DNA from: Thiomargarita sp.
GTDB lineage: Bacteria; Pseudomonadota; Gammaproteobacteria; Beggiatoales; Beggiatoaceae
Direction of reading: 5' to 3'
Length of the DNA stretch: 64,000 bases
NCBI GenBank assembly: GCA_020721005.1
Contig: DYNP01000002.1
Location: 62,001-126,000, forward strand
Position numbers and translations under genes: made by a program. Shown piece by piece: positions 1 to 64,000 of the stretch (within the stretch, counting starts at the first letter, position 1; each line of letters begins with the position of its first letter). Below the pieces are notes generated by a model. It did not search any database and was not told the DNA's origin. It saw only the letters and a list, made by a program, of their open reading frames with translations.

Positions 1-2
1 CT

Positions 3-1037
3 CCCACCGCACTTAAAAGCATCATTGAATCCATTATCCAAGACCTTGGAAAAATTCCCGAGGAATATCTAGTCCCAGCCGGAGATGGCAACTACAAACA
101 TTTTCTTGAACTGCCCAATGAACCTGATCCAAGCACAGTTTGGCAAGGAATTTACCATGAAAAAGGCGCTTTTTTATACCATGAATGGGACTATAAACGC
201 AAACACTACCGCAAAGACTGGTGTGTGCTCCGAGAATTGGAAGTTGACCCCCAACCAGAAAGTTTTATCACCACCACTTTGCAGCGTCATCAGGGAACAG
301 TCAAACAACTGCGTCGAACCTTTGAAATGTTACGAGGCGAAAACAAATTACTCAAGGCGCAACCCAATGGAGAAGATATTGATTTAGAAGCCCTCGTAAA
401 AGCCTATACAGAAATGAAATTGGGATTGGAAATGGACCCCTGTCTATTCACCAAAATGTACAAAGAAGATCGCAATATTGCAGTCATGCTCATGATTGAC
501 ATGAGCGGCTCCACTCAAGGCTGGATTAACGAAGCAGAACGAGAAGCCTTAGTTTTACTGTGCGAAGCCCTAGAAATTCTAGGAGACCGCTACGCCATCT
601 ATGGATTTTCCGGCATGACCCGCAAACGTTGCGAAATTTACAAAATAAAAACCTTTCAAGAACCTTACAATAACCTGGTCCAACAACGCATCAGCGGCAT
701 AAAACCCAAGGATTATACCAGAATGGGAGTTGCAATCCGCCATCTAACAAAAATTCTCCAACAAGTTGAAGCCCGCATCAAACTGTTAATCACCCTATCT
801 GATGGTCGCCCCGATGACTACGGTGATAATTACCGAGGACAATACGGTATTGAAGACACTCGACAATCCCTGATTGAAGCCAAGCGGATGGGTATCCACC
901 CATTTTGCATCACTTTGGACACTGAATCCAAAGACTACCTGCCTCACATGTACGGTGCAGTCAATTACATTGTCATCGATGAAGTCCGTAAACTGCCCCT
1001 CAAAGTTTCAGACATTTACCGGAAACTGACCACCTGA
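3..1037 (+). CDS. VWA-domain protein, NorD/CbbO-like (5' end outside window)
   Basis: The reading frame is open from the left edge, so this is the C-terminal part of a larger protein; an internal methionine at 225 is not needed as a start. The last ~190 residues form a von Willebrand A domain. A MIDAS motif DMSGS lies near 494-510, followed by YTRMGVAIRH and LSDGRPDDYG, a layout known from NorD and CbbO proteins. Those proteins work with MoxR/NorQ-type AAA ATPases to activate metalloenzymes such as nitric oxide reductase or Rubisco. No norQ/cbbQ, nor or cbb gene follows it here. A second, full-length relative lies at 25090-27429. The family is clear; the client enzyme is unknown. Confidence 0.85.
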   Translation, partial: PTALKSIIESIIQDLGKIPEEYLVPAGDGNYKHFLELPNEPDPSTVWQGIYHEKGAFLYHEWDYKRKHYRKDWCVLRELEVDPQPESFITTTLQRHQGTVKQLRRTFEMLRGENKLLKAQPNGEDIDLEALVKAYTEMKLGLEMDPCLFTKMYKEDRNIAVMLMIDMSGSTQGWINEAEREALVLLCEALEILGDRYAIYGFSGMTRKRCEIYKIKTFQEPYNNLVQQRISGIKPKDYTRMGVAIRHLTKILQQVEARIKLLITLSDGRPDDYGDNYRGQYGIEDTRQSLIEAKRMGIHPFCITLDTESKDYLPHMYGAVNYIVIDEVRKLPLKVSDIYRKLTT

Positions 1038-1076
1038 AAAGGAAGGCAGCAGTGTTAAGTGCCTACAATTTTGTAG

Positions 1077-1580
1077 CGCAGGATATTTATTGGGGAGATT
1101 GGGGATATGAAGGTAAAGACAAAATCTATATGGAGGGGGGGGCACGACAGATGCGCTTCGCAAGAAGCGCTCGCACATTCTACAAAGCCTAAGCAACTAC
1201 AAAAATAAGTAATGTCACTATCGCAAATAAACCTGCTGTTATACCTGATCTTACTGCTACATCTGAACTACCGGACCAAGTAAGTGTAAGAGCGGCAAGT
1301 ACAGTCACAACAAATGAAATAGACAATCCAGCATACAGTAATTCTATAAGTTCTTGTGAGTACGTTCCTTCTTTTTGCAAAGAACACCCATTCAAAAAAA
1401 GTATAGAAAATAACATAAAGTATGCGTAAGATGCGCTGTGCGTCTTTCTTAAAAGGGCATAAATCGAGGAAGGCAATATTCGAGTCTTCATAATTTTTTG
1501 GCGCAGGGTGTTTATTGGGCGGATTGAGGATATGGGGTCAGTTTGAATTCCATACCAGAAAGCAACGCGACAGATGCGCT
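1077..1580. repeat. Pair of ~80-bp direct repeats flanking a small ORF
   Basis: Copy 1 spans about 1077-1157 and copy 2 about 1501-1580. Each begins with GCGCAGG(A/G)T(A/G)TTTATTGGG and ends with CGACAGATGCGCT, with the two conserved blocks 67-68 bp apart in both copies. Copy 1 ends in a 7-bp hairpin (arms GCGCTTC and GAAGCGC, 1153-1170). The 100-codon ORF at 1189-1491 lies between them. The repeats are seen directly; that they mark an inserted or duplicated unit is inference. Confidence 0.6.
1189..1491 (-). CDS. Small hypothetical membrane protein or lipoprotein
   Basis: A 100-residue ORF that I do not recognise. It has three hydrophobic stretches: about residues 20-36 (YAYFMLFSILFLNGC, ending in a possible lipobox LNGC), about 53-72, and the C-terminal ~15 residues (LFAIVTLLIFVVA). 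The first could be a lipoprotein signal, leaving two transmembrane helices. It lies alone on the minus strand between two copies of a direct repeat. The hydropathy pattern looks coding, but there is no family match and no clear Shine-Dalgarno sequence. Confidence 0.45.
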   Translation of the reverse strand: MKTRILPSSIYALLRKTHSASYAYFMLFSILFLNGCSLQKEGTYSQELIELLYAGLSISFVVTVLAALTLTWSGSSDVAVRSGITAGLFAIVTLLIFVVA

Positions 1581-1721
1581 ACAGAGTCTTCTTATGGTGC
1601 ATTAGCCAGTTATAAATTCGAGTACACTCATTTCAAATTTCATGTTACAATCATATCAGTCTTAATGAGTTGAAGTACACTCTCACTTTGTTATAGCTAC
1701 CTGCCCAAAATTGGTAACTTT

Positions 1722-2126
1722 ATGCACCTTCATGAAAAACTCGGCTTGATACGACTTTTAAGAGGACTGACTCAGGAAGAAATGGCGGATAAACTCAGTA
1801 TGTCAACCACTGGTTATGCTAAGATTGAGAGGGGTGAAACGCAGCTAAAAGTCCCTAGGTTAGAGAAAATTGTTGGTGCTTTGGAAATGGAACTTAAGGA
1901 TTTTTTGAGTTTTGATGAGAAAATATTATTCACAGCATCATTTCACGATGAGAGTCATCAAAATAATTATGTTAATTCGGCCAAAGAGATGGTACATGAA
2001 TTGGAAATTTTGCGGCTGACTGTTAAACAAAAAGATAAGGAAATTCATTTGCTGAGTGAGCAGATTAAGTTGTTGATTGAACAGGTAAATCAATTGAAAG
2101 AATTGATAAAGTTGAAAAACAAATAG
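1722..2126 (+). CDS. XRE-family transcriptional regulator with C-terminal coiled coil
   Basis: A 134-residue protein. Residues 1-65 form a Cro/C1-type helix-turn-helix: LTQEEMADKLSMSTTGYAKIERG covers helices 2 and 3 with the usual TQEEMA and YAKIERGE signatures. Residues ~80-134 are charged heptad-like sequence (LRLTVKQKDKEIHLLSEQ), predicting a dimerising coiled coil. Short XRE-plus-coiled-coil proteins of this shape are known in betaproteobacteria and Thiotrichales. It has no operon partner, so it may control itself or a distant gene. The start follows an AT-rich stretch without a good ribosome-binding site. Confidence 0.85.
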   Translation: MHLHEKLGLIRLLRGLTQEEMADKLSMSTTGYAKIERGETQLKVPRLEKIVGALEMELKDFLSFDEKILFTASFHDESHQNNYVNSAKEMVHELEILRLTVKQKDKEIHLLSEQIKLLIEQVNQLKELIKLKNK

Positions 2127-2604
2127 TCAGCCAGGTTGAACTTTTAAGATCGATTGATCAACGGGAAGTTTTTATCAATCGCGATTTTCATCATGCCAAA
2201 CAACAACCTCTTTTTTTACTTTGAGGCAAAGATCGTTTTACCAGCACAGTACATTGGCATTGGAGGATCATGCGATCGATGGATGGACCTCCTATCATCA
2301 TTCCATCCTACACATACTTTTTTCAAAGAGAATAATGAAGTTTCCCTCTCCCTTCTTGAAAAAAGTAGGCTCAGTTAAACAAAACTGGGCCCTACTCCTC
2401 CCTACCAAAAGAATAATTGCTCACCTCTCTCCTTCTTTAAGAAGTAGAGTCAATCCGCCCTTCTTCATATAAGAGTGAAAAGAGGAGAGCATGGCTATGC
2501 TCCATTTCGGAGAACAATTTTATACTCTTGCTATCATCACGTATAAAAATACCAATAAGGTCATGTGATTTTCTCAATTAACGATTATTTAATTGACATT
2601 ATCC
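2127..2604. other. Intergenic region without a convincing gene
   Basis: Two overlapping ORFs here (74 and 83 codons) look like chance: their amino-acid composition is erratic and they match no family. Just after the XRE stop, another frame stays open to about 2223 and reads plausibly, which may be a leftover of an older gene end. An imperfect inverted repeat lies at 2364-2396 (AGTAGG near the left end, CCTACT at the right). Confidence 0.5.
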
Positions 2605-2635
2605 TTGATAACTACCCACTAATCATTGGTATAAT
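2605..2635 (+). promoter_or_regulatory. Candidate sigma-70 promoter with extended -10
   Basis: A perfect TATAAT at 2630-2635 is preceded by TGG, giving an extended -10 element. A TTGATA at 2605-2610 could act as a -35 with a 19-bp spacer. The ATG of the CheY-like gene is about 50 bp downstream, so this would drive the three-gene chemosensory-type operon 2688-6602. Recognised by pattern only. Confidence 0.5.
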
Positions 2636-2687
2636 AATACTGGATAAACCTCAATAATAAAGTCACCCTTTATGGAAATACACCAAC

Positions 2688-3062
2688 ATGACCCCTAACA
2701 CGATATTAGTTGTTGATGACAGTAGAGTATCTAGGATGCTAATTCGGGCCATCATTGCCCACGCCGATCCGCAAGCCACAGTCATTGAAGCACAAGACGG
2801 CAAAGAAGCCTTGGCAAAAACTGAAAAAGCCACCATATCCATTGCCACCTTAGACCTTAATATGCCCGGCATGGATGGGTTGGTCCTCGCCAAAGAATTG
2901 CTTCAACGCTTTCCCAATGCCAAAATTGGTCTTCTGACTGCCAACATTCAAGAAATGGTTCGTCAAAAAGCCAGTGAATTGGGACTTTTCTTCATTCCCA
3001 AGCCTATCACTGAAGAAAAAATTCTCAACTTCATTCATCATGAGGAAAAAATTAAGCGTTAA
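2688..3062 (+). CDS. Single-domain response regulator, CheY-like
   Basis: A 124-residue stand-alone receiver domain. Acidic pair DD at residues 10-11 after ILVV, phospho-acceptor D56 in LDLNMPGMDG, conserved T84 (GLLTAN) and K105 in IPKPI are all present, so it should be phosphorylatable. There is no output domain. It is followed 43 bp later by a CheC-like phosphatase and then by a large hybrid kinase, a natural kinase / receiver / phosphatase trio. It probably carries phosphate from the hybrid kinase to an unseen target. Confidence 0.92.
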   Translation: MTPNTILVVDDSRVSRMLIRAIIAHADPQATVIEAQDGKEALAKTEKATISIATLDLNMPGMDGLVLAKELLQRFPNAKIGLLTANIQEMVRQKASELGLFFIPKPITEEKILNFIHHEEKIKR

Positions 3063-3105
3063 TTCTTCCCTCGTTTTCCTAACCCATCTCTAAGTAAACT
3101 ATTTT

Positions 3106-3741
3106 ATGGATGAACACATCCGACTATCTGAACTCCACTGTGACGCCATCGTAGAACTCCTGAATATTGGTATGGGACAAGCAGCAAATTCCCTCAGTGA
3201 AATGGTTCGTGAAGAAGTCAAACTTTCCGTGCCCAGTCTTGAATTGCTCTCTCGACAAAATGCCATCAAACACCTCAATGGACATCCAGATAGGCGTATT
3301 GCGGCGGTCAAACAACACTTTGAGGGTCCCTTTTGGGGAGACGCGCTCCTCTTGTTTCCGCAAGAAAAAAGCCTAGAACTGGTAAGAGCCTTGATGAAGG
3401 ACGAAGAAGTTCCCCTGGACATGCTCACCGAACTTGAACAAGATGCCTTAACTGAAATTGGAAATATCATTCTCAACTCCTGCATAGGCAGCCTAGCCGA
3501 TATCTTATCTCAACAACTGTCCAGCGACCTCCCCATTTTTATCACAGGCTCGGTAAATGAAGTGCTTGACGCTTGCGTAGCTCAAGGCGATGACATGATC
3601 ATGTTTCTAAGAATGGACTTTGCCCTACACACCAAAGATATTGACGGTTATGTTGCCTTTATCTTGGAAATTCCGGCCATGGAAAAATTTAAAACCAATA
3701 TCGATCTCTATCTGCAAGGTCTTCAACACATTCAATTTTAA
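3106..3741 (+). CDS. CheC/CheX/FliY-family phosphatase
   Basis: A 211-residue protein with two copies of the CheC catalytic signature. The first is D13-xxx-E17-xx-N20 with P43, the second D113-xxx-E117-xx-N120 with P143; both keep the exact D/S-x3-E-x2-N-x22-P spacing of the family. CheC proteins dephosphorylate CheY-P, so the likely substrate is the CheY-like protein encoded just upstream. No methyl-accepting protein, CheA or CheD is in the window, so the role is probably general signalling rather than flagellar chemotaxis. Confidence 0.85.
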   Translation: MDEHIRLSELHCDAIVELLNIGMGQAANSLSEMVREEVKLSVPSLELLSRQNAIKHLNGHPDRRIAAVKQHFEGPFWGDALLLFPQEKSLELVRALMKDEEVPLDMLTELEQDALTEIGNIILNSCIGSLADILSQQLSSDLPIFITGSVNEVLDACVAQGDDMIMFLRMDFALHTKDIDGYVAFILEIPAMEKFKTNIDLYLQGLQHIQF

Positions 3742-3761
3742 ACATCACTCACCATAATCTC

Positions 3762-6602
3762 ATGACGTCTTCCCAACCCCCTTTGCAAGATAATGCCGCA
3801 CTCAGTCAATTGGTCTCCACAGTCATTGACAACTGTAACATTGGGATCATTGTGTTAAACGCTCAACAGCACATAGTTGTATGGAACACTTGGATGATTA
3901 AACACGCCAAGATCAACCTGACTGAGGCTCTTGAAAAACCCCTGCTTAGCCTTTTTCCTGAAATTGCCCATTCTCGAATCAGTCAAGCAGTGCAAATGGC
4001 ATTATCCCAAGGACTCTCCTCTATACTTTCTCAAAGTTTGCATGGCGCCTTGTTCCCACTGTATCTACTCAAAGGACAACCCTATTTTGAAGAAGGTGGA
4101 CAACTCCAACAATCAGTCACCATCAGCCCTCTTAACCTGCCCGATTTACCCCGTCACTGTCTCATCCAAATCACTGACATGACCGATGTAGTTAGGCGAG
4201 AATACTTGCTACGTTCCCAATCTCGTCAAGTGAGAATGTTAGCCAATGAGTACCATACCAATGAATTGTACTTGAAAGCGGTGTTAGACAACGCTATGGA
4301 CGCCATTGTCACCATCAATGAACAGGGTAACGTAGAAATGTTCAACCCGGCTGCTGAACGCATTTTTGGATATGCAACCCACGAAGTCAAAGGGAATAAT
4401 ATTGGAATGCTCATGTCTCATCCCCATGATGAGCGCCACAATCACTACCTACGAAACTATCTTCATACCGGACAGCGTAAGATCATAGGAACAGGTCGAG
4501 AAGTGCTTGGCAAACGCAAAGACGGTCATCTGATTCCCCTAGAACTCTCAGTCAGCGAAATGAAATTTGCCGACAAACACTGGTTTATCGGCATCATGCA
4601 CGACGTCACTCAACGCAAAATCACCCTTGAAGAACTCCAAAAAGCCAAGGAAGCCGCTGAAACTGCCAACCAAGCCAAAAGCGACTTCCTAGCCACCATG
4701 AGTCACGAAATTCGTACCCCTATGGGAGGGGTGATTGGCATGATTGAACTGCTCAGCAAAACAGTCCTCACTCCCAAACAAGCTCACTACGTTGAAACCG
4801 TTAGACGCTCCAGCGAAGCCCTGTTAAACCTCATCAACGACATTCTTGACTTCTCCAGAATTGAAGCCGGCAAACTCAACCTAGAAACCATTGAATTCAG
4901 TTTAACCACCCTGGTCGAAGAAGTGGTTACCCTGTTTGCTGCCTCCACCCAAAATAAACAACTGACCCTCATCTGTCAATTCTTCCCCCTTCCCACCCAC
5001 CTATTACTGGGAGATCCCAGCCGTCTGCGTCAAATTTTGACCAATTTATTAGGGAATGCCATCAAATTCACCGATCAAGGTCAAATCATTCTTAAAATCC
5101 AATTTACCCCCACCCCCCCTTATACCGTCCGCTTTGAAGTCATTGACACCGGAATCGGCATTCATGACACCGTCAAAGACCGCCTATTTCAACCTTTCTC
5201 TCAAGCCGACAGCTCAACCACTCGACGATATGGAGGCACTGGACTGGGTCTGGTCATCTCCCAACGCCTCATCCATCTCATGAAAGGCAAAATTGGTCTC
5301 CACAGCCAACTCGGACAAGGCAGCACCTTCTGGTTTGAAATTGATCTCCCCCCTTCTTCCACTCTCAGTCCCCTAAAACCCCACTTAGACCAACTGAACA
5401 ACCTAAAAGGTCTCAAAGTATTAATATTAGACTCCAATTTACCAAGAGGTCAAATCACCAGCGACCTCTTAAAACACTGGGACCTGTTTCCAGAAGTCGT
5501 TACTTCTCCAGAAGAAGGAAAACAAAAACTCTCCCTGTCCTATGACATCATCATCGTAGACGACAGCTTTCTCCCCCACCTCACCCTCGACTGTGGCGAA
5601 AACTGTCGCTTCATCATTCTCACCTCCATTGACAAACTTCTCGAAAATCACCACATTGAATCCAAAGCCCTCCTCATCAGCAAACCCATCTTACCCTCCA
5701 AACTACTAGAATGCTTACTCAACCTATTGCTAAAAACCCCCCGACTGCCTAAAGCAATAGAAACATCCCACCTATTTAAATCACTCCTCAGCCTTCCCCA
5801 AAAGAAAACATCCATCCTAGTTGCTGAAGACAACCTCATCAACCAAGAAGTAGCCAAAGCCATGCTCAGCCAACTGGGCTATGAAGTGAGCATTGCCGAA
5901 GATGGACAAAAAGTCCTTGAAACTCTGGCAGTTAAAAACTACGATCTCATCTTCATGGACTGTCACATGCCCAATATTGACGGTTTTGAAGCCACCCGCC
6001 AAATTCGTCAACTCAACTCTGCCAAAGCCAACATTCCCATCATTGCTCTCACTGCCAGCGTCATGCCCAGCAATCGCCAAAAATGCTTTGAAGCCGGCAT
6101 GAACGATTACCTCAGCAAACCCGTAAAATCTGCCGACTTCCAAAAAATTCTAAAATTCTACCTAAAACAAGAAGATTCCTCTCCCGATTCCACCAAAACA
6201 ACAACTTCTGAACCCAACAAAGAAACCAAAGAAATTCCCGTGCTCAACCTCGAACTGTTGGAACAAATGCGTAAGGACATGAGGAACCGAGGCATTAACT
6301 GGCTAATTGATGTATTTTTGAATGAATTGCCCAACTATGCCCAAGCTCTTAAAGAGGTGGTCTCACAACAAGAAAATACTGGGGAACTTTTATACATGCA
6401 AGCCCATAAATTCAAAGGGGGCTGCAAAAACCTAGGTGCCCTGCGCATGATTGCCCTCTGTGAACATCTGGAAAACCTAGCCAAACAAACCCTATTACAC
6501 GAAGCTGAACTTGTTCTCTCAAGAGAACTTGATTCCGAAATCACCCGATTGCAAGAGGCCTTAGCCATTGAAAAATTAAAGGAACAACCCAAAACCAACT
6601 GA
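3762..6602 (+). CDS. Hybrid sensor histidine kinase, PAS-HisKA-HATPase-REC-HPt
   Basis: A 946-residue protein without a signal peptide or membrane helices, so probably cytoplasmic. Two PAS-like segments lie at ~20-150 and ~168-290 (the second with NAMDAIVTINEQGNVEMFN and an MHDVTQRK end). The kinase core has H315 in MSHEIRTP, an N box near 430-440, a G1 box DTGIGI near 461 and GGTGLGL near 490. A degenerate receiver at ~545-650 is followed by a true receiver with D733 (FMDCHMPNIDGF). The C-terminus is an HPt domain with H882 in AHKFKGG. It can run a full His-Asp-His relay and end on the CheY-like protein of the same operon, 20 bp behind the CheC-like gene. Confidence 0.93.
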   Translation: MTSSQPPLQDNAALSQLVSTVIDNCNIGIIVLNAQQHIVVWNTWMIKHAKINLTEALEKPLLSLFPEIAHSRISQAVQMALSQGLSSILSQSLHGALFPLYLLKGQPYFEEGGQLQQSVTISPLNLPDLPRHCLIQITDMTDVVRREYLLRSQSRQVRMLANEYHTNELYLKAVLDNAMDAIVTINEQGNVEMFNPAAERIFGYATHEVKGNNIGMLMSHPHDERHNHYLRNYLHTGQRKIIGTGREVLGKRKDGHLIPLELSVSEMKFADKHWFIGIMHDVTQRKITLEELQKAKEAAETANQAKSDFLATMSHEIRTPMGGVIGMIELLSKTVLTPKQAHYVETVRRSSEALLNLINDILDFSRIEAGKLNLETIEFSLTTLVEEVVTLFAASTQNKQLTLICQFFPLPTHLLLGDPSRLRQILTNLLGNAIKFTDQGQIILKIQFTPTPPYTVRFEVIDTGIGIHDTVKDRLFQPFSQADSSTTRRYGGTGLGLVISQRLIHLMKGKIGLHSQLGQGSTFWFEIDLPPSSTLSPLKPHLDQLNNLKGLKVLILDSNLPRGQITSDLLKHWDLFPEVVTSPEEGKQKLSLSYDIIIVDDSFLPHLTLDCGENCRFIILTSIDKLLENHHIESKALLISKPILPSKLLECLLNLLLKTPRLPKAIETSHLFKSLLSLPQKKTSILVAEDNLINQEVAKAMLSQLGYEVSIAEDGQKVLETLAVKNYDLIFMDCHMPNIDGFEATRQIRQLNSAKANIPIIALTASVMPSNRQKCFEAGMNDYLSKPVKSADFQKILKFYLKQEDSSPDSTKTTTSEPNKETKEIPVLNLELLEQMRKDMRNRGINWLIDVFLNELPNYAQALKEVVSQQENTGELLYMQAHKFKGGCKNLGALRMIALCEHLENLAKQTLLHEAELVLSRELDSEITRLQEALAIEKLKEQPKTN

Positions 6603-6765
6603 AAAACCCAAACACCGTCCCTACTTGTTTACTCCAAACTTTGGACACTCACTTAATTATGTTTTCCCTGTGAGTCTGCCTCTAACTCACGCCGAAGCTT
6701 GGGAACACGGTTTGTTAAACTATCTGAAACTCAAGCCAACATGCAGCAGGCAGAATTTTTTCAAA

Positions 6766-6791
6766 GTGGGTAACTAATAGCAGTTACCCAC
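6766..6791. terminator. Perfect hairpin between convergent genes
   Basis: Arms GTGGGTAACT (6766-6775) and AGTTACCCAC (6782-6791) pair perfectly over 10 bp around a 6-nt loop. It sits between the ends of the hybrid kinase (6602) and the glycosyltransferase (6801). On the minus strand it is followed by TTTGAAAAAATT. A bidirectional or minus-strand terminator is likely. Confidence 0.65.
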
Positions 6792-6800
6792 TCTACCTGA

Positions 6801-7976
6801 TTAAGGCACCGCCAACAATTCCCCAACCCGGGCTGCCACCTTATCCCAACTGCTTTTTGCCACCGCAGCTCGTCTCTTCTCAATCAAAGCCACTGAATCT
6901 TCCCGAAGAGCAGTCCCAAGATGGTTTAGGAAGTCTTCATGAGAATCAGCCATATAAATCAAGGAGTTATAAACTTCAAAGGCTGGCAAACGCATAACTA
7001 CAATGGGATAACCTGCTGCCAAATATTCTTTCAATTTGGTGGGATTGCACATTTGATTGAATTCATTTTGTAAAAAGGGAATAATACCCACATCAAAATG
7101 AGCCGCATAACTGGCCAGTTGTTCGGGACTGATCTGATCAACATGGACTACATTGGCTTGAGCCAACACCTGGGACAAATCCATTTGTTTGGGACCGACC
7201 AGTACCAAAGTGCCGGGCTGAATATGGCGAGCGACTTTGATCATCAATTCCACATCCATACGATATTCATCCATCCCCCCATAAAAACCAACAATGGGCC
7301 GTGGCAGTCCCTCCAAAATTGCAGGCATTGGACAACGGGGACCAGTCAAAGGTCGGGCCTGGACAAAATTCTCAAAATCCACGCCGTGCCCAATAAATAC
7401 GGATTGTTTGACCAGACCATATTCCCGTTCCATCAATCCTTCATGAACATAGGCTGCCGCATCAGACAGGGTCAATAAACGTTGTTCCAGTGCCCAAATC
7501 TGTTGTTTATTCGCCTCTGGCAAAGTGGTGAAATCATCACAACGATCAAAGACCACTTTGACCCATTGCCCTCGCTCCACAGCAGGCACCATGGTAGGCA
7601 TGGAGACTAAAGCAGAAGGTTGTTTAATTCCCAACCGCCAGCATATCCATTTCACCTGTTGGGCCAACAAGTGACCATTGAACTCTAACATGGCTGGAGA
7701 ATAGCGGGGCACAAATAGGGGACTGTAAATATACAGTCCAGACACGGGATCTCTTTTCAAACCTCGAGTTAAACTTTTTAGTTTTCGCCAGTATCGAGAC
7801 CAGGCAATTTCAGTTTTGCCCGGAACAGGCATACGCATGCCAATGCTGTTGATCCAGACAGTAGGCACTCGTTGGGCCAGACGAGAAGCCATTCTCACTG
7901 AAGCATGTCCTCGATTATGATACCACCAATCGACATTCCCAAAATGGATGACTCCATCGCAATGTTGTTGTGTCAT
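6801..7976 (-). CDS. Glycosyltransferase, GT-B fold (family 4-like)
   Basis: A 391-residue cytoplasmic protein. The C-terminal half has the GT-B donor-binding pattern: GHGVDFENF (196-204), a glycine-rich FYGGMDEYRMD (231-241) and NPTKLKEYLAAG (311-322), where the K and E match the phosphate- and sugar-binding positions of family 1/4 transferases. It overlaps the upstream nucleotidyltransferase-HAD gene by 4 bp (ATGA), so the two are translationally coupled. With the GmhA-like gene they suggest making and transferring an activated heptose-like sugar to a surface glycan. The donor and acceptor cannot be read from the sequence. Confidence 0.82.
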   Translation of the reverse strand: MTQQHCDGVIHFGNVDWWYHNRGHASVRMASRLAQRVPTVWINSIGMRMPVPGKTEIAWSRYWRKLKSLTRGLKRDPVSGLYIYSPLFVPRYSPAMLEFNGHLLAQQVKWICWRLGIKQPSALVSMPTMVPAVERGQWVKVVFDRCDDFTTLPEANKQQIWALEQRLLTLSDAAAYVHEGLMEREYGLVKQSVFIGHGVDFENFVQARPLTGPRCPMPAILEGLPRPIVGFYGGMDEYRMDVELMIKVARHIQPGTLVLVGPKQMDLSQVLAQANVVHVDQISPEQLASYAAHFDVGIIPFLQNEFNQMCNPTKLKEYLAAGYPIVVMRLPAFEVYNSLIYMADSHEDFLNHLGTALREDSVALIEKRRAAVAKSSWDKVAARVGELLAVP

Positions 7977-9322
7977 AACTGTTCTCGTTTTGGATCAGTG
8001 TGTTGCAAGATTAAATTGCTGGCAGTCAATAGATCTGGAGAAACCAGCCAATTCACAGTTTCTGGAACGGTAAATTCTTCTAACCCTTTGCCAGTTTCTA
8101 CCAAAATTAATCCCTGACAATGGGCATGATAACCGGCCAGAATGTCGCTGATCATGTCCCCAATCATCCAAGAGCGGGTTAAATCCAGGTGTAATTCTTC
8201 TGCAGCTTTGAATAATAACCCCGGACCGGGTTTGCGATCGTAAAATTCTACCACGGTCCGATCTTTGATTTTGGTCTCTTCTGGAGAATAGTAAAATCCA
8301 TCCAATTGAGTGCCTTCCGCAGCGAGTTGTTCGCATAACACGTGATGAATTTCTTGTAATTCTGCTTCTGTAATCAAGCCTTTACCGATTGGAGACTGGT
8401 TGCTAACCACAATGCAGGCAAACCCGGCAGCGCGCAATTGTCGAATGGCAGTCCCTGCGCCCGGCAATAAACGCACTTGTTCCGGGTGAGAAAGGTAATG
8501 AACTTGTTCTATTACGGTCCCATCTCGATCCAGAAAAATTGCAGGTGTTTTGCCTTGGTAATGGCCTTGGGCTTGTCGCCAGTCGACTACGTCTCGTTGG
8601 GCTTGTAGATAGGCAACATAAGTTCCCATGTCTCGATGATAGCTATTTTCTGTTGTCCAACCCCGCATTCTTCCTACCAATTTTGGCAAGATTTCAAAAC
8701 CAAAATCAAAGGTTTGTAAGGCGGCTATTTCTCGATATAGGTTTGCATCTAACACATAAACCCCGGCATTGGCTAAATCACCAATCGGCTGAGCTGGTTT
8801 TTCTTCAAAATGAATAATGCGTTGGTCCTCATCCAGTTGAGCGATACCGCAGGCTCGTGGATTGGGGGCATGGAATAGCAGTAAGGTTGCCGGGTCTGTA
8901 TGTTGACGATGAAAGTTGAGTAAGGCAGATAAATCAACTGTGCTCAAATTGTCGGCATAGATGATGATGATTTCATCAGTTTCATCAGCAAAATGGGGAT
9001 TGGCCGCCAGGGTCCCAGCTGAGCCTAACAGTTGAGGCTCATAGGTTTCTTGCAGGTGTATAGTCCCTTGAGCATGGATGCGTTGAATATAGTCTCGTAC
9101 TTGGTGAGCCAAATGATGGGTGTTGATGAGAACTTCTTTCACTCCAGTTTGACATAAGGCAGTTATCCAATAGTCTAACAGGGGTCGACCCGCAATGGGG
9201 ACCATACATTTGGTAATGTGATGAGTTAAGGGTTGCAGACGAGTTCCTAAACCAGCGGCCAAGAGCACCGCTTTGGGTGGGCGCATGTTCTGAGCCAATG
9301 TGTCAGTGAGCCTGGTGGTCAT
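7973..9322 (-). CDS. Fusion: sugar nucleotidyltransferase + GmhB-like HAD phosphatase
   Basis: A 449-residue two-domain protein. Residues ~16-250 are a RmlA/HddC-like NDP-sugar pyrophosphorylase (LAAGLGTRLQPLT at 21-33, then K38 and the EKPA and GDLANAGVYV motifs). Residues ~258-430 are a HisB/GmhB-type HAD phosphatase: D265-x-D267 in FLDRDGTV, SNQ at 307-309, K364, and GD at 388-389 with D393. The cysteine/histidine zinc loop of classic GmhB is absent; the matching segment is YYSPEETKIKD. The two activities would dephosphorylate a sugar bisphosphate and then activate the sugar-1-phosphate. It begins 5 bp after the GmhA-like gene, and its product may feed the glycosyltransferase downstream. 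Confidence 0.85.
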   Translation of the reverse strand: MTTRLTDTLAQNMRPPKAVLLAAGLGTRLQPLTHHITKCMVPIAGRPLLDYWITALCQTGVKEVLINTHHLAHQVRDYIQRIHAQGTIHLQETYEPQLLGSAGTLAANPHFADETDEIIIIYADNLSTVDLSALLNFHRQHTDPATLLLFHAPNPRACGIAQLDEDQRIIHFEEKPAQPIGDLANAGVYVLDANLYREIAALQTFDFGFEILPKLVGRMRGWTTENSYHRDMGTYVAYLQAQRDVVDWRQAQGHYQGKTPAIFLDRDGTVIEQVHYLSHPEQVRLLPGAGTAIRQLRAAGFACIVVSNQSPIGKGLITEAELQEIHHVLCEQLAAEGTQLDGFYYSPEETKIKDRTVVEFYDRKPGPGLLFKAAEELHLDLTRSWMIGDMISDILAGYHAHCQGLILVETGKGLEEFTVPETVNWLVSPDLLTASNLILQHTDPKREQL

Positions 9323-9327
9323 TTGGT

Positions 9328-9918
9328 TTATCCAAGTTGACTTTCTGCCACGATGGCTCGATTGAGACGTTGGCCAAGAATGTGTCCAATGGACATGTGT
9401 AAGTCTTCGATAATCCCGTAATTGTCATTGGGCACGTTGATATGGAGGTCAGCGAGATTTTTTAATTCTCCTCCATCAAATCCAGTTAAGGCGACCAATA
9501 CCAGGCCTCGTTGTTTTGCCAAGTGGGCGGCTTTTAAGACATTGGGGGAATTGCCGGAGCCGCTGATGGCTAAGGCAATATCTCCCGGTTGACCATAGGA
9601 AGCGAGGGGATAATGGAAGATTTCTTCATAGGAGAAATCATTGGCTAAGGCGGTTAACATACCAACATTGTCTGGCAGGGCAAAGGCTCGCAGTCCCCGA
9701 GATCCTCCAACTCCGGCGGTCATGACCAATTCGATGATAAAATGACCGGCGGTGCAAGCACTGCCTCCATTCCCAAATACAAAGACTTGTTGATTATCAC
9801 GCCAAGTTTGTAACAGGCGATCGGCCAGGGCATCTATTGCCCCATAATCAAGGGTTTGACACAGTTGACCCATGGTTTCCAAATAATCTTTTGCGGATGC
9901 AGACATCATTCTAGCCAT
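9328..9918 (-). CDS. gmhA: Phosphoheptose isomerase-like SIS protein (GmhA-like)
   Basis: A 196-residue SIS-domain protein. FGNGGSACTAGHFIIEL (48-64) matches the GmhA substrate loop (usual GNGGSAADAQHFAAEL) with the following glutamate, SGSGNS lies at 119-124, and the C-terminal EDLHMSIGH (171-179) carries the catalytic-type histidine. GmhA converts sedoheptulose-7-phosphate to D-glycero-D-manno-heptose-7-phosphate. A GAGGA ribosome-binding site lies 7 nt before the ATG. It is the first gene of a three-gene operon with the nucleotidyltransferase-HAD fusion and the glycosyltransferase. A paralogue for a non-LPS sugar cannot be excluded. Confidence 0.82.
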   Translation of the reverse strand: MARMMSASAKDYLETMGQLCQTLDYGAIDALADRLLQTWRDNQQVFVFGNGGSACTAGHFIIELVMTAGVGGSRGLRAFALPDNVGMLTALANDFSYEEIFHYPLASYGQPGDIALAISGSGNSPNVLKAAHLAKQRGLVLVALTGFDGGELKNLADLHINVPNDNYGIIEDLHMSIGHILGQRLNRAIVAESQLG

Positions 9919-10034
9919 GACGATTTCCTCGATAATTCAAGTTGTTAGTTAAAAATTCACAGTTTATGGAATTGTTGCCACCATGGTCAAAATCAGTTGA
10001 TAACCTACCGATTGGTATAAGATGAGTTGCTAAA

Positions 10035-11186
10035 TCAGTCTACCTTTTCAGCACAGGCAGGTAAGGTAAAATAAAATAAACATCCTTTACCCAAATCACT
10101 TTCTACGCCCACTTCCCCTCCCAACCGTTCAATCACTTTCTTCACAATAGACAGTCCCAAACCATGTCCTTCAATTTGCCCATGGTGCAGGCGGGTAAAT
10201 GGGATAAATAATTGATTCTGAGCTTCTCGTGATAGACCAGTCCCATTGTCTTTGACCCAGAATCGAATCATTCCATTGAGGGATGGATCTGCTCCTAAAA
10301 TCAATCTAGGGGGCACCCCCCCATATTTCAAGGCGTTGCTTAAATAATTGGCCCAAGCTTCTTCAACCCAAGGAGCATAACCCAATGCATTGGGCCATCG
10401 TTCCGGTAAACAAACTTGGCCTTGAAATTCTTTCAACACATAGGCTAAACGGTGCTCAACGACTTGTTTGATAATATGATTCATGTCCAACATAGATTTT
10501 TCTATAGTTTTCTGCTTAGACGCCCTGGCCAATAACAATAGGGCATCAATGATATTTAACATTTTTTGACCGGCTTGGGCAATAAATTGCAAATTTTCCC
10601 AAGTATCGGCACTGGGCAATGCATTGGCTTCATATTCTGCAATTAACAGATCACTTAAACCTACAATGGCATTCAGGGGATTTTTTAAATCATGAGCCAC
10701 AGTCCGGGAAAATGTCTCAAGCTCTAAAGTATATTTCTCAAGTTCCACTGTCTGCAACTGTAATTCCTGATTTTTTTGCTCCAATTGTCGCTGCAATTTC
10801 TGAACTTTCAAATGGGCATAAACCCGAGCCAACACTTCCTCTGGCTGCACCGGTTTGGTGATATAATCAGCAGCCCCCAATTCAAAACCTTTTACCTTAT
10901 CAACTGTATCTACCAAGGCAGTCATGAAAATAATGGGAATGTTTTTAGTCTGCTCATTCGTTTTCAAGATTCGACACACTTCAAAACCATCAATGCCTGG
11001 CATCATCACATCCAACAAGATCAAATCTGGCTTAGTTTGTTCTGCAGTATGAATGGCTCTCTTACCTTCTTGAGCAACCAACACCTTAAATCCTGCCTTG
11101 CTCAAAAATGAAAACAATACACTGACATTGTTGGGAATATCATCAACTACCAGTATGGTATCTTTCTGTGAGCTTGAAAAAGTCAT
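10035..11186 (-). CDS. Response regulator-histidine kinase (REC-HisKA-HATPase)
   Basis: A 383-residue soluble protein with an N-terminal receiver (DD at 15-16, D59 in LLDVMMPGIDG, K111 in YITKP), a coiled-coil linker (~125-158) and a kinase core with H165 in RTVAHDLKNPLN. The kinase core ends in NGTGL and GHGLGLSIVKK. Its start overlaps the end of the upstream hybrid kinase by 4 bp, so it is the last step of the 14695-10035 operon. It closely resembles the product of 49797-50933 throughout. Such proteins act as phosphate-controlled kinases; the next partner is not seen. Confidence 0.92.
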   Translation of the reverse strand: MTFSSSQKDTILVVDDIPNNVSVLFSFLSKAGFKVLVAQEGKRAIHTAEQTKPDLILLDVMMPGIDGFEVCRILKTNEQTKNIPIIFMTALVDTVDKVKGFELGAADYITKPVQPEEVLARVYAHLKVQKLQRQLEQKNQELQLQTVELEKYTLELETFSRTVAHDLKNPLNAIVGLSDLLIAEYEANALPSADTWENLQFIAQAGQKMLNIIDALLLLARASKQKTIEKSMLDMNHIIKQVVEHRLAYVLKEFQGQVCLPERWPNALGYAPWVEEAWANYLSNALKYGGVPPRLILGADPSLNGMIRFWVKDNGTGLSREAQNQLFIPFTRLHHGQIEGHGLGLSIVKKVIERLGGEVGVESDLGKGCLFYFTLPACAEKVD

Positions 11187-13702
11187 GTAGAGTTTTCCAA
11201 ATAATTTTTGGCAATTTCACAAATTTTATCAGCTTGAAACTCTCTAGCTAAAGTATAAATTTTGTCTGCAAAGGGAATTAAAGAATCTTGTTCTCTCAAC
11301 TGTTTAGTCAATTCAATGATGCCAGCAATATCCCCTATTGAAGATAATTCAAACAACAAAGCTGCCTGATCAGCCTCCAATTTAGCATGCAATTTTTGAT
11401 TATTCTGACAATTTTGCACAATTTCAGCAATTTTTTCAGTCTCAAGTTGCAAAGCCAACTCATGGATTTGATGAGCAAAATGACTTAAGACAGGATATTC
11501 TTGTCCCAAGAAAGTTGCAATTTCTAAAATTCCCTTGACATCACCCAAAGTTGTACATTTCAATAATTTTTTAAGTAATTCCGCTGGTAACAGGGACAAA
11601 TCAACTTCTGAAAACTTCTCCACCATTTCATCATGAAGATTTTTGACCTCAAACGAATAACATTCCTGTTCATATACCCATTCTAGATTTAAATGTTTTT
11701 GCAAACAAGTCAATATCCTCTCAGCACAAATGGGTTTGGGAATAAAATCACAACATCCAACCCTAAAACTTTCCTGTCGGTGATGCTCGAAAACACTGGC
11801 TGATACAGCAATAATTGGAATAGAAGGAACAAGGGACTTAATACGTTTTGTGGTCTCAAATCCATCCATGATCGGCATAAACAAATCCATGAGCACCAGA
11901 TGAGGAGACCACAAATCAAATTTTTTCAAACACTCTTGACCTTGAGTTGCTTCTATAACTTCAAAACCCAATGGAATCAATAAATTAGTTAAAAAAAGAC
12001 AACTTTCTCTTTTATCATCTACAATTAAAATTCTTGGAGGGGAACCATGGAAACCAATGATCGTGGAATGATGAATTATTGCCGTCTTGAAATTTTCTAT
12101 GGTAGGCAAATCCAAAATAACCTGAAAGCAACTGCCTTGTTTAAGTTGACTCTTAACAAACAAAGTCCCTTTCATCAACTCAACCAATTTTTTGGTTATT
12201 GATAAACCCAATCCGGTACCTTCAGCGCGGTAATTTGGATCACCCACTTGTTGGAAAGGCAGTAATATTTTAGGCAATTCCTCTTCAGAAATGCCAATTC
12301 CTGTATCTTCCACCTTAAAGTAAATTCTCAACCAATTGGTATTGTCAATTGGATAAGATTCTGTTGTCGATTGCTCCCCGAAAAAGTCAATCGGTAGGGG
12401 GAAAATTGGAGTTGGATGAATATCTATTGTAAAAGTGACTGACCCTTGTTGAGTGAATTTGATCGCATTGCTGAGCAAGTTAATTAAAATTTGTCGCAAT
12501 CTTTTTTCATCTGCATGAAGGGCTTTGGGCAATGGGGATAAAATTTGGTAGGAAAAACCAATATTTTTTTGTTTGGCCCGTAATCGAAACATGTCAATAA
12601 TGTCTTTTACAAAATTTTCGAACTGAAAATCAACTGGATAGAGTTCCAAGCGTCCAGCCTCAATCTTAGAAATATCTAAAATGTCATTGATCAAAGTTAA
12701 TAAATATTCCCCACTTTTTTGAATAATTCTAATTCCTTCTTGTTGCTCTGAAGTTAAAGTTTTATCCAATTTAAGCAGTTGAGCATACCCAAGAATACCG
12801 TTCAAAGGAGTGCGCAATTCATGACTCATATTAGCCAAAAAAGTAGTTTTGGCATGATTGGCAATTTCTGCCTCTTGCCGGGCTTGTTCCGCTATTTCTT
12901 TGGCTTGTTGCAAATGGATCTCGGCTTGTTTACGTTGTTCAATTTCATAACTCATGGTCTGATTGATCAACCGTATTTTGGCCACCATGCTGTTAATGCC
13001 AGTTTGAATAATGCCAATTTCATCATTGTTGGTTACAGGAATATGGGTTTCCAATTCGCCTTGTTCAATTTTTCTCAAATAAGAGAGGGTATTTTCAATT
13101 TTGTGAGTAATTTTCCTGGTCAAAAAAGCAGAAAGATTCAACACTATGGTAAAAATTATCAAAGTAGTGATCAAAACCATTTTTAGGTAAAATATTTGTC
13201 TTTCAAAAATTTCATCTTCAGCAATTGTAATGGCAATAATCCAGTCCCAATAGGAAGAGCTTGCAAAAACACAAAGATACAGCTTATTCCTATAGGTGTA
13301 TTCTAAAACCCCTTTCTCCTTTTCCAACACTGTTTGAATCAAATGAGAATCAAATAATTCATCCTTTGAATCACCGGTATACAGAATCACTTGTCCTTGG
13401 GAATCTATAACATGAAGGTAACCCGTTTCTCCAAATTTATAGTGGGACAGTTTTTCTAATAATTCTTGTTGCTGGTCAATAACGTAACTTTCTATACCAG
13501 AGACTCCAGTCCTTTCCAATATTTGGTAAGTTTCTGCAATTTCTATATTGATGTTGGCAATTTCTCGGTAGAATTTTTCAGAATTGAGAGTGTAAATAAT
13601 TTGATTGATGATCACATAACCTGTAACGATAATCGGTAATCCAAACAAAATCAAAATACTAAACAAAAATAGATTGATTTTGTTTTGAATTTTCATTGGC
13701 AT
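11183..13702 (-). CDS. Membrane hybrid histidine kinase, Cache-HAMP-HisKA-HATPase-REC
   Basis: An 839-residue inner-membrane sensor. Helix 1 is ~10-32, a periplasmic single-Cache-type domain covers ~35-170 (GETGYLHVIDSQGQVILYT), helix 2 is ~172-194, then HAMP (~195-248) and a coiled coil. The kinase core has H294 in [17 protein letters not shown] and EGTGLGLSITKK; a receiver has D606 in LMDLFMPIMDGF. The last ~170 residues hold two similar helical segments (GDVKGILEIATFLGQEYP and GDIAGIIELTKQLREQDS). It starts 12 bp after the substrate-binding-protein gene, so the Cache domain or that protein probably supplies the ligand signal. Confidence 0.93.
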   Translation of the reverse strand: MPMKIQNKINLFLFSILILFGLPIIVTGYVIINQIIYTLNSEKFYREIANINIEIAETYQILERTGVSGIESYVIDQQQELLEKLSHYKFGETGYLHVIDSQGQVILYTGDSKDELFDSHLIQTVLEKEKGVLEYTYRNKLYLCVFASSSYWDWIIAITIAEDEIFERQIFYLKMVLITTLIIFTIVLNLSAFLTRKITHKIENTLSYLRKIEQGELETHIPVTNNDEIGIIQTGINSMVAKIRLINQTMSYEIEQRKQAEIHLQQAKEIAEQARQEAEIANHAKTTFLANMSHELRTPLNGILGYAQLLKLDKTLTSEQQEGIRIIQKSGEYLLTLINDILDISKIEAGRLELYPVDFQFENFVKDIIDMFRLRAKQKNIGFSYQILSPLPKALHADEKRLRQILINLLSNAIKFTQQGSVTFTIDIHPTPIFPLPIDFFGEQSTTESYPIDNTNWLRIYFKVEDTGIGISEEELPKILLPFQQVGDPNYRAEGTGLGLSITKKLVELMKGTLFVKSQLKQGSCFQVILDLPTIENFKTAIIHHSTIIGFHGSPPRILIVDDKRESCLFLTNLLIPLGFEVIEATQGQECLKKFDLWSPHLVLMDLFMPIMDGFETTKRIKSLVPSIPIIAVSASVFEHHRQESFRVGCCDFIPKPICAERILTCLQKHLNLEWVYEQECYSFEVKNLHDEMVEKFSEVDLSLLPAELLKKLLKCTTLGDVKGILEIATFLGQEYPVLSHFAHQIHELALQLETEKIAEIVQNCQNNQKLHAKLEADQAALLFELSSIGDIAGIIELTKQLREQDSLIPFADKIYTLAREFQADKICEIAKNYLENST

Positions 13703-13714
13703 CAGATCTTGAAA

Positions 13715-14695
13715 TTAGTGTAGAACTGTAGCCACTTTGAGTAAAGCCGGCTTGAATATGATGCCCAGTTTCTTGCCAATTCGGAAGTTAAGAAATAATT
13801 GCCCCTCTTTATTCTGGGTAATTGGAATATCACTGGGACTGACTCCATCGAGAATGCGTAAAGCAGTTTTTGCAGCATAGATACCTTGTTCAGAGGGAAT
13901 ACGACTGATGCCCATCATGGATAAACGCATATTGTTGGGATTGGTTGTGGTTGCGGAAGGTATCTTAGTATGCTCTTCAACAAAACGTTGGGCTTCTGCA
14001 AAGTCCCAACCTTTAATACCAACTGGGCTCAACAGGAATACGATGTCCACTTCTTCTTGGAGTTTGAGATATTTGGCTTTCCAGTCTTCAAAAGTTTCGA
14101 CAAAATAAATTTTGTCATATTTGAAGTTGAACAATTTTTGTTGGTAATCGACTGATTTTGTTTGAGCATAATGCTTTACGGATAATATTCCCTTTCGTTC
14201 CCCTTTGGCATATTCTTTGACCAATTTGAGGACTTGAGGTTCCAAGGAAATTTCTTCCATACCAGTTACATTTTTATAAGGAAAACCGTAAACCGAAGCA
14301 TCCCAATCTATGCCACAAAATACGAATGGGAGGTCGGCATCTTTATAGTAAGGCATAATCAGGTATTTAGAAGCATTGTCATCACTGGCAATTACAACAT
14401 CTGGCTTGAATTCTTCGATCAGGGCTTTGGCACGCAAAGCAGCTTGTTGGGCAAATGCTTCTTCGGTATGATTTTTAGTATCCATTTCCAGGGTTTTCAA
14501 GTCAACCCCGGTGTCTTTCAAGACTGTTTGAATGGACAGGGCAATTTCATCACTCCATTCAAAACCGGTATGATAGGAGTTGATATAGAGTATCTTTTTG
14601 CCGGCATAAGACAAATTTGGAGTTGAATCTGCCAAAGTTGAGGTTGAAATGAGAGCGAATAACACATAGGTAACGAGTGTGAATAAATGTGACAT
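13715..14695 (-). CDS. ABC-type substrate-binding protein (PF04392-like), exported
   Basis: A protein of about 326 residues. The frame extends four codons upstream to 14707, but the ATG at 14695 has a GGAGAAC ribosome-binding site at the right distance, so I use that. A signal peptide is clear (FTLVTYVLFALISTSTLADS). The mature part begins with KKILYINSYHTGFEWSDEI and contains PDVVIASDDNASKYL, as in ABC_sub_bind (PF04392) periplasmic proteins. No permease or ATPase gene is present; instead a Cache-type hybrid kinase follows within 20 bp. It therefore more likely feeds ligand information to the kinase than a transporter. Confidence 0.82.
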   Translation of the reverse strand: MSHLFTLVTYVLFALISTSTLADSTPNLSYAGKKILYINSYHTGFEWSDEIALSIQTVLKDTGVDLKTLEMDTKNHTEEAFAQQAALRAKALIEEFKPDVVIASDDNASKYLIMPYYKDADLPFVFCGIDWDASVYGFPYKNVTGMEEISLEPQVLKLVKEYAKGERKGILSVKHYAQTKSVDYQQKLFNFKYDKIYFVETFEDWKAKYLKLQEEVDIVFLLSPVGIKGWDFAEAQRFVEEHTKIPSATTTNPNNMRLSMMGISRIPSEQGIYAAKTALRILDGVSPSDIPITQNKEGQLFLNFRIGKKLGIIFKPALLKVATVLH

Positions 14696-14779
14696 AATGT
14701 TCTCCATAAGATTATTGGACAGGTTAAAATTATCCTCAATTGAGACAGTAGTATCTGAATTCAGACGGGATGTTCAATC

Positions 14780-15979
14780 CTAATTTTCAGATATAATGAT
14801 GCTTGTGGAAGATGTGTTAATTAAATTATAAACTTGTTGGGCAATGTTTTTTTCTTCATCAGTTGGGATGACCCAAATCGAGACCGGACTGTCCTTGGTA
14901 CTTATCTGTGACCTTGATTGTTGGTTAGCCAATTCATCTAAATGAATGCCGAGCCAGTGTAATTTTTCGCATACCCGGCTTCGAATAATTGCAGAATGTT
15001 CCCCAATGCCCCCGGTAAATATCAGAGCATCTAGTCCTTGCAATGTGGCTACCAAGGCGCCAAATTCCCAGATCAATCGATAGATGAAAACTTCAATCGC
15101 CAAGGCAGCTTGGGGAGTTTCACTTTGTAATAATACCTGCATATCATTACTGATTCCAGAAAGCCCCAATAAACCAGATTGATGATAAAGCAATTTTTCA
15201 AGGTCTTGGGTTGACCAACCTTGTTGTAACAGATATAAAATGACCCCCGGATCCAAAGTGCCACAACGAGTTCCCATGACCAGTCCATCCAAGGCAGTCA
15301 GTCCCATAGTGGTTGCCAAACTGCGCCCGTCCTGAATAGCAGTTAGACTTGCCCCATTGCCCAAATGAGCTACAATCAAACGTTTTGGTAATTCGTCTAG
15401 ATAATTCGGTAAACTGTGTAGAATATATTCGTAAGAGAGTCCATGAAAACCATAACGTTTGAGACCTTGTTTTCTTAAGGCATGGGGCAGTGCAAATAGT
15501 TGAGCAATTTCAGGTTGTTGACTGTGGAAAGCAGTGTCAAAACAGGCTACCTGTTGCAGGGTATGTTTAAAGTGTTGTAAAATTGGAATGGGCGCCAAAT
15601 TATGAGGTTGGTGCAGTGGGGCAAGGGGAGTGAGTTGTTGTAATTGTTGATAAATTGTAGGGGTCACCAATACTGGGGTGGTAAATTGTTGGCCTCCATG
15701 AACAATTCGATGGCCAGCCGCAATCAAATTATAAGTATTCTCTTGTTGTTCTATCCAAGCCAATAAGTGGGCAAAGGCTTGCTCATGGTTAATATTACCC
15801 AGTGTTTTTTCAGTCAATGTGCTGCCTTGGGAATCCTTGGTCAGAAAATGACTGTGGCTTCCAAGTCCGGTGACATAGATGTGACAAATAATTTCAGGGG
15901 TGGGTTGATTGGTAAATAGGGCACATTTAATACTTGAAGATCCTGCATTGACTACAAGGATAAGATCGTGAGTCACCAT
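14780..15979 (-). CDS. ackA: Acetate kinase
   Basis: A 399-residue protein of normal length for AckA, which interconverts acetate + ATP and acetyl phosphate + ADP in the cytoplasm. The signatures are intact: VVNAGSSSIKCALF (N11), GHRIVHGG (R91), FDTAFH (D148), YGFHG (H179) and AHLGNGAS (H205). No phosphotransacetylase (pta) gene is next to it. It lies 84 bp upstream of the substrate-binding-protein/kinase operon in the same direction and could share its transcript. Confidence 0.96.
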   Translation of the reverse strand: MVTHDLILVVNAGSSSIKCALFTNQPTPEIICHIYVTGLGSHSHFLTKDSQGSTLTEKTLGNINHEQAFAHLLAWIEQQENTYNLIAAGHRIVHGGQQFTTPVLVTPTIYQQLQQLTPLAPLHQPHNLAPIPILQHFKHTLQQVACFDTAFHSQQPEIAQLFALPHALRKQGLKRYGFHGLSYEYILHSLPNYLDELPKRLIVAHLGNGASLTAIQDGRSLATTMGLTALDGLVMGTRCGTLDPGVILYLLQQGWSTQDLEKLLYHQSGLLGLSGISNDMQVLLQSETPQAALAIEVFIYRLIWEFGALVATLQGLDALIFTGGIGEHSAIIRSRVCEKLHWLGIHLDELANQQSRSQISTKDSPVSIWVIPTDEEKNIAQQVYNLINTSSTSIIISEN

Positions 15980-16014
15980 GGTTTTACTCTGAAGATTTTT
16001 GAGAGTGATTGACT

Positions 16015-16932
16015 TTAAGAGGGTTTGGATTCTGGTCCCGAATTTTCAGTTTTATCAAACACTTCTTCTAAACAGTTGGCTTCAAAAATTTGTAAACCCC
16101 ATTCATCCAACTGCAATGGATTGGCGGTTTCGAGTCGAGTGCTTGCCCAAGGAGGAAGAGGACCAAAACGTTTTTCTAATTGACGACGCAATAAGGTGCT
16201 CTTGCCTTGTTGTTTTCCGCGTTGCTCACCTCGTTGCTCACCTCGCTGTTCTCCTCGCTGTTCTCCCCGTTGCTCTCCGCGTTGTTCAGCTTCTTTGGCA
16301 TAACGGGTAAATATTTCCATAAACAAAGGATTTTTTTCTAAATCAATTGAAATAGGCATATTGGCTTCCTTTTGAATCAATGGTGGCAATTCAGTGGGAC
16401 GCAAACCCGCAAGTATTGCCAATTTTTGTAGGGTATCTGCCCGTTTTTTCGTTGGTAAATGGGCAATTTTGTACATTACTTTTTTGACAGCAGCGGCCTT
16501 ATTGTTTAATTTTCCCAACAAAGCCAATAGGTTATCGCCAAGCGATTCGCTGTCAAGTAAAGTAGTACAGTCTAAGTCTTTAATATCAATCAGATGGTAA
16601 CGATACTGTAAGTCTGGGGTGTTGATTTCGGTTTTAAAATGGGCACTGGCAGCGCCTACATATAGGACTATTTGTTTTGGAATTTGTTGATAACGTTGGG
16701 CTATTAACCCACAATATTCAAATTCTCGCCACAACATTGTGTCATCATAGTCACTTTGCAATTCTAAATGTAATAAACTGTGGTCAGCCAACCAAGCCAC
16801 TATATCAGCTCGACGTTGTTTCACACTGGCATATTCGATGTTTTCTACTCGTATTACTTCACTGTGAGTTAACAGGGTAAACAGTGCTTTGAGATCAGGA
16901 AATAGGTCTTTAAGGGTGGTATCATATTTCAT
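16015..16932 (-). CDS. Rpn-family PD-(D/E)XK nuclease-like protein with GEQR repeats
   Basis: The open frame begins at 17004, but the family start is the methionine at 16932 (MKYDTTLKDLFPDLKALF), giving about 305 residues. The N-terminal part carries the nuclease motif: RRADIVAW (D43) followed by LHLELQ (E57, Q59), as in Rpn/transposase_31-type recombination-promoting nucleases. The region FTRYAKEAEQRGEQ leads into seven tandem 4-residue units (six EQRG and one KQQG), then a DUF4351-like tail (LRRQLEKRFGPLPPW). These genes are often mobile and present in many copies. Only a weak GGAA precedes the start. Confidence 0.8.
   Translation of the reverse strand: MKYDTTLKDLFPDLKALFTLLTHSEVIRVENIEYASVKQRRADIVAWLADHSLLHLELQSDYDDTMLWREFEYCGLIAQRYQQIPKQIVLYVGAASAHFKTEINTPDLQYRYHLIDIKDLDCTTLLDSESLGDNLLALLGKLNNKAAAVKKVMYKIAHLPTKKRADTLQKLAILAGLRPTELPPLIQKEANMPISIDLEKNPLFMEIFTRYAKEAEQRGEQRGEQRGEQRGEQRGEQRGKQQGKSTLLRRQLEKRFGPLPPWASTRLETANPLQLDEWGLQIFEANCLEEVFDKTENSGPESKPS
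16204..16287 (-). repeat. In-frame 12-bp tandem repeat, seven units
   Basis: Seven consecutive 12-bp units encode six EQRG repeats and one KQQG in the Rpn-like protein. The units differ mainly at third codon positions (for example GAGCAACGAGGT against GAACAGCGAGGA). Length change in multiples of 12 would keep the frame, so strains may vary in copy number. Confidence 0.85.
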
Positions 16933-17090
16933 CAACGGTTCCAAAGTTTTGCTGGATAAACAAGTGAATGTACTGCCATGATTTGAGAACAAACAAGATA
17001 CCATAACCTATTGATCTTGCGAAATTAAGGTGAAAAATGAGAGGATTTTAGGTTATCATGAAGACAGTGTGAAGTCAATGAAAAAGTGAT

Positions 17091-18416
17091 TTATTTTTCG
17101 GTCACTTGAGCCTCATTGGGTAAGGTAACTTTTAGGGTGCTTAATAATTGTCCCCCGCTGCTTAATAGTTTGAATAGACTTAATAATTCTAAGTATTGGG
17201 CTTGGATAAGCGCTGTTTTGGCGTTGAATAATTCATTTTCAGAGTCCAATACGTCTAACAAACTGCGTTGTCCCAGTTTCAGTTGTTCTCTATAGGAACT
17301 GATAACTTGTTGGCTAGTTTCAACGTGTTGTTTTAGATAATCCAAATGAGTTTGGAGGGTTAATAAGCTGTTCCAAGAAAGGCGTACTTCTTCTTCAATC
17401 AATCGTTCTACTTGTCGAATGGTGTCTTTGGCAATGACTACTCTATTAATGGATTCTTGACGTTTTGCTGTGTCTGCCCCACCTTGATAAAGAGAATAGC
17501 GCATCTTGATCATGGCACTTAAATCATTGTGAATGTCTTCCACTCCATCCAAATTTTTATTGTTACTTAAGCCCAGTTCTAAGTTGACTTCAGGCAAAAA
17601 ATAACCTTGGGTTTGTTGATAAGCCGCTTGGGCAGCCGCCAATTCAGCATGGGCAATATGTAGGCTGGGATGATTGCTTAGAGCTTGATGAAATGCTTGT
17701 TCCAAACTGAAAGGTAATGTGGGAGTAAATTCGTCTCGTTGAGGTTTGGACAAGGCTATTGGGGACTGACCAGTCAGGCGTAAATAGACAGTTTCTGCAT
17801 CTCGTAATTGACCTTGAGCATTGATCAGGTAGGCTTTTGCCAGTGCCAAGCGACTGTCACTTTGTTGAATATCTACTTGACGACCTGCACCTCCTTTAAC
17901 CAAGATACTAATTTGTCCTTGTAACTTTTGATGAACAACCACATTATGTTTGCTCAGTTCCACAAGGTCCTGATGGTGTAAAACTTCCAAATAAGCTTCT
18001 GTGATGAAAAATGCTAAATTTTCAGCAGTGTCTTTTATCCTGTAAGCTGAGGATTTTACAAGATAAATTTGCCTAGAGATTTTATTTTTAGTTTGAAATC
18101 CATCAAATAGAGTTTGTGATAAAGTCAGTCCCATTTCCTCTCGAGTTAACGTCACTCCTCCTCCGTCATGCTGATTATGAGTAGTAGCATTTTCGGTATG
18201 CTCAATTCCATAACCGAAAGTCAATCCTAAATTGGGTAAGTAACCGGCTTTGGCTTGCGCAAGAATTTGATCGGTGGCTAAGCGAGAATTAATAGCAATA
18301 GAGACATCAGGATGAGTATCCAGAGTGTGCTGTACTACTTCTTGGACAGTCAAGGCAGCCGCTAGGATAGGTATATTTAAACCAATAACTGCAAACACAA
18401 AAGCAGGTTTTCTCAT
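17091..18416 (-). CDS. TolC-family outer-membrane channel protein
   Basis: A 441-residue protein. A signal peptide (~1-21, ending AALT) is followed by the two-fold repeat of outer-membrane efflux proteins (PF02321). The first half begins VQEVVQHTLDTHPDV and the second LEQAFHQALSNHPSL, each followed by long helical heptads and a short beta segment. GQRSLLDVLDSENELF near 375-390 is a typical end of the second helix pair and resembles type I secretion (AggA/LapE-like) outer membrane proteins. It lies 122 bp downstream of the giant FecR/cadherin-like gene on the same strand, so it may form part of that protein's exporter. No ABC or membrane-fusion gene is adjacent. Confidence 0.88.
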   Translation of the reverse strand: MRKPAFVFAVIGLNIPILAAALTVQEVVQHTLDTHPDVSIAINSRLATDQILAQAKAGYLPNLGLTFGYGIEHTENATTHNQHDGGGVTLTREEMGLTLSQTLFDGFQTKNKISRQIYLVKSSAYRIKDTAENLAFFITEAYLEVLHHQDLVELSKHNVVVHQKLQGQISILVKGGAGRQVDIQQSDSRLALAKAYLINAQGQLRDAETVYLRLTGQSPIALSKPQRDEFTPTLPFSLEQAFHQALSNHPSLHIAHAELAAAQAAYQQTQGYFLPEVNLELGLSNNKNLDGVEDIHNDLSAMIKMRYSLYQGGADTAKRQESINRVVIAKDTIRQVERLIEEEVRLSWNSLLTLQTHLDYLKQHVETSQQVISSYREQLKLGQRSLLDVLDSENELFNAKTALIQAQYLELLSLFKLLSSGGQLLSTLKVTLPNEAQVTEK

Positions 18417-18538
18417 GAGTGGATAATCCTTGGCAATTCTTTGAGGAAAGTATACATAATCTTTTCCATTTTATCAAACTTTGATGTTTTAATAAGCATT
18501 GATTGTGTTAAATTAAATAGGTCATTTTGCTCTCAAAC

Positions 18539-21500
18539 TTAAGAAAACAATTGAAAGGCAAAATCTGGGCTAATTGAGAACTCTGCACTTTCGGCTATAT
18601 AACGTTGGTATGATCCTTCAAATTCAAAGTTCATTTTTTCTGCTTGCAATAAATTGTGATCTTGGCTACCGGTAGAAAAATACTCATTTTTGGCCAAACC
18701 TAAAAAGAGAGTCAACTCTTCATTCTCTTTGAATAACTCAAAGCTTTCTATATCTAAAATCAAGTGGGTAGAAGGGACCGAATTAACTTTGGTAATATTT
18801 GAAATTTCCAACGGATTGGCTATAATGTGATCCAAATGACTTTGTTCAACTTGTTGATCAATAAGGGTATTTATCAATAATTGCGTGTCTGGATTCACTG
18901 ATTCAGTTGGAGAAAAATTGAGTAAATTTTGTGGCGCCATGAAAGCAGGAAAGGGGGTTATCATTTCTATTTCATCAGCCGATTCCTGTAGACTGCTGAG
19001 AGGATCGGGAATCGTAATTTGATCCTTGAGAATAGATTTTTGATCATCATTGGCAGTGGAAGATTGCGAAGTGGATTGAGTCAATAGGGTCACTTGGGCT
19101 TGGGCAGTTCCCCCTTTATCGTCCTTAACTAAGTAGGTGAAGCCTCCTTGACCGGAAAAATTATCTGCAGGTTCAAAGAGAATATACTGTTCTCGGAGGG
19201 TGATCTGACCATTGGTTACACTGGTAACAACCAATTCAAGTGGATCTCCTTCTGGATCAGAGTCATTAGCCAACAAGTCGGGAATGGAAAATAACCAAGG
19301 CGGACTGGTATCTAGGATAAATTGTTCTCCTTGAGCTTCCGGGGATTGATTGTTTAATTGTAAAGTTACTTTTGCTTGGGAAGTTTGACCTTGAGAGTCT
19401 TGAATTTCATAGATAAAACTGCCCAGTTTTTGTTCAAAAAATTGTTTATCAGGTACGAATAATAGAGTGGTTGAATCGGAGAAGACGAGTTGCCCATGAG
19501 TTACTGCATTGAATTGGTAGAATTGAATGGAATCTCCCTCAGAATCATAGTCATTGCCCAACAATTGGCTCAAGGGAATGCTCTGATGTTCTCCAGTGAA
19601 ATTTAGAAAATCCGGGCGCGCAACGGGAGCTGCATTGTTGAATTCTATGATTACTTGAGCCTCATCTGAATTTCCTTGTTGATCAGTAACTTGATAGTAA
19701 AAAAGTCCAAATTGTTGTTCAACAAATTGCTGGTTTGGGGTGAATACAAGATTGCCTTGTTTGTCAAAATTTATGTCGCCATGTAGACTGTCCATAACTT
19801 CAGTGATAGTGAGACGTTCCCCTTCAAGGTCATGATCATTCTCCAATAAGGTGCTGGTCAATAAGGTTAAGGGTTGGCGACTGGCAGTTGACAGGGTGTC
19901 ATTTTGGGCAGTGGGGGGAGTGTTGTGGAAAAATAGGGTGACGCGAGCGCTGCTCAGATTGCCATGGCCATCGGTGAGTTGATAGGTGAACTGGCCAGTG
20001 GGAGAAAGTGGGGGAATAGTATTGGGAGTGAACACAATATTATGTTCCTGATCTAAAAAGACTTGACCATTGGTTGGCTGATTGACGTCAACAAAAGTAA
20101 GGGGATCGTTTTCGGGATCTTGATCATTGGCCATGAGTTGATAAGTGCTTAGGAAAACAGGGTGGGTGCGGGGTAATTCAAATTGGTCTGGATAGGTAAT
20201 GGGAGGTTGGTTATCAAGGATGAGCTTAACTGTGGCAGTGCTGAGGTGACCGGTGGCATCGGTGATGGTGTAGTGGAAACTGCCTTGTCTTTGTTGTAAA
20301 AAACTGGGATCGGGGGTAAATAGGATAAGTCCTTGAGTAAACTCAACTTTTCCTGCATTTACTTCTGTAATTTCGGTGAGCGTCAGTTCTTGTCCTTCGG
20401 GGACCAGGTCATTGGCCAGCAGTTGTTGGGGAACAATAGGAAAGGGAAGAGTGGCATTATGAGTGCTCAATTGGTCATCATTGGCAATGGGAATTTGTTT
20501 ATCATCCGTGGTGGAAATGGTTTTAAGGGTAACGGTGGCTGTGGTGGTCCTTTCACCGTCACTGAGAATGTATTCAAATTGAGCATTTTCCACATTGGGG
20601 GCAGTGGGAGTGAACAAGATGTCTTGAGAAGTCAGTTGCACATTCCCAGTGGTTGGATTGAGCACTTCAATGATTTGTAAAGGTAGATTCCCATTGTCAT
20701 TGGCTAAGAGAACTTGGTGGGGAATTTTCCAAGTGCTTGCTGGACTCAGTAAAAGTTCATCATCCACCGCTGTTATGAGATTGTCATCCATGGAGACTTG
20801 AACAGTCACTTGTTCAATGGTTGTGGCACCTTGTTGATCTTGAACGGTGTAAGTGAAATAGGCATTGCCTTGAAAATCGGGGTTAGGTTGGTAGGCAATG
20901 GGACCTTGTTCAGTCAGTTGTACCGTGCCTTGGGTGAGATCACTGAGTACTTGACCTTCCTCATTGTAGAGGAGTAAGGGCGCCACACTGACTACAGTTA
21001 AGCGGTCTCCGTGGTCAGGATCAGTGTCATTGCCCAACAGTTCTTCCGGGGATAATACCAGTCGGTCTTCATTGTGTAGGTAGAAGGTGTCTGATTGGGT
21101 GAGTGGAGGGTCATTGACCGGAGTGATGAGCAGATGGACTTGAACTTTGGTTTGGTGGTCAAGAGTATAAGTAAGACTGTCATTTCCGTGGTAATTGAGT
21201 TTGGGAATATAGAATAGATGATTGGACGTTATTTGCGACAGGGTGCCGTGATCGGGTTCAGTCCATTGGGTAATGGCTTGATTTTTTGGAGGAATAATAT
21301 CAATACCTTCATCTTCTCTCAGTAGAAGGGTGTGTTCTGGAGAGGGCTTATTTTCTGGACGAGAATTGGGGACCGAATCAGGTTTTCCTTTGATAATTTC
21401 TATTAGGTTCTCGGTTTTAGGGGGTAAAAGTAAGGGGTTATCCGGAGATATGCCGAAAGAGGGGTCAAGAAAATTGGGTTGGAGAAAGGGTTTGGGATCA

Positions 21501-22519
21501 TGAGGCATGGGGGGAGGAAAGGGAGATTCTCCCTTGATTGGAGGAAGATTGTTGCCAAATGGCATATCTTTGTAGAGGAGGAGAGGTCGCTCATAAGGAG
21601 TTGTGATATTAAAAGGGGACGGAGTAGGGAAGTCAAGGGTGAAGGTATAGTTGTTGAGAATGCTGGGTTCTATGGAGGCCTGTTGGGAATTGGGCAGTTG
21701 CCAGAGTTGGTGTTGTTCCTCAATTTGTTGCTCGTTAAGGTATTCAAAAGTAATAGAATTGACGCTATTGGGAATATGAATGGTGGTCCCCCTTTCATAG
21801 ACAGTGATTTCTTGAGCGTGGAGACGAGAAGTGATGGTGAAGAGACCGTTAAGATGCAGGAGGGTGGTACTGCCGTCTTCCATAATTTCCCCACTGAGTT
21901 CACTGCCACGAATGCCAATGTTGGCAGAAGGGGTGGTGATGATTGTGTGAGGTTGGGTGTCATTGCTGAGTTTGCCGCTGAGATATCGAAATAATCCATT
22001 GATAACATTGAGTTTTAAGAAACCAGTTTCGGTAGAGGATGAATATTGGTAGTCTTCTAAGAAGAGTTGGGAACGGGGACCCAGTTGGATCAATCCACCT
22101 TCGTTTAGGGTGATGGAGATTTCGCTGTTGGGAGCGGTTTCCAGAGTGTCTTGTCGATAAATGGGATCGCCTGTTTTTAACAGTCGAGGTGGAGTTTGGG
22201 GCAGGTGAGCGGTGACTTTGCCTTCAATTTGAGAGGTCACTTGGCCAATCAGTTTTGGCTCCAAAAGGGGAATTTCTGCAGTTGGAGGTGTGGATTTTTG
22301 AGCCAAAATGGGGGGAGGGTCAATTGAGACTTCTACTTTAAATACGTTGTTAAAAAAAGAGTTGGAGAGGGTTAAAAGGGTTTCTTGGATTTTGTTTAGA
22401 ATGGTAGGGACCGATGGCTCTAGGGTCAGATCATCGTTGATTGAAGGATATTCAGTATTATGACGGAATTCAGCAGAGGTGGGTGAAGCGGTGGGGGTGG
22501 AAGGAATTAGCGTAGTCAT
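18539..22519 (-). CDS. Giant FecR-domain protein with cadherin-like tandem repeats
   Basis: About 1326 residues from the ATG at 22519, which has AGGA at good spacing; a TTG two codons upstream is too close to it. There is no N-terminal signal peptide. Residues ~75-240 are a FecR-like domain (LLKTGDPIYRQDTLETAP, ITLNEGGLIQLGPRSQLF, ANIGIRGSELSG). Residues ~395-1160 hold eight ~90-residue cadherin/Ig-like repeats, each with a LL-(A/G)-ND-x-DPEGD motif and a FxYxVxDxxG strand. The C-terminal ~170 residues are unlike the repeats and could hold a secretion signal, though no RTX nonapeptides are seen. With the TolC-like gene downstream, a type I-secreted adhesin or surface protein is likely. Confidence 0.82.
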   Translation of the reverse strand: MTTLIPSTPTASPTSAEFRHNTEYPSINDDLTLEPSVPTILNKIQETLLTLSNSFFNNVFKVEVSIDPPPILAQKSTPPTAEIPLLEPKLIGQVTSQIEGKVTAHLPQTPPRLLKTGDPIYRQDTLETAPNSEISITLNEGGLIQLGPRSQLFLEDYQYSSSTETGFLKLNVINGLFRYLSGKLSNDTQPHTIITTPSANIGIRGSELSGEIMEDGSTTLLHLNGLFTITSRLHAQEITVYERGTTIHIPNSVNSITFEYLNEQQIEEQHQLWQLPNSQQASIEPSILNNYTFTLDFPTPSPFNITTPYERPLLLYKDMPFGNNLPPIKGESPFPPPMPHDPKPFLQPNFLDPSFGISPDNPLLLPPKTENLIEIIKGKPDSVPNSRPENKPSPEHTLLLREDEGIDIIPPKNQAITQWTEPDHGTLSQITSNHLFYIPKLNYHGNDSLTYTLDHQTKVQVHLLITPVNDPPLTQSDTFYLHNEDRLVLSPEELLGNDTDPDHGDRLTVVSVAPLLLYNEEGQVLSDLTQGTVQLTEQGPIAYQPNPDFQGNAYFTYTVQDQQGATTIEQVTVQVSMDDNLITAVDDELLLSPASTWKIPHQVLLANDNGNLPLQIIEVLNPTTGNVQLTSQDILFTPTAPNVENAQFEYILSDGERTTTATVTLKTISTTDDKQIPIANDDQLSTHNATLPFPIVPQQLLANDLVPEGQELTLTEITEVNAGKVEFTQGLILFTPDPSFLQQRQGSFHYTITDATGHLSTATVKLILDNQPPITYPDQFELPRTHPVFLSTYQLMANDQDPENDPLTFVDVNQPTNGQVFLDQEHNIVFTPNTIPPLSPTGQFTYQLTDGHGNLSSARVTLFFHNTPPTAQNDTLSTASRQPLTLLTSTLLENDHDLEGERLTITEVMDSLHGDINFDKQGNLVFTPNQQFVEQQFGLFYYQVTDQQGNSDEAQVIIEFNNAAPVARPDFLNFTGEHQSIPLSQLLGNDYDSEGDSIQFYQFNAVTHGQLVFSDSTTLLFVPDKQFFEQKLGSFIYEIQDSQGQTSQAKVTLQLNNQSPEAQGEQFILDTSPPWLFSIPDLLANDSDPEGDPLELVVTSVTNGQITLREQYILFEPADNFSGQGGFTYLVKDDKGGTAQAQVTLLTQSTSQSSTANDDQKSILKDQITIPDPLSSLQESADEIEMITPFPAFMAPQNLLNFSPTESVNPDTQLLINTLIDQQVEQSHLDHIIANPLEISNITKVNSVPSTHLILDIESFELFKENEELTLFLGLAKNEYFSTGSQDHNLLQAEKMNFEFEGSYQRYIAESAEFSISPDFAFQLFS

Positions 22520-22950
22520 GTTCAAGAGGTCCTATTTTTGGGGAGTGAAGGATGAAAAGTGCTACTATATTTTAGCACAGAATCTTGTTATAGTGCGATC
22601 TGGATAGTCTGGATACCTGCGGAATGAAATCATTATTTGCATTAGAATGCTGGCAGGATTTGTGCCTAAATGGTTTAATTACTTCTGGTTATCCTCTTTG
22701 GAGTAGAGGCTTTAGCCGGTAAGAAGGAGGGGATAAATGATTGAGTATGTTATTAAGTCATTGGTTGAAAAAGACAATGATTTTCTTGCAAATTCTGTGG
22801 GTTGGGGGGTGAATGGAGTTTAATTTAGATTGACCTAATTATGAGCAGAGTTAACCCTTCAATTTTCCTAGATTAACGGGTTTACATTCATAACTTATCC
22901 TAAAATTTGACGGCGCATCGCAGGCGTCCTTTTGTAATGAGGATTATTGT
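22520..22950. other. Divergent intergenic region with one repeat copy
   Basis: This 431-bp stretch separates the giant surface-protein gene and a hybrid kinase gene that point away from each other, so it must hold both promoters. A copy of the dispersed repeat (GGAGTAGAGGCTTTAGCCGG) lies at about 22699-22719. I see no ORF and no convincing promoter pair. Confidence 0.55.
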
Positions 22951-24963
22951 GTGAACAAGGTAAATGCTTTAAATCTCATGAATTCTACCATCTTGGTGGT
23001 TGATGATACGTTGACTAATTTGGCTTTGTTGAATGCGATTTTACAGCAGCAAGGTTATCGGGTTTTATTGGCCAAAACCGGGGAAAAAGCTTTGGTTTTG
23101 GCTCAACAGGAACATCCCGATCTGGTGTTATTGGATGTGGCTATGCCGGGTTGGGATGGTTATGAAACCTGTCAACGTCTTAAACAGGAGCCACGATTAA
23201 GCCGAGTCCCGGTATTGTTTTTATCAGGATTAAGTAGTGCTGAGGACAAATTGCGGGCTTTTAGGGCAGGGGGGGTTGATTATGTACATAAACCTTTCCA
23301 AGAGGAGGAATTACTGGCTAGGGTACATACTCACATTGAGTTATATCGATTGCGTGAACAGTTGGAGCAAGAGATTCAGCAGTTGGACCACTATACTCTT
23401 AATCTAAACAAGGCTAAGGAAGCAGCTGAAGCGGCCAATTTGGCGAAAAGTCAATTTTTGGCCAATATCAGTCATGAATTGCGTACCCCGTTGAATGCGA
23501 TTATTGGATACAGTGAAATTTTGTTGGAGGAGGCAGCCGATCTTGAACAGATGGCTTTTGTTCCCGATTTGCAGAAAATTCACACAGCGGGTAAGCATTT
23601 ATTGGGCTTGATCAATGACGTGTTGGATCTTTCCAAAATCGAATCTGGGCGTATGGAGTTGTATTTGGAAGAGTTTTCTTTAGAAACTTTGGTGAATGAA
23701 GTGATCACCATGATGAGTCCTATGATGGAACAGAAACGCAATTATTTTCAGGTGGTTAAGGGAGAAACATTGGGAGATATTTACACTGATTACACCAAAA
23801 CTCGTCAAGTGTTGTTGAATTTATTGAGTAATGCTGCAAAATTCACTGAGGAAGGTACAGTTCGTTTTGAAGTGCAGCGACAGAATACACAACAAGGAGA
23901 GAGAATTCTATTTACCGTCAGTGATGAGGGAATTGGTATGACTCCTGAGCAGCAGAAAAAACTATTTCGGCCATTTACCCAAGTCGATGCCTCAACCACC
24001 CGGCGCTTTGGGGGCACTGGGTTGGGATTGGCGATCAGTAAAGAGTTTGTGGGCATGATGCAGGGAGATATAAAGGTCAGCAGTGAATTTGGTCAGGGCA
24101 GTGTTTTCACCGTCAGTCTTCCAATCAAGGCTCAATCTCAAGTGGTTGAAGAGCCTGATGAAGTTACCCAACAAGTGCAATGGCTGTTAGAAGGGAATGG
24201 CATTGTCTTGGTCATTGATGATGACCGATTGATTCGAGAATTGCTCAAAAGTTACCTCAGCAAATTGGGCTATTCAGTGGCCATCGCTCCCAGTGGGGAA
24301 GAAGGACTTAAGTTGGCTCATAAGCTGCGTCCGGATGCCATTTTGCTCGATGTGAACATGCCCGATATGGATGGGTGGGGAGTGTTGGCCCGATTGAAAG
24401 CAGATCCTTTGTTGGCTGATATTCCCATCATCATGACCTCCGTGGAGGAAGAGCGCAATAAAGGACATGCGTTGGGCGCTACGGATTACCTCGTCAAACC
24501 GGTGGGAAGAGACCAATTGGCCGAAGTGCTCAAGAAATACAAGGTGGGGGATGATACCATGGAAATGGTCATGCTGGTCGAGGATGATACCATGACTCGA
24601 GAAATCATGGCCAGTCGATTAAGAGAGCAGGGGTGGCGGGTATTTAAAGCAGAGAATGGTAAAGTCGCTTTGGAACAACTTGAGGGGAAAAAACCCAGTC
24701 TAATCTTATTGGATTTACTCATGCCAGAAATGGATGGCTTTGAATTTGTCGCCCGTTTGCGCAACAATCCCAACTGGAGAACCATACCCGTCATAGTATT
24801 GACCTCAACCAAACTGAGTTTACGGGATCAAGCGCGTCTCACTGGAAATGTCGAAATCATCTTTCAGAAGGAAGCTCAGAGTCGAGAATGCTTATTAGAG
24901 CTTATATCTCAACAGTTGACCACACTGAAGCAACAGGCTCAAGCCACCTCTGATTCAACTTGA
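22951..24963 (+). CDS. Hybrid histidine kinase, REC-HisKA-HATPase-REC-REC
   Basis: A 670-residue soluble protein. The GTG at 22951 is chosen because GAGGA lies just upstream; an ATG at 22978 is the alternative. Receiver 1 has D62 ([11 protein letters not shown]), the kinase has H175 ([11 protein letters not shown]) and [13 protein letters not shown]. Receiver 2 has D467 ([11 protein letters not shown]) with a YLVKP lysine. Receiver 3 has D588 ([11 protein letters not shown]), but its usual K-P is replaced around IFQKEAQ. It has no membrane or PAS domain, so input is probably phosphorylation of receiver 1. It stands alone. Confidence 0.93.
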
Positions 24964-24982
24964 GTGAGAGTAAAAAGGTAAG

Positions 24983-25005
24983 TTGGAGTGGAGGCTTTAG
25001 CCGGA
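24983..25005 (+). repeat. Dispersed repeat, single copy
   Basis: One copy of the GGAGTGGAGGCTTTAGCCGG element, just after the hybrid-kinase stop codon. The same element forms arrays at 33545-33757 and 60543-60680 and occurs singly near 22699 and 31940. Confidence 0.75.
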
Positions 25006-25025
25006 AAGGAGAGGAGTAAACGAGC

Positions 25026-25051
25026 GGCGCAATAGTTTAACGTATTGCGCC
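25026..25051. terminator. Hairpin between convergent genes
   Basis: Arms GGCGCAATA (25026-25034) and TATTGCGCC (25043-25051) form a perfect 9-bp stem with an 8-nt loop. It lies between the hybrid kinase (plus strand) and the VWA gene (minus strand), so it probably ends transcription in both directions. Confidence 0.6.
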
Positions 25052-25089
25052 CTATATCTACCCCCATTTTTCAAATCCTAAATTAACAA

Positions 25090-27429
25090 CTACTTAGTCA
25101 GTCCCATAAACAAAGCCGGTAACTTTTCTGGCAAGCGCTGCACATGGTCGACAATTGTGTAGCCATTGGCGCCAAAAATGCGGGACACATAATCATCTGC
25201 TCGGGCATCTAAGGTCAAACAGTAGGTGTTAATGCCCTTGCGACTCAACTCTTCCACCGCTTTTTTAGTATCCTGCCGCAGATATTGAGGGTCCCGGACA
25301 TCGATATCAGCTGGCTCTCCATCACTCACCAACAACAGCAACTTCTTCTTTTGAGGACGCTTGTTCAAAAAGCTCGCGGCATGGCGCATAGCTGCTCCCA
25401 TACGAGTTGAAAGACCTCCCCGCATACCAGCCAATCGGGCTTTGGCCTCTTCATTATAGGGTTGCTCAAAGTCTTTGAACCGATAGTATTGCACATCATG
25501 GCGACCGTCTGAGGCAAAGCCATGAATGGCAAAAGGGTCTCCAATGCCATTGATGGCCCATCCCAGCAAAGCCGTGGCTTCTTTAGCCAGTTGAATCACA
25601 GGTTTGTCTGAACCGTCTAGAGTCTCATTCGTCGATTCCGAGAGATCTAAGAGGACTAAGACAGCCAGGTCCCGAACCTTACGAATGTGACGCAAATTAA
25701 TGCGAGGGTCCGGCATGTAGCCCATGCGAATATCCACCATGGCGCGAATGGCCGCTTCCAAATCAATATCATCTCCTTCCTCTTGACGCCGTAAACGAAT
25801 GACGCCCTGAGGTTGGAGGGCATCGATGATGTGGCGAATGCGGCCAGCCAAGGGTTTGTATTCCTCCAACACCTGATCGATGTCAGATGGGTTGCCCTTG
25901 GGCAGGCGTTTTTCCAGGACAATCGACCAGTCTGGACGGGAGAGTTGAATTTGATAGTCCCATTCTGGATAGTGGAAAGGGCCACTGACTGGCTCTTTAC
26001 CCTCCAGTTGATTGAGGCTGATTCCTACCGGGTCACCGTCTCGGAAAAATTCCGTTTCTAAAACCCAGATTTCTTGGGCGTCATCTCCCGCCAATTCACA
26101 ATCAATCTCATCAATCATTTCCATCACTGATACTTTTTTGCGAACTTGGTGTCGACTGGCAGCAATGTAGTCGAGCTCTTGTTGCCAATCATTGTCTTCA
26201 AATGCCCAGATGAAGCGGTTGTCATCTCGATAGGGAATGGAGAATTGCTTTTCCAATTGGTAAGCATTGGGAATAACTTGGTGGACAGTCAGTTTATTGT
26301 ACCATTCCACACCGAGATCCCAACTCATTTGACTGTTTTCCAGGTCAGTTTGAGCTCGTTGGTGAAAGGCAGTTGCAGCGCCTTGTACCCAACTCGATTC
26401 GTCTTGGTAGCTGGGATCTAACATTCCTAAGGCTGCTCGTTCCATGAGACCAATTACTTCATTTTTGGTCGTTAGATTGTCTGGGAACAAGCGTCGCCAC
26501 AATTGGCGCAAGCCGGGGAATTCTCGAATAGCCAGGGATTCTACTCGAGCATCTTCAAACAGAGCGATAAAGAGCATTTGAATGGGCGTCAGTGCTTCTG
26601 GAGACAGACGTTTTTGAGTGTAAACCATGTGGGCTGCAGTGTGGGCCACTGTGGCCCGATAGATTTCACTGCCGGCTAGACCTTGAAAGTCGTCAAAAGC
26701 ATCGGGGACATGAATGATTTGCCGATCAATGTGGGGACGTAAGCCTTCTCGAGTTTCAAAGTCTCCAGAGGTTGGACGCAAGAAGAAGTCTCGTCCCCAA
26801 AAGGCTCGCAGGTAAAAGTTGAGGCGGCGGTGCACATCCACAAACAGGGTGCCTCTTCGTTCCTGTTGTAAGATGGCTAAGGAATCGGCAGATTTTAAAT
26901 CAAAGTAGTCTTGCAAGGTTTCAAAATTACGGCCGTGGGCTTGAGCGCCCCACAGTGCCCAACGTCGTAATCCTCCCAGAGTCAGTTGCCCTAATAGGAC
27001 ATCCAGACGATTGAGCATGGGTCTTAACCCCCGTGCTGCTTTGGCTGATAGTTGGTGTACGAAGGCCAAATAATCGCGCAATAATTCTGCATCTCCCAAG
27101 CGATTGGAGGCAATGGATAAGGTGGAAAATAACAGGGCAATCACTGATCCACTGGTCATTGACGAGAGTTTAAATGCAGCGCCCAATACATCGCCAATGA
27201 TGTCTTCTCCGACTTCTTTAACGACCATAGGCATGGCTTGTAGGTAAGAGACGACCAAGTCGGTGCCCCGACCTAATTCTGATAGGGCTCTGGCCCCTTC
27301 CAAATAGTTATGTAAACCTCTGGGAGACATGACTTGGGCGGCTTCAGCCACGCTGGCAGCCAAAATATCGTGCACTTCCGGAGAGATTTTTTCTAGCAAT
27401 TCACGATAGTCATCTAAATTCACACTCAT
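25090..27429 (-). CDS. VWA-domain protein, NorD/CbbO-like, full length
   Basis: About 779 residues from the ATG at 27429 (MSVNLDDYRELLEKISPEV); the frame stays open to 27516, but the extra N-terminus is unlike the family. An alpha-helical N-terminal region is followed by an AHTAAHMVYTQ segment and an acidic middle. The C-terminal ~200 residues form a VWA domain with a DLSES MIDAS, STRMGAAMRH, LVSDGEPADIDVRDPQY and GINTYCLTLD. NorD/CbbO proteins pair with MoxR-type ATPases to remodel metalloenzymes. No norQ/cbbQ gene is adjacent. The C-terminal layout is the same as in the partial gene at the left edge. Confidence 0.85.
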   Translation of the reverse strand: MSVNLDDYRELLEKISPEVHDILAASVAEAAQVMSPRGLHNYLEGARALSELGRGTDLVVSYLQAMPMVVKEVGEDIIGDVLGAAFKLSSMTSGSVIALLFSTLSIASNRLGDAELLRDYLAFVHQLSAKAARGLRPMLNRLDVLLGQLTLGGLRRWALWGAQAHGRNFETLQDYFDLKSADSLAILQQERRGTLFVDVHRRLNFYLRAFWGRDFFLRPTSGDFETREGLRPHIDRQIIHVPDAFDDFQGLAGSEIYRATVAHTAAHMVYTQKRLSPEALTPIQMLFIALFEDARVESLAIREFPGLRQLWRRLFPDNLTTKNEVIGLMERAALGMLDPSYQDESSWVQGAATAFHQRAQTDLENSQMSWDLGVEWYNKLTVHQVIPNAYQLEKQFSIPYRDDNRFIWAFEDNDWQQELDYIAASRHQVRKKVSVMEMIDEIDCELAGDDAQEIWVLETEFFRDGDPVGISLNQLEGKEPVSGPFHYPEWDYQIQLSRPDWSIVLEKRLPKGNPSDIDQVLEEYKPLAGRIRHIIDALQPQGVIRLRRQEEGDDIDLEAAIRAMVDIRMGYMPDPRINLRHIRKVRDLAVLVLLDLSESTNETLDGSDKPVIQLAKEATALLGWAINGIGDPFAIHGFASDGRHDVQYYRFKDFEQPYNEEAKARLAGMRGGLSTRMGAAMRHAASFLNKRPQKKKLLLLVSDGEPADIDVRDPQYLRQDTKKAVEELSRKGINTYCLTLDARADDYVSRIFGANGYTIVDHVQRLPEKLPALFMGLTK

Positions 27430-27536
27430 AGTTAAAAGTACTCGCAGTAGTATTATGGAAACAATATAAGGATGGGAGTATACGTTCCTCAATAGCTGAA
27501 TGAAAGTTAATCCCAAATAAAAAGTTTACCATGATA

Positions 27537-27567
27537 TTGACAATTCACAATTATTAATTATTATGAT
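27537..27567 (+). promoter_or_regulatory. Candidate sigma-70 promoter
   Basis: TTGACA at 27537-27542 and TATGAT at 27562-27567, with a 19-bp AT-rich spacer, lie about 45 bp upstream of the ATG at 27611. The spacer is longer than the optimal 17 bp, so this is a tentative call. Confidence 0.35.
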
Positions 27568-27610
27568 CAGCATCACATATCATTGATATAACCGCTGAGT
27601 CGAGGATCTT

Positions 27611-28327
27611 ATGAATCACCTTAAATGTAGCAAGTATGGGTTACTGATGGTTTTTTTCAGTAGCTGTATTGCCTTGGCAGCTGATGAAAATTCTTCCAAT
27701 GCTTATAAGTGCTGGACTGACGAAGATGGGATTACTTCTTGTGGCAATGTCGTGCCTAAGGAGTATTCTCAAAGAGGATTTCAGGAATACAATGATCAGG
27801 GAATTATTGTCAATAAGGTACAAAAGGCCAAGAGTGATGAGGAAATCGCAGCCATCCGGAGAAAGGAGGAGGAGGCTGAGAAGAAGAAAAAACAAGATGC
27901 TGAGGATCGGGCCCTACTGGACTTGTTTGGGACTGAACAAGATATTGAACGGGCTAGGAGTGCTATTTTGGCAACCATTGATGGGCAAATTCATTCTATT
28001 GAGACCATCGTAGCCAGTTTGGAGAAGAATTTGTCCGATATGTTGAAAAATTTAGAGGACAGTAAGAATAATCCTGATGTGTCAGAGAGTCAGTTGCAAA
28101 TCATCCAGAAAAACATTGACGATGTCAACTATCGGATCAAAAGCAATCGGGATACTTTGCAGTCCAAACAAAAAGAGAAGGAAAACGTGAATAAGGAGTA
28201 TGACGCCTATTCACAAAAGTTTAAGGACATCCTCAATCGAAGAGGAGGAGTCTTACCAGAAAAGGAAGAATTGGGGGAAAAAGAAACGGGAGAAACTCCG
28301 GCTCCACCTGCAGAATCGGTGCAATAA
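27611..28327 (+). CDS. Exported coiled-coil protein with DUF4124-like N-terminus
   Basis: A 238-residue protein. The signal peptide is about residues 1-24 (LLMVFFSSCIALAADEN). YKCWTDEDGITSCGNVVP (~32-50) resembles the short DUF4124 motif of proteobacterial periplasmic proteins, with two cysteines. Residues ~75-210 are highly charged heptad repeats (KAKSDEEIAAIRRKEEEAEK and later), predicting a long coiled coil. The tail is proline- and glutamate-rich. It lies 150 bp upstream of an exported metallophosphoesterase on the same strand. The function is unknown; a structural or scaffold role in the envelope is a guess. Confidence 0.75.
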   Translation: MNHLKCSKYGLLMVFFSSCIALAADENSSNAYKCWTDEDGITSCGNVVPKEYSQRGFQEYNDQGIIVNKVQKAKSDEEIAAIRRKEEEAEKKKKQDAEDRALLDLFGTEQDIERARSAILATIDGQIHSIETIVASLEKNLSDMLKNLEDSKNNPDVSESQLQIIQKNIDDVNYRIKSNRDTLQSKQKEKENVNKEYDAYSQKFKDILNRRGGVLPEKEELGEKETGETPAPPAESVQ

Positions 28328-28479
28328 TTTGGACAGAATACTCTCATTTTGACCATGCAACGGTCTGCTACTTTGGGGGTAGTTACTGATTGAAAGATCC
28401 GACGAAATCAAGCGTACCAAACTAGGAGTGTCACTACTCCCTTTCAATAACATACTTAACGTGTAGAGGTTGTATTGTA

Positions 28480-29883
28480 ATGAACCAACAAAAATATATT
28501 TGGATATCTTTGGTATCCATTTCGATGTCAGTATGGGTTACGTTTGCCCAGGCTCAACAGGCTGACCCGGTACTAAAATGTGACAGTCCTGCTCAATTGG
28601 ATGAGAACAAAAATATTCATATCCCATGCGCAGTTTATGAAGGACAAGTGTTTGAAGTTACCTTGGAGCATAAGGTAGGTGAGGATGGCACTGAACAATG
28701 GGAATTGCCGATTGATAACGTTAAAAAGGGTTCCTGTGCTGAGCGCAAAAGTGTGTGTGCTGCGGTAGACGGTTCTGGAAATACCTACTTTGAAGCATTA
28801 GATATAGACGGCACTGTCCATACTGGGTTACTGGCAATCAGCGATACGAGTTCAAATACGTGGAAATGGCAGGTTTTGGAAACTGCTCCCAAGTGGGACT
28901 TTAGCAACCTGATGACTGAACAGCACTCGGTAATACCTGACTTTAGCTTGTTGATTGGTTCAGATGTGCACATGGGGATTTGCGGGGATTTTGGACAGGG
29001 AGAAGTGATTCAACAAATGAAAACGGTGGCCAATGCCAACGGCAATACGGTGGGCCTTATTTTTAATGGCGATATTATTGCCACCGGCACGGCTGATCAG
29101 GGCTTACCTCTGTGGAAGGATTTACTGCAGGAACTGAATCTGCCGGTTTATGAAGGACTGGGCAATCACGACTACTTCAACTATGCCAGACTGATGAATT
29201 GCGCCACTGAGGAATTTGCAGAATGGGGAGTGGATGCTTGCACGGTCAGAGTACTTCAGTACCTAGAATCTCAAATAACCAATATCCCTCAAATGAAGTG
29301 GATCGATCCGAAGAGCCGGGCCTATGCCTTCCTACTCAACGGTTACCTATTTGTCCAATTCCTCTACTACCCTTCCTTTGAGCAAAACATCCAAGACTCT
29401 GAGTATAGTACTCAAGATTCGATACTGTGGGGAAAGAAAGTATTGGCAGCCAATGCAGTCTCTCTTAAAGCCCCAGTGGTTGTGAATGTCCATGACTACT
29501 TTACCTATTCTCATGAAATTGCGGACATTGTGTCTGGAGAAGGCGGTCAATATGTGGTCGGAGTATTTGCCGGCCACATGCATGAAGTGCGTGGATATGT
29601 GGAGCGGGTCGGAGATCCCAACCAAGTGGGGAACTATGATCTTAAAAATATCTATGGTGTGAAAGTACCTAAAGCCCAATCCGGCGCGATTCCTGTGTGG
29701 AACTCCGGCTCTATGACCCAATTGGAAAATTACTTTACTGACTGTAATACTCAAACCAATACGATCACTCGCACCACGACACGTTCCTTTTTTGAGATCA
29801 AATTGGGAGCTAAGGGATATAATCTCAAATTATGGGAAGGGGACCGGGTCAGTGCCAGTTACGTTGTAGAATGGACTTGGTAA
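28480..29883 (+). CDS. Exported calcineurin-like metallophosphoesterase
   Basis: A 467-residue protein with a signal peptide (VSISMSVWVTFAQAQQA, cut near 26). Residues ~30-140 form a separate N-terminal beta-rich part with paired cysteines. The phosphoesterase domain follows with all metal-binding motifs: GSDVHMG (D162, H164), FNGDI (D198), GNHD (N229-D231), NVHDYF (H338) and GHMH (H366, H368). It should hydrolyse a phosphomonoester or diester in the periplasm or outside the cell. The substrate is unknown. The gene ends just before a hairpin. Confidence 0.85.
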   Translation: MNQQKYIWISLVSISMSVWVTFAQAQQADPVLKCDSPAQLDENKNIHIPCAVYEGQVFEVTLEHKVGEDGTEQWELPIDNVKKGSCAERKSVCAAVDGSGNTYFEALDIDGTVHTGLLAISDTSSNTWKWQVLETAPKWDFSNLMTEQHSVIPDFSLLIGSDVHMGICGDFGQGEVIQQMKTVANANGNTVGLIFNGDIIATGTADQGLPLWKDLLQELNLPVYEGLGNHDYFNYARLMNCATEEFAEWGVDACTVRVLQYLESQITNIPQMKWIDPKSRAYAFLLNGYLFVQFLYYPSFEQNIQDSEYSTQDSILWGKKVLAANAVSLKAPVVVNVHDYFTYSHEIADIVSGEGGQYVVGVFAGHMHEVRGYVERVGDPNQVGNYDLKNIYGVKVPKAQSGAIPVWNSGSMTQLENYFTDCNTQTNTITRTTTRSFFEIKLGAKGYNLKLWEGDRVSASYVVEWTW

Positions 29884-29943
29884 ACAACTCATCATGCGTG
29901 GCAGCCCTACCTAGCCAATACAGGGCAATCCTGCGTTAAACCC

Positions 29944-29965
29944 GACAGTTTTTTTAAAACCTGTC
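29944..29965 (+). terminator. Weak hairpin downstream of the phosphoesterase gene
   Basis: GACAG (29944-29948) and CTGTC (29961-29965) enclose a T-run/A-run that can also pair. It looks like a worn copy of the palindromic element seen at 50985 and 60395. It lies about 60 bp after the stop codon. Confidence 0.4.
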
Positions 29966-29985
29966 AAATTTGAATAAATTTCTCA

Positions 29986-30006
29986 TTCCCACGCTTTGCG
30001 TGGGAA
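29986..30006. repeat. Perfect palindromic element (REP-like)
   Basis: Arms TTCCCACGC and GCGTGGGAA around a TTT loop. Short palindromes of this sequence are common dispersed elements in many bacteria. It lies between the phosphoesterase gene and the start of the polyketide cluster. Confidence 0.65.
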
Positions 30007-30153
30007 CCAGAGAGAGCACCGGCACTGTTAACTTGTGCATGCCCTAAACCTGATCCATCTTAACAGACTGATCAAACGTGAAAATGCTCACAACCTCCGT
30101 TCCCCAGACCCAACCGACCTACTTATTGACCAAAGACTAAAGGATTATGAGCA

Positions 30154-31095
30154 ATGAATAGCACTTCACACTCCATTATTTGCTACGCCCCGGCAGAAAA
30201 GATTTACGCCATCATTTCAGATGTTCAACGCTGGATGGGACTTTTTGAGGTCACTCGAGAAGTCTCTATCGTTGGGACCGGAGAAAATCACCTGCTGGCC
30301 CGCATCTCTGCCAACATCAATGGAGTTGAAACCACCTGGATAACCCATCGTAAATTTCAACCCGAAATCCATGGAGTCGATTTTGAAATTCTAACTCCCA
30401 TGCCTCTCGTACAAGCCATGCGTGGACAATGGCGAGTCATTCCCTTAACCACCGGCAGTTGCCTGACTCTGGTTGAACATCATTTCACCATCAAGGCTGA
30501 TATCACAGGTTTGGTCGAAGGAATTCAGACCCGTCAAGAAGCCCTAGATTACGTGCTTCGGGCTATTCACAACAATTCTGGACATGATTTGGAACGGATC
30601 AAAGCCTTTGTGGAGCAAGATTCCCCAACTGCCAATCCACTGGCCTATCATTTTGCCATCCATAAACTTGTCGCAGCCCCGATAGCCAAAGTGTACTCCT
30701 TTCTAAGAGAAGTCAATCACTGGCCGAAACGAGTGCCACATTGTGAAGCGGTGGAAGTAAATTATGATGTGGAAGGTCGACAAGAATTTTTCATGGAAAT
30801 CTCAACTCCTCAAGGCAGAGAACGGTTTCGCAGCATTCGTATCTGTCATGACTCTACATTCTCTATCGATTACTTTCAGCCCCAACCACCCCGTGTATTG
30901 CAATTCTATAGCGGCAACTGGTTATTACACAGCGTGGCTGCGGGCACTCAAGTGACTGCCCATCGTCACATCATCATCAATCCAGAAGCCTGTCACCAAG
31001 TGTTTGGGGAAGGCAGCATCACTGATTACCAACAACGAATTGCTGCTAACATCATAGAAGCCACCGAAAAATACTTAGCCGCATCTGCTGAATAA
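30154..31095 (+). CDS. Didomain aromatase/cyclase (SRPBCC), type II polyketide-like
   Basis: A 313-residue protein made of two START/Bet v1-like (SRPBCC) halves, ~5-150 and ~163-305. Both begin with a matching strand-helix unit (APAEKIYAIISDVQRWMGLF and APIAKVYSFLREVNHWPKRV). This two-fold layout is that of didomain aromatase/cyclases such as ActVII, which close and dehydrate the first ring of C9-reduced polyketides. An AAAGGA ribosome-binding site precedes the ATG. It is the first gene of the cluster, 45 bp before the ActIII-like ketoreductase. A different SRPBCC ligand is possible, but the neighbours make the polyketide role most likely. Confidence 0.85.
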   Translation: MNSTSHSIICYAPAEKIYAIISDVQRWMGLFEVTREVSIVGTGENHLLARISANINGVETTWITHRKFQPEIHGVDFEILTPMPLVQAMRGQWRVIPLTTGSCLTLVEHHFTIKADITGLVEGIQTRQEALDYVLRAIHNNSGHDLERIKAFVEQDSPTANPLAYHFAIHKLVAAPIAKVYSFLREVNHWPKRVPHCEAVEVNYDVEGRQEFFMEISTPQGRERFRSIRICHDSTFSIDYFQPQPPRVLQFYSGNWLLHSVAAGTQVTAHRHIIINPEACHQVFGEGSITDYQQRIAANIIEATEKYLAASAE

Positions 31096-31140
31096 TTGTA
31101 GAGATTTAAACTCCCGAACCGAATAAGGAGCACAACTGAC

Positions 31141-31920
31141 ATGGGACAAACTGCCTTAATTACCGGTGCCTCAGGTGACATTGGACAAAGCATCAGCCTG
31201 AGATTGGCAGCCGCCGGCTATGACCTGATTCTGGTCAGCCGCACCTTGGAAAAACTACAAAAAACTGCGAATGAAATACACGCCCACCATTCCAACTGCC
31301 AAATTCAACTAAAAACCTGTGATGTCAGCGATCGCAACAGTGTAGCCCAACTGTTCACTGCCTTGGTGGCCGAGAAAGCTGTCATTAACGTGTTAGTGAA
31401 CTGTGCCGGAATTTCTGGAGGGGGTGTCACTGCTCAATTGGACCTCGACCTGTGGCTCAACGTTATCAATACCAATCTCAATGGGGTATTTTTTGTCACC
31501 CGGGAGGCACTGCATCACCAATTAATTCCCGCGGGTGGTAGAATTATCAATATTGCCTCCACGGGTGGAAAACAAGGCGTTATGCTCGCTGCTCCCTACA
31601 GTGCCTCCAAACATGGCGTAATCGGTTTCACCAAAGCTTTGGGACTGGAACTGGCCAAAAATCGTTCCCTGATCACGGTCAATGCAGTTTGTCCAGGATT
31701 TGTAGAATCGGAAATGGCCGTCAAAGTTCGCAAATTTTATGCCGGTCAATGGGGAGTTGAAGTGGATGAAGTGAAACGACGCATTGAAGATCGAGTCCCT
31801 CTGGGACGCTATATTGAGCCCGCAGAAGTTGCTGAAATGGTAGCTTACTTAACTTCACCCTTGGCTGCCGGAGTCACCGCCCAAGCCCTCAATGTTTGCG
31901 GTGGGTTAGGCAATTACTAA
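31141..31920 (+). CDS. Polyketide C9 ketoreductase, ActIII-like SDR
   Basis: A 259-residue short-chain dehydrogenase. It has the NADPH loop TGASGDIG (8-15), NCAGISGGG (87-95), N112, S140 in NIASTGGKQG, and the Y153-x3-K157 pair in YSASKHGVIGF. Residues ~137-170 and the last 15 (VTAQALNVCGGLGNY) are, from memory, nearly the same as actinorhodin ketoreductase, far closer than FabG. It would reduce the C9 keto group of the nascent poly-beta-ketone bound to ACP. AAGGAGC gives a strong ribosome-binding site. This gene is the best single marker that the locus is an aromatic polyketide cluster. Confidence 0.93.
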   Translation: MGQTALITGASGDIGQSISLRLAAAGYDLILVSRTLEKLQKTANEIHAHHSNCQIQLKTCDVSDRNSVAQLFTALVAEKAVINVLVNCAGISGGGVTAQLDLDLWLNVINTNLNGVFFVTREALHHQLIPAGGRIINIASTGGKQGVMLAAPYSASKHGVIGFTKALGLELAKNRSLITVNAVCPGFVESEMAVKVRKFYAGQWGVEVDEVKRRIEDRVPLGRYIEPAEVAEMVAYLTSPLAAGVTAQALNVCGGLGNY

Positions 31921-31928
31921 TCCTCTCC

Positions 31929-32083
31929 AAGGACCGACCGCCGGCCGGCTAAAGCCTCCACTCCAAGGACCTACCGCTAACCGGTTTTACCCCCCCCACC
32001 CCCCCTTGAAAAGAAGGGGGGGCTATCTCCCCCTCCTTATTAAGGAGGGGTTAGGGGTGGTTTCCCCTCCTTGTCAAGGAGGG
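31929..32083. repeat. Dispersed repeats between cluster genes
   Basis: About 31929-31966 is one reverse-orientation copy of the GGCTAAAGCCTCCACTCC element with its GACCGACCGC lead. About 31990-32083 is a second kind of repeat, C-rich then G-rich (CCCCCCTTGAAAAGAAGGGG followed by AAGGAGGGGTTAGGGGTGG), also found at 60287 and 60697. The C/G runs form a strong hairpin that could weaken readthrough from the ketoreductase to the cyclase gene. Confidence 0.75.
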
Positions 32084-32122
32084 CTCAGCGCATCTCCTAC
32101 ACTGTTATAGAACAAGTTTTTC

Positions 32123-32971
32123 ATGAATACCCCTCTGACATTTATTGACCTCAGCGTAGCAATCGACCCGACAGATTGGGAACCAATCCCAGTAAGACGA
32201 ACCGTCCTGGACCATCAAAAAGGCGCTGACCTGCTGGGCAAAAGTCTGGTTATCTACCATTCCTCCGGTCCCTGGTCAAAACTTTGGCTCCGCTTAAAAA
32301 GTCTATTCAAACCCAACATCACCCATCGTGATTTTCCGGATAAGATGGGACTGTCCTTAATGACCTATCAATTGACCACTCACACCGGTACACATGTAGA
32401 CGCCCCTTACCATTATGGTTGGCGAGAAGGGACCCGCTCGCTTCCCCCCACCATCGATGAAATACCTCTGTCTTGGTATTATGGGGACGGCGTGTTATTG
32501 GACTTTAGTGATCAACTGCATGACTGTGCTCCGATTACCCAACTCGAAGTGGAACAAAAATTAAATACCATTGGCTATCAACTACAACCTGCAGACATTG
32601 TTCTCATTGCGACTGGCGCCGATAAACACCTCGGCACCCAACGCTATTTTACCCAGTATCGAGCGGTCAGTCGAGAAGCGGTAAATTGGCTGCTAGACCA
32701 AGGCATTCAAGTCATTGGGGTGGATGCTTTCAGTTTTGACCCCCCTTTCATGAAAATGCTCCTCCATTATCAAAATACCGGTGACAAAGAAAGCCTGTGG
32801 CCAGCCCACTTTTTAGGCCGCGATCGCCCTTACCTACAAATTGAACGCCTCACCAATTTACAGGGGCTGACAAAACCCTTTGGATTTAAAATTTCCTGTT
32901 TTCCCATCAAACTGAAAGGTGCGGATGCTGCTTGGAGTCGAGTGGTCGCCATATTTCCACCTGAGGAATAA
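32123..32971 (+). CDS. Cyclase family protein (PF04199)
   Basis: A 282-residue protein of the kynurenine-formamidase/putative-cyclase fold. The metal-binding signature HTGTHVDAPYHY is at residues 87-98 and a second conserved block, GVDAFSFDPP, lies near 200. The family contains amide hydrolases and proteins annotated as polyketide cyclases. Its place between the ketoreductase and the lipocalin-like genes suggests a role in a later ring closure or product hydrolysis, but this is inference. It is preceded by repeats rather than a clear ribosome-binding site. Confidence 0.82.
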   Translation: MNTPLTFIDLSVAIDPTDWEPIPVRRTVLDHQKGADLLGKSLVIYHSSGPWSKLWLRLKSLFKPNITHRDFPDKMGLSLMTYQLTTHTGTHVDAPYHYGWREGTRSLPPTIDEIPLSWYYGDGVLLDFSDQLHDCAPITQLEVEQKLNTIGYQLQPADIVLIATGADKHLGTQRYFTQYRAVSREAVNWLLDQGIQVIGVDAFSFDPPFMKMLLHYQNTGDKESLWPAHFLGRDRPYLQIERLTNLQGLTKPFGFKISCFPIKLKGADAAWSRVVAIFPPEE

Positions 32972-33085
32972 CATCCTCTAAGGGAATCTCTGAATTCCTT
33001 TCCCTAAGTAGAACCTCGGGGTACTTTTTTTATCCCCTTTTAGAAAGAATTCTGGAACAGTTAAAACACTTTTACGAGGACTTAA

Positions 33086-33511
33086 ATGGTCAAGCAACGC
33101 CTGATTGGAACTTGGAAACTGGTCACGGTCGAAACTGTTTATGCCAATGGAGAAAGAATTCCCACCTTTACTGATCCTCAGGGCATTCTCATCTATCAGG
33201 CAAATAACATTATGTCCGTACAAATTGCGGGGAGCTATACAGAAAAAGTATTAGAGAACTCAGCAACTCAAGTCACCGCAGAATCCAAAAAAACCATCCC
33301 TACTTTTCGAGCCTATTGGGGCAAATATACCATTGACGAAACTCAACACACGGTAACTCATCATATTTTGGGCGGTTCCCCTCACATCACCGATTTGGAA
33401 GAAAAAAGAGAATTTGTCTTTCAAGACCATTCCTTAATTCTGAGAATGAAGGACAAGCCCTGGCTACCCACAGGCTCTTCTGTGGACGTGACTTGGCACC
33501 CATGGACCTAA
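33086..33511 (+). CDS. Lipocalin-like domain protein, copy 1
   Basis: A 141-residue protein with the PF13924-type pattern: LIGTWKLVTVETVYANGER at the start, a central FRAYWGKYTIDE and a HHILGG segment. It has no signal peptide. GAGGA precedes the ATG. Copy 2 at 33905-34327 keeps the same landmarks (GTWKLV, FRAYWARYEIDE, HHFLGGSEH). Small beta-barrels of this family may bind hydrophobic small molecules, so binding or tailoring of the polyketide is possible; no catalytic role is proven from sequence. Confidence 0.78.
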   Translation: MVKQRLIGTWKLVTVETVYANGERIPTFTDPQGILIYQANNIMSVQIAGSYTEKVLENSATQVTAESKKTIPTFRAYWGKYTIDETQHTVTHHILGGSPHITDLEEKREFVFQDHSLILRMKDKPWLPTGSSVDVTWHPWT

Positions 33512-33544
33512 CATGGTCCTAAATTAAATTCTTACAATAGACCT

Positions 33545-33757
33545 CTGGAGTGGAGGCTTTAGCCGGAGTGGGGGCTACTGGAAAGTAAGTTTGGAGTGGA
33601 GACTTTAGCCGGTCAGCCGTAGGCATCACCCCACATGCACAAATTGCAAGGACCGACCGCTGGCCGGCTAAAGCCTCCACTCCAAAGGCCTACCGCTGGC
33701 CGGCTAAAGCCTCCACTCCAAGGACCGACCGCTGGCCGGCTAAAGCCTCCACTCCAA
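33545..33757. repeat. Array of dispersed ~37-bp repeat in both orientations
   Basis: Two forward copies (GGAGTGGAGGCTTTAGCCGG) lie near 33547 and 33592, and three tandem reverse copies run from about 33648 to 33757 at 37-bp spacing. Between them is a ~30-bp spacer (CAGCCGTAGGCATCACCCCA) also seen at 60590. The opposed copies can fold into a long cruciform. The apparent ORF with LKPPLQ repeats is just this DNA read in frame. The array separates the two lipocalin-like genes. Confidence 0.85.
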
Positions 33758-33904
33758 ATCACATACTTTTGCAAGAGGTCTAATCAAGAACTTGACTCCA
33801 AAGAAATTCTCTTCTTTTCCTGAGGAGAGACACATAAATTTCACCTCAACCAGTTAGAATAACGTAAAGTCATCGTTTAACTCACAACATAAGGAGAATA
33901 TCTT

Positions 33905-34327
33905 TTGAAACACCCAATTCATGGAACTTGGAAACTGGTCGACATGAAAAATTATTTTGCCGACGGCACCGTTTTGAACACCTTCCAAGATTCATTCGAT
34001 GGCATCAGCATTTACACTGAAAACAATCTCGCCGTCCTATTTGTTGTTGGACAAACGTCTGATGCTGTTTTGGCTAGATCGCCGGTGGCAGCCCCCGAAG
34101 AAGTGAGAAAACGCAACTTTAGAGCCTATTGGGCTCGTTATGAGATAGATGAAACCGCCCAAGTCGTTCGCCATCATTTTCTTGGAGGATCAGAACACCT
34201 GCAAGCCATTGAGGAACGAGCCCTACGATTTGAGGGGTCTCAACGCATGATTCTAACCAAACGCAATGAACGTTACTTGGCTGCTGGTGGATATGCCGAA
34301 AGTGTCTATGAGCGTTGGACTCCGTAA
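33905..34327 (+). CDS. Lipocalin-like domain protein, copy 2
   Basis: A 140-residue paralogue of the protein at 33086. It starts at a TTG (33905), supported by AAGGAG at 33890-33895; no ATG fits the conserved N-terminus HGTWKLVDMKNYFADGT. The C-terminus ends in SVYERWTP, like VTWHPWT in copy 1. Divergence is large, so the duplication is old or the copies have different ligands. It lies 30 bp before the amidohydrolase gene. Confidence 0.78.
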   Translation: MKHPIHGTWKLVDMKNYFADGTVLNTFQDSFDGISIYTENNLAVLFVVGQTSDAVLARSPVAAPEEVRKRNFRAYWARYEIDETAQVVRHHFLGGSEHLQAIEERALRFEGSQRMILTKRNERYLAAGGYAESVYERWTP

Positions 34328-34357
34328 TTTCCTAACTTTTACCACTGGGAACTCAGC

Positions 34358-35386
34358 GTGACTCAGCCTTTGGTCAATGCTCACACTCATCTTGAGCTGT
34401 CAGACAAATCTCAACTGCTGCCGGAACCCAGTGCGGAATTTTCCCGATGGCTGACCCAAGTGATTCGCAGCAACGCTCAACGCACTCCAGAAACTGTGCG
34501 GGCGGCCTGTGCATTTGGAATTGCCAAACTACAATCCGCCGGCACCACCCATATAGGTGATATATCTTCCACCGGTCTCAGTGTGGAACTGTTGATCCAC
34601 AGTGGTTTACAAGGCATTGTTTGGTTGGAAATGTTGGCCACCACTCGGGACTCAGGATTGGCAAGACTGGAAACCATGAAAAGCCAAATTCATCATTTGC
34701 GAGAATTGGCGGCCCATTCCCCTATCCAGATTGGCGCCACCTTGCATTCCACTTACTCCATTCATCCCAGTTTGTGGGATCCCGTGTTGCGATGGGTAGA
34801 GACTGAATCTCTACCCCTGTGCATCCATGCTGCAGAATCTCCTTCGGAATGGGAAGTGTTGGTGCATGGTACCGGTCCATTTAGGGAATTTGAAGGTCAA
34901 CTGGTTGCCTCCCAAATGTCTCTTTCTCCCAAAATGAAGAACTTCATGGCTTACCTGTTGGCTATTCTTCCCCCACAATTGCGGAAAATGATTGCCAAAG
35001 GGGGCATTCCTTACCACTTGCCTGCCCCCATGAAGAGCCCAATTGCCTATTTGGAACAACAGGGCGCTTTGGCTTTTAAACCCCTGCTGGTTCACGCTGT
35101 GCAGGTTTCTGACGAAGATATCCAACTGATCAAAGGCAGAGGAGCCGCAGTAATCCACTGTCCACGCTCCAATCAACGCCTAAAATGTGGGAGAATGCCT
35201 TTGGAGAAGTATTTAGCGGACAGAGTGCCAGTGCTGATGGGCACCGATTCCCTAACCTCCAGTCCCTCTCTTGATGTTACCGAAGAAGCCACTTTCGCCT
35301 ATGCCTTGCATGAAGATAAAGTGTCTCCCCCGGTCATTGAAGCCTTACTCCGGGACACTGTCACATTTATGAACTATTGCCATTGA
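34358..35386 (+). CDS. Amidohydrolase-superfamily protein, compact form
   Basis: A 342-residue protein starting at a GTG with GGGA about 8 nt upstream. It keeps the metal-binding landmarks: NAHTHLELS at the very N-terminus, CIHAAES, LVHAVQVSDEDI, HCPRSNQRLKCGRMP and GTDSLTSSPSLDV. The order resembles SsnA/chlorohydrolase-type deaminases. It begins directly at the first metal motif, so the beta-sandwich domain usual on both sides is missing or very short. It may hydrolyse or deaminate a precursor or tailor the product; the substrate is unknown. Confidence 0.8.
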   Translation: MTQPLVNAHTHLELSDKSQLLPEPSAEFSRWLTQVIRSNAQRTPETVRAACAFGIAKLQSAGTTHIGDISSTGLSVELLIHSGLQGIVWLEMLATTRDSGLARLETMKSQIHHLRELAAHSPIQIGATLHSTYSIHPSLWDPVLRWVETESLPLCIHAAESPSEWEVLVHGTGPFREFEGQLVASQMSLSPKMKNFMAYLLAILPPQLRKMIAKGGIPYHLPAPMKSPIAYLEQQGALAFKPLLVHAVQVSDEDIQLIKGRGAAVIHCPRSNQRLKCGRMPLEKYLADRVPVLMGTDSLTSSPSLDVTEEATFAYALHEDKVSPPVIEALLRDTVTFMNYCH

Positions 35387-35414
35387 ACTCGCCTATTTAG
35401 GCGTTTGGGATATA

Positions 35415-37121
35415 ATGAGAATGAAACCCACTATTATTCAAAGATTCAAACAACAGGCCACTCAATTTCCTGAAAAAAATGCCTATGTTCTCCTAACCGA
35501 AGGAGATACAAAACATTCGATCTCTTTTGCAAACTTGGATCAACAAGCTGAAGCGATGGCTGCCCGAATTCAGACTCGGCTGCCTCTCGGTGCCCCCATT
35601 GTGCTTTGTCTGCCCCCAGGCATTGAGTTCAAGGTCTCGTGGTGGGCCTGTTTGTATGCAGGTATGGTTATCATTCCCTTACCTCCTCCCGAGCTTACAG
35701 CCGATCCCAAAACTTTTACTGTGGGGCCTATTTTTGAGGACACACAAGCCAAAACTATCTTGACCACAGACAGTTTAAAAGCTTATTTGAAACAGGCCTT
35801 AAGTGACCTGCCTTACTTTGACAGCTTAACTATTCTCTCCAAGGAAGATTTGCCCACGGTCCCAGCCAGTCACTGGCAATTGCCTGCGTCCAATGAAGAC
35901 ACAGTGATGTTTGGATCCTACACTTCTGGCACCACCGGTCAACCCAAGGGAGTCATTATCACCCAAGGCAATTTATTGGCCTCGGTTCAAGACATTTCGA
36001 CCAATTTGGGACTTAACCAGGATCAAGCCCTGTGTACTTTGTTCAATCATTACCACATCATTATGGCTCTTTGGGAAATGGCCATCAATTTGAATGGGGG
36101 ACAAAGTGTTTATTTACCGATAGCTCTGGTATTAAAAAAACCCATTCTGTTGCTAAAAACCCTGTCCGACTATCAAGTCAACATTTTGATGGGCGTTAAT
36201 CTTACCTTAGATCTGTGTGTCAATAGAATTCAAGACCATGAATTGTCTGGAATTAATCTCAGTCACTTGAGACTACTGGTCGGTGGAGACAAAGTAAAAA
36301 CCAGCCTGTTGGAACAATTTGTGGCCCGCTATAGGAACTATGGTTTTCGGCAAAATGCAGTGCAAAGTCGCTATGGTCAAGCAGAAGGATTTGGCTTTAC
36401 TTCCAGCATTCTTGATGAATTCCCTCGCATTGAATCCATCAGTGAGGAAGCCCTGGCTGACAATCTCATTCTTCCTCCCCAAAATGATCACGATCGCATC
36501 GACTTGGTGACCAGTGGAATTCCCTTGAGCAGTGTCACTCTCCGCATTGTTGATCCCATCACTTTGGAACCTCGTGGGGTAAAACAAGTGGGGGAAGTTT
36601 GGATAAAAGGCGATGCAGTGGGCAAAGGCTATTGGAATCGTCCCGAAAAAACTGCCGAAACATTTAATTTCTATCTTTCTACCAATCATGAGGGACCATT
36701 CTTAAGGACTGGTGACATAGGTTATTTAAATGGTCGTGGGGAATTGTTTTTGGTGGGGCGTCTTAAGGAAAGATTGACCATCAATGGACGTTACTATTAC
36801 CCAGAACCTATTGAAAATACAACTAAAAGTGCTCATCCACTTCTTGAGGCCAAGGCTTATGCTTTTGCCGCTTTCACCATCAGTCCCCAGTACCGAGATG
36901 AATTGGTGGTTGCCGTGGAACTTGAAGACTTGCCTTCTGACGACTTAGTGGAGCAGCTGAAATTGGCGGTTTCGGAAAAGATTCGACAAGTCCATCATAT
37001 CGAACTTTATCAATTGCTGGTGCTGGGAAAGAATGCTTTGCCTCGTACCAAAACTGGCAAGATCAAGAGAAACCAATGTGCAAACTTATTAGTCCCAACA
37101 ACTGGAGGTAAAAACCCATGA
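35415..37121 (+). CDS. AMP-dependent acyl ligase, FAAL-like
   Basis: A 568-residue adenylate-forming enzyme. P-loop-like motif YTSGTTGQPKG is at 169-179, the core motif LRTGDIGYLNGRGELFLVGR follows, and the catalytic lysine is K549 in RTKTGKIKR. The IIPLPPPE segment and the SRYGQAEGFG motif recall fatty acyl-AMP ligases, which load an acyl group onto an ACP instead of CoA. Next to a type II polyketide ACP this suggests activation of a starter acid. It overlaps the DUF697 gene by 4 bp. Confidence 0.85.
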   Translation: MRMKPTIIQRFKQQATQFPEKNAYVLLTEGDTKHSISFANLDQQAEAMAARIQTRLPLGAPIVLCLPPGIEFKVSWWACLYAGMVIIPLPPPELTADPKTFTVGPIFEDTQAKTILTTDSLKAYLKQALSDLPYFDSLTILSKEDLPTVPASHWQLPASNEDTVMFGSYTSGTTGQPKGVIITQGNLLASVQDISTNLGLNQDQALCTLFNHYHIIMALWEMAINLNGGQSVYLPIALVLKKPILLLKTLSDYQVNILMGVNLTLDLCVNRIQDHELSGINLSHLRLLVGGDKVKTSLLEQFVARYRNYGFRQNAVQSRYGQAEGFGFTSSILDEFPRIESISEEALADNLILPPQNDHDRIDLVTSGIPLSSVTLRIVDPITLEPRGVKQVGEVWIKGDAVGKGYWNRPEKTAETFNFYLSTNHEGPFLRTGDIGYLNGRGELFLVGRLKERLTINGRYYYPEPIENTTKSAHPLLEAKAYAFAAFTISPQYRDELVVAVELEDLPSDDLVEQLKLAVSEKIRQVHHIELYQLLVLGKNALPRTKTGKIKRNQCANLLVPTTGGKNP

Positions 37122-37546
37122 CTGAAGCAGTTATGAATGAAGCGCCCCTGCCCCTGTTGTCAACACAACCTACCTCCGTAGAAATAAGAAAGGAACGAAA
37201 GCAAAAGGCCGTGAATTTGGTCAATCTCTATGCCTTGGCATCGGTTGGAACCATCGTGGTGCCGGGACCTTTGGTAACTCAAGTTTTGATGAGTGGAGTG
37301 TTAGCCAAGTTATTAAGCGATCTCAGTGTGATTTACAAAGTTAAGCTAACTGACCATAAAATCAAGGTCTTAATAGCTGCTGTATTGGGAGGTGCTCATT
37401 CAACTTGGATCAGTTTTTATATTGCTCGATACATTGACTTTGTGCCCGGCATTAACATCGTGGCCAAGGGAGCTGTTTCAAGTGCTCTCATCTATTTCAT
37501 AGGTCAATTGTTTATTCACCACTTTGAATCTGGGGCTTGGCGGTAG
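37118..37546 (+). CDS. DUF697-like membrane protein
   Basis: A 142-residue protein with GGAGG about 10 nt before the ATG and a 4-bp overlap with the ligase gene. After a charged N-terminus (~1-40) there are about three hydrophobic stretches: LYALASVGTIVVPGPLVTQV, VLIAAVLGGAHSTWISFYIA and AVSSALIYFIGQLFI. The order P-PLVTQ...MSGVLAKLL...FVPG-IN matches DUF697 (PF05128), usually fused to GTPases or stand-alone. It has no GTPase part. A membrane tether for the cluster's enzymes is a guess. Confidence 0.72.
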   Translation: MTEAVMNEAPLPLLSTQPTSVEIRKERKQKAVNLVNLYALASVGTIVVPGPLVTQVLMSGVLAKLLSDLSVIYKVKLTDHKIKVLIAAVLGGAHSTWISFYIARYIDFVPGINIVAKGAVSSALIYFIGQLFIHHFESGAWR

Positions 37547-37643
37547 GCATTTGCGAATGGCCAGTTTCCAACATGGATAAAATAATGACTGGGCTATTTT
37601 ATCCAACAAATATAACTCTTTGTCAATTAGAGGTCACTTTCCA

Positions 37644-38090
37644 ATGAAATCTAAAATTCACCTTTTAGCGGCTTTCACAGCCATATTGACCATTGCCACC
37701 TTTTGGATCTCAACTGTGGTGGTTGAACTGGGAGGCGATCCCCAGGCCATTGCTTACGTAAAAAACTTGATTGTCATGCCAGGCCTATTCATTCTCGTTC
37801 CTGCCATTGCGATTACTGGTATGACCGGTTTTTTCTTGTCTCAGTCGAGAAGTGGGCGCTTGATAGACAGTAAGAAGAAAAGAATGCCTTTCATCGCAGC
37901 CAATGGTCTGCTCATACTTTTACCTTCTGCAATTATGCTCAATTTATGGGCTGCAGATGGCAATTTCACTACCCAGTTTTATATTGTACAGGGACTGGAA
38001 TTGGTTGCAGGACCGGTCAACTTGATTCTGATGGGACTGAGCGTGCGAGATGGGTTTAAAATGAAAGGACGCTTTAGAACCAAAAGTTAG
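37644..38090 (+). CDS. Small four-helix membrane protein, unknown function
   Basis: About 148 residues from the ATG at 37644, which follows AGAGG; a TTG eight codons upstream is less likely. Four hydrophobic segments are clear: IHLLAAFTAILTIATFWIST, MPGLFILVPAIAITGMTGFF, MPFIAANGLLILLPSAIM and YIVQGLELVAGPVNLILMG. Positive residues (SQSRSGRLIDSKKKR) sit between helices 2 and 3, suggesting a cytoplasmic loop. I do not recognise a family. Its position between DUF697 and ACP genes links it to the cluster. Confidence 0.7.
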   Translation: MKSKIHLLAAFTAILTIATFWISTVVVELGGDPQAIAYVKNLIVMPGLFILVPAIAITGMTGFFLSQSRSGRLIDSKKKRMPFIAANGLLILLPSAIMLNLWAADGNFTTQFYIVQGLELVAGPVNLILMGLSVRDGFKMKGRFRTKS

Positions 38091-38264
38091 ACAAAAAAAC
38101 TCCTCACTCAAAAATGGAGTAAAAAATTTCTTCACTGACTCGATTGGCTAGACTTTCAAAAAGTTGCCTGATCAGGGGACTGTGGTTTTCTCTTCCACGT
38201 TAGAAAGAGACTATCTTACTTATTGAGATCAAGACCAACAATTAGGGGACCAACAACAAAAGTT

Positions 38265-38495
38265 ATGATGACGGAACAATTTAAAACTGTTTTTAATATG
38301 TTGGAAATCGAACCCAACGAAATCACAAATGACATGACTCTTGAGGATGATATTGGCATGGATTCTCAGGAACTGGTTGAACTCCACTGTGCCATTGAAA
38401 AGGTCATGGGGATTAAACTGCCTGAACAGCTCATCAAGAAATCAATGACAGTAGAAGAGTTAATGAAGACCATTGATGAAGTTTGTAATAACTAA
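38265..38495 (+). CDS. Acyl carrier protein of the polyketide cluster
   Basis: A 76-residue protein. The frame extends to a TTG at 38223, but the acyl carrier fold begins at the double ATG (38265/38268). The phosphopantetheine site is S34 in GMDSQELVEL, where Q replaces the usual L after DS. The flanking LEDDIGMDS and IKLPEQ segments fit helix 2 and 3 of ACPs. It lies 190 bp upstream of KS-alpha. It should carry the growing chain, and possibly the starter loaded by the FAAL-like ligase. A phosphopantetheinyl transferase is not in the window. Confidence 0.88.
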   Translation: MMTEQFKTVFNMLEIEPNEITNDMTLEDDIGMDSQELVELHCAIEKVMGIKLPEQLIKKSMTVEELMKTIDEVCNN

Positions 38496-38684
38496 AGGAT
38501 AGAAGACTTACTCAGGAATGATGGCCCTTTATCAATCTCTCCTTCTTAACTTGAAGTGAGTAACAACCAAGAACACTGGCAAATTCCAATAGGGTTGCCA
38601 GTTTTGCACAAGTAGACATTTGGGACCTTATAGATCTCTAAGGGGGGTTCTGGTCCCAATTAAATTGTTCAGGAACTAAAAATA

Positions 38685-39971
38685 ATGCGTATGAATTCGA
38701 CTGAGAGGACCGTTGTTGTAACGGGCATGTCTACCATCAATCCTCTGGGGCAAGATCTTACAGAATTCTGGACCGCTTGTAAGAAAGGAACTTCCGGGGT
38801 GAAAAAAATCGAAGAGTTTTACATTCCAGATGAAATGAGTCAGATGGCAGGTATCGTTGAACATCTGGATCTCTCTTCCTTAAATTTATCCCCGGAACAA
38901 CTTGAGAATTACGATCGGAGCTTACTTTTTGCTCTCAAGTCCAGCCATGATGCCCTTCAACACTCTGATTTAAAATTAGATTCTCGTCTCAACTTGACCA
39001 ATAGCCGTTGGGGAGTATTTGTTGCCAACGCCATCTCCCAAATCTCTAACATGGAAAAAAGTTTCTGCCAACAATCAGCCAAGGGCATTTACCCTTTGGC
39101 GCCAATAAGAAAAAACAGTGGCCGTCGGCCCAACAGCTACTTTTTTAATACCACAAATGCGGAAATTGTCAATTACTTCAATTTAGGCTGCGAACAAGTC
39201 ACGGTGGTAACCGGATGCACCGGGGGACTGGATGCCATTGGCCATGCCCTGCAAGCCATTCGCAAAGGTAAAGTGGATATAGCCATCACTGGCTCAACTG
39301 AAGCCCCAATTACCCCCTTGGTCGTCGCTTCCTTTAGCAAGATTGGCGCAACTTCCACCCGCAACTATGATCCTGGTACGGCCAGTCGTCCTTTCGACGT
39401 CGATCGCGACGGCTTTGTGCTGGCTGAAGGTTGTGGCATTCTCATTCTGGAATCTTTGGAGCACGCTCAAAAACGAGGTGCTAAAATCTATGCCGTCATT
39501 TCTGGAATTGGCAGCGTCAACAACTGCTATCACATGACTGATATTCCAGAGCCAGGTGAATCCATTGCCAAAGCCAGTTTGGAAGCCATCAAAGACGCCA
39601 AGATTGAACCAGAGCAAATTGATTTTATCAATGCCCATGGCTCTTCCACTCCCCAAAATGATGTGGCAGAATCCAATGCCTTTCACCGCATGTTTGGTCC
39701 CAAAGCTCGCGACATTCCAGTGACTTCGATCAAATCTCAATTGGGACATACCCTGTCCTCAGCAACCAGCATTGAAGTCATCAGTGCCGTCTTATCTCTC
39801 AATGACAATATCATTCCCCCCACCATCAACCTCTGTTCCCAAGACAGTCGTTGTGAATTGGATGTGGTGGCCAATAAGGCACGCACCTCCCCAGTCAATT
39901 GTGTACTTAAAACCAGCAGTGGATTCTCCGGTATTCATTCCAGTCTAATCATTGAGAGATGGGTTGCTTAA
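38685..39971 (+). CDS. Ketosynthase alpha of a type II PKS
   Basis: A 428-residue beta-ketoacyl synthase with the full catalytic set: C178 in VVTGCTGGLDAIGHA, H318 in NAHGSSTPQND, K350 and H355 in SIKSQLGHTLSSA. The sequence round the cysteine, TGCT-GLDAIG, is that of actinomycete type II KS-alpha (TGCTSGLD) rather than FabF (TACATG). It would catalyse decarboxylative Claisen condensation with malonyl-ACP as a heterodimer with the product of the next gene. The reading frames of the two overlap slightly, the usual coupling of KS-alpha and CLF. The start (38685 or ATG at 38691) is open. Confidence 0.93.
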   Translation: MRMNSTERTVVVTGMSTINPLGQDLTEFWTACKKGTSGVKKIEEFYIPDEMSQMAGIVEHLDLSSLNLSPEQLENYDRSLLFALKSSHDALQHSDLKLDSRLNLTNSRWGVFVANAISQISNMEKSFCQQSAKGIYPLAPIRKNSGRRPNSYFFNTTNAEIVNYFNLGCEQVTVVTGCTGGLDAIGHALQAIRKGKVDIAITGSTEAPITPLVVASFSKIGATSTRNYDPGTASRPFDVDRDGFVLAEGCGILILESLEHAQKRGAKIYAVISGIGSVNNCYHMTDIPEPGESIAKASLEAIKDAKIEPEQIDFINAHGSSTPQNDVAESNAFHRMFGPKARDIPVTSIKSQLGHTLSSATSIEVISAVLSLNDNIIPPTINLCSQDSRCELDVVANKARTSPVNCVLKTSSGFSGIHSSLIIERWVA

Positions 39972-41161
39972 ACCAAATGAACAAAAATAAAAATTATACT
40001 ATAACAGGTTATGGAATTTGTGTGGCTAAGGGCGGCAACCGTGCCGATTTTTGGGAACTGTTGTGTCGGAATGAGACTGCTTTTTCAGATTACCACTTGT
40101 TTGGACCAGATCATCCTCCACAGACAGTTGCTAAGATCAACAATCAAGATATTCAACACGGTCTCACCAAACGACAACTCAAAAAATTGGACCGTTTTAC
40201 TATTTTGGGTATCGCTGCCACTCGCCAAGTCCTTCAAACTTCACAATTTCCTTTGGAGAATGAAGAGTTACGGTCCCAATGTGGAATTTTACTGGGGAAC
40301 AACACTGGTGGTTGGGGATTTGTAGAACCTCAGATGGCCCCGTTATACGCTTCAGGAATGGAAACTCTCAGTCCCTATGTTGCAACCGCTTGGTTTCCCA
40401 CTGCAGTGCAGGGAGAAGTTTCCATATTATTTGGGTTAGGGGGTCACAGTAAAACCTATTCCGCAGAAAACATCAGCGTGGGTTTTGCCTTTGAGCAAGC
40501 CTTAGAATTGTTACAAGAAGGGGTGTTAAGCAGTTGTTTAGTCGGCGGTTCAGAAGCGCCTATCACCCAACTGGTTTACAATGCCTGCATGTCCAGCGGC
40601 CTGCTCTCTGAAACGGGAAAATATGAACCCTACACTTCTCAAGCTCAAGGCAGTCTCTTAGGGGAAGGCGCTGCTCTATTCATGTTAGAATCCAAAGCGC
40701 AAGCCAAGCAACGTGGGGCAATAATTGGAGCAACAATTGAAGGCATTGGCAAGGGTGCCAATTTTGTAGAATCGATGCGCAACAGTTTGGCCCAAGCGCA
40801 AAAAGTGGCCAAGGACGTTGACTACATCATATTAAGTGCCAGGGGCACTATGCCAGAAGATCAAGAAGAATATGCAGCAATTGCCCAAGTGTTTGCCGAC
40901 CATCCTCAAATTCTCATGAGTGCCCCAAAAACCAAATATGGTAATTTGCTGGGCGCCAGCATGGCCATTGACACAGTAACTGCTTGTTTGGCCTTGGAAA
41001 AACAAATGGTCCCACCCACTTATGCTTCCAAATCAACAATTTTGCCTCCCCCGGTGGGCCAACACGTGGTGGACGTTCCCAAATCAGCACCCTTAAACAA
41101 CATCCTTATCAATGGACAAGATAACTATGGACAATGTTTAACGCTGTTGATTTCCAACTAA
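39959..41161 (+). CDS. Chain-length factor (KS-beta) of the type II PKS
   Basis: A 400-residue ketosynthase-fold protein whose catalytic residues are all replaced. By alignment to KS-alpha through SEAPIT, position C178 becomes N171 (SAENISVGFAFE). The NAHG histidine becomes R in LSARGTMPEDQE, and the GH histidine becomes N in KYGNLLGASMA. Conserved structural motifs (GGSEAPIT, LGEGAALFMLE) remain. This is the hallmark of a chain-length factor, which sets the number of condensations. Classic CLFs carry Q at the cysteine position, so N is unusual. A start at ATG 39977 would remove the 13-bp overlap with KS-alpha. Confidence 0.88.
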   Translation: MGCLNQMNKNKNYTITGYGICVAKGGNRADFWELLCRNETAFSDYHLFGPDHPPQTVAKINNQDIQHGLTKRQLKKLDRFTILGIAATRQVLQTSQFPLENEELRSQCGILLGNNTGGWGFVEPQMAPLYASGMETLSPYVATAWFPTAVQGEVSILFGLGGHSKTYSAENISVGFAFEQALELLQEGVLSSCLVGGSEAPITQLVYNACMSSGLLSETGKYEPYTSQAQGSLLGEGAALFMLESKAQAKQRGAIIGATIEGIGKGANFVESMRNSLAQAQKVAKDVDYIILSARGTMPEDQEEYAAIAQVFADHPQILMSAPKTKYGNLLGASMAIDTVTACLALEKQMVPPTYASKSTILPPPVGQHVVDVPKSAPLNNILINGQDNYGQCLTLLISN

Positions 41162-41173
41162 ATTGGGCTCACT

Positions 41174-43369
41174 ATGTTAGTCACTCTTCTTGTCATCAGT
41201 AAATTGACTGCCTATGGGGCAGCTTCCTATGCTGGGGTGAAATTGTATCAGCAGAAAAACAAGGTATTTGCATCTCAGACCCCAACTGCCCCACCGAATG
41301 TTGCAGAAGATCCTCAACCCTCCCAAATTAAGTTTCCTTTGGCTAATTTGACAATCGGTCCTGATTTGGCAAATAAAATCAAATCCATTATCAATTCCAA
41401 ACTTAAGCCTCCACCGGCTTCCAAACTTAAACCCTCACCAAGCTCCAAGGTATCCGTCCACAAACCCCAAACTCTTTCCAATCAAAGGACCGCCATGCCC
41501 GACCATGAACAATGGTCGGCCGTGCTTGACTTTCGAACCAATTTGGGACTGGTGGCTCTGGGCAGCTCAGTTTCCTCCATGGCTCTTTCCGCCCCCCTAT
41601 TGACCTATTACAGTGCGGGTCTGATGGTATGGGGAGGTGCTTTTTTTTGGAAATACATGTTCATCAAATTAAGAGAGGAACAAAAAGTCTCTTCCGAAAC
41701 TGTCATTGTCAGTTTGAGCATTATGTGCTTAGCTTCTGGACAGATTACGGCTTCCAGTTTGGCCCTGATTTTCGCCTCAATGGCTGACCGTTTACAACTG
41801 AAAACCGAAGATAACACCCGTAAAAAACTCTTACACTTGTTTGATCAACAATTGGGAACTGTTTGGGTAGTTAAAGAAGGCGTGGAATTGAAAACCCCTC
41901 TGGACCAACTGCAAGCTGAAGACATCATTGCCATTCATACCGGAGAAATGATCCCGGTGGATGCCATTATTACCGAAGGCTTTATCAGCGTCGATCAACA
42001 CGTTCTCACAGGGGAATCACAACCGGTAGACAAGGGCATTGGGGATGAAATTTTTGCCTCCACCTTGGCAATTACCGGGAAAGCTTATGCCAAAGTCATC
42101 AAAATGGGCAAGGACACTGTGATTGCTCAAGTGGCTGATATATTGGACAATACCTTACAATACACTCAGCAAAATATTCAAGCTCGATCTGCCCAATTTG
42201 CCGACAATCAAGCCGCCCCAGTTTTAGGGACCACAGCTGCCCTGCTCCTGTTGACCAATTTCTACACGGCCACCTCTTTCATCATTTCTTGGTCTCCTGG
42301 AAAAGTAAAAATTCTTTCCTCCATAGCCATGCTCAATCATCTGCGCCTTGCTTCAGAAGGAGGAATTTTGATCAAGGATGGTCGAGCTTTGGAACAATTT
42401 AAACATATTGACGTGGTTGTTTTTGACAAAACCGGCACTTTGACCAATAAACAACCTGAAGTTGGGAAAATTTTAGCCTGTTCAAATTTTAGCGAACTGG
42501 AAATTTTAACTTATACCGCTGCTGCAGAAGCCAATTTAACCCATCCCATTGCCAAAGCCATTCTACAAAAAGCCAAGGACAACCACATTGCTCTGCCAAC
42601 CCAGGAAGAAGTTTCTGAATACCAAATTGGCTATGGCATTCGCATGGGCATCAATGGCAAAATCATTCATGTTGGCAGTAAACGCTTCATGGAACAACAA
42701 AATATTCCAATTCCCCAACTCATTCAAGATGCCTATGAACGCTTTCATGAATCCGGTAATTCTGTAGTCTTTGCGGCCATGGACAACCAATTGATGGGAA
42801 TCATTGAACTTCGAACCACGGTGAGAAAGGAAGCGGTGGAGATTATCCGTTCATTACGGAAAAATGGCATCAGCCAAATTGCCATTGTTTCTGGAGACCA
42901 CGAAGAACCCACCCGCAATCTTGCTGAACAACTGGGGGCTGATGACTATGTGGCAGAAGCTTTACCTCAAGATAAAATAAACTATATCAAGAAGTTACAA
43001 GCAGAATCTAAAGTTGTCTGTTTCGTAGGTGATGGAGTCAATGATTCTCTGGCGCTTAAACAAGCTCAAGTCAGTATTTCCATGACGGGTGCTTCTAACA
43101 TTGCCACAGAAACTGCCCAGATCATTCTCATGAAAGGAGATTTGTCCAGCATGACCCATTTATCCTATCTGAGTAAGAGTTTAAATGAGAACATTAACCG
43201 CAATATGGTCATCGCCTCTTGGGTACCTGGAATTGTTGGCACCGGCGCAGCCTTACTCCTAAACGTAAATGCCTTACCGATTATCCTATTTGGGACCGTT
43301 TGTTTAGGGATAGGATTTGGCAATACAGCCCTACCTCTGTTAACTCACAGTTCGGAGAAGAAGAATTGA
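41174..43369 (+). CDS. P1B-like P-type ATPase lacking the CPC metal motif
   Basis: A 731-residue membrane ATPase. It has the actuator loop TGES (279-282), phosphorylation site D418 in FDKTGTLT, the THPIAKAI histidine-proline of P1B ATPases and GDGVNDSLAL, so the catalytic cycle looks intact. Instead of the membrane CPC/SPC metal site it has SWSPGKV (S374-P375-G376), with no cysteine. There is no N-terminal heavy-metal domain; a proline/lysine-rich segment (~35-110) stands in its place. It starts 12 bp after the chain-length factor, so it belongs to the polyketide transcript. The cargo could be a product, a lipid or a non-thiol metal ion. Confidence 0.87.
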   Translation: MLVTLLVISKLTAYGAASYAGVKLYQQKNKVFASQTPTAPPNVAEDPQPSQIKFPLANLTIGPDLANKIKSIINSKLKPPPASKLKPSPSSKVSVHKPQTLSNQRTAMPDHEQWSAVLDFRTNLGLVALGSSVSSMALSAPLLTYYSAGLMVWGGAFFWKYMFIKLREEQKVSSETVIVSLSIMCLASGQITASSLALIFASMADRLQLKTEDNTRKKLLHLFDQQLGTVWVVKEGVELKTPLDQLQAEDIIAIHTGEMIPVDAIITEGFISVDQHVLTGESQPVDKGIGDEIFASTLAITGKAYAKVIKMGKDTVIAQVADILDNTLQYTQQNIQARSAQFADNQAAPVLGTTAALLLLTNFYTATSFIISWSPGKVKILSSIAMLNHLRLASEGGILIKDGRALEQFKHIDVVVFDKTGTLTNKQPEVGKILACSNFSELEILTYTAAAEANLTHPIAKAILQKAKDNHIALPTQEEVSEYQIGYGIRMGINGKIIHVGSKRFMEQQNIPIPQLIQDAYERFHESGNSVVFAAMDNQLMGIIELRTTVRKEAVEIIRSLRKNGISQIAIVSGDHEEPTRNLAEQLGADDYVAEALPQDKINYIKKLQAESKVVCFVGDGVNDSLALKQAQVSISMTGASNIATETAQIILMKGDLSSMTHLSYLSKSLNENINRNMVIASWVPGIVGTGAALLLNVNALPIILFGTVCLGIGFGNTALPLLTHSSEKKN

Positions 43370-43654
43370 TTATTCCGCCATTCAAGAGATTGATTTTCCA
43401 AGTTTCTTGTACAGACATTCCCACGTGGTAGAATACGATAAATTACCACCACATTGCTTTCATTCTCAAACAACTTTGTAGCAGTAAGTGAGTTGGGACA
43501 AGCCTGTTTTGCGGCATGACCCGACCACAATTCTGCGCAATCGGACACTCATCCGATTATTTTGTAACCATCACAGCGGCTAGAAAAGTGCTGGGCTTTT
43601 CGTTGCATCCTACAAAGGGCTTTTGCAAGAGTTCTAGTGAGAACAATGAATCGG

Positions 43655-44626
43655 TTAATGGCGCGGCACCTCAACTTTACTCAAGATGCTTTTTAATACC
43701 CCATCTGACTCATAGCCCTCAATTTCTAACTCGGGAGACAAGGCGATGCGATGGCGCAAAGTGGGCAACGTGACTTCTTTCACATCGTCAGGAATAACAT
43801 ATTCTCGACCAGCCAATAGGGCCGCAGCCCGTGCAGATCGAATCAGGGCAATGCTGCCTCGTGGTCCTGCCCCCATGCTGACACCGGGCCAAGAGCGGGT
43901 GTTTTGCACAATATTCACTGCATACTCATAAACCCGTTGATCAACCAGCAATTTGGCAGTTGTTTTCTGCAATTCCACAATATGCTCTGGCTTCACCACC
44001 ACTTGCACTTTATCCACTTCCAAACGTTCCCCTATTTTCCCCGCTGTAACTTGTTTAACCAATTGAATTTCTTCTAAAAGGGAAGGATATTCTATTTTAA
44101 TCTTTAACAAAAATCGATCCAATTGCGCTTCCGGTAATGGATAGGTCCCTTCTTGCTCAATGGGATTTTGAGTGGCTAAAGTCATAAATGGGGGAGAAAC
44201 CTCAAAACTTCGTCCTTCAATGGTCACCTGTTGTTCCTGCATGACTTCCAATAAAGCCGCTTGACTTTTGGCCGGTGCCCGATTGATCTCATCAGCCAAC
44301 AATAAATGGGTAAACACGGGCCCTTTACGAATCCGAAATTCTTCCGTTCTCAAATCATAAATGGCATGGCCAGTTACATCGCTGGGCATTAAATCCGGGG
44401 TAAATTGTATGCGGTTGAAATGCCCATCAAAAGTCTTAGCCAATGCTTGGACCAATAAAGTTTTTCCCAATCCAGGCACTCCCTCAATTAAGACATGACC
44501 GGCAGCCAATAAGGCAATAATTACCTGATCAATAATCATTTGTTGTCCCACCACAGCATAACTCATTTGCCTGCGTATTTTTTCGGTCGTCTCAATTGCC
44601 CACCGAATGGATTCATTCTCCATCAT
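43655..44626 (-). CDS. MoxR-family AAA+ ATPase
   Basis: A 323-residue protein with Walker A GVPGLGKT (49-56), Walker B LLLADE (108-113), the MoxR signature NRAPAKSQAALLEVMQE, and sensor region ATQNPIEQEGTYPLPEAQLD. MoxR proteins act as chaperones for membrane or metal-enzyme complexes, usually with VWA proteins. Here it is the last gene of a three-gene operon after DUF4129 and DUF4350 proteins, starting 1 bp after the latter. A DUF58 protein usually present in such loci is not seen. Confidence 0.93.
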   Translation of the reverse strand: MMENESIRWAIETTEKIRRQMSYAVVGQQMIIDQVIIALLAAGHVLIEGVPGLGKTLLVQALAKTFDGHFNRIQFTPDLMPSDVTGHAIYDLRTEEFRIRKGPVFTHLLLADEINRAPAKSQAALLEVMQEQQVTIEGRSFEVSPPFMTLATQNPIEQEGTYPLPEAQLDRFLLKIKIEYPSLLEEIQLVKQVTAGKIGERLEVDKVQVVVKPEHIVELQKTTAKLLVDQRVYEYAVNIVQNTRSWPGVSMGAGPRGSIALIRSARAAALLAGREYVIPDDVKEVTLPTLRHRIALSPELEIEGYESDGVLKSILSKVEVPRH

Positions 44627-44627
44627 A

Positions 44628-45824
44628 TTATCTTTCCCAAATAGTCTTATTAATCTGACCCAACACTTGAATTCCCTTCACAAAACTGATCTCCCTCTCC
44701 AATCCCCTCTTTTTGGCAACCCCCTGACTTATTAGCACATTCCTCACTTCCTTGGCTGGTAAATGGTAACTTAAGATCAATTGTTCTGTCAACTCTGGGA
44801 GACTCAAATGAGACCATTCTGGATGTAATAGACGTACTCGTTTAAGTACGCTCTTCTTGACACTTTCTAATAATACCATTTCTTGTCCATTTCTCCACAG
44901 AAAATGACCACTGGCCTCAATATGTTCCAACAAACGTCGTCTTTCCAAGACTGGCATGGGCAATAATGGTCCAAAACGCCGGGTAATGGACCATAGACCC
45001 AAAATAATCAAAACTAGGATCGTGATCCACACTGTCCACAATCGTTCCCAGATTAAATTTAGGAATTGAGAAGCTGGAACAATTTCCCCATGTAAAAAAT
45101 AATTGGGATGAATTAACCAAACTCGATCTACAGTTTCCGAAAAATGTACCAATTGCCAAAGAAATTGGGCATGATCATATTGTCCAATATATTCATTTTC
45201 CATAAACTCCAAATCACTCAAAACAGTGACTATTCCCTTGCCAAAATAACTGGTCAACAAATGAGTCCCTAACTGACTTTTGATTTCTCGCACTGGATTT
45301 CCAACTTGCATCTCTAAACGGGAAAATGGTTTAAAAGCAATATTCAAGTCATAACCATCCCAATAAAAATCCGTAAGATCAAGTTCTTGGATCTCAAGGT
45401 CAGTAATGTCCTCATTTTGCAAATATTTAATTCCCAATCGTTTTAACAAATGTTCCCCATTAATCTCAATATCTTCCGAAAGTGGATCACCGGCTACGAT
45501 CAAATGACCTCCTTGATTCACCCAATTCAACAGGGATTTGGTTTGACTTTGATTTAAGGTTAATTCTCCAGTCAACAACAATACAACTGCATCCTCTGTA
45601 TGCAATGAGGGATAATAATTTTCAAATGGACCAGTTTTAAAAAACTTCATTCCCATCTCTTTTAATAAGTAACCGGCAGCCAACCAAGGATCTTGCAAGG
45701 CTGGTCCTTGAAATCCAGTTTCTACTCGCTTTATACGTATCTCAAAATGTTGGCTGATCCAATAGTGGCCAAGACCGATTAAGCTCAGTAAAAATCCCAA
45801 AATAACTTTATATTTTAAACGCAT
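44628..45824 (-). CDS. DUF4350 membrane protein
   Basis: A 398-residue protein with one N-terminal membrane anchor (VILGFLLSLIGLGHYWI) and a second helix near 270-290 (WITILVLIILGLWSI). Between them is a periplasmic GATase-like domain with SLLNWVNQGGHLIVAGDPLS and KGIVTVLSDLEFMEN, the usual DUF4350 pattern. The C-terminal ~110 residues are cytoplasmic (RRRLLEHIEASGHFLWRNGQ). It lies between a DUF4129 gene and moxR, the standard neighbourhood. The molecular role of the family is unknown. Confidence 0.82.
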   Translation of the reverse strand: MRLKYKVILGFLLSLIGLGHYWISQHFEIRIKRVETGFQGPALQDPWLAAGYLLKEMGMKFFKTGPFENYYPSLHTEDAVVLLLTGELTLNQSQTKSLLNWVNQGGHLIVAGDPLSEDIEINGEHLLKRLGIKYLQNEDITDLEIQELDLTDFYWDGYDLNIAFKPFSRLEMQVGNPVREIKSQLGTHLLTSYFGKGIVTVLSDLEFMENEYIGQYDHAQFLWQLVHFSETVDRVWLIHPNYFLHGEIVPASQFLNLIWERLWTVWITILVLIILGLWSITRRFGPLLPMPVLERRRLLEHIEASGHFLWRNGQEMVLLESVKKSVLKRVRLLHPEWSHLSLPELTEQLILSYHLPAKEVRNVLISQGVAKKRGLEREISFVKGIQVLGQINKTIWER

Positions 45825-45872
45825 ATATTAATCGTCCAAGCATAAACTGGGTTGAGGAAAATGAAGAATCTT

Positions 45873-46643
45873 CTAAGTTGAGGGATAAGGAAAATCAAAA
45901 CAGTGTTTCCAACGTTCACATAAATGTTGAACTGTCCGATCAGTGGGGAATTGTTTGGCATAAATCATTTTTTGCCAAATTTCGATCAATTCACCGAAAA
46001 ATTCTATAAAAAAGGAAGGTAACTGTTGTTGAATTAACAGTTGTAAACATTCCTTTTCTGAAGTACTGATTTCAATTGGCAAATTCTGTTGTTCAATCAA
46101 ACGATTTAGAGCGCCCCTGTACAGTAAACTGATGGCAATAATGGGCTGATTTTGTTGCCATAATAACCAAGCTTGCTGTGCAATTTCGTCTGGCAGTGAT
46201 TCTTGTGCCAAATCATTTCTGATCACCGGAGGAGGCACAGTGAAATGGGCTGGTAAAGACAGGCGCCAAGATTTTTTAAACCAACGAGGGGCATAATAGA
46301 CTAAAAAGATGATGAGAGCAGCCAGCAGAATCCATAACAACAATTCAAAAATTTGGGCTAATAACTCAAGTGTTGCTCGAGTAAATATCCCTTCTAAGGA
46401 AGCTGAATTTTCTGTAGGAACAAAAGATTTTTCTGCAAAATCTCCTTTGTACACCAAAGTGCGTTTTTCCCGAAAAGTTTCAAATGCAGGCCGGCTCAAA
46501 ATATCAGTAATATGTTGTTTGGCCAATTGTGGGTCAATAGGCTCTGCAGGTTGAGCAGCGTGGACTATATTATCAAAACTAAGGAATAAACTACAGAGGA
46601 ACCAAAGGGTTATTAAATGTTTAATCGTATTATTAAGTCTCAT
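45873..46643 (-). CDS. DUF4129 membrane protein
   Basis: A 256-residue protein with a signal-like N-terminus (HLITLWFLCSLFLSFDNIVHA) and one strong transmembrane helix (~95-117, LLLWILLAALIIFLVYY). The cytoplasmic C-terminal domain includes AISLLYRGALNRLI and ends in LCERW, as in DUF4129 (PF13559). It heads the operon with DUF4350 and moxR, with a 48-bp gap. The function of the system is not known beyond an envelope link. Confidence 0.8.
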   Translation of the reverse strand: MRLNNTIKHLITLWFLCSLFLSFDNIVHAAQPAEPIDPQLAKQHITDILSRPAFETFREKRTLVYKGDFAEKSFVPTENSASLEGIFTRATLELLAQIFELLLWILLAALIIFLVYYAPRWFKKSWRLSLPAHFTVPPPVIRNDLAQESLPDEIAQQAWLLWQQNQPIIAISLLYRGALNRLIEQQNLPIEISTSEKECLQLLIQQQLPSFFIEFFGELIEIWQKMIYAKQFPTDRTVQHLCERWKHCFDFPYPST

Positions 46644-46895
46644 TGTTCACTATTCCTAGGTCACATAAATTTATAATTTTTAGGGTGAGAGTTATTTTTT
46701 TATTTAATTTCTGAACAAATTTATGCAATTCACTCACAAGAATCATTATTTTGGTAAATTCTCGATTATTAGTTTATAATACCAATATCGATTTGACAAG
46801 ATAAATCATTTGTCATCTTGTTTAATAATAGTCCGATCCCAAGAGACAGTAAATATTGATGGGTTTTTTGTGGTCAGCCTATTTTATATGTACTA
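46644..46895. other. AT-rich intergenic region upstream of the DUF4129 operon
   Basis: About 250 bp with no ORF. It should hold the promoter of the minus-strand operon starting at 46643; no clear box pair could be chosen among many AT-rich stretches. Confidence 0.4.
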
Positions 46896-47325
46896 GGGCG
46901 TGTCATCAAAAAGGGTGAAAAAGGGGTATAATGGGAAGAGTAAAAAAAGTGAAGGGAGTAAAGTAGGTGAGCAGAAGATAGGGATTGAGTGAAGAGTAAT
47001 GGGTACAAGTCAAGGATTTGTTACTAGGAAGAGCGGGAATTGTTGGAAGGACGAGCAAAGGATAATCGATTGTTTGTAGAAGTGTGTTATATCGTTATCA
47101 AGCAGGAATTCCCTTCAGAGGGATTTGCCAGGGCGATCTGGTGATTTTCGTGTGGTGTATTTGAGGGTGTTAGGCGTTGGGCAAAAAAGGGAGTTTAGGG
47201 GAAGGTATTCAAGCAGTTAGTGACAATTGCTGACAAAGGCCATGATGCCTATTGGCATGTAATTGACCCGCTGCTTGTTTAAGGCAACATGGTTGTTATC
47301 CCCTTTTGATTTTATGACAGCGTTA
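46896..47325 (+). pseudogene. Decayed IS5-like insertion element
   Basis: No frame stays open, but fragments of an IS5-family transposase appear in order in shifting frames: LLGRAGIVGRTSK (~47020), AKDNRLFVEV, LYRYQAGIP (~47085), RDLPGRSGDFRVVYLRVLG (~47120-47175) and VFKQL (~47205). Several frameshifts separate them. The left end GGGCGTGTCATCAA at 46896 looks like an IS terminus; a worn right end may lie at 47303-47322. The C-terminal half of the transposase is gone. A similar terminus occurs at 60241. Confidence 0.72.
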
Positions 47326-47359
47326 AATTGCTACTTATATCGTCTTTTGAGGATATTGT

Positions 47360-47530
47360 CTAGTTGAGTTGAGTTAAGGGAGAGAAATCAGAGGCGTAGC
47401 GATTGATCCATTCTAAAGCAGCTTCGTCAATACTGAGTTTTCTACCTTGTTGTTCCAAGTGTTTTTTGTATTGTTGAATTTGACGTACTTGAAGCATCAT
47501 GCGGATTTCAAAGGCATCGTGAATCTTCAT
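47360..47530 (-). CDS. Small hypothetical protein (56 residues)
   Basis: The frame opens at 47557, but GGAG lies 9 nt before the ATG at 47530, so that start is preferred. The protein is soluble, helical and charged (MKIHDAFEIRMMLQVRQIQQ at the start, then a heptad-like QYKKHLEQQGRK and EAALEWINRYA). I do not recognise it. It lies 78 bp downstream of a PilZ gene on the same strand, so the two may be co-transcribed. Confidence 0.62.
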   Translation of the reverse strand: MKIHDAFEIRMMLQVRQIQQYKKHLEQQGRKLSIDEAALEWINRYASDFSPLTQLN

Positions 47531-47608
47531 AGTTGATTTCTCCAAATCGGTTGACACCGCCGAAAAATAAATTATAGGCTATTAAGGCAAGTTATATGCC
47601 ATAGATAG

Positions 47609-48004
47609 TTAAGCGATGTCATCGAGCAGGTAACCTGAAGTTTCCGAAACTTCTTCGGCAATTTCCACTAGCATTTTTCGATATCGTTCAATCTCACACA
47701 CTTCATCAACCATACCTTCGTTAATTTTCTGATTTTTCTCAAGAAATTCTATCCCAACTTCAAAATGTTGTGAGGCAGTGGCTTGACACCAGACTACTTT
47801 ACCGAATAGATAACAAGGGGGGTTGATTAAGACTCGCATGCTGATTAAACTGCCTTTTTCCCAAGAAGTATTGGATTCAAATGCCAATCCCCCTAAGCTG
47901 ACATTGTGTAAATGTTGTCGATGCAGTTCGTCTTCTTGAGTTTCCCATACTTCTATGGGAATTTCAGTAGGATGGCGATAAAAACGTCTATGTTCTTCCG
48001 ACAT
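47609..48004 (-). CDS. PilZ-domain protein (c-di-GMP receptor)
   Basis: A 131-residue protein. The c-di-GMP motifs are intact: RxxxR at R6-R10 (RRFYR) and NxSxxG at N34-G39 (NVSLGG). The rest of the barrel follows (FGKVVWCQATASQHFEVGIEF), and a C-terminal helix (~95-131) is added. AAGGAG lies well placed before the ATG. It should bind cyclic di-GMP and relay it to an unknown partner, perhaps through the extra helix. Confidence 0.88.
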   Translation of the reverse strand: MSEEHRRFYRHPTEIPIEVWETQEDELHRQHLHNVSLGGLAFESNTSWEKGSLISMRVLINPPCYLFGKVVWCQATASQHFEVGIEFLEKNQKINEGMVDEVCEIERYRKMLVEIAEEVSETSGYLLDDIA

Positions 48005-48625
48005 GATAAGTTCTCCTTATATTCATGCACTCTTTGTCTAAAAGTTTAGGTAATAAAATGCTTACTTGCAACCCAAATTTCTGATTTAGGGTAAATTATA
48101 CCAGAATTGTCCATGATCCAAACTTTTTGGAAATGCAAAGTCAGTTCGTTAAAAATGAGTAAGGAAGGAGAAATTTTTCTCAGCCCTCGAAAAATCGGTC
48201 AGGTCTTGAAGAGCTGAGCGGTTTCAGTTGCAACTGACCGGGGGATAGTTTAGGCTCTTCCCAAGAGCAATCTCATGTGTAAAGCTATCCGGAGTTATTA
48301 GAATGACAGGATTTACGTTCCCAATATGAAGGAAGGAAGCCGGGGTAAAAAGCTTTCCGCCCGTCCAAAATATTCTGTAGGGTAAAAATTTTGTACGGGA
48401 TAATCGCAAAATGGTTAAATACCCTTTTATTATGTAAATAATTTTTATTTTTTGCAAGAATTGTTGTATATTTCTAAACAGGCCCCCAAAATCAATATGA
48501 ATGATGGGGCGGATTGGTTAAGATTGTCCTATTTAAGGATAATTAATCAAAAATCGGGCATTCAAAATATCCCTCCTATCTCATTTGAGAAATGTCGTCA
48601 TTTCCACAAATAAAGGGCGAATAAC
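48005..48625. other. Long intergenic region between divergent genes
   Basis: 620 bp without a believable gene; a 77-codon minus-strand ORF has no family features. It must hold the promoters of the PilZ gene and the STAS gene. An inverted pair CGGTCAG (48195) / CTGACCG (48234) encloses a smaller palindrome AGTTGCAACT. I compared it mentally with known c-di-GMP and molybdenum-cofactor riboswitches and saw no match. Confidence 0.4.
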
Positions 48626-48961
48626 ATGACCATTGAACAATCTACTGGCTCTGAGCTGAATTCAGATCCTACTGAATTTAAAGTGGAATGGGTTAAAATC
48701 TCTTTGCCGGCTGTCATAACCCTATCTCAATTAAATGAATTGAAAACCGAACTCCAACAATATCTGGGTAATAGGGTACAACTGTATGGGGACCAGGTTA
48801 AGCGAGTAGATACGGCGTCTCTACAGTTACTCCTTGCTTTTATCAATGATCCAGAAATCACTGTGGGATGGATGCGTCCTTCTGAGGAATTATGCACATC
48901 TGCTCGCTTATTGGGTCTCTCTAACCAATTGGGTCTACCCCTAATCTCTCCTTCTGTTTAA
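48626..48961 (+). CDS. STAS-domain protein (anti-anti-sigma-like)
   Basis: A 111-residue single-domain protein. The STAS core is seen as ISLPAVITLSQLNELKTELQ, then VKRVDTASLQLLLAF, where D62-T63 align with the D-S phosphorylation site of SpoIIAA-type antagonists. It could bind an anti-sigma factor or a kinase. It lies 11 bp before a ModA-like gene and in the same direction as a REC-kinase, suggesting a signalling unit. Confidence 0.8.
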   Translation: MTIEQSTGSELNSDPTEFKVEWVKISLPAVITLSQLNELKTELQQYLGNRVQLYGDQVKRVDTASLQLLLAFINDPEITVGWMRPSEELCTSARLLGLSNQLGLPLISPSV

Positions 48962-48972
48962 AATTGAAGTCT

Positions 48973-49728
48973 ATGAAATCGTTCATCTGTTGTATTCTAA
49001 TTCATTTGAATTTTCTGTTGCCCATAGCCCAAGCCGATTCTGCCCGCATTGCCACCACTGATGACTTTCTAAATGCCGCTCTGGCTCTCAAACAACAATT
49101 TGAAAAAATTACCCCTTACAGTCTCATATTGGTAGCGGATACCAGTGAAGATTTATATCAACAAATTCAACAGGGAGAACAATTTGATGTTTTTATGACT
49201 GACAATGCTCAACATCTCAAACAATTAGAACAACAAGGTAAGGCCATTCCCCAATCTGCTTTCACTTATGCTATTGGAGAATTAGTTTTGTGGAGTCCAG
49301 ATTCCAATCTCATTGACAGTCAAGGCAATGTCTTATTGAAAAAACGATTTAAAAAAATACTCATTCCCAATCCTAAGACCAGCTATTATGGGCAGGCTAC
49401 CCAACAAACTTTGCAAAAACTAGGTCTGTGGCAAAGTTTACAATCTCAAATCATTCAGAAAAGTTCAGTGATGGAAGTGTATCAAGCCATCACTGCTGGC
49501 AAGGGCCAACTGGGCTTTATTGCCGTTTCTCAATTGACGCAATTGGAGCCGCGCCTGTCTCGTTGGTCTGTGTGGACTATACCTCGTCACCTGTACAGTC
49601 CCATTGAACACACGGTGGTACCACTCAATACTGCCGAACAAAATCCAGTGGCTCAAGAATTCATCAACTTTTTACATCGATCCTTAGCCCATTCAATCTT
49701 AGAAGAATTTGGCTACACTGTACCCTAG
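48973..49728 (+). CDS. ModA-like periplasmic binding protein
   Basis: About 251 residues from the ATG at 48973 (a TTG three codons upstream is the alternative). The signal peptide is clear (ICCILIHLNFLLPIAQADS). The mature part has the ModA/type 2 binding-protein layout: RIATTDDFLNAALALKQQFE, FDVFMTDNAQHLKQL, then NPKTSYYGQATQQTLQKLG and QLGFIAVSQL. ModA proteins bind molybdate or tungstate. No modB or modC gene is present, and the neighbours are a STAS protein and a REC-kinase, so it may be a sensor subunit. Ligand choice is uncertain. Confidence 0.78.
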   Translation: MKSFICCILIHLNFLLPIAQADSARIATTDDFLNAALALKQQFEKITPYSLILVADTSEDLYQQIQQGEQFDVFMTDNAQHLKQLEQQGKAIPQSAFTYAIGELVLWSPDSNLIDSQGNVLLKKRFKKILIPNPKTSYYGQATQQTLQKLGLWQSLQSQIIQKSSVMEVYQAITAGKGQLGFIAVSQLTQLEPRLSRWSVWTIPRHLYSPIEHTVVPLNTAEQNPVAQEFINFLHRSLAHSILEEFGYTVP

Positions 49729-49796
49729 AAATCATACCTAGAAAAAAATTCCCCCCCCTAATATTATTACCGATTTAACTGTCAAATGATCCCCCG

Positions 49797-50933
49797 ATGA
49801 AAATTACAACTGAACAGGTTAAGGGAACAATTTTAATTGTCGATGACACTCCCGCCAATGTAAGCATTCTCTTTGATTTTTTAGCGGAGAATGGTTATAA
49901 AGTGCTGGTTGCCCAAGAAGGGAAGCGGGCTATCCAGAAAGCGGAATATGCAGTTCCAGACTTGATATTACTGGACATTATGATGCCGGGCATCGATGGA
50001 TTTGAAACTTGTAAAATCCTGAAATCGAATGAAAAAACCAAAGAAATTCCCATCATTTTCATGACTGCCTTGGCTGATACCATCGACAAAGTGAAAGGCT
50101 TTAAACTGGGTGCAGCAGACTATATCACCAAACCCATTCAACATGAAGAAGTGTTGGCCCGCATCAACAGTCAACTGAATTTTCGCCGTTTACAAAAACA
50201 AATTCAACTGCATGCGATTGAATTGGAGAAACGCAACCTGGAATTAGATGCTTTTGCCCGCACCGTGGCCCATGATCTGAAAAATCCGCTCAATGCCGTT
50301 ATTGGTTACACCGACATGTTGATTGGAGAATGTTCACTCAATTCTCCTCCTAACGAAGAAACAATAGAAACCTTACACTTGGTACAACGCGCCGGCTATA
50401 AAATGGTCAGCATTGTAGAAGCCCTGTTGCTGTTGGCTGGCGTCAGTAAACAAGGACAAGTTGAGACTGAACCCTTGAATATGAAGCACATCATTTCTCA
50501 AGTAGAGCAACGTTTGGGTTATATGATGAAGGAATACCAAGCCCAACTGCTGCAACCGGAACAGTGGCCCATTGCCTTAGGCTATTCCCCTTGGGTGGAA
50601 GAAATTTGGGCAAATTACATGACCAATGCCATGAAGTATGGCGGGAATCCTCCTCGTATGGAGTTGGGAGCGGATTGGGAAGATGCAGACAATATTCGCT
50701 TTTGGATAAGAGACAATGGACCGGGACTCACCCTAGAAGCTCAATCTCAAGTATTCACTCCATTTACCCGCTTGCATAAAGACTCTGCAGAAGGTCATGG
50801 CTTGGGACTGTCCATCGTACAACAAGTGGTTGAGAAATTGAACGGTAAAGCAGGAGTTGAGACTCAATTAGGACAAGGTTGTCTATTCTATTTCACCTTG
50901 CCAACTGCCAATTCCGACTCAAAGGAGGAATAG
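49797..50933 (+). CDS. Response regulator-histidine kinase (REC-HisKA-HATPase), paralogue
   Basis: A 378-residue protein with the same architecture and very similar sequence as the one at 10035-11186. The receiver has D60 (LLDIMMPGIDG) and ADYITKP (K112), the kinase H159 in RTVAHDLKNPLNAV, then DNGPGLT and GHGLGLSIVQQ. It follows the ModA-like gene by 68 bp. In both loci the REC-kinase lies with a periplasmic binding protein, so the pairing may be a recurrent module. Confidence 0.92.
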   Translation: MKITTEQVKGTILIVDDTPANVSILFDFLAENGYKVLVAQEGKRAIQKAEYAVPDLILLDIMMPGIDGFETCKILKSNEKTKEIPIIFMTALADTIDKVKGFKLGAADYITKPIQHEEVLARINSQLNFRRLQKQIQLHAIELEKRNLELDAFARTVAHDLKNPLNAVIGYTDMLIGECSLNSPPNEETIETLHLVQRAGYKMVSIVEALLLLAGVSKQGQVETEPLNMKHIISQVEQRLGYMMKEYQAQLLQPEQWPIALGYSPWVEEIWANYMTNAMKYGGNPPRMELGADWEDADNIRFWIRDNGPGLTLEAQSQVFTPFTRLHKDSAEGHGLGLSIVQQVVEKLNGKAGVETQLGQGCLFYFTLPTANSDSKEE

Positions 50934-50984
50934 GGACCGCTTTATTCTTCCCCATTTTTATCCCCTTTTAAAATAGGGAAAGAG

Positions 50985-51012
50985 ACCTGCCAGGTTTTAA
51001 AACTTGGCAGGT
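50985..51012. repeat. Palindromic element after the REC-kinase gene
   Basis: Left arm ACCTGCCAGGTTTT and right arm AAAACTTGGCAGGT pair over 14 bp with one mismatch. It lies 52 bp after the stop codon and is related to the AGACCTGTCC palindromes at 60395 and 60788. It could serve as a terminator for the gene upstream. Confidence 0.65.
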
Positions 51013-51064
51013 TTGCGGAAATGCCAAATCCCAATTTGGCCAACTGGAGGAATTAAGTTACTCT

Positions 51065-51754
51065 TCAACTGGTCACTGAACAAAATTGAGTTTCTCTTTT
51101 TGTCGCCACATTGCCAAGCGGAAGCCTACGGACAGTGGCGCCCACCAACAGGTCTAATAAACAGTAAAAAGCCCCCGCACAGGCTGGAGGATTAGTGCTG
51201 GTCAAGGCGGTCCAAGGCACTTGAGTTGACCAGGTCCAATTGCCCAGACCGGTCCCATAAATCTCCAAGATTAAGGAAATCATGAACATGGTGGCATACA
51301 ACTGTTTGTCTTGACCAAAAATGATGCACAATACAAAAGTAAGAAACAATAAGCCGCCGAATGTGTCCAAATTATGCAAAATGGTGAATAAAACGTAAGG
51401 TGAGAAAACCAAGGGCACGACCCAAATGATCCAGGTGGGTAATTTTTGCGCCAAATACAGTCCCAAGGTGAATAAGAGCACATGACCTGGGGGAACAAAT
51501 AGGGGAACGTTGTGTAAACGGTATTCATACAATCCCCAAACCAGTGAGAGAAATAATTCTCCAGCAGTGGCATAGAGTAAACATAAGACCAACCCCAATT
51601 GTTGGGAACGCTCGCTGGTTTTAAGCAAGTACAGGAAAAATATCCAAATTCCAATATTAGTTAAGGTTTGTCCCCAAAAATCCACTGTTTGGTCAAACCA
51701 AAGTCCCAGAGCAAGGACTAATGTAATGAGTAAGGGTTGCATGAAAAATACCAT
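51065..51754 (-). CDS. Multi-pass membrane protein, unknown function
   Basis: A 229-residue protein with about seven hydrophobic helices, for example PLLITLVLALGLWF, IWIFFLYLLK, LVLCLLYATAGELFLSLVWG, VLLFTLGLYLA, WIIWVVPLVFSPYVLFTI and FMISLILEIYGTG. An acidic/aromatic loop WGLYEYRLHNVPLFVPPGH and a second motif GNWTWSTQVPWT stand out. I do not recognise the family. It has no operon partner. An internal ATG at 51742 is an alternative start. Confidence 0.72.
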   Translation of the reverse strand: MVFFMQPLLITLVLALGLWFDQTVDFWGQTLTNIGIWIFFLYLLKTSERSQQLGLVLCLLYATAGELFLSLVWGLYEYRLHNVPLFVPPGHVLLFTLGLYLAQKLPTWIIWVVPLVFSPYVLFTILHNLDTFGGLLFLTFVLCIIFGQDKQLYATMFMISLILEIYGTGLGNWTWSTQVPWTALTSTNPPACAGAFYCLLDLLVGATVRRLPLGNVATKRETQFCSVTS

Positions 51755-51880
51755 TTAGAATCAATGAGAAGCATTATTTAATATTGGGAATCGAAAATAT
51801 TACCTTCTTTCTCTAACCACTGTATGATGGAAGGAGAATAATAAACAATTTGTTATTTAAACAATCTAAGGATTTTACCA

Positions 51881-52279
51881 ATGGAAATCACAGTCACTCT
51901 TGAAGATGGGATGAAAGTCAATGCGCACTTTAAAAATTTTACCGTGCACACTGATCAAGCCAAAATAGTGGGGGGTGAAGAAACTTATCCTGATCCTTTT
52001 TCCTATTTTCTCAGCAGCTTGGCCACTTGTGCTGGATTTTTTATCTTGCGGTTTTGTCAATCGCGCCATCTTTCAACAGAAGGGATTCGTTTACAAATGA
52101 GCAACGATTGGAACAAGGAGAAAGGCTTAATGGAGAATATTCATTTAGAAATTCAGATTCCAGCTTCCTTTCCGGATAAATATCATTCTGCCTTGATTCG
52201 GGCTACCAATGAGTGCAGTGTCAAAAAAGCCCTCATGTCGCCTCCTAATATCGAGGTGACAACCAAGGTCCTTGGGTAG
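51881..52279 (+). CDS. OsmC/Ohr-family protein
   Basis: A 132-residue protein with both redox cysteines of the family, C50 in LSSLATCAGFF and C112 in NECSVKKAL, and the typical GGEETYPDPFSYFLSS lead-in. An additional C59 is nearby. OsmC proteins reduce organic hydroperoxides with a thiol. It is a single gene ending convergent with the MBL gene. Confidence 0.87.
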   Translation: MEITVTLEDGMKVNAHFKNFTVHTDQAKIVGGEETYPDPFSYFLSSLATCAGFFILRFCQSRHLSTEGIRLQMSNDWNKEKGLMENIHLEIQIPASFPDKYHSALIRATNECSVKKALMSPPNIEVTTKVLG

Positions 52280-52307
52280 TCAACGCGATTGTTTTACTCC
52301 AGTCCCG

Positions 52308-52330
52308 GTTCCCAAATTTCCATTGGGAAC
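52308..52330. terminator. Hairpin between convergent OsmC and MBL genes
   Basis: Arms GTTCCCAA (52308-52315) and TTGGGAAC (52323-52330) with a 7-nt loop. It lies 28 bp after the OsmC stop and 34 bp before the MBL gene end, fitting a shared terminator. Confidence 0.55.
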
Positions 52331-52364
52331 GGAGACCAGTGGTTATTTGGAGGGGAGAATTGAG

Positions 52365-53405
52365 CTAGCTCGGATAGGTATGAGAATCTCCATTTTTCAG
52401 AATTCCACAAAACATGCCTGCTGGAGCATTGGGATCAATATCATAGTGGTAAAGGAGACATTTTCTCTGAATTTCTGGATCTAACTTATTGATTAAGTCT
52501 GAAATGTGAGGATGGACCCCAGAAGGGAAAGGAGAGGTTTCACAATCCATATAGATACGATTGGCGCGTTTATAATGTCCCTCCAATTGAGGAGGAATCA
52601 TGGATTGAATGTCGGTGGGCATGAGAATGTTATAACCCGTTGAATGTTGAAGACTGACCCCATAACTGGGCATTTCTTCAGAGCTGGAGATGACATGCAT
52701 GGCAAATAACGGGGTTAAGGTCCATTCCCCATCACCATCTTGAAAGGTATAAGTTTTGGTCTGGCCATTGCCTCTTTTGCCAATCACGTGAATGTCAAAA
52801 TAAGTCTCCAAAGTGACATCGGGTACTCCTTGTAGAGTATCTAAACCTGGTCCCAATGCCCTTTTCAAGGGTTTCAATACTTTTTTATGTACAAACAAAT
52901 CGGGTTTAGAATTGCTTGGAGGGGTGGGCCACCATTCATGTTCTAAAAATAATTTGTCGGCAATAAATTGTTTGTTGAGCCATTCTGTTTTAGCCGGAAC
53001 ATAAAAAGGGTTAAAAAAGGTGGTTAAAGCAAAGTATTCCATTCCCCCAATATGATCATTGTGAGGATGAGAAATATAAACCCCATCTATATTAGCTGAA
53101 GTTAATCCAAGTCCCTTCAGAGCATGTCTGGCATCTCCCCCGATGTCTATCAATAATCGGTAAGGTCTCTTGCCACGCTTGCCCACCATATCAAATTCTA
53201 CCAAAAAATTAGATTGCCATTTTGGTAAATAAACCGGTTGAGAAAGTTTTTTGATTTCAGCTAAAATGTTTTCTTCGCTAGCGCCCTGAAATTCTGGGGA
53301 CCTAAGTACTTTTAAGATAAGTTCATAAGTTTGCTTTGCCGTAACTGCTTCTTCATACGTTCCCGTTGCAAATGCGGAATGAACTCCGATGGCTGTTACT
53401 TTCAC
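52365..53405 (-). CDS. Metallo-beta-lactamase-fold hydrolase
   Basis: A 346-residue protein without a signal peptide. The metal-binding motif HxHxDH is H113-H115-D117-H118 in YISHPHNDHIGG, preceded by LLIDIGGDARHAL. Further histidines lie in TPLFAMHVISSSEE and LLYHYDIDP. About 55 residues of helical sequence (12-66) are inserted near the N-terminus compared with minimal members. The substrate is unknown. Confidence 0.83.
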   Translation of the reverse strand: MKVTAIGVHSAFATGTYEEAVTAKQTYELILKVLRSPEFQGASEENILAEIKKLSQPVYLPKWQSNFLVEFDMVGKRGKRPYRLLIDIGGDARHALKGLGLTSANIDGVYISHPHNDHIGGMEYFALTTFFNPFYVPAKTEWLNKQFIADKLFLEHEWWPTPPSNSKPDLFVHKKVLKPLKRALGPGLDTLQGVPDVTLETYFDIHVIGKRGNGQTKTYTFQDGDGEWTLTPLFAMHVISSSEEMPSYGVSLQHSTGYNILMPTDIQSMIPPQLEGHYKRANRIYMDCETSPFPSGVHPHISDLINKLDPEIQRKCLLYHYDIDPNAPAGMFCGILKNGDSHTYPS

Positions 53406-53761
53406 TGTCGTCTCCGTTGATGCCTAACTTTAATTCTTAAAATTGATTTTTAAAAATTAGGGTAAGGTTAAGATGAAAAATATTGATTGACTCACATGAT
53501 TTTGTGGTGGTGTGCGAAAGAATAAATGCAGCGACCTCTTGATAATTGCCTAAGGGAACTCAAATAACTTGAATGGGTTGAAGTTTATGGGAGATAGCCG
53601 CCAACTCCCTTGTCAAAATTCCTCATACTCAGAATTATTGAAACTCACAGTTGGCCTTCATTTAATTTTCAATAACCCCCCAATGCCCTGCTTTCAACCA
53701 ATTATATCAGAAACAAACGCATTTTTAAAAAGTTATCCGCATAAATCCTTACAAATGTTAT
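53406..53761. other. Intergenic stretch, nothing recognised
   Basis: 356 bp between two minus-strand genes. A plus-strand ORF of 89 codons overlaps the lipase end and has random composition, so it is not called. The part next to 53405 should hold the MBL promoter. Confidence 0.5.
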
Positions 53762-54637
53762 TTAATCGTACAATAATCGTTCCAAATGAGCCACATAATT
53801 CACCGGGGCATGGTCAGATAGAAAATGAGCTGGCTTAAAATAGCCATTATCCTGCAACAAGTGATCCAAAATCCGGTCTGAATTTACTATTTCAGAGGAG
53901 GGATTGATCCACATTTGTTGATGATGTGTGATATAATGTAATTCTCCTACGGGCCTAAAGTCAAGTATTGTCGCAACTGAAAAGGGTAATTGAGCCACAA
54001 TATCGCGATGGTTGACCACTCGATAAGCCGGAATTGATTGACAACACTCAGCAAAATGTTTATCTCCTATTTGAGGAGAACCAAAAGTGTATAAAGCATG
54101 GGGAGGGCGTAAGGTGGCAGCCAAGGTCGCCAAAGCCGCACCCAAACTGTGTCCAGTATAAAAAACAGGTCCTGGAATTTCCGCTAAACAAGCATCTACT
54201 TCCTTCCAAACTGCAAAGAGAGCCTGTGTAAACCCCTGATGTACAATTCCTCCTGGTGGCCAACGGGTTGGCCATAAATTCAAATTAAATAACCAATTTT
54301 GTAACTGTTGAGAGCCTCGAAATACCAAGACTGAAAATGCAGGTCGATCCTTGGCTGGAGAATGGATGAGTGCACAATGGATAGATTGTTGAGAAAAAGA
54401 ATGGATCTGTTGTAGATGCACGGGCTCTAAAAATTCTTGACGGGATCGCAAATCACCATTGGCTTGTGGAGAATCGGAACGGTAAATCAAACGAGACAAC
54501 TCAGCCATCCACAACGCAGTCCCCGGATTGTAGGTCCGGGAAGTCAATTCTATCGGCGGAAAATCAACGTTGAAATATTGGGTGGCCTTCTCTGGTTGCA
54601 ACACAGCCTGCCAAGAATTATCGAATGGAGTACTCAT
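53762..54637 (-). CDS. Class 3 lipase (alpha/beta hydrolase)
   Basis: A 291-residue protein with the lipase_3 pattern: SVLVFRGSQQLQNWLFNLN (oxyanion region), IVHQGFTQAL, nucleophile S164 in YTGHSLGAAL, YTFGSPQIGD, D212 in VNHRDIVAQLP and H276 in SDHAPVNYV. These make a complete Ser-Asp-His triad. No signal peptide is seen, so it may act inside the cell or leave by a leaderless route. It hydrolyses acylglycerol-type esters; the real substrate is unknown. Confidence 0.88.
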   Translation of the reverse strand: MSTPFDNSWQAVLQPEKATQYFNVDFPPIELTSRTYNPGTALWMAELSRLIYRSDSPQANGDLRSRQEFLEPVHLQQIHSFSQQSIHCALIHSPAKDRPAFSVLVFRGSQQLQNWLFNLNLWPTRWPPGGIVHQGFTQALFAVWKEVDACLAEIPGPVFYTGHSLGAALATLAATLRPPHALYTFGSPQIGDKHFAECCQSIPAYRVVNHRDIVAQLPFSVATILDFRPVGELHYITHHQQMWINPSSEIVNSDRILDHLLQDNGYFKPAHFLSDHAPVNYVAHLERLLYD

Positions 54638-54817
54638 AATAATTATGCAGTTTCAATCAGTTATATATTATCGTTGAAGTTTTACATTGCCGAAAACTGA
54701 AATTGCAAGTTCTCAATTCTCCTGTTTTGGGTAAGCCCACACTCTTAATTCCCTTGATCACCAATTTTAAACTTCTTAAACTGGCAGCCCTTTTCTTACC
54801 ATTTAAAGAGATTCTCT

Positions 54818-56050
54818 ATGCACAAAATTACTTCCAAAACCACGGCTTCCTTGGAATTCCAGCTCACTTGGCATGATGATCAGGTGACTCATACCGACTG
54901 TTATTTGGGACAAAAAGTCAATTTTTGGCGAGACTATTTACCTCCCCTATTACAAGAAGATCTTATGGGAAAAATGCCCGGCGATCAAGTTGAAATTCCC
55001 CTTTCAACTGAAGAAATCATTCCCCCTTATCAGTCCCAACAAATTTTTACCGTGGACAACAAACAATTCAATTCCCATTTTATCCCCGGCAAACTCCTCC
55101 AACCTCGTCTCGGACGTTTCTATCCCAGAGGCATTCTGCCAGATGTACGAGGCACTTTTAAAGACACTATCACACCTTGTCGCTGCATTGGGCAAACTGA
55201 AACTGCCCTCACGGTTGATTTCAATCACCCATTGGCTCAACGTAAAATCACTCATTTAGCGGCAAAAGTGCATGACATTCAAGCCAAATCGGATGAGAGA
55301 GGCGGACGTTGCACTGATTGGACGGAGCTACTTACTGACAAAGGTGTGGGATTTCAAAGTCGCTACGGCCAGCAACCTACGGACTTTTTTGCCGACCAGC
55401 CCTTTGCTAGATTGGATGATAGCACAGACCTCCAGTTTTATCATCAACCCCGTCTCACCGCCCACCTCGATCAACAAGCCATGCAATTGCTTGAAGAGAA
55501 TTATGGACAACTGTTACACCCGGATATGCAGGTGTTGGACCTTATGAGCAGTTGGAAATCCCATCTTCCTACCCACCTCAACTTGGAAAAAGTAACCGGC
55601 TTGGGACTCAATGCCGAAGAATTGGCGGCCAATCCTCAACTCACTGATTATTGCGTGCATGATCTTAATACCACCCCGGAACTGCCTTGGGCCACCCATA
55701 CTTTTGATGCAGTTATCTGCACAGTCTCTGTAGAATATCTCACTCAACCTTTTACCGTTTTTAAAGAAGTGGCTCGCATCCTAAAACCAGCCGGCCGTTT
55801 TATTGTCAGTTTCTCCACTCGCTGGTTTCCCTCCAAAACAATCAACATTTGGCCGGAAATTCATGAATTTGAGCGAGTGGGACTGGTCTTAGAATATTTT
55901 CTGCGCACCGCACAATTTACCCACTTGCACACCCATTCCATACGCAATTTTCCCCGTCCAGACACTGACAAGTACAGTCACGAAACTTCATTGTCCGATC
56001 CCATTTTCATCGTCCATGGACAAAAAATCCAATCCCCAAGGATCACCTAA
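54818..56050 (+). CDS. Fusion of FKBP-type prolyl isomerase and SAM methyltransferase
   Basis: A 410-residue protein. Residues ~10-155 resemble a SlyD-like FKBP domain: FQLTWHDDQVTHTDCYLGQK, MGKMPGDQVEI and the VDFNHPLAQRKI signature (usual GNHPLAG). Residues ~205-400 form a class I methyltransferase: VLDLMSSWKSHLP in the SAM-binding loop, then HTFDAVICTVSVEYLTQPF and VARILKPAGRFIVSF, with a worn glycine motif. It lies 24 bp upstream of pdxA. The fusion suggests methylation of a protein substrate, but no target is known. Confidence 0.8.
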   Translation: MHKITSKTTASLEFQLTWHDDQVTHTDCYLGQKVNFWRDYLPPLLQEDLMGKMPGDQVEIPLSTEEIIPPYQSQQIFTVDNKQFNSHFIPGKLLQPRLGRFYPRGILPDVRGTFKDTITPCRCIGQTETALTVDFNHPLAQRKITHLAAKVHDIQAKSDERGGRCTDWTELLTDKGVGFQSRYGQQPTDFFADQPFARLDDSTDLQFYHQPRLTAHLDQQAMQLLEENYGQLLHPDMQVLDLMSSWKSHLPTHLNLEKVTGLGLNAEELAANPQLTDYCVHDLNTTPELPWATHTFDAVICTVSVEYLTQPFTVFKEVARILKPAGRFIVSFSTRWFPSKTINIWPEIHEFERVGLVLEYFLRTAQFTHLHTHSIRNFPRPDTDKYSHETSLSDPIFIVHGQKIQSPRIT

Positions 56051-56074
56051 TTCCCAATTAAGAGTATATGACTG

Positions 56075-57079
56075 ATGGCAAAACCCCTTATTGCAATTAC
56101 CTTAGGAGATCCTGCTGGAATTGGACCCGAAATCACGGTCAAATCCTTGGCTGATCCCAAACTCTATGAGCACTGTCGGCCAGTGGTTATTGGCGACTCT
56201 GCCGTTCTCCAACAAGCCCTGAGTCTCTGTAATTCTCCTCAGCAACTTCAGATCATCACTGATCCAGAGCAGGGATTTTACCACCCTGGGACCATTGACC
56301 TCATTGACCTGCGCAATCTTGATTTAACCTCTTTACAATGGGGAATCGTTCAAGCCCATTGTGGTCGCGCTGCTTACCAGTATATTGAAAAAGCCGTACA
56401 ACTGGCTCTGAGCGGTCAAGTCCATGCCCTGGCGACCACCCCCATCAACAAAGAAGCCTTACAAGCCGCTCACGTTCCCCATATTGGACACACCGAAATT
56501 TTGGCTGAATTAAGTCAGTCTCATGATCCACTGACCCTATTTGAAGTCAGAGGGTTACGCGTGTTTTTCCTCTCTCGACACGTTTCCCTGCGCCAATCCT
56601 GTGATCTGGTGACCAAGGATCGAGTCTTTCAATACATTGTGCGTTGTGCCCATGCCTTACAACAATTGGGAATCACTACAGGCACCATGGCCGTGGCCGG
56701 TCTTAATCCCCACTGTGGAGAACACGGTTTATTTGGGAATGAAGAAGTGACTGCCGTAGAACCTGCAGTAAAAATGGCTCAGCAACAAGGTTATCAAGTG
56801 GTGGGTCCCATTGGAGCAGATTCAGTATTTCATCAAGCCCTGCACGGCCAATACAACAGTGTCTTGTCCCTCTATCATGACCAAGGGCACATTGCCACCA
56901 AAACTTTAGATTTTGAACGCACTATCTCTATTACCCTCGGCCTGCCTTTTTTACGAACCTCTGTAGACCATGGCACTGCCTTTGACATTGCCGGCAAAGG
57001 CCTGGCCAGTCCAGTCAGTTTAATCGAAGCCATTTCATTGGCTGCTCACTATTCCCCTCATTTTTACACTCCGAGATGA
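56075..57079 (+). CDS. pdxA: 4-hydroxythreonine-4-phosphate dehydrogenase
   Basis: A 334-residue protein of normal PdxA length, oxidising 4-phosphohydroxy-L-threonine in pyridoxal-phosphate synthesis. Clear motifs: [13 protein letters not shown] at the N-terminus, [36 protein letters not shown] and the C-terminal [14 protein letters not shown]. The metal-binding histidines are in HIGHTE, NPHCGE and LYHDQGH. It overlaps the next gene by 4 bp (ATGA). In many genomes pdxA neighbours ksgA and surA; neither is here. Confidence 0.96.
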
Positions 57080-58029
57080 CAATCATGCAAGTATTTGGCC
57101 CCATTCCCTCCAGACGTTTGGGACGTAGTTTGGGTATTAACAATATTCCCCCTAAAGCCTGTTCCTACTCCTGCGTCTACTGTCAAATTGGTCATGTGCC
57201 AGAAACTGAGGTCAAACCACGTGGATTTTACACCCCAGCCTATCTTTTTCAACAGGTTAAGCAACGAGTGGAGCAACTCAAGTCCCAAGGAGAAACAGTT
57301 GATTATCTCAGCTTTGTGCCCGATGGGGAACCCACTTTGGATACTCAATTAGGAGAAACTGTGGATTTATTGAAAGTGTTGGGAATTAAAATTGCGATCA
57401 TTTCCAACGCCTCCTTGATTTGGCGTCCAGAAATTCGCGATACTTTACATAAATTTGACTGGGTTTGCTTAAAAGTGGACACTGTGAATGAAGCAATTTG
57501 GCGACAATTAAATAAAGCTCATGGTCAATTGAAACTGGCGACTATTTTGGAAGGTATTGAACAATTTGCCAAAACTTATCAAGGAACTTTGGCCACCGAT
57601 ACCATGTTGGTTAAAAATCTCAATGTGGATGAGGAATCTGCCCGGGGCATTGCTCACTTTCTTGGCAAAATCAATCCCAGTAAGGCCTATTTACTGGTGC
57701 CCACTCGACCGCCAGCTGATTTGGAAGTGGCGCCACCCAGTCCCTTGGAAGTCAATCGTTTTTATCAAATCGTCAGTGCCACAATTCCCCAAGTAGAATG
57801 TATCATGGGGAATGAAGGCAACGCTTTTGCCTCAACTGGGAATGTTGAACAAGATGTGTTGAGTATTACCGCAGTGCAGCCTTTGAGAGAAGGTGCAGTT
57901 CGAGAATTGTTGGCCCGCAATCAGGCTGATTGGCAGGTGATAACGCAATTATTGCAACAAGGACAGTTGTTAGAAACCGATTATCAGGGAGAAAAATTCT
58001 ATATTCGGCGCTTTAAATCGGCTTCATGA
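57076..58029 (+). CDS. Radical SAM protein
   Basis: A 317-residue protein. C29-x3-C33-x2-C36 in [12 protein letters not shown] binds the 4Fe-4S cluster; [10 protein letters not shown] is the GGE-like motif and [10 protein letters not shown] follows. The N-terminal [20 protein letters not shown] is characteristic of a group of stand-alone radical SAM proteins of unknown reaction. A C-terminal winged-helix-like part ([19 protein letters not shown]) is present. It is coupled to pdxA and recQ by 4-bp overlaps at both ends. Confidence 0.85.
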
Positions 58030-60197
58030 ATACCCCGCATTCTATCCTGCGAACAGTTTTTGGCTATGACCAATTTCGAGGTCAACAGGAAGCTATTATT
58101 CAACACGTGCTCCAAGGCCAAGATGCTTTGGTATTGATGCCAACTGGGGGCGGAAAATCCTTGTGTTTTCAAATACCTGCTTTGTTGAGACCTGGGGTGG
58201 GAGTGGTTATTTCTCCTTTGATTTCTTTGATGGAAGATCAGGTGACGACCTTGCGCAATATGGGAGTTAAAGCGGCCTTCCTCAATTCTACTTTGAGTTG
58301 GGAACAGTCAAAACAGACGATTTTTAAACTTAAGCAGGGTCAGTTAGATCTGTTGTATGTGGCCCCGGAACGTTTGAAAGTTGCCAGTTTTATGGAACAG
58401 TTACGAGGATGTGAGATTTGTTTATTTGCCATTGATGAGGCGCATTGTATTTCCCAATGGGGACATGATTTTAGACCTGATTATTTGCAATTGTCTGTAT
58501 TACATGAATTATTTCCCCAAGTGCCTAGAATTGCTCTGACTGCCACCGCAGATTCGATGACTCGTAAGGATATTATGGTCCGTTTGCAATTGGAGAATGC
58601 GCAAGTGTTCATCGCCAGTTTTGATCGGCCCAATATTTGTTATCGAGTGGTGCCAAAAAATAATGCGCGCCAACAATTGTTGGAATTTTTGACTTCGGAG
58701 CATCAGGGAGATTCGGGTATTGTTTATTGTTTGACTCGTAAAAAAGTGGAAGAAACTGCTGATTGGTTGCAGAAGCATCGGTGGCCGGCCTTACCCTATC
58801 ATGCAGAGCTGCCGATTGCCACGAGACAAAGTAATCAGGCGCATTTTTTTCGTCAAGAGGGTGCAGTAATTGTGGCTACCATAGCATTTGGATTGGGCAT
58901 TGACAAGTCCAATGTGCGATTTGTGGCCCATTTGGATTTGCCTAAGAGTTTAGAAGCTTATTATCAGGAAACCGGTCGGGCTGGACGAGATGGTTTGCCG
59001 GCCAATGCCTGGTTGGCCTATGGTTTACAAGATGTGGTTTTGTTGCGTAAACTCATGCAGACTCAGGATGCTGATCAGGCATTTAAGCGAGTGGAGCATT
59101 ATAAGTTGGAGGCCATTTTGGGTTATTGTGAGGCGTCCAGTTGTCGACGGCAGTTGTTGTTGCATCATTTTGAGGAGGAGTTGCCCAAACCTTGTGGGAA
59201 TTGTGATATTTGTTTGGAGCCCGTTGAAACTTGGGATGGGACTGAGGTTGCTCGTAAGGCTTTGTCTTGTATTTATCGGACTGGGGAACGCTTTGGTGTA
59301 CAACATCTGATTGAAGTGTTGTTAGGAAAGTCAACTGACAAAGTCAAACATTTTCGTCATGAGCGCGTGACTACTTTTGGGATTGGTCAGGAGTTGAATG
59401 CAGAGACTTGGTATTCAGTATTTCGGCAATTGTTGGCCAGAGGGTTGGCCACAGTGGATATTGAGGGTTATGGTGGGTTGCGATTGACTGAACAAGCTCG
59501 TCCTGTGTTACGAGGGGAACAGTCGATTTTTTTACGTAAGGAATTGCCGACTAAAAAACGGTCGGGTCGAAAATATGCTCGACAAAGAGGGGCTTTGGTG
59601 TTGAGTGTGGAACAGCAAATGTTGTGGGAAAGTTTGCGAGTTCATCGTTTGGAATTGGCAGAAGCAGAAGAAGCGCCTCCTTATACTATTTTCCATGACA
59701 GCACTTTGATAGATATGGTGTTGCATCAGCCTTTGAGTTTGGAAGAGTTGAGCCGAATTTCTGGAGTGGGAACTTATAAGTTGCAAAAGTATGGGGAATC
59801 TTGTTTAAAAATTATTGAGGCGCATGTGGTTTGTCATGGTACTCAGTCTGCCCCTGTTGCTCAGGTGATGGATGCAGTCAGTGCAGTGTTATCAAACAGC
59901 GCGGAAATCACTTTTTCCTTATTGAAAAAAGGCTTAACCCCTTTAGAAATTGCCAGGGAACGGGGTTTAAAACCGTCTACTATTTACACACATCTGGCTG
60001 AAGCGTTGGAAGCCGGATTGGTAAGTATTGAGGAAGTTTTGGATATGAGTGAGGATGAAATGCAAGAGGTTAAATCCGCTATATTAGGGGAAGGCGTTAA
60101 AAATCCATCGATTAAGGGAGTGTTTGAAAAGTTGCGGGGTAAATACGATTATGGAGTGATCAAGTGTGTGAAAACTTATCTCCTCAGGAACTCTTAG
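58026..60197 (+). CDS. recQ: ATP-dependent DNA helicase RecQ with C-terminal extension
   Basis: A 723-residue helicase, about 110 longer than E. coli RecQ. Walker A PTGGGKS ends at 45, DEAH is 137-140, then ISQWGHDFRPDY, GRAGRDGLPA (motif VI) and the RQC zinc cysteines at ~368-400 (CEASSC, CGNCDIC). An HRDC domain covers ~535-610. The added C-terminus (~625-700) is a helix-turn-helix of the HTH_40 type (LLKKGLTPLEIARERGLKPS), known from Gram-positive and some other RecQ proteins. It unwinds DNA in RecF-type recombination and repair. It overlaps the radical SAM gene by 4 bp. Confidence 0.95.
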   Translation: MNTPHSILRTVFGYDQFRGQQEAIIQHVLQGQDALVLMPTGGGKSLCFQIPALLRPGVGVVISPLISLMEDQVTTLRNMGVKAAFLNSTLSWEQSKQTIFKLKQGQLDLLYVAPERLKVASFMEQLRGCEICLFAIDEAHCISQWGHDFRPDYLQLSVLHELFPQVPRIALTATADSMTRKDIMVRLQLENAQVFIASFDRPNICYRVVPKNNARQQLLEFLTSEHQGDSGIVYCLTRKKVEETADWLQKHRWPALPYHAELPIATRQSNQAHFFRQEGAVIVATIAFGLGIDKSNVRFVAHLDLPKSLEAYYQETGRAGRDGLPANAWLAYGLQDVVLLRKLMQTQDADQAFKRVEHYKLEAILGYCEASSCRRQLLLHHFEEELPKPCGNCDICLEPVETWDGTEVARKALSCIYRTGERFGVQHLIEVLLGKSTDKVKHFRHERVTTFGIGQELNAETWYSVFRQLLARGLATVDIEGYGGLRLTEQARPVLRGEQSIFLRKELPTKKRSGRKYARQRGALVLSVEQQMLWESLRVHRLELAEAEEAPPYTIFHDSTLIDMVLHQPLSLEELSRISGVGTYKLQKYGESCLKIIEAHVVCHGTQSAPVAQVMDAVSAVLSNSAEITFSLLKKGLTPLEIARERGLKPSTIYTHLAEALEAGLVSIEEVLDMSEDEMQEVKSAILGEGVKNPSIKGVFEKLRGKYDYGVIKCVKTYLLRNS

Positions 60198-60328
60198 TTT
60201 CCCTCTGTCTTTTTTTATCCAGTGAATAATCAGAAATTTAGGGCCTGTCATCAATCTAAATTTGTTACTTAGGGAACAAAAATTTACCCCCCTTGGAAAG
60301 AAGGGGGGGCTATTTTTCCCTCCCTTTC

Positions 60329-60382
60329 AAGGAGGGGCTAGGGGTGGTATGGGTTAAGGAGGGGCTAGAAGTGGTATGGGTT
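60329..60382 (+). repeat. 27-bp direct tandem duplication
   Basis: Two adjacent 27-bp units (60329-60355 and 60356-60382), each beginning AAGGAGGGGCTAG and ending GGTATGGGTT, differ only at two bases (GG against AA). It is the tail of the C/G-rich dispersed repeat, doubled. Confidence 0.8.
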
Positions 60383-60394
60383 GCGGAAACAAAT

Positions 60395-60427
60395 AGACCT
60401 GTCCGATTTTGGAAACCGGACAGGTCT
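60395..60427. repeat. Palindromic element, copy A
   Basis: Arms AGACCTGTCC (60395-60404) and GGACAGGTCT (60418-60427) pair perfectly over 10 bp and continue imperfectly into the centre. It is nearly identical to copy B at 60788-60820. Confidence 0.75.
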
Positions 60428-60542
60428 GGAGTTGGTTTTGGATCAATCCGGTTTTAAAAACTGGCTCGATTCAAGGTTAAGTGTCGCAGTCGTTCTGACT
60501 GTCTACATCAGAATTTTCAGAATAACCGCGTATAAGGTAGAT

Positions 60543-60680
60543 CGGAGTAGAGGCTTTAGCCGGTAGATTGGAGTAGAGGCTTTAGCCGGTCAGCCGTAGG
60601 TATCACCCCACATACACAAATGGGGCCTATTTACCGGCTAAAGCCTCCACTCCAGCACCGGCTAAAGCCTCTACTCCAAA
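60543..60680. repeat. Dispersed repeat array, two forward and two reverse copies
   Basis: Forward copies of GGAGTAGAGGCTTTAGCCGG are at about 60544 and 60570; reverse copies (CCGGCTAAAGCCTCCACTCC) at about 60633 and 60658. The inner spacer CAGCCGTAGGTATCACCCCA matches that of the array at 33612, so the whole forward-spacer-reverse arrangement is a composite element. Confidence 0.8.
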
Positions 60681-60787
60681 AAGATTTTCCCTCTAACCCC
60701 CCCAACCCCCCCTTGAAAAGAAGGGGGGGCTATTTTCCCCTCCTTATCAAGGAGGGGCTAGGGGTGGTATGGGGTGCGGAAACAAAT

Positions 60788-60820
60788 AGACCTGTCCGGT
60801 TTTGGAAACTGGACAGGTCT
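60788..60820. repeat. Palindromic element, copy B
   Basis: Arms AGACCTGTCC and GGACAGGTCT as in copy A, in the same flanking context (GCGGAAACAAAT upstream). It lies 45 bp after the end of the minus-strand secreted-protein gene and could act as its terminator. Confidence 0.75.
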
Positions 60821-60864
60821 GGGATTGATTTCAGTCCGGCTTTGGAGACCGGCTTGAGTTCGGG

Positions 60865-63453
60865 TTAGTTACTGGAGCAGGCTTGGCCGTCTGCACCTAC
60901 ACTGACGTTGCTGAGCGGTGCGGCTGGAATGCCTTGTTGACGAAGCATGGCCAGCATTTCAACTTGGGAAATGGTGGTTCTCACTCTCATAATGCCCCGG
61001 CCTGTCCAAGGAGTAGTGATGCCAGCCAGTTCGGCAATCTTGTCGGAAGTGAGGTGGGCCGTTTGACCTTTTTCAAGAGTTTCGATTAAGGGAATTCCCA
61101 ATTTCAGTTCACCACCATTTTCGTCGTAAAGGTCACCGGTGACCGAGCCTGCAGCCGCAGAATCGTTGGTGATACGAAGGTTCAGCACATCAGCACCGAT
61201 AACACCTCCAGTTGGGGGTGGCACGTTGTAGATGGTGCATACAGAGCCGTCTTTGGTGATGCGTTTGAGGTCTTTTTCCTCGGTGATCAAATCCAGCATG
61301 AAGGTGTCGTCGAAGTTGACTTCAAGTACACCGACGGGTGGATTCTCCACGGAATTGATGGTGTTGGTGCCGTCCACTTGCATGAGAATCTTGGCACCAG
61401 GTTCGCCCTTGTCCATGATGGCTTGCAGGTCGGTGCTGTCCAGACTCCAAGTGGCAGTCCAGAAGCCGTCACCGTCAATGGTGAGTTGATCGGCGTTGAT
61501 AGCGCCGTTGACGCCTTCAATGGCCACTTGTCCGGGAGAGACTGCCGAGGCTTGGAATTGTCCGCCGGTGATGGTGAATTTCGATTGGCTGGCGGCGGCT
61601 TTGTCGAAACTGAATGGGTTGGTGGCGTCTTGTAGGTAGCCATCTTCAGGGCTTGAAACTGTGACGTAACCAATGTAAGCGCGGTTTTGGTCACCGAAAG
61701 CGTCATTGCCATCTGCCGCTTCGCCGGTGAATTCTTTTTCAGAGGCGTTGATTGAGATTTTGACGTCACCGGTGGTGGGCGTCACGTCCACTTTCAGAGC
61801 TTCTACGGAGCGGGCAACAGTGATGGTGCGTTCGGGGTTGACGAGTTTGTCAATGGGAGCGCCAGTGCTGAGTTTGGCGGTCATATTGACTTTGCTGCCG
61901 GGTTCAGCCAGAGCACCTAGGTTGGTGAGCCGATAGAATAGAGCGATTTGGTCATAGGTTTTGAGGTTGAGGTTGGGACTGGTCTTGCCGGCGGGCATGG
62001 TGAAGGTGGCAGTGGTGTTGCCGGCGCCGAGAACTGCGGCTGGCCAAGGACTGACCGTGGTGGTATTCCATTCCGCATCGCCTTCTATGTTGGTGTCAAA
62101 GATTGTTTCTCCCCAATTAAAACCAGCCTCTTTAGAATATCCTGCTAAAGCGCAGACCAGAGGTTTAGAAATGGTGATGGTATTGGCCAGGGCCCCAGTC
62201 CCAGCCACTGCTGTGAATGTAGGATTGTCGTTGGGGTAAATAACAGTACCTCCATAATAATCAACAACGTTGTAAGCATTTACTTTATTGAGAACCGTGC
62301 CAACTGTTACAAACCCAGAAAACTTATAGGGTTTGGCGTCGCCGGTGAAGATGTTGTTGAGAGTTTGAGCCGTGCCAGTTATACCGGCATATCCTTTCAC
62401 ATCACTGACATGAATAATTGTATCCCCAGCCACATGCACTCGATAGATCGAGTTTTGGTTAGCGCAGGTTCCATGAGTGCCCATGGTAGAGGGAGCGATG
62501 CCGGGCTCAACCACCACCACCATTTCAGCTGCAGTTCCTTTGGCGACACTCTTAGCCTTGAAGATGGGCATGTCAATGTCCGCATAGCCACCACTACAAG
62601 TATAAGCCCAACCCGCCACTAGGAAATCAGTTTTGGGAGAAGTGATGACCATGGTCAGGGTGTTGGCGAAAGAGGTTAGAACTCCAGCCAGTGTTCCAAC
62701 AAGGGGGTTATAGGGAAAGGCTACTGGATTTTTGGCTTGAATGGTCAGTTTGGTGGTGCCTGCAACCACCCCAGAAGGCAGTGCAGCCACGGCCTCAGGT
62801 TTGCCGCCCAGGCGCCAAAATTGGACAGTGGCAACAACATCAGTGGCCGTTATAGTAGCAATATTTGACAACACATAGGTGTTGGTGTCAGTGGCAAATT
62901 TGAACAAAGTCCCTGTAGTAATAGCACCGGTCCGATCAATCACCATGGTTGACGTGCCCGCTGAGAAACTCACAACTGTAACATCTGGATTCTGCATGTC
63001 CCGCACCCCTACCAAGGGCTTATCGGCAAATTGGGCGCCATTGTCCAGGCTGACTTTCAGTTCAAAATCTTGTACAATATCACCGTCTATAGTGTACAGA
63101 GCCGCCAAATATCCACCGGTCCCAGTTGTCACTTCAGTGGGAATGGCCACAGTGCCGCCAAATAAGATATTGGCAAAGGGCGTGCCTTGAGTGACATTGG
63201 GAATCTCATTGGGAGATGAGGCGGTACTGTCATTGGCCACCTTAACTGCAGTGGTTTGGTCAAAACGATAGGCTGGACTGTTGCCACTTTCAAACAAGGG
63301 CTGAGCCGCGCCTTGTAGGTTATAAGTGGCATTGGTGGAAATTCCCTCTCCCACATTGACAAATTGTTCAAAAGAAGTGGTCTGGGCGAGACCTGTCAAC
63401 GGTACCAGCAAGGCGCTGCTGATCGCCGTGGTTAATAATGTATTCTTACGCAT
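60865..63453 (-). CDS. Large secreted protein of unknown family
   Basis: An 862-residue protein. The signal peptide is residues 1-24 (LLTTAISSALLVPLTGLAQ); GAGGAATT precedes the ATG. The rest is rich in Thr, Val, Gly and Ala with many short beta-like segments, suggesting a surface or S-layer-like beta protein. The C-terminal ~130 residues (ITKDGSVCTIYNVP, LNLRITNDSAAAGSVTGDLY, GRGIMRVRTTI, LSNVSVGADGQACSSN) recur in the gene upstream at 63493. Two cysteines in that part may bridge. I do not know the family; no anchor motif is seen. Confidence 0.78.
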   Translation of the reverse strand: MRKNTLLTTAISSALLVPLTGLAQTTSFEQFVNVGEGISTNATYNLQGAAQPLFESGNSPAYRFDQTTAVKVANDSTASSPNEIPNVTQGTPFANILFGGTVAIPTEVTTGTGGYLAALYTIDGDIVQDFELKVSLDNGAQFADKPLVGVRDMQNPDVTVVSFSAGTSTMVIDRTGAITTGTLFKFATDTNTYVLSNIATITATDVVATVQFWRLGGKPEAVAALPSGVVAGTTKLTIQAKNPVAFPYNPLVGTLAGVLTSFANTLTMVITSPKTDFLVAGWAYTCSGGYADIDMPIFKAKSVAKGTAAEMVVVVEPGIAPSTMGTHGTCANQNSIYRVHVAGDTIIHVSDVKGYAGITGTAQTLNNIFTGDAKPYKFSGFVTVGTVLNKVNAYNVVDYYGGTVIYPNDNPTFTAVAGTGALANTITISKPLVCALAGYSKEAGFNWGETIFDTNIEGDAEWNTTTVSPWPAAVLGAGNTTATFTMPAGKTSPNLNLKTYDQIALFYRLTNLGALAEPGSKVNMTAKLSTGAPIDKLVNPERTITVARSVEALKVDVTPTTGDVKISINASEKEFTGEAADGNDAFGDQNRAYIGYVTVSSPEDGYLQDATNPFSFDKAAASQSKFTITGGQFQASAVSPGQVAIEGVNGAINADQLTIDGDGFWTATWSLDSTDLQAIMDKGEPGAKILMQVDGTNTINSVENPPVGVLEVNFDDTFMLDLITEEKDLKRITKDGSVCTIYNVPPPTGGVIGADVLNLRITNDSAAAGSVTGDLYDENGGELKLGIPLIETLEKGQTAHLTSDKIAELAGITTPWTGRGIMRVRTTISQVEMLAMLRQQGIPAAPLSNVSVGADGQACSSN

Positions 63454-63492
63454 AGTTTGAATTCCTCATAAAAAAGATAAGCTTAAATCCCC

Positions 63493-64000
63493 TTAATCAC
63501 AACCGTCACCTGTAGTACCCACACTCATATTCATCAAGGGACTGTCAGTGAAAGTGGGCAGCGGTTGGGTGGCAGCCCGTAATAAACCATAGGCTTCCAT
63601 ATAACCTTCTGGGATATTGCTTTCTACAGTCAACACAGCTCGACCTGGCCATTCTGTTTTACCTGCAGCAACGGCTGCGGCGATGATGGCCGCGGTGTCC
63701 AAGTGAACAGTCTGATTGGGAACTAGACCGTCTGCAGGAATCAATATGGCGCCCTTGAAGATGTCAATCCCATCTTCTCCTCTTAGAGTACCTTTTACAA
63801 AACCACTGACTGTAGAATCATTGGTGATGCGAATATTCAAACGATCTAAAGCGGCGGAATTGGGAATGTTGTACAGGGTGCAGACAGAACCATTTTTCTT
63901 AAGATGCCGTAATTTGGTGCTGGAGTTGATGATTTTACCGCCGGCAAATTCCACAGTTAGAGTACCGGTGGGTTTGACTTTCCGATTCTCATTGATTTCG
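63493..64000 (-). CDS. Paralogous secreted protein, C-terminal part (cut by window edge)
   Basis: The frame stays open to position 64000 (continuing EINENRKVKPTGTLTVEF), so the N-terminus is outside the window and the GTG at 63954 is not a start. The visible ~168 residues match the C-terminal domain of the next gene: KNGSVCTLYNIPNSA, LNIRITNDSTVSGFVKGTL, GRAVLTVESNIP and MNMSVGTTGDGCD. Both lie on the minus strand, 39 bp apart, so they are tandem paralogues and probably one operon. Function unknown. Confidence 0.8.
   Translation of the reverse strand, partial: EINENRKVKPTGTLTVEFAGGKIINSSTKLRHLKKNGSVCTLYNIPNSAALDRLNIRITNDSTVSGFVKGTLRGEDGIDIFKGAILIPADGLVPNQTVHLDTAAIIAAAVAAGKTEWPGRAVLTVESNIPEGYMEAYGLLRAATQPLPTFTDSPLMNMSVGTTGDGCD

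Follow-up and report, generated by a model that had tools for sequence, protein, structure and literature searches.

A probable type II polyketide synthase locus of mosaic affinities, predicted to make a C9-reduced aromatic polyketide, in a Thiomargarita genome

Does a sulfur-bacterium-like genome encode the synthesis of an aromatic polyketide, a chemical class that includes tetracyclines and many pigments, and, if so, how would the chain be started and from where would the genes have come? An open-reading-frame check of the window (the whole stretch of 64,000 nucleotides analyzed) recovered the 13 plus-strand genes between positions 30154 and 43369 that a preliminary description had reported, each as an open frame (Table 1), the limits of the locus being set by gene direction and content only. 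The 12 intergenic gaps comprise two overlaps, nine intervals of 12–202 bp and one of 393 bp, located between the two lipocalin genes; promoter and terminator scans returned shuffle-level scores. The E-values of the matches obtained for the ketosynthase (KS-alpha, hereafter KS), ketoreductase (KR), aromatase/cyclase (ARO/CYC), and acyl carrier protein (ACP) exclude chance. The run seems to hold all the core genes needed to make an aromatic polyketide, and we consider it highly probable, on the basis of sequence comparisons, that it represents a type II polyketide synthase (PKS) locus that was assembled horizontally and makes a C9-reduced aromatic polyketide. The genes named in the preliminary description were all found, but it had not named the PF04199 cyclase, the amidohydrolase, and the small membrane protein, and two of its assignments, lipocalin 2 and the DUF697-like protein, fall just below the Pfam cut-offs.

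Table 1. Genes of the candidate polyketide synthase locus, with positions in the window
Feature	Position	Strand	Main evidence
Didomain aromatase/cyclase (SRPBCC x2)	30154..31095	+	PF03364 8e-19, two stretches; BexL 4xrw 1.5e-24
ActIII-type C9 ketoreductase	31141..31920	+	ActKR 1x7g 6.8e-78; ActIII clade 100/100; 61% to Azospirillum KR
PF04199 "cyclase", weakly kynurenine-formamidase-like	32123..32971	+	PF04199 1.1e-32; kynurenine formamidase 4cog 1.3e-4
Lipocalin-like protein 1	33086..33511	+	PF13924 9e-16
Lipocalin-like protein 2	33905..34327	+	37% to lipocalin 1; PF13924 24.1 bits, cut-off 25
Amidohydrolase, distantly aminofutalosine-deaminase-like	34358..35386	+	PF01979 4.6e-19
Fatty acyl-AMP ligase-like protein (FAAL), proposed ACP acyl loader	35415..37121	+	NCBIfam, solved relatives, insertion
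Small DUF697-like protein	37118..37546	+	PF05128 26.7 bits, cut-off 27.7
Small membrane protein	37620..38090	+	48% to protein of Azospirillum PKS locus
Acyl carrier protein, GMDSQE motif	38265..38495	+	PF00550 2e-8
Ketosynthase KS-alpha	38685..39971	+	6smo chain B 2.1e-91; KS clade 99/98; C/H/K/H/F intact
Chain length factor (KS-beta)	39959..41161	+	CLF clade 100/99; 44% to Richelia CLF
CPx-less P-type (P1B-like) ATPase	41174..43369	+	TIGR01525 3.7e-114; co-directional, candidate pathway member

The KR, described earlier as ActIII-like and ending in VTAQALNVCGGLGNY, keeps that assignment. In the structure search, ActKR surpasses the first SDR not named polyketide or keto reductase by 40 orders of magnitude (next-best SDR, 1.5e-37), with 3sju, a chain named "Keto reductase", also matched at 5.8e-72. 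In a KR tree of nine rows, which leaves out the very long rows L015_Azospirillum_SDR2 and L103_SDR10409 (end branches of 3.19 and 10), the protein groups with ActKR in the ActIII clade, apart from FabG. The only enoyl-reductase-named Pfam match in the locus, PF13561, is a generic SDR match of this KR. The ARO/CYC, reported before as a didomain enzyme, does align to BexL over residues 2–288, and to StfQ over residues 164–291. When aligned to E. coli FabF, the KS retains all the catalytic C/H/K/H/F residues, and its motif, previously given as TGCT-GLDAIG, reads TGCTGGLDAIG; in the same alignment, the chain length factor (CLF) has lost the catalytic Cys and both His, replaced by N/S/N. Among solved structures, the KS matches 6smo chain B best, a chain listed as a "PKS_KS domain-containing protein" that presumably corresponds to AntD of the Ant PKS of Photorhabdus, likewise a Gram-negative host; AntD falls in the same KS clade. 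The top solved matches of the CLF are FabFs. In the KS/CLF tree (33 rows, aryl-polyene KSs, L141 and L142 being left out), the two proteins fall in the type II PKS KS clade and in the CLF clade, respectively, and five FabF rows form a separate group (99/99). Several long rows of this tree have an unsure placement, namely the Staphylococcus CLF (a 325-aa protein with a branch of 2.52), the L. gasseri CLF and KS, the source genome's own C81 KS, and the Azospirillum CLF.

A specialized fatty-acid or aryl-polyene-like synthase might share some of these features, since the best NCBIfam models of the KS and KR are FabF (382.9 bits, cut-off 493.75) and FabG (197.5 bits, cut-off 222), both below cut-off, and, according to the available part of a published catalog (PMC10132072), KS pairs whose type is uncertain are frequent in bacteria other than actinomycetes. 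We regard such a synthase as very improbable in view of the KR tree and the KS/CLF tree (the latter without aryl-polyene KSs), the lost active site of the CLF, the ActIII-type KR, the didomain ARO/CYC, and the PF04199 enzyme, and domain searches detected no dehydratase domain in the 13 genes. A FabF or FabG origin of the KS, CLF, and KR, part of the outcome that the preliminary description had named as contrary to its own reading, is rejected by the two trees. The locus shares the ActIII KR, the didomain ARO/CYC, KS, CLF, and ACP with C9-reducing PKSs of the actinorhodin type but differs from them by its KS and CLF, which the tree places apart from the Streptomyces pairs, and by the adjoining PF04199 and FAAL genes. 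It also differs at the CLF Cys position, which is Asn here and Gln in the two Streptomyces CLFs compared (2/2), so that priming may differ from that of act.

The discrete ACP bears the attachment Ser in GMDSQE, and the likely start of its gene is the ATG at 38265 instead of the TTG at 38223. Domain searches found no MCAT, PPTase, priming KS, oxygenase, or regulator domain in the 13 genes; the source genome contains one PPTase, HetI/Sfp-like. That the locus is a decayed or silent remnant seems very improbable, as all 13 frames are open and the catalytic motifs of the KS, KR, ACP, and ATPase are present.

Concerning the origin of these genes, the locus is, as far as sequence similarity indicates, a mosaic of two affinities. 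The KS (47–58% identity), CLF (38–44%, over 167 columns only for the Staphylococcus plasmid), DSQE ACP, and PF04199 protein (41–47%) have their counterparts in a little-studied lineage that is known here from a MAG of the cyanobacterium Richelia (L017), four Chlamydiota genomes (L018, L019, L141, and L142), and a Staphylococcus haemolyticus plasmid (L014). Unlike the locus described here, those of this lineage have no match to the ActIII KR or to the FAAL, five of them (Richelia and Chlamydiota) have an ACP-SRPBCC fusion, and the four Chlamydiota ones have FAD oxidoreductase and radical SAM genes. PF04199 is present in every one of the other lineage loci that have flanks (6/6) and in the three Firmicute loci (3/3), the counterparts in the nine loci sharing 37–47% identity with our protein, although one Firmicute locus (L108) was picked through PF04199 and provides no independent evidence for this recurrence. 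By contrast, the KR, the ARO/CYC (28% identical over 297 columns to an SRPBCC protein), and the small membrane protein have their best matches in a PKS cluster on an Azospirillum brasilense plasmid (NZ_CP012917; KS, 44%). This cluster differs by the ACP motif DSTE, the lack of PF04199 and FAAL matches, and the possession of its own PPTase, four annotated antibiotic biosynthesis monooxygenases, and RND efflux genes.

The rarity claimed in the preliminary description holds in the vicinity of the source genome. A KS search combined with the tree found the PKS in none of the 24 other genomes of the same family, two matches at E<=1e-80 being placed as FabF by the tree. In the class-wide sample, it occurs in 2/369 genomes (the source genome and G211, E<=1e-86), and in the phylum-wide sample only in the source genome (1/398, E<=1e-95). 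As a statement about bacteria beyond actinomycetes in general, rarity holds less well, since type II PKSs are already cataloged there, with 565 non-actinobacterial CLF hits and 14 phyla in all, Chlamydiota not being among them in the available part of that catalog (PMC10132072). The conserved gene neighborhood that the preliminary description suggested looking for was not found within the family. One flanking protein is 83% identical to its counterpart in a same-family genome, consistent with a Thiotrichales/Beggiatoaceae affiliation; in G002, the DUF4350 and VWA genes that flank the locus here lie far from each other, so no empty site is demonstrable. Base composition gave no clear sign of recent import (0.37–0.50 GC for the genes, 0.436 for the window).

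The ligase bears on how the chain would be started. Its NCBIfam ranking is headed by one NRPS/PKS model followed by four acyl-AMP ligase models, all below their cut-offs, and in the alignment it has an insertion of ~18–20 residues in common with 7r7f and an NRPS FAAL domain and absent from FadD and three Firmicute PKS ligases. We take it to be the FAAL-specific insertion, which disfavors CoA ligase activity. Fatty-acyl priming of the PKS through the FAAL is possible, and we consider a fatty acid as the starter unit somewhat less likely than not. Together with the insertion, the position of the gene inside the run (28 bp downstream of the amidohydrolase gene and with a 4-bp overlap with the DUF697-like gene) weighs against another reading, for and against which we see nearly balanced prospects: the same PKS with an acetate-primed KS/CLF and a ligase that is AntG-like or has no priming role, activating a short acid, acylating the product late, or serving elsewhere. 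In its favor, most FAAL-like domains of same-family relatives lie within open frames of >1000 aa, and AntG has been suggested to be an acyl-ACP synthetase loading AntF in an acetate-primed octaketide system (PMC6638757, in the part available). Moreover, none of the other type II PKS loci compared showed a FAAL: from the Firmicute loci the query retrieved only ligases of 21% identity, and the six lineage loci that have flanks yielded no match, so that fatty-acyl priming may be wrong. A route comparable to that proposed for the FAAL, although by description and not by sequence, is that of enterocin, where EncN is said to pass a free acid to the ACP without a CoA intermediate, aryl acid feeding being also described (PMC12664062, in the part available). 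The Ant system, whose AntE has Asp for Gln (PMC6638757, same part), differs from our locus in that the ligase here is FAAL-type, no PPTase is encoded in the locus, and lipocalins, an amidohydrolase, and an ATPase are present; in this comparison AntG is known by description only and the Ant cyclases and hydrolase lie outside it. The earlier view that the additional genes are not standard parts holds in part only: PF04199 is present in 9/9 lineage and Firmicute loci, and AMP ligases as such recur in non-actinobacterial loci and serve the Photorhabdus and enterocin PKSs.

The PKS model draws its support from the clades, the KS/CLF active-site residues, the ActIII KR, the BexL-like didomain, the co-directional order, the PF04199 recurrence, the family and insertion of the FAAL, the AntG and EncN precedents, and the single genomic PPTase. 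This PPTase would activate the DSQE-motif ACP, after which an acyl starter would be delivered to the ACP or to the KS. The FAAL is the most likely route for this: it would adenylate the free acid and hand it straight to the ACP. KS/CLF would then extend it with malonyl units, presumably supplied by FabD of the fatty-acid machinery. The KR, strongly placed by its clade, would reduce the C9 ketone, the ARO/CYC probably closes and aromatizes the first ring, and later cyclization or hydrolytic release may be the task of the PF04199 enzyme. The pathway probably yields a C9-reduced aromatic polyketide. In its most extended form, the model would have the FAAL load a free fatty acid on the DSQE-type ACP and the chlamydial-cyanobacterial-lineage KS/CLF, together with the imported ActIII KR and the didomain aromatase, build a lipid-tailed C9-reduced aromatic compound carried by the lipocalins; we consider this full version possible but rather doubtful. 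The lipocalins might bind or shuttle a hydrophobic intermediate or product. Lipocalin 1 (AlphaFold pLDDT 87.4, the five models ranging from 56 to 87) superposes on lipocalin 4gzv with Z 10.8 and rmsd 4.4 over 102 residues and is 29% identical to a lipocalin of the Richelia cluster (single-comparison E-value, 2e-13); a fold search with the model returned lipocalins and other small beta barrels, with no functional lead. The amidohydrolase matches NF006269 at 2.7e-43 but with 148 bits for a cut-off of 320.

An export or resistance module of the pathway, formed by the P-type ATPase, the DUF697-like protein, and the membrane protein, appears unlikely, despite the co-directional ATPase gene starting 12 bp past the CLF gene and the occurrence of FAAL-like domains (E<=1e-5) in 6/30 loci around related ATPases vs. 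0/10 hand-chosen comparison loci, counts that stand without a genome-wide background. In the stretch ahead of DKTGT, the ATPase carries SPG and lacks CPC, and related ATPases at E<=1e-120 occur, in varied contexts, in 18/24 other same-family genomes vs. 0/15 others. It belongs to a family-wide CPx-less expansion, and such a widespread clade leaves its role as a dedicated pathway part unsupported. Relatives of the small membrane protein sit in 33 plasmid records, for which reason we dropped it as PKS-specific. Among the matches listed, its Pantoea relatives coincide with or lie next to MarR or helix-turn-helix genes.

In the available parts of the type II PKS literature, including PMC6638757 and PMC12664062, FAAL priming is not named. 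We found no paper linking fatty acyl-AMP ligase, type II polyketide synthase, and starter unit, nor any on Apilactobacillus kunkeei and type II polyketides, weak absences given that our searches covered little subscription literature; that of "FAAL" among the matches listed in a related search is equally weak. From the Beggiatoaceae and polyketide literature, the part available of PMC5728499 shows a terpene cluster and one undetermined cluster. The locus places a predicted C9-reducing aromatic PKS core in a sulfur-oxidizer-like gammaproteobacterium, with a KS/CLF/ACP/PF04199 set that belongs to a well-supported lineage present also in Chlamydiota. The DSQE ACP, the KS/CLF, and the FAAL form a small set amenable to in vitro work. 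If the FAAL does prime the PKS, this would provide a direct route placing free fatty acids on type II aromatic polyketides.

The genome around the window spans 4.05 Mb in 133 contigs and is 99.7% complete. The 13 ORFs of the locus encode, in order, a didomain SRPBCC protein (the aromatase/cyclase, ARO/CYC), an SDR ketoreductase (KR), a PF04199 protein, two Lipocalin_5-like proteins, an amidohydrolase, an AMP ligase, a DUF697-like protein, a small membrane protein, an ACP, a KS, a CLF, and a P-type ATPase. The ligase/DUF697 and KS/CLF gene pairs overlap, the widest intergenic gap (393 bp) separates the two lipocalin genes, and terminator-like sites in the locus region were no more frequent than in shuffled sequences.

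Coordinates of the features discussed (window positions unless a contig, plasmid, or locus is named; C79, contig of the window)
Feature	Position	Strand	Remark
Window	C79:62001-126000
Locus, 13 ORFs	30154-43369	plus
Metallophosphoesterase-like gene	28480-29883		upstream neighbour of the locus
MoxR and DUF4350 genes		opposite	downstream neighbours of the locus
G/C-rich hairpin	32016-32033		between KR and PF04199 genes
P-type ATPase gene	41174-43369
Large KS-bearing ORF L002	C79:145913		2709-aa open frame, ~20 kb downstream of window end
Large KS-bearing ORF L001	C79:287536		6323-aa open frame, ~160 kb downstream of window end
Chlamydiota locus L018	L018:5055-12420
Chlamydiota locus L019	L019:169-7536
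Chlamydiota locus L141	L141:5990-13836
Chlamydiota locus L142	L142:8703-16458
Gammaproteobacterial fragment L016	G211:C130		KS/CLF pair, 2.6-kb stretch
Crinalium epipsammum plasmid locus L106	NC_019733, 4632-9729

The closest solved structure to the KS is 6smo chain B (2.1e-91), which we take to be AntD of the Photorhabdus anthraquinone PKS, with FabF behind at 2.3e-82. A KS/CLF tree of 33 rows assigns the window KS to the type II PKS KS clade (11 rows, 99/98) and its partner to the CLF clade (10 rows, 100/99); the five FabF rows included are separate from both (99/99). At the FabF catalytic positions the KS retains Cys, His, Lys, His, and Phe; in the CLF these positions are Asn, Ser, Lys, Asn, and Asn. 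The Asn at the catalytic Cys position distinguishes the locus from act-type PKSs, both Streptomyces CLFs compared having Gln; other CLFs of its lineage have Ala, Arg, or Lys. That the KS, CLF, and KR might instead be fatty-acid enzymes of the FabF/FabG type is suggested by the highest solved matches of the CLF, which are FabFs, and by the top NCBIfam models for the KS (FabF) and KR (FabG), both scoring under cut-off, but divergence from actinobacterial models would account for both observations and the trees are decisive. They uphold the KS-alpha and CLF of the preliminary description; the grouping of KS with FabF that it had named as a refutation did not occur.

Among solved structures, ActKR (6.8e-78) and another chain labelled keto reductase (5.8e-72) lead the matches to the KR, ahead of the next SDR at 1.5e-37. 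The KR preserves Asn, Ser, Tyr, and Lys, presumably the catalytic tetrad. In a nine-row tree it falls not with FabG, another grouping named as a refutation, but in the ActIII clade (100/100), together with ActKR itself and KRs from Streptomyces and Azospirillum. The proposed ActIII-like ketoreductase and didomain aromatase/cyclase are thus both recovered, a BexL match spanning the two domains of the latter. Such a pair carries out C9 reduction, then closure and aromatisation of the first ring; by this established family knowledge, the KR would reduce C9 and the ARO/CYC would close and aromatise the first ring. The PF04199 protein, of a family labelled putative cyclase in Pfam, contains HTGTHVDAPYH, which we take to be a metal-binding pattern, and weakly matches kynurenine formamidase (1.3e-4); within PKS loci it would carry out a later cyclisation or a hydrolytic release. 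Overall, all the type II PKS sequence features tested are present in the locus.

With one genome scanned per species, relatives of the KS are encoded at nine loci, of which three reach at least 55%: L017 in a Richelia MAG, and L018 and L019 in MAGs of Chlamydiota. Further relatives are plasmid-borne, at 47% in Staphylococcus haemolyticus and at 44% in Azospirillum brasilense, and a fragment occurs in the gammaproteobacterial genome G211 (61%). KS matches were found in 4 of 232 genomes from the phylum of L018's genome (E<=1e-95), in 1 of 339 from Richelia's phylum (Richelia alone), and, among 398 from the window's phylum, in the window's genome alone. The KSs of the window, Richelia, Staphylococcus, two Chlamydiota, and G211 form one clade (100/100), as do their CLFs (100/99). 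All seven ACPs read in this lineage (window, L014 of Staphylococcus, L017, L018, L019, L141, and L142) carry the motif DSQE, and the four outside it DSTE or DSL. With flanks of 9 to 31 kb per locus (2.6 kb for L016), PF04199 occurs in 6/6 other lineage loci having flanks and in three of three Firmicute loci, two retrieved via CLF (L104, L109) and one via PF04199 itself (L108, hence not independent evidence of recurrence); the Azospirillum locus gave no PF04199 match.

The 23.7-kb Staphylococcus plasmid (NZ_CP120084) bearing L014 also carries a tryptophan-halogenase-like FAD protein, two annotated IS6 transposases, and merB. The L016 KS/CLF, from a 2.0-Mb genome, group among Chlamydiota rows in the 33-row tree and represent either a transfer or a stray contig. 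The type II PKS locus conserved in four Chlamydiota genomes holds a HutW/HemW-like radical SAM protein, an ACP-SRPBCC fusion, further SRPBCC proteins, an FAD oxidoreductase, PF04199, KS, and CLF; binning error may affect single MAGs. Chlamydiota are absent from the list of 14 phyla in the part available of PMC10132072, and the available passages of PMC9666466 report type III PKS and NRPS-like clusters, further PKS/NRPS genes, and SnoaL-like cyclases, without mention of type II PKS.

Other genes point elsewhere. Among the non-actinobacterial loci compared, the ActIII-like partners of the KR are those of Azospirillum (61%) and, at a type I PKS locus, of Crinalium (48%), and its best match across four whole genomes (G211, G768, G769, and G770) is 41%. 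The Azospirillum locus also holds a counterpart of the small membrane protein (48% identity) and gives the best full-length ARO/CYC match among loci. With these three pointing to Azospirillum and the core to the DSQE lineage, the locus looks, by sequence, like two lineages fused. At the Crinalium locus L106, retrieved via PF04199, genes for a PF04199 protein (45% identical to the window's) and the KR follow a type I PKS gene, so the pair is found with a type I PKS as well.

The AMP ligase has its top solved matches in 7r7f/e/g ('Polyketide synthase', 8.7e-79) and 3kxw ('Saframycin Mx1 synthetase B', 1.8e-71), all presumably fatty acyl-AMP ligases (FAALs), versus 8.1e-47 and 2.3e-43 for chains named long-chain-fatty-acid-AMP ligase and 1e-21 for 4-coumarate-CoA ligase. 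An insertion of ~18-20 residues in this ligase also occurs in 7r7f and in the FAAL domain of an NRPS; FadD of E. coli is without it, as are the ligases at three Firmicute PKS loci. Among the Firmicute loci, L. gasseri has a ligase resembling benzoate-CoA ligase (244 bits, under cut-off), that of A. kunkeei is annotated likewise, and that of Priestia is 31% identical to the L. gasseri one. No FAAL was found at any of the further type II PKS loci examined. The extra genes had been called non-standard, which holds for the FAAL as an unusual element but not for AMP ligases at large: the accessible text of Cummings et al. suggests that AntG is an acyl-ACP synthetase loading AntF, leaving CoA ligase activity possible (PMC6638757), and that of a 2025 review (PMC12664062) presents EncN and AuaEII as priming enzymes. 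Unlike Ant-type PKSs, the locus has no in-cluster PPTase, and its ligase is probably different; PF01648 has a single match in the genome, a protein of 260 aa encoded on a different contig, with HetI as its top model (126.9 bits, cut-off 370). Direct acyl-ACP loading would be the simplest role for the FAAL, and priming of the PKS by a fatty acyl group is conceivable, if somewhat doubtful.

The two lipocalin-like proteins share 37% identity. Modelled from a 3-sequence alignment, the first forms a lipocalin barrel (best pLDDT 87.4, second 86.0, other three 56-64; fold match Z 10.8, rmsd 4.4 over 102 residues). A lipocalin of the Richelia locus is 29% identical to it, so two loci of the lineage encode such a protein. 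For the amidohydrolase, the score against the aminofutalosine deaminase model lies far under cut-off. In the P-type ATPase, SPG stands where a CPx motif is expected; the protein matches at E<=1e-120 in 18 of 24 other genomes of the family versus 0 of 15 others. CPC is absent from all 33 ATPase rows listed from 30 fetched loci (L061-L090) and present in 7 of 11 rows from ten comparison loci (L100 giving no row); FAAL-like domains occur at 6/30 versus 0/10 of these loci. P1B-like ATPases lacking this metal motif (CPx) form a large family-specific expansion in varied neighbourhoods, some beside NRPS-like genes. The ATPase is at most a candidate member of the pathway.

Type II PKSs beyond actinomycetes are a known, under-studied group, according to the part available of PMC10132072. 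This locus joins a reducing pair to a core whose other members, where read, are without one.
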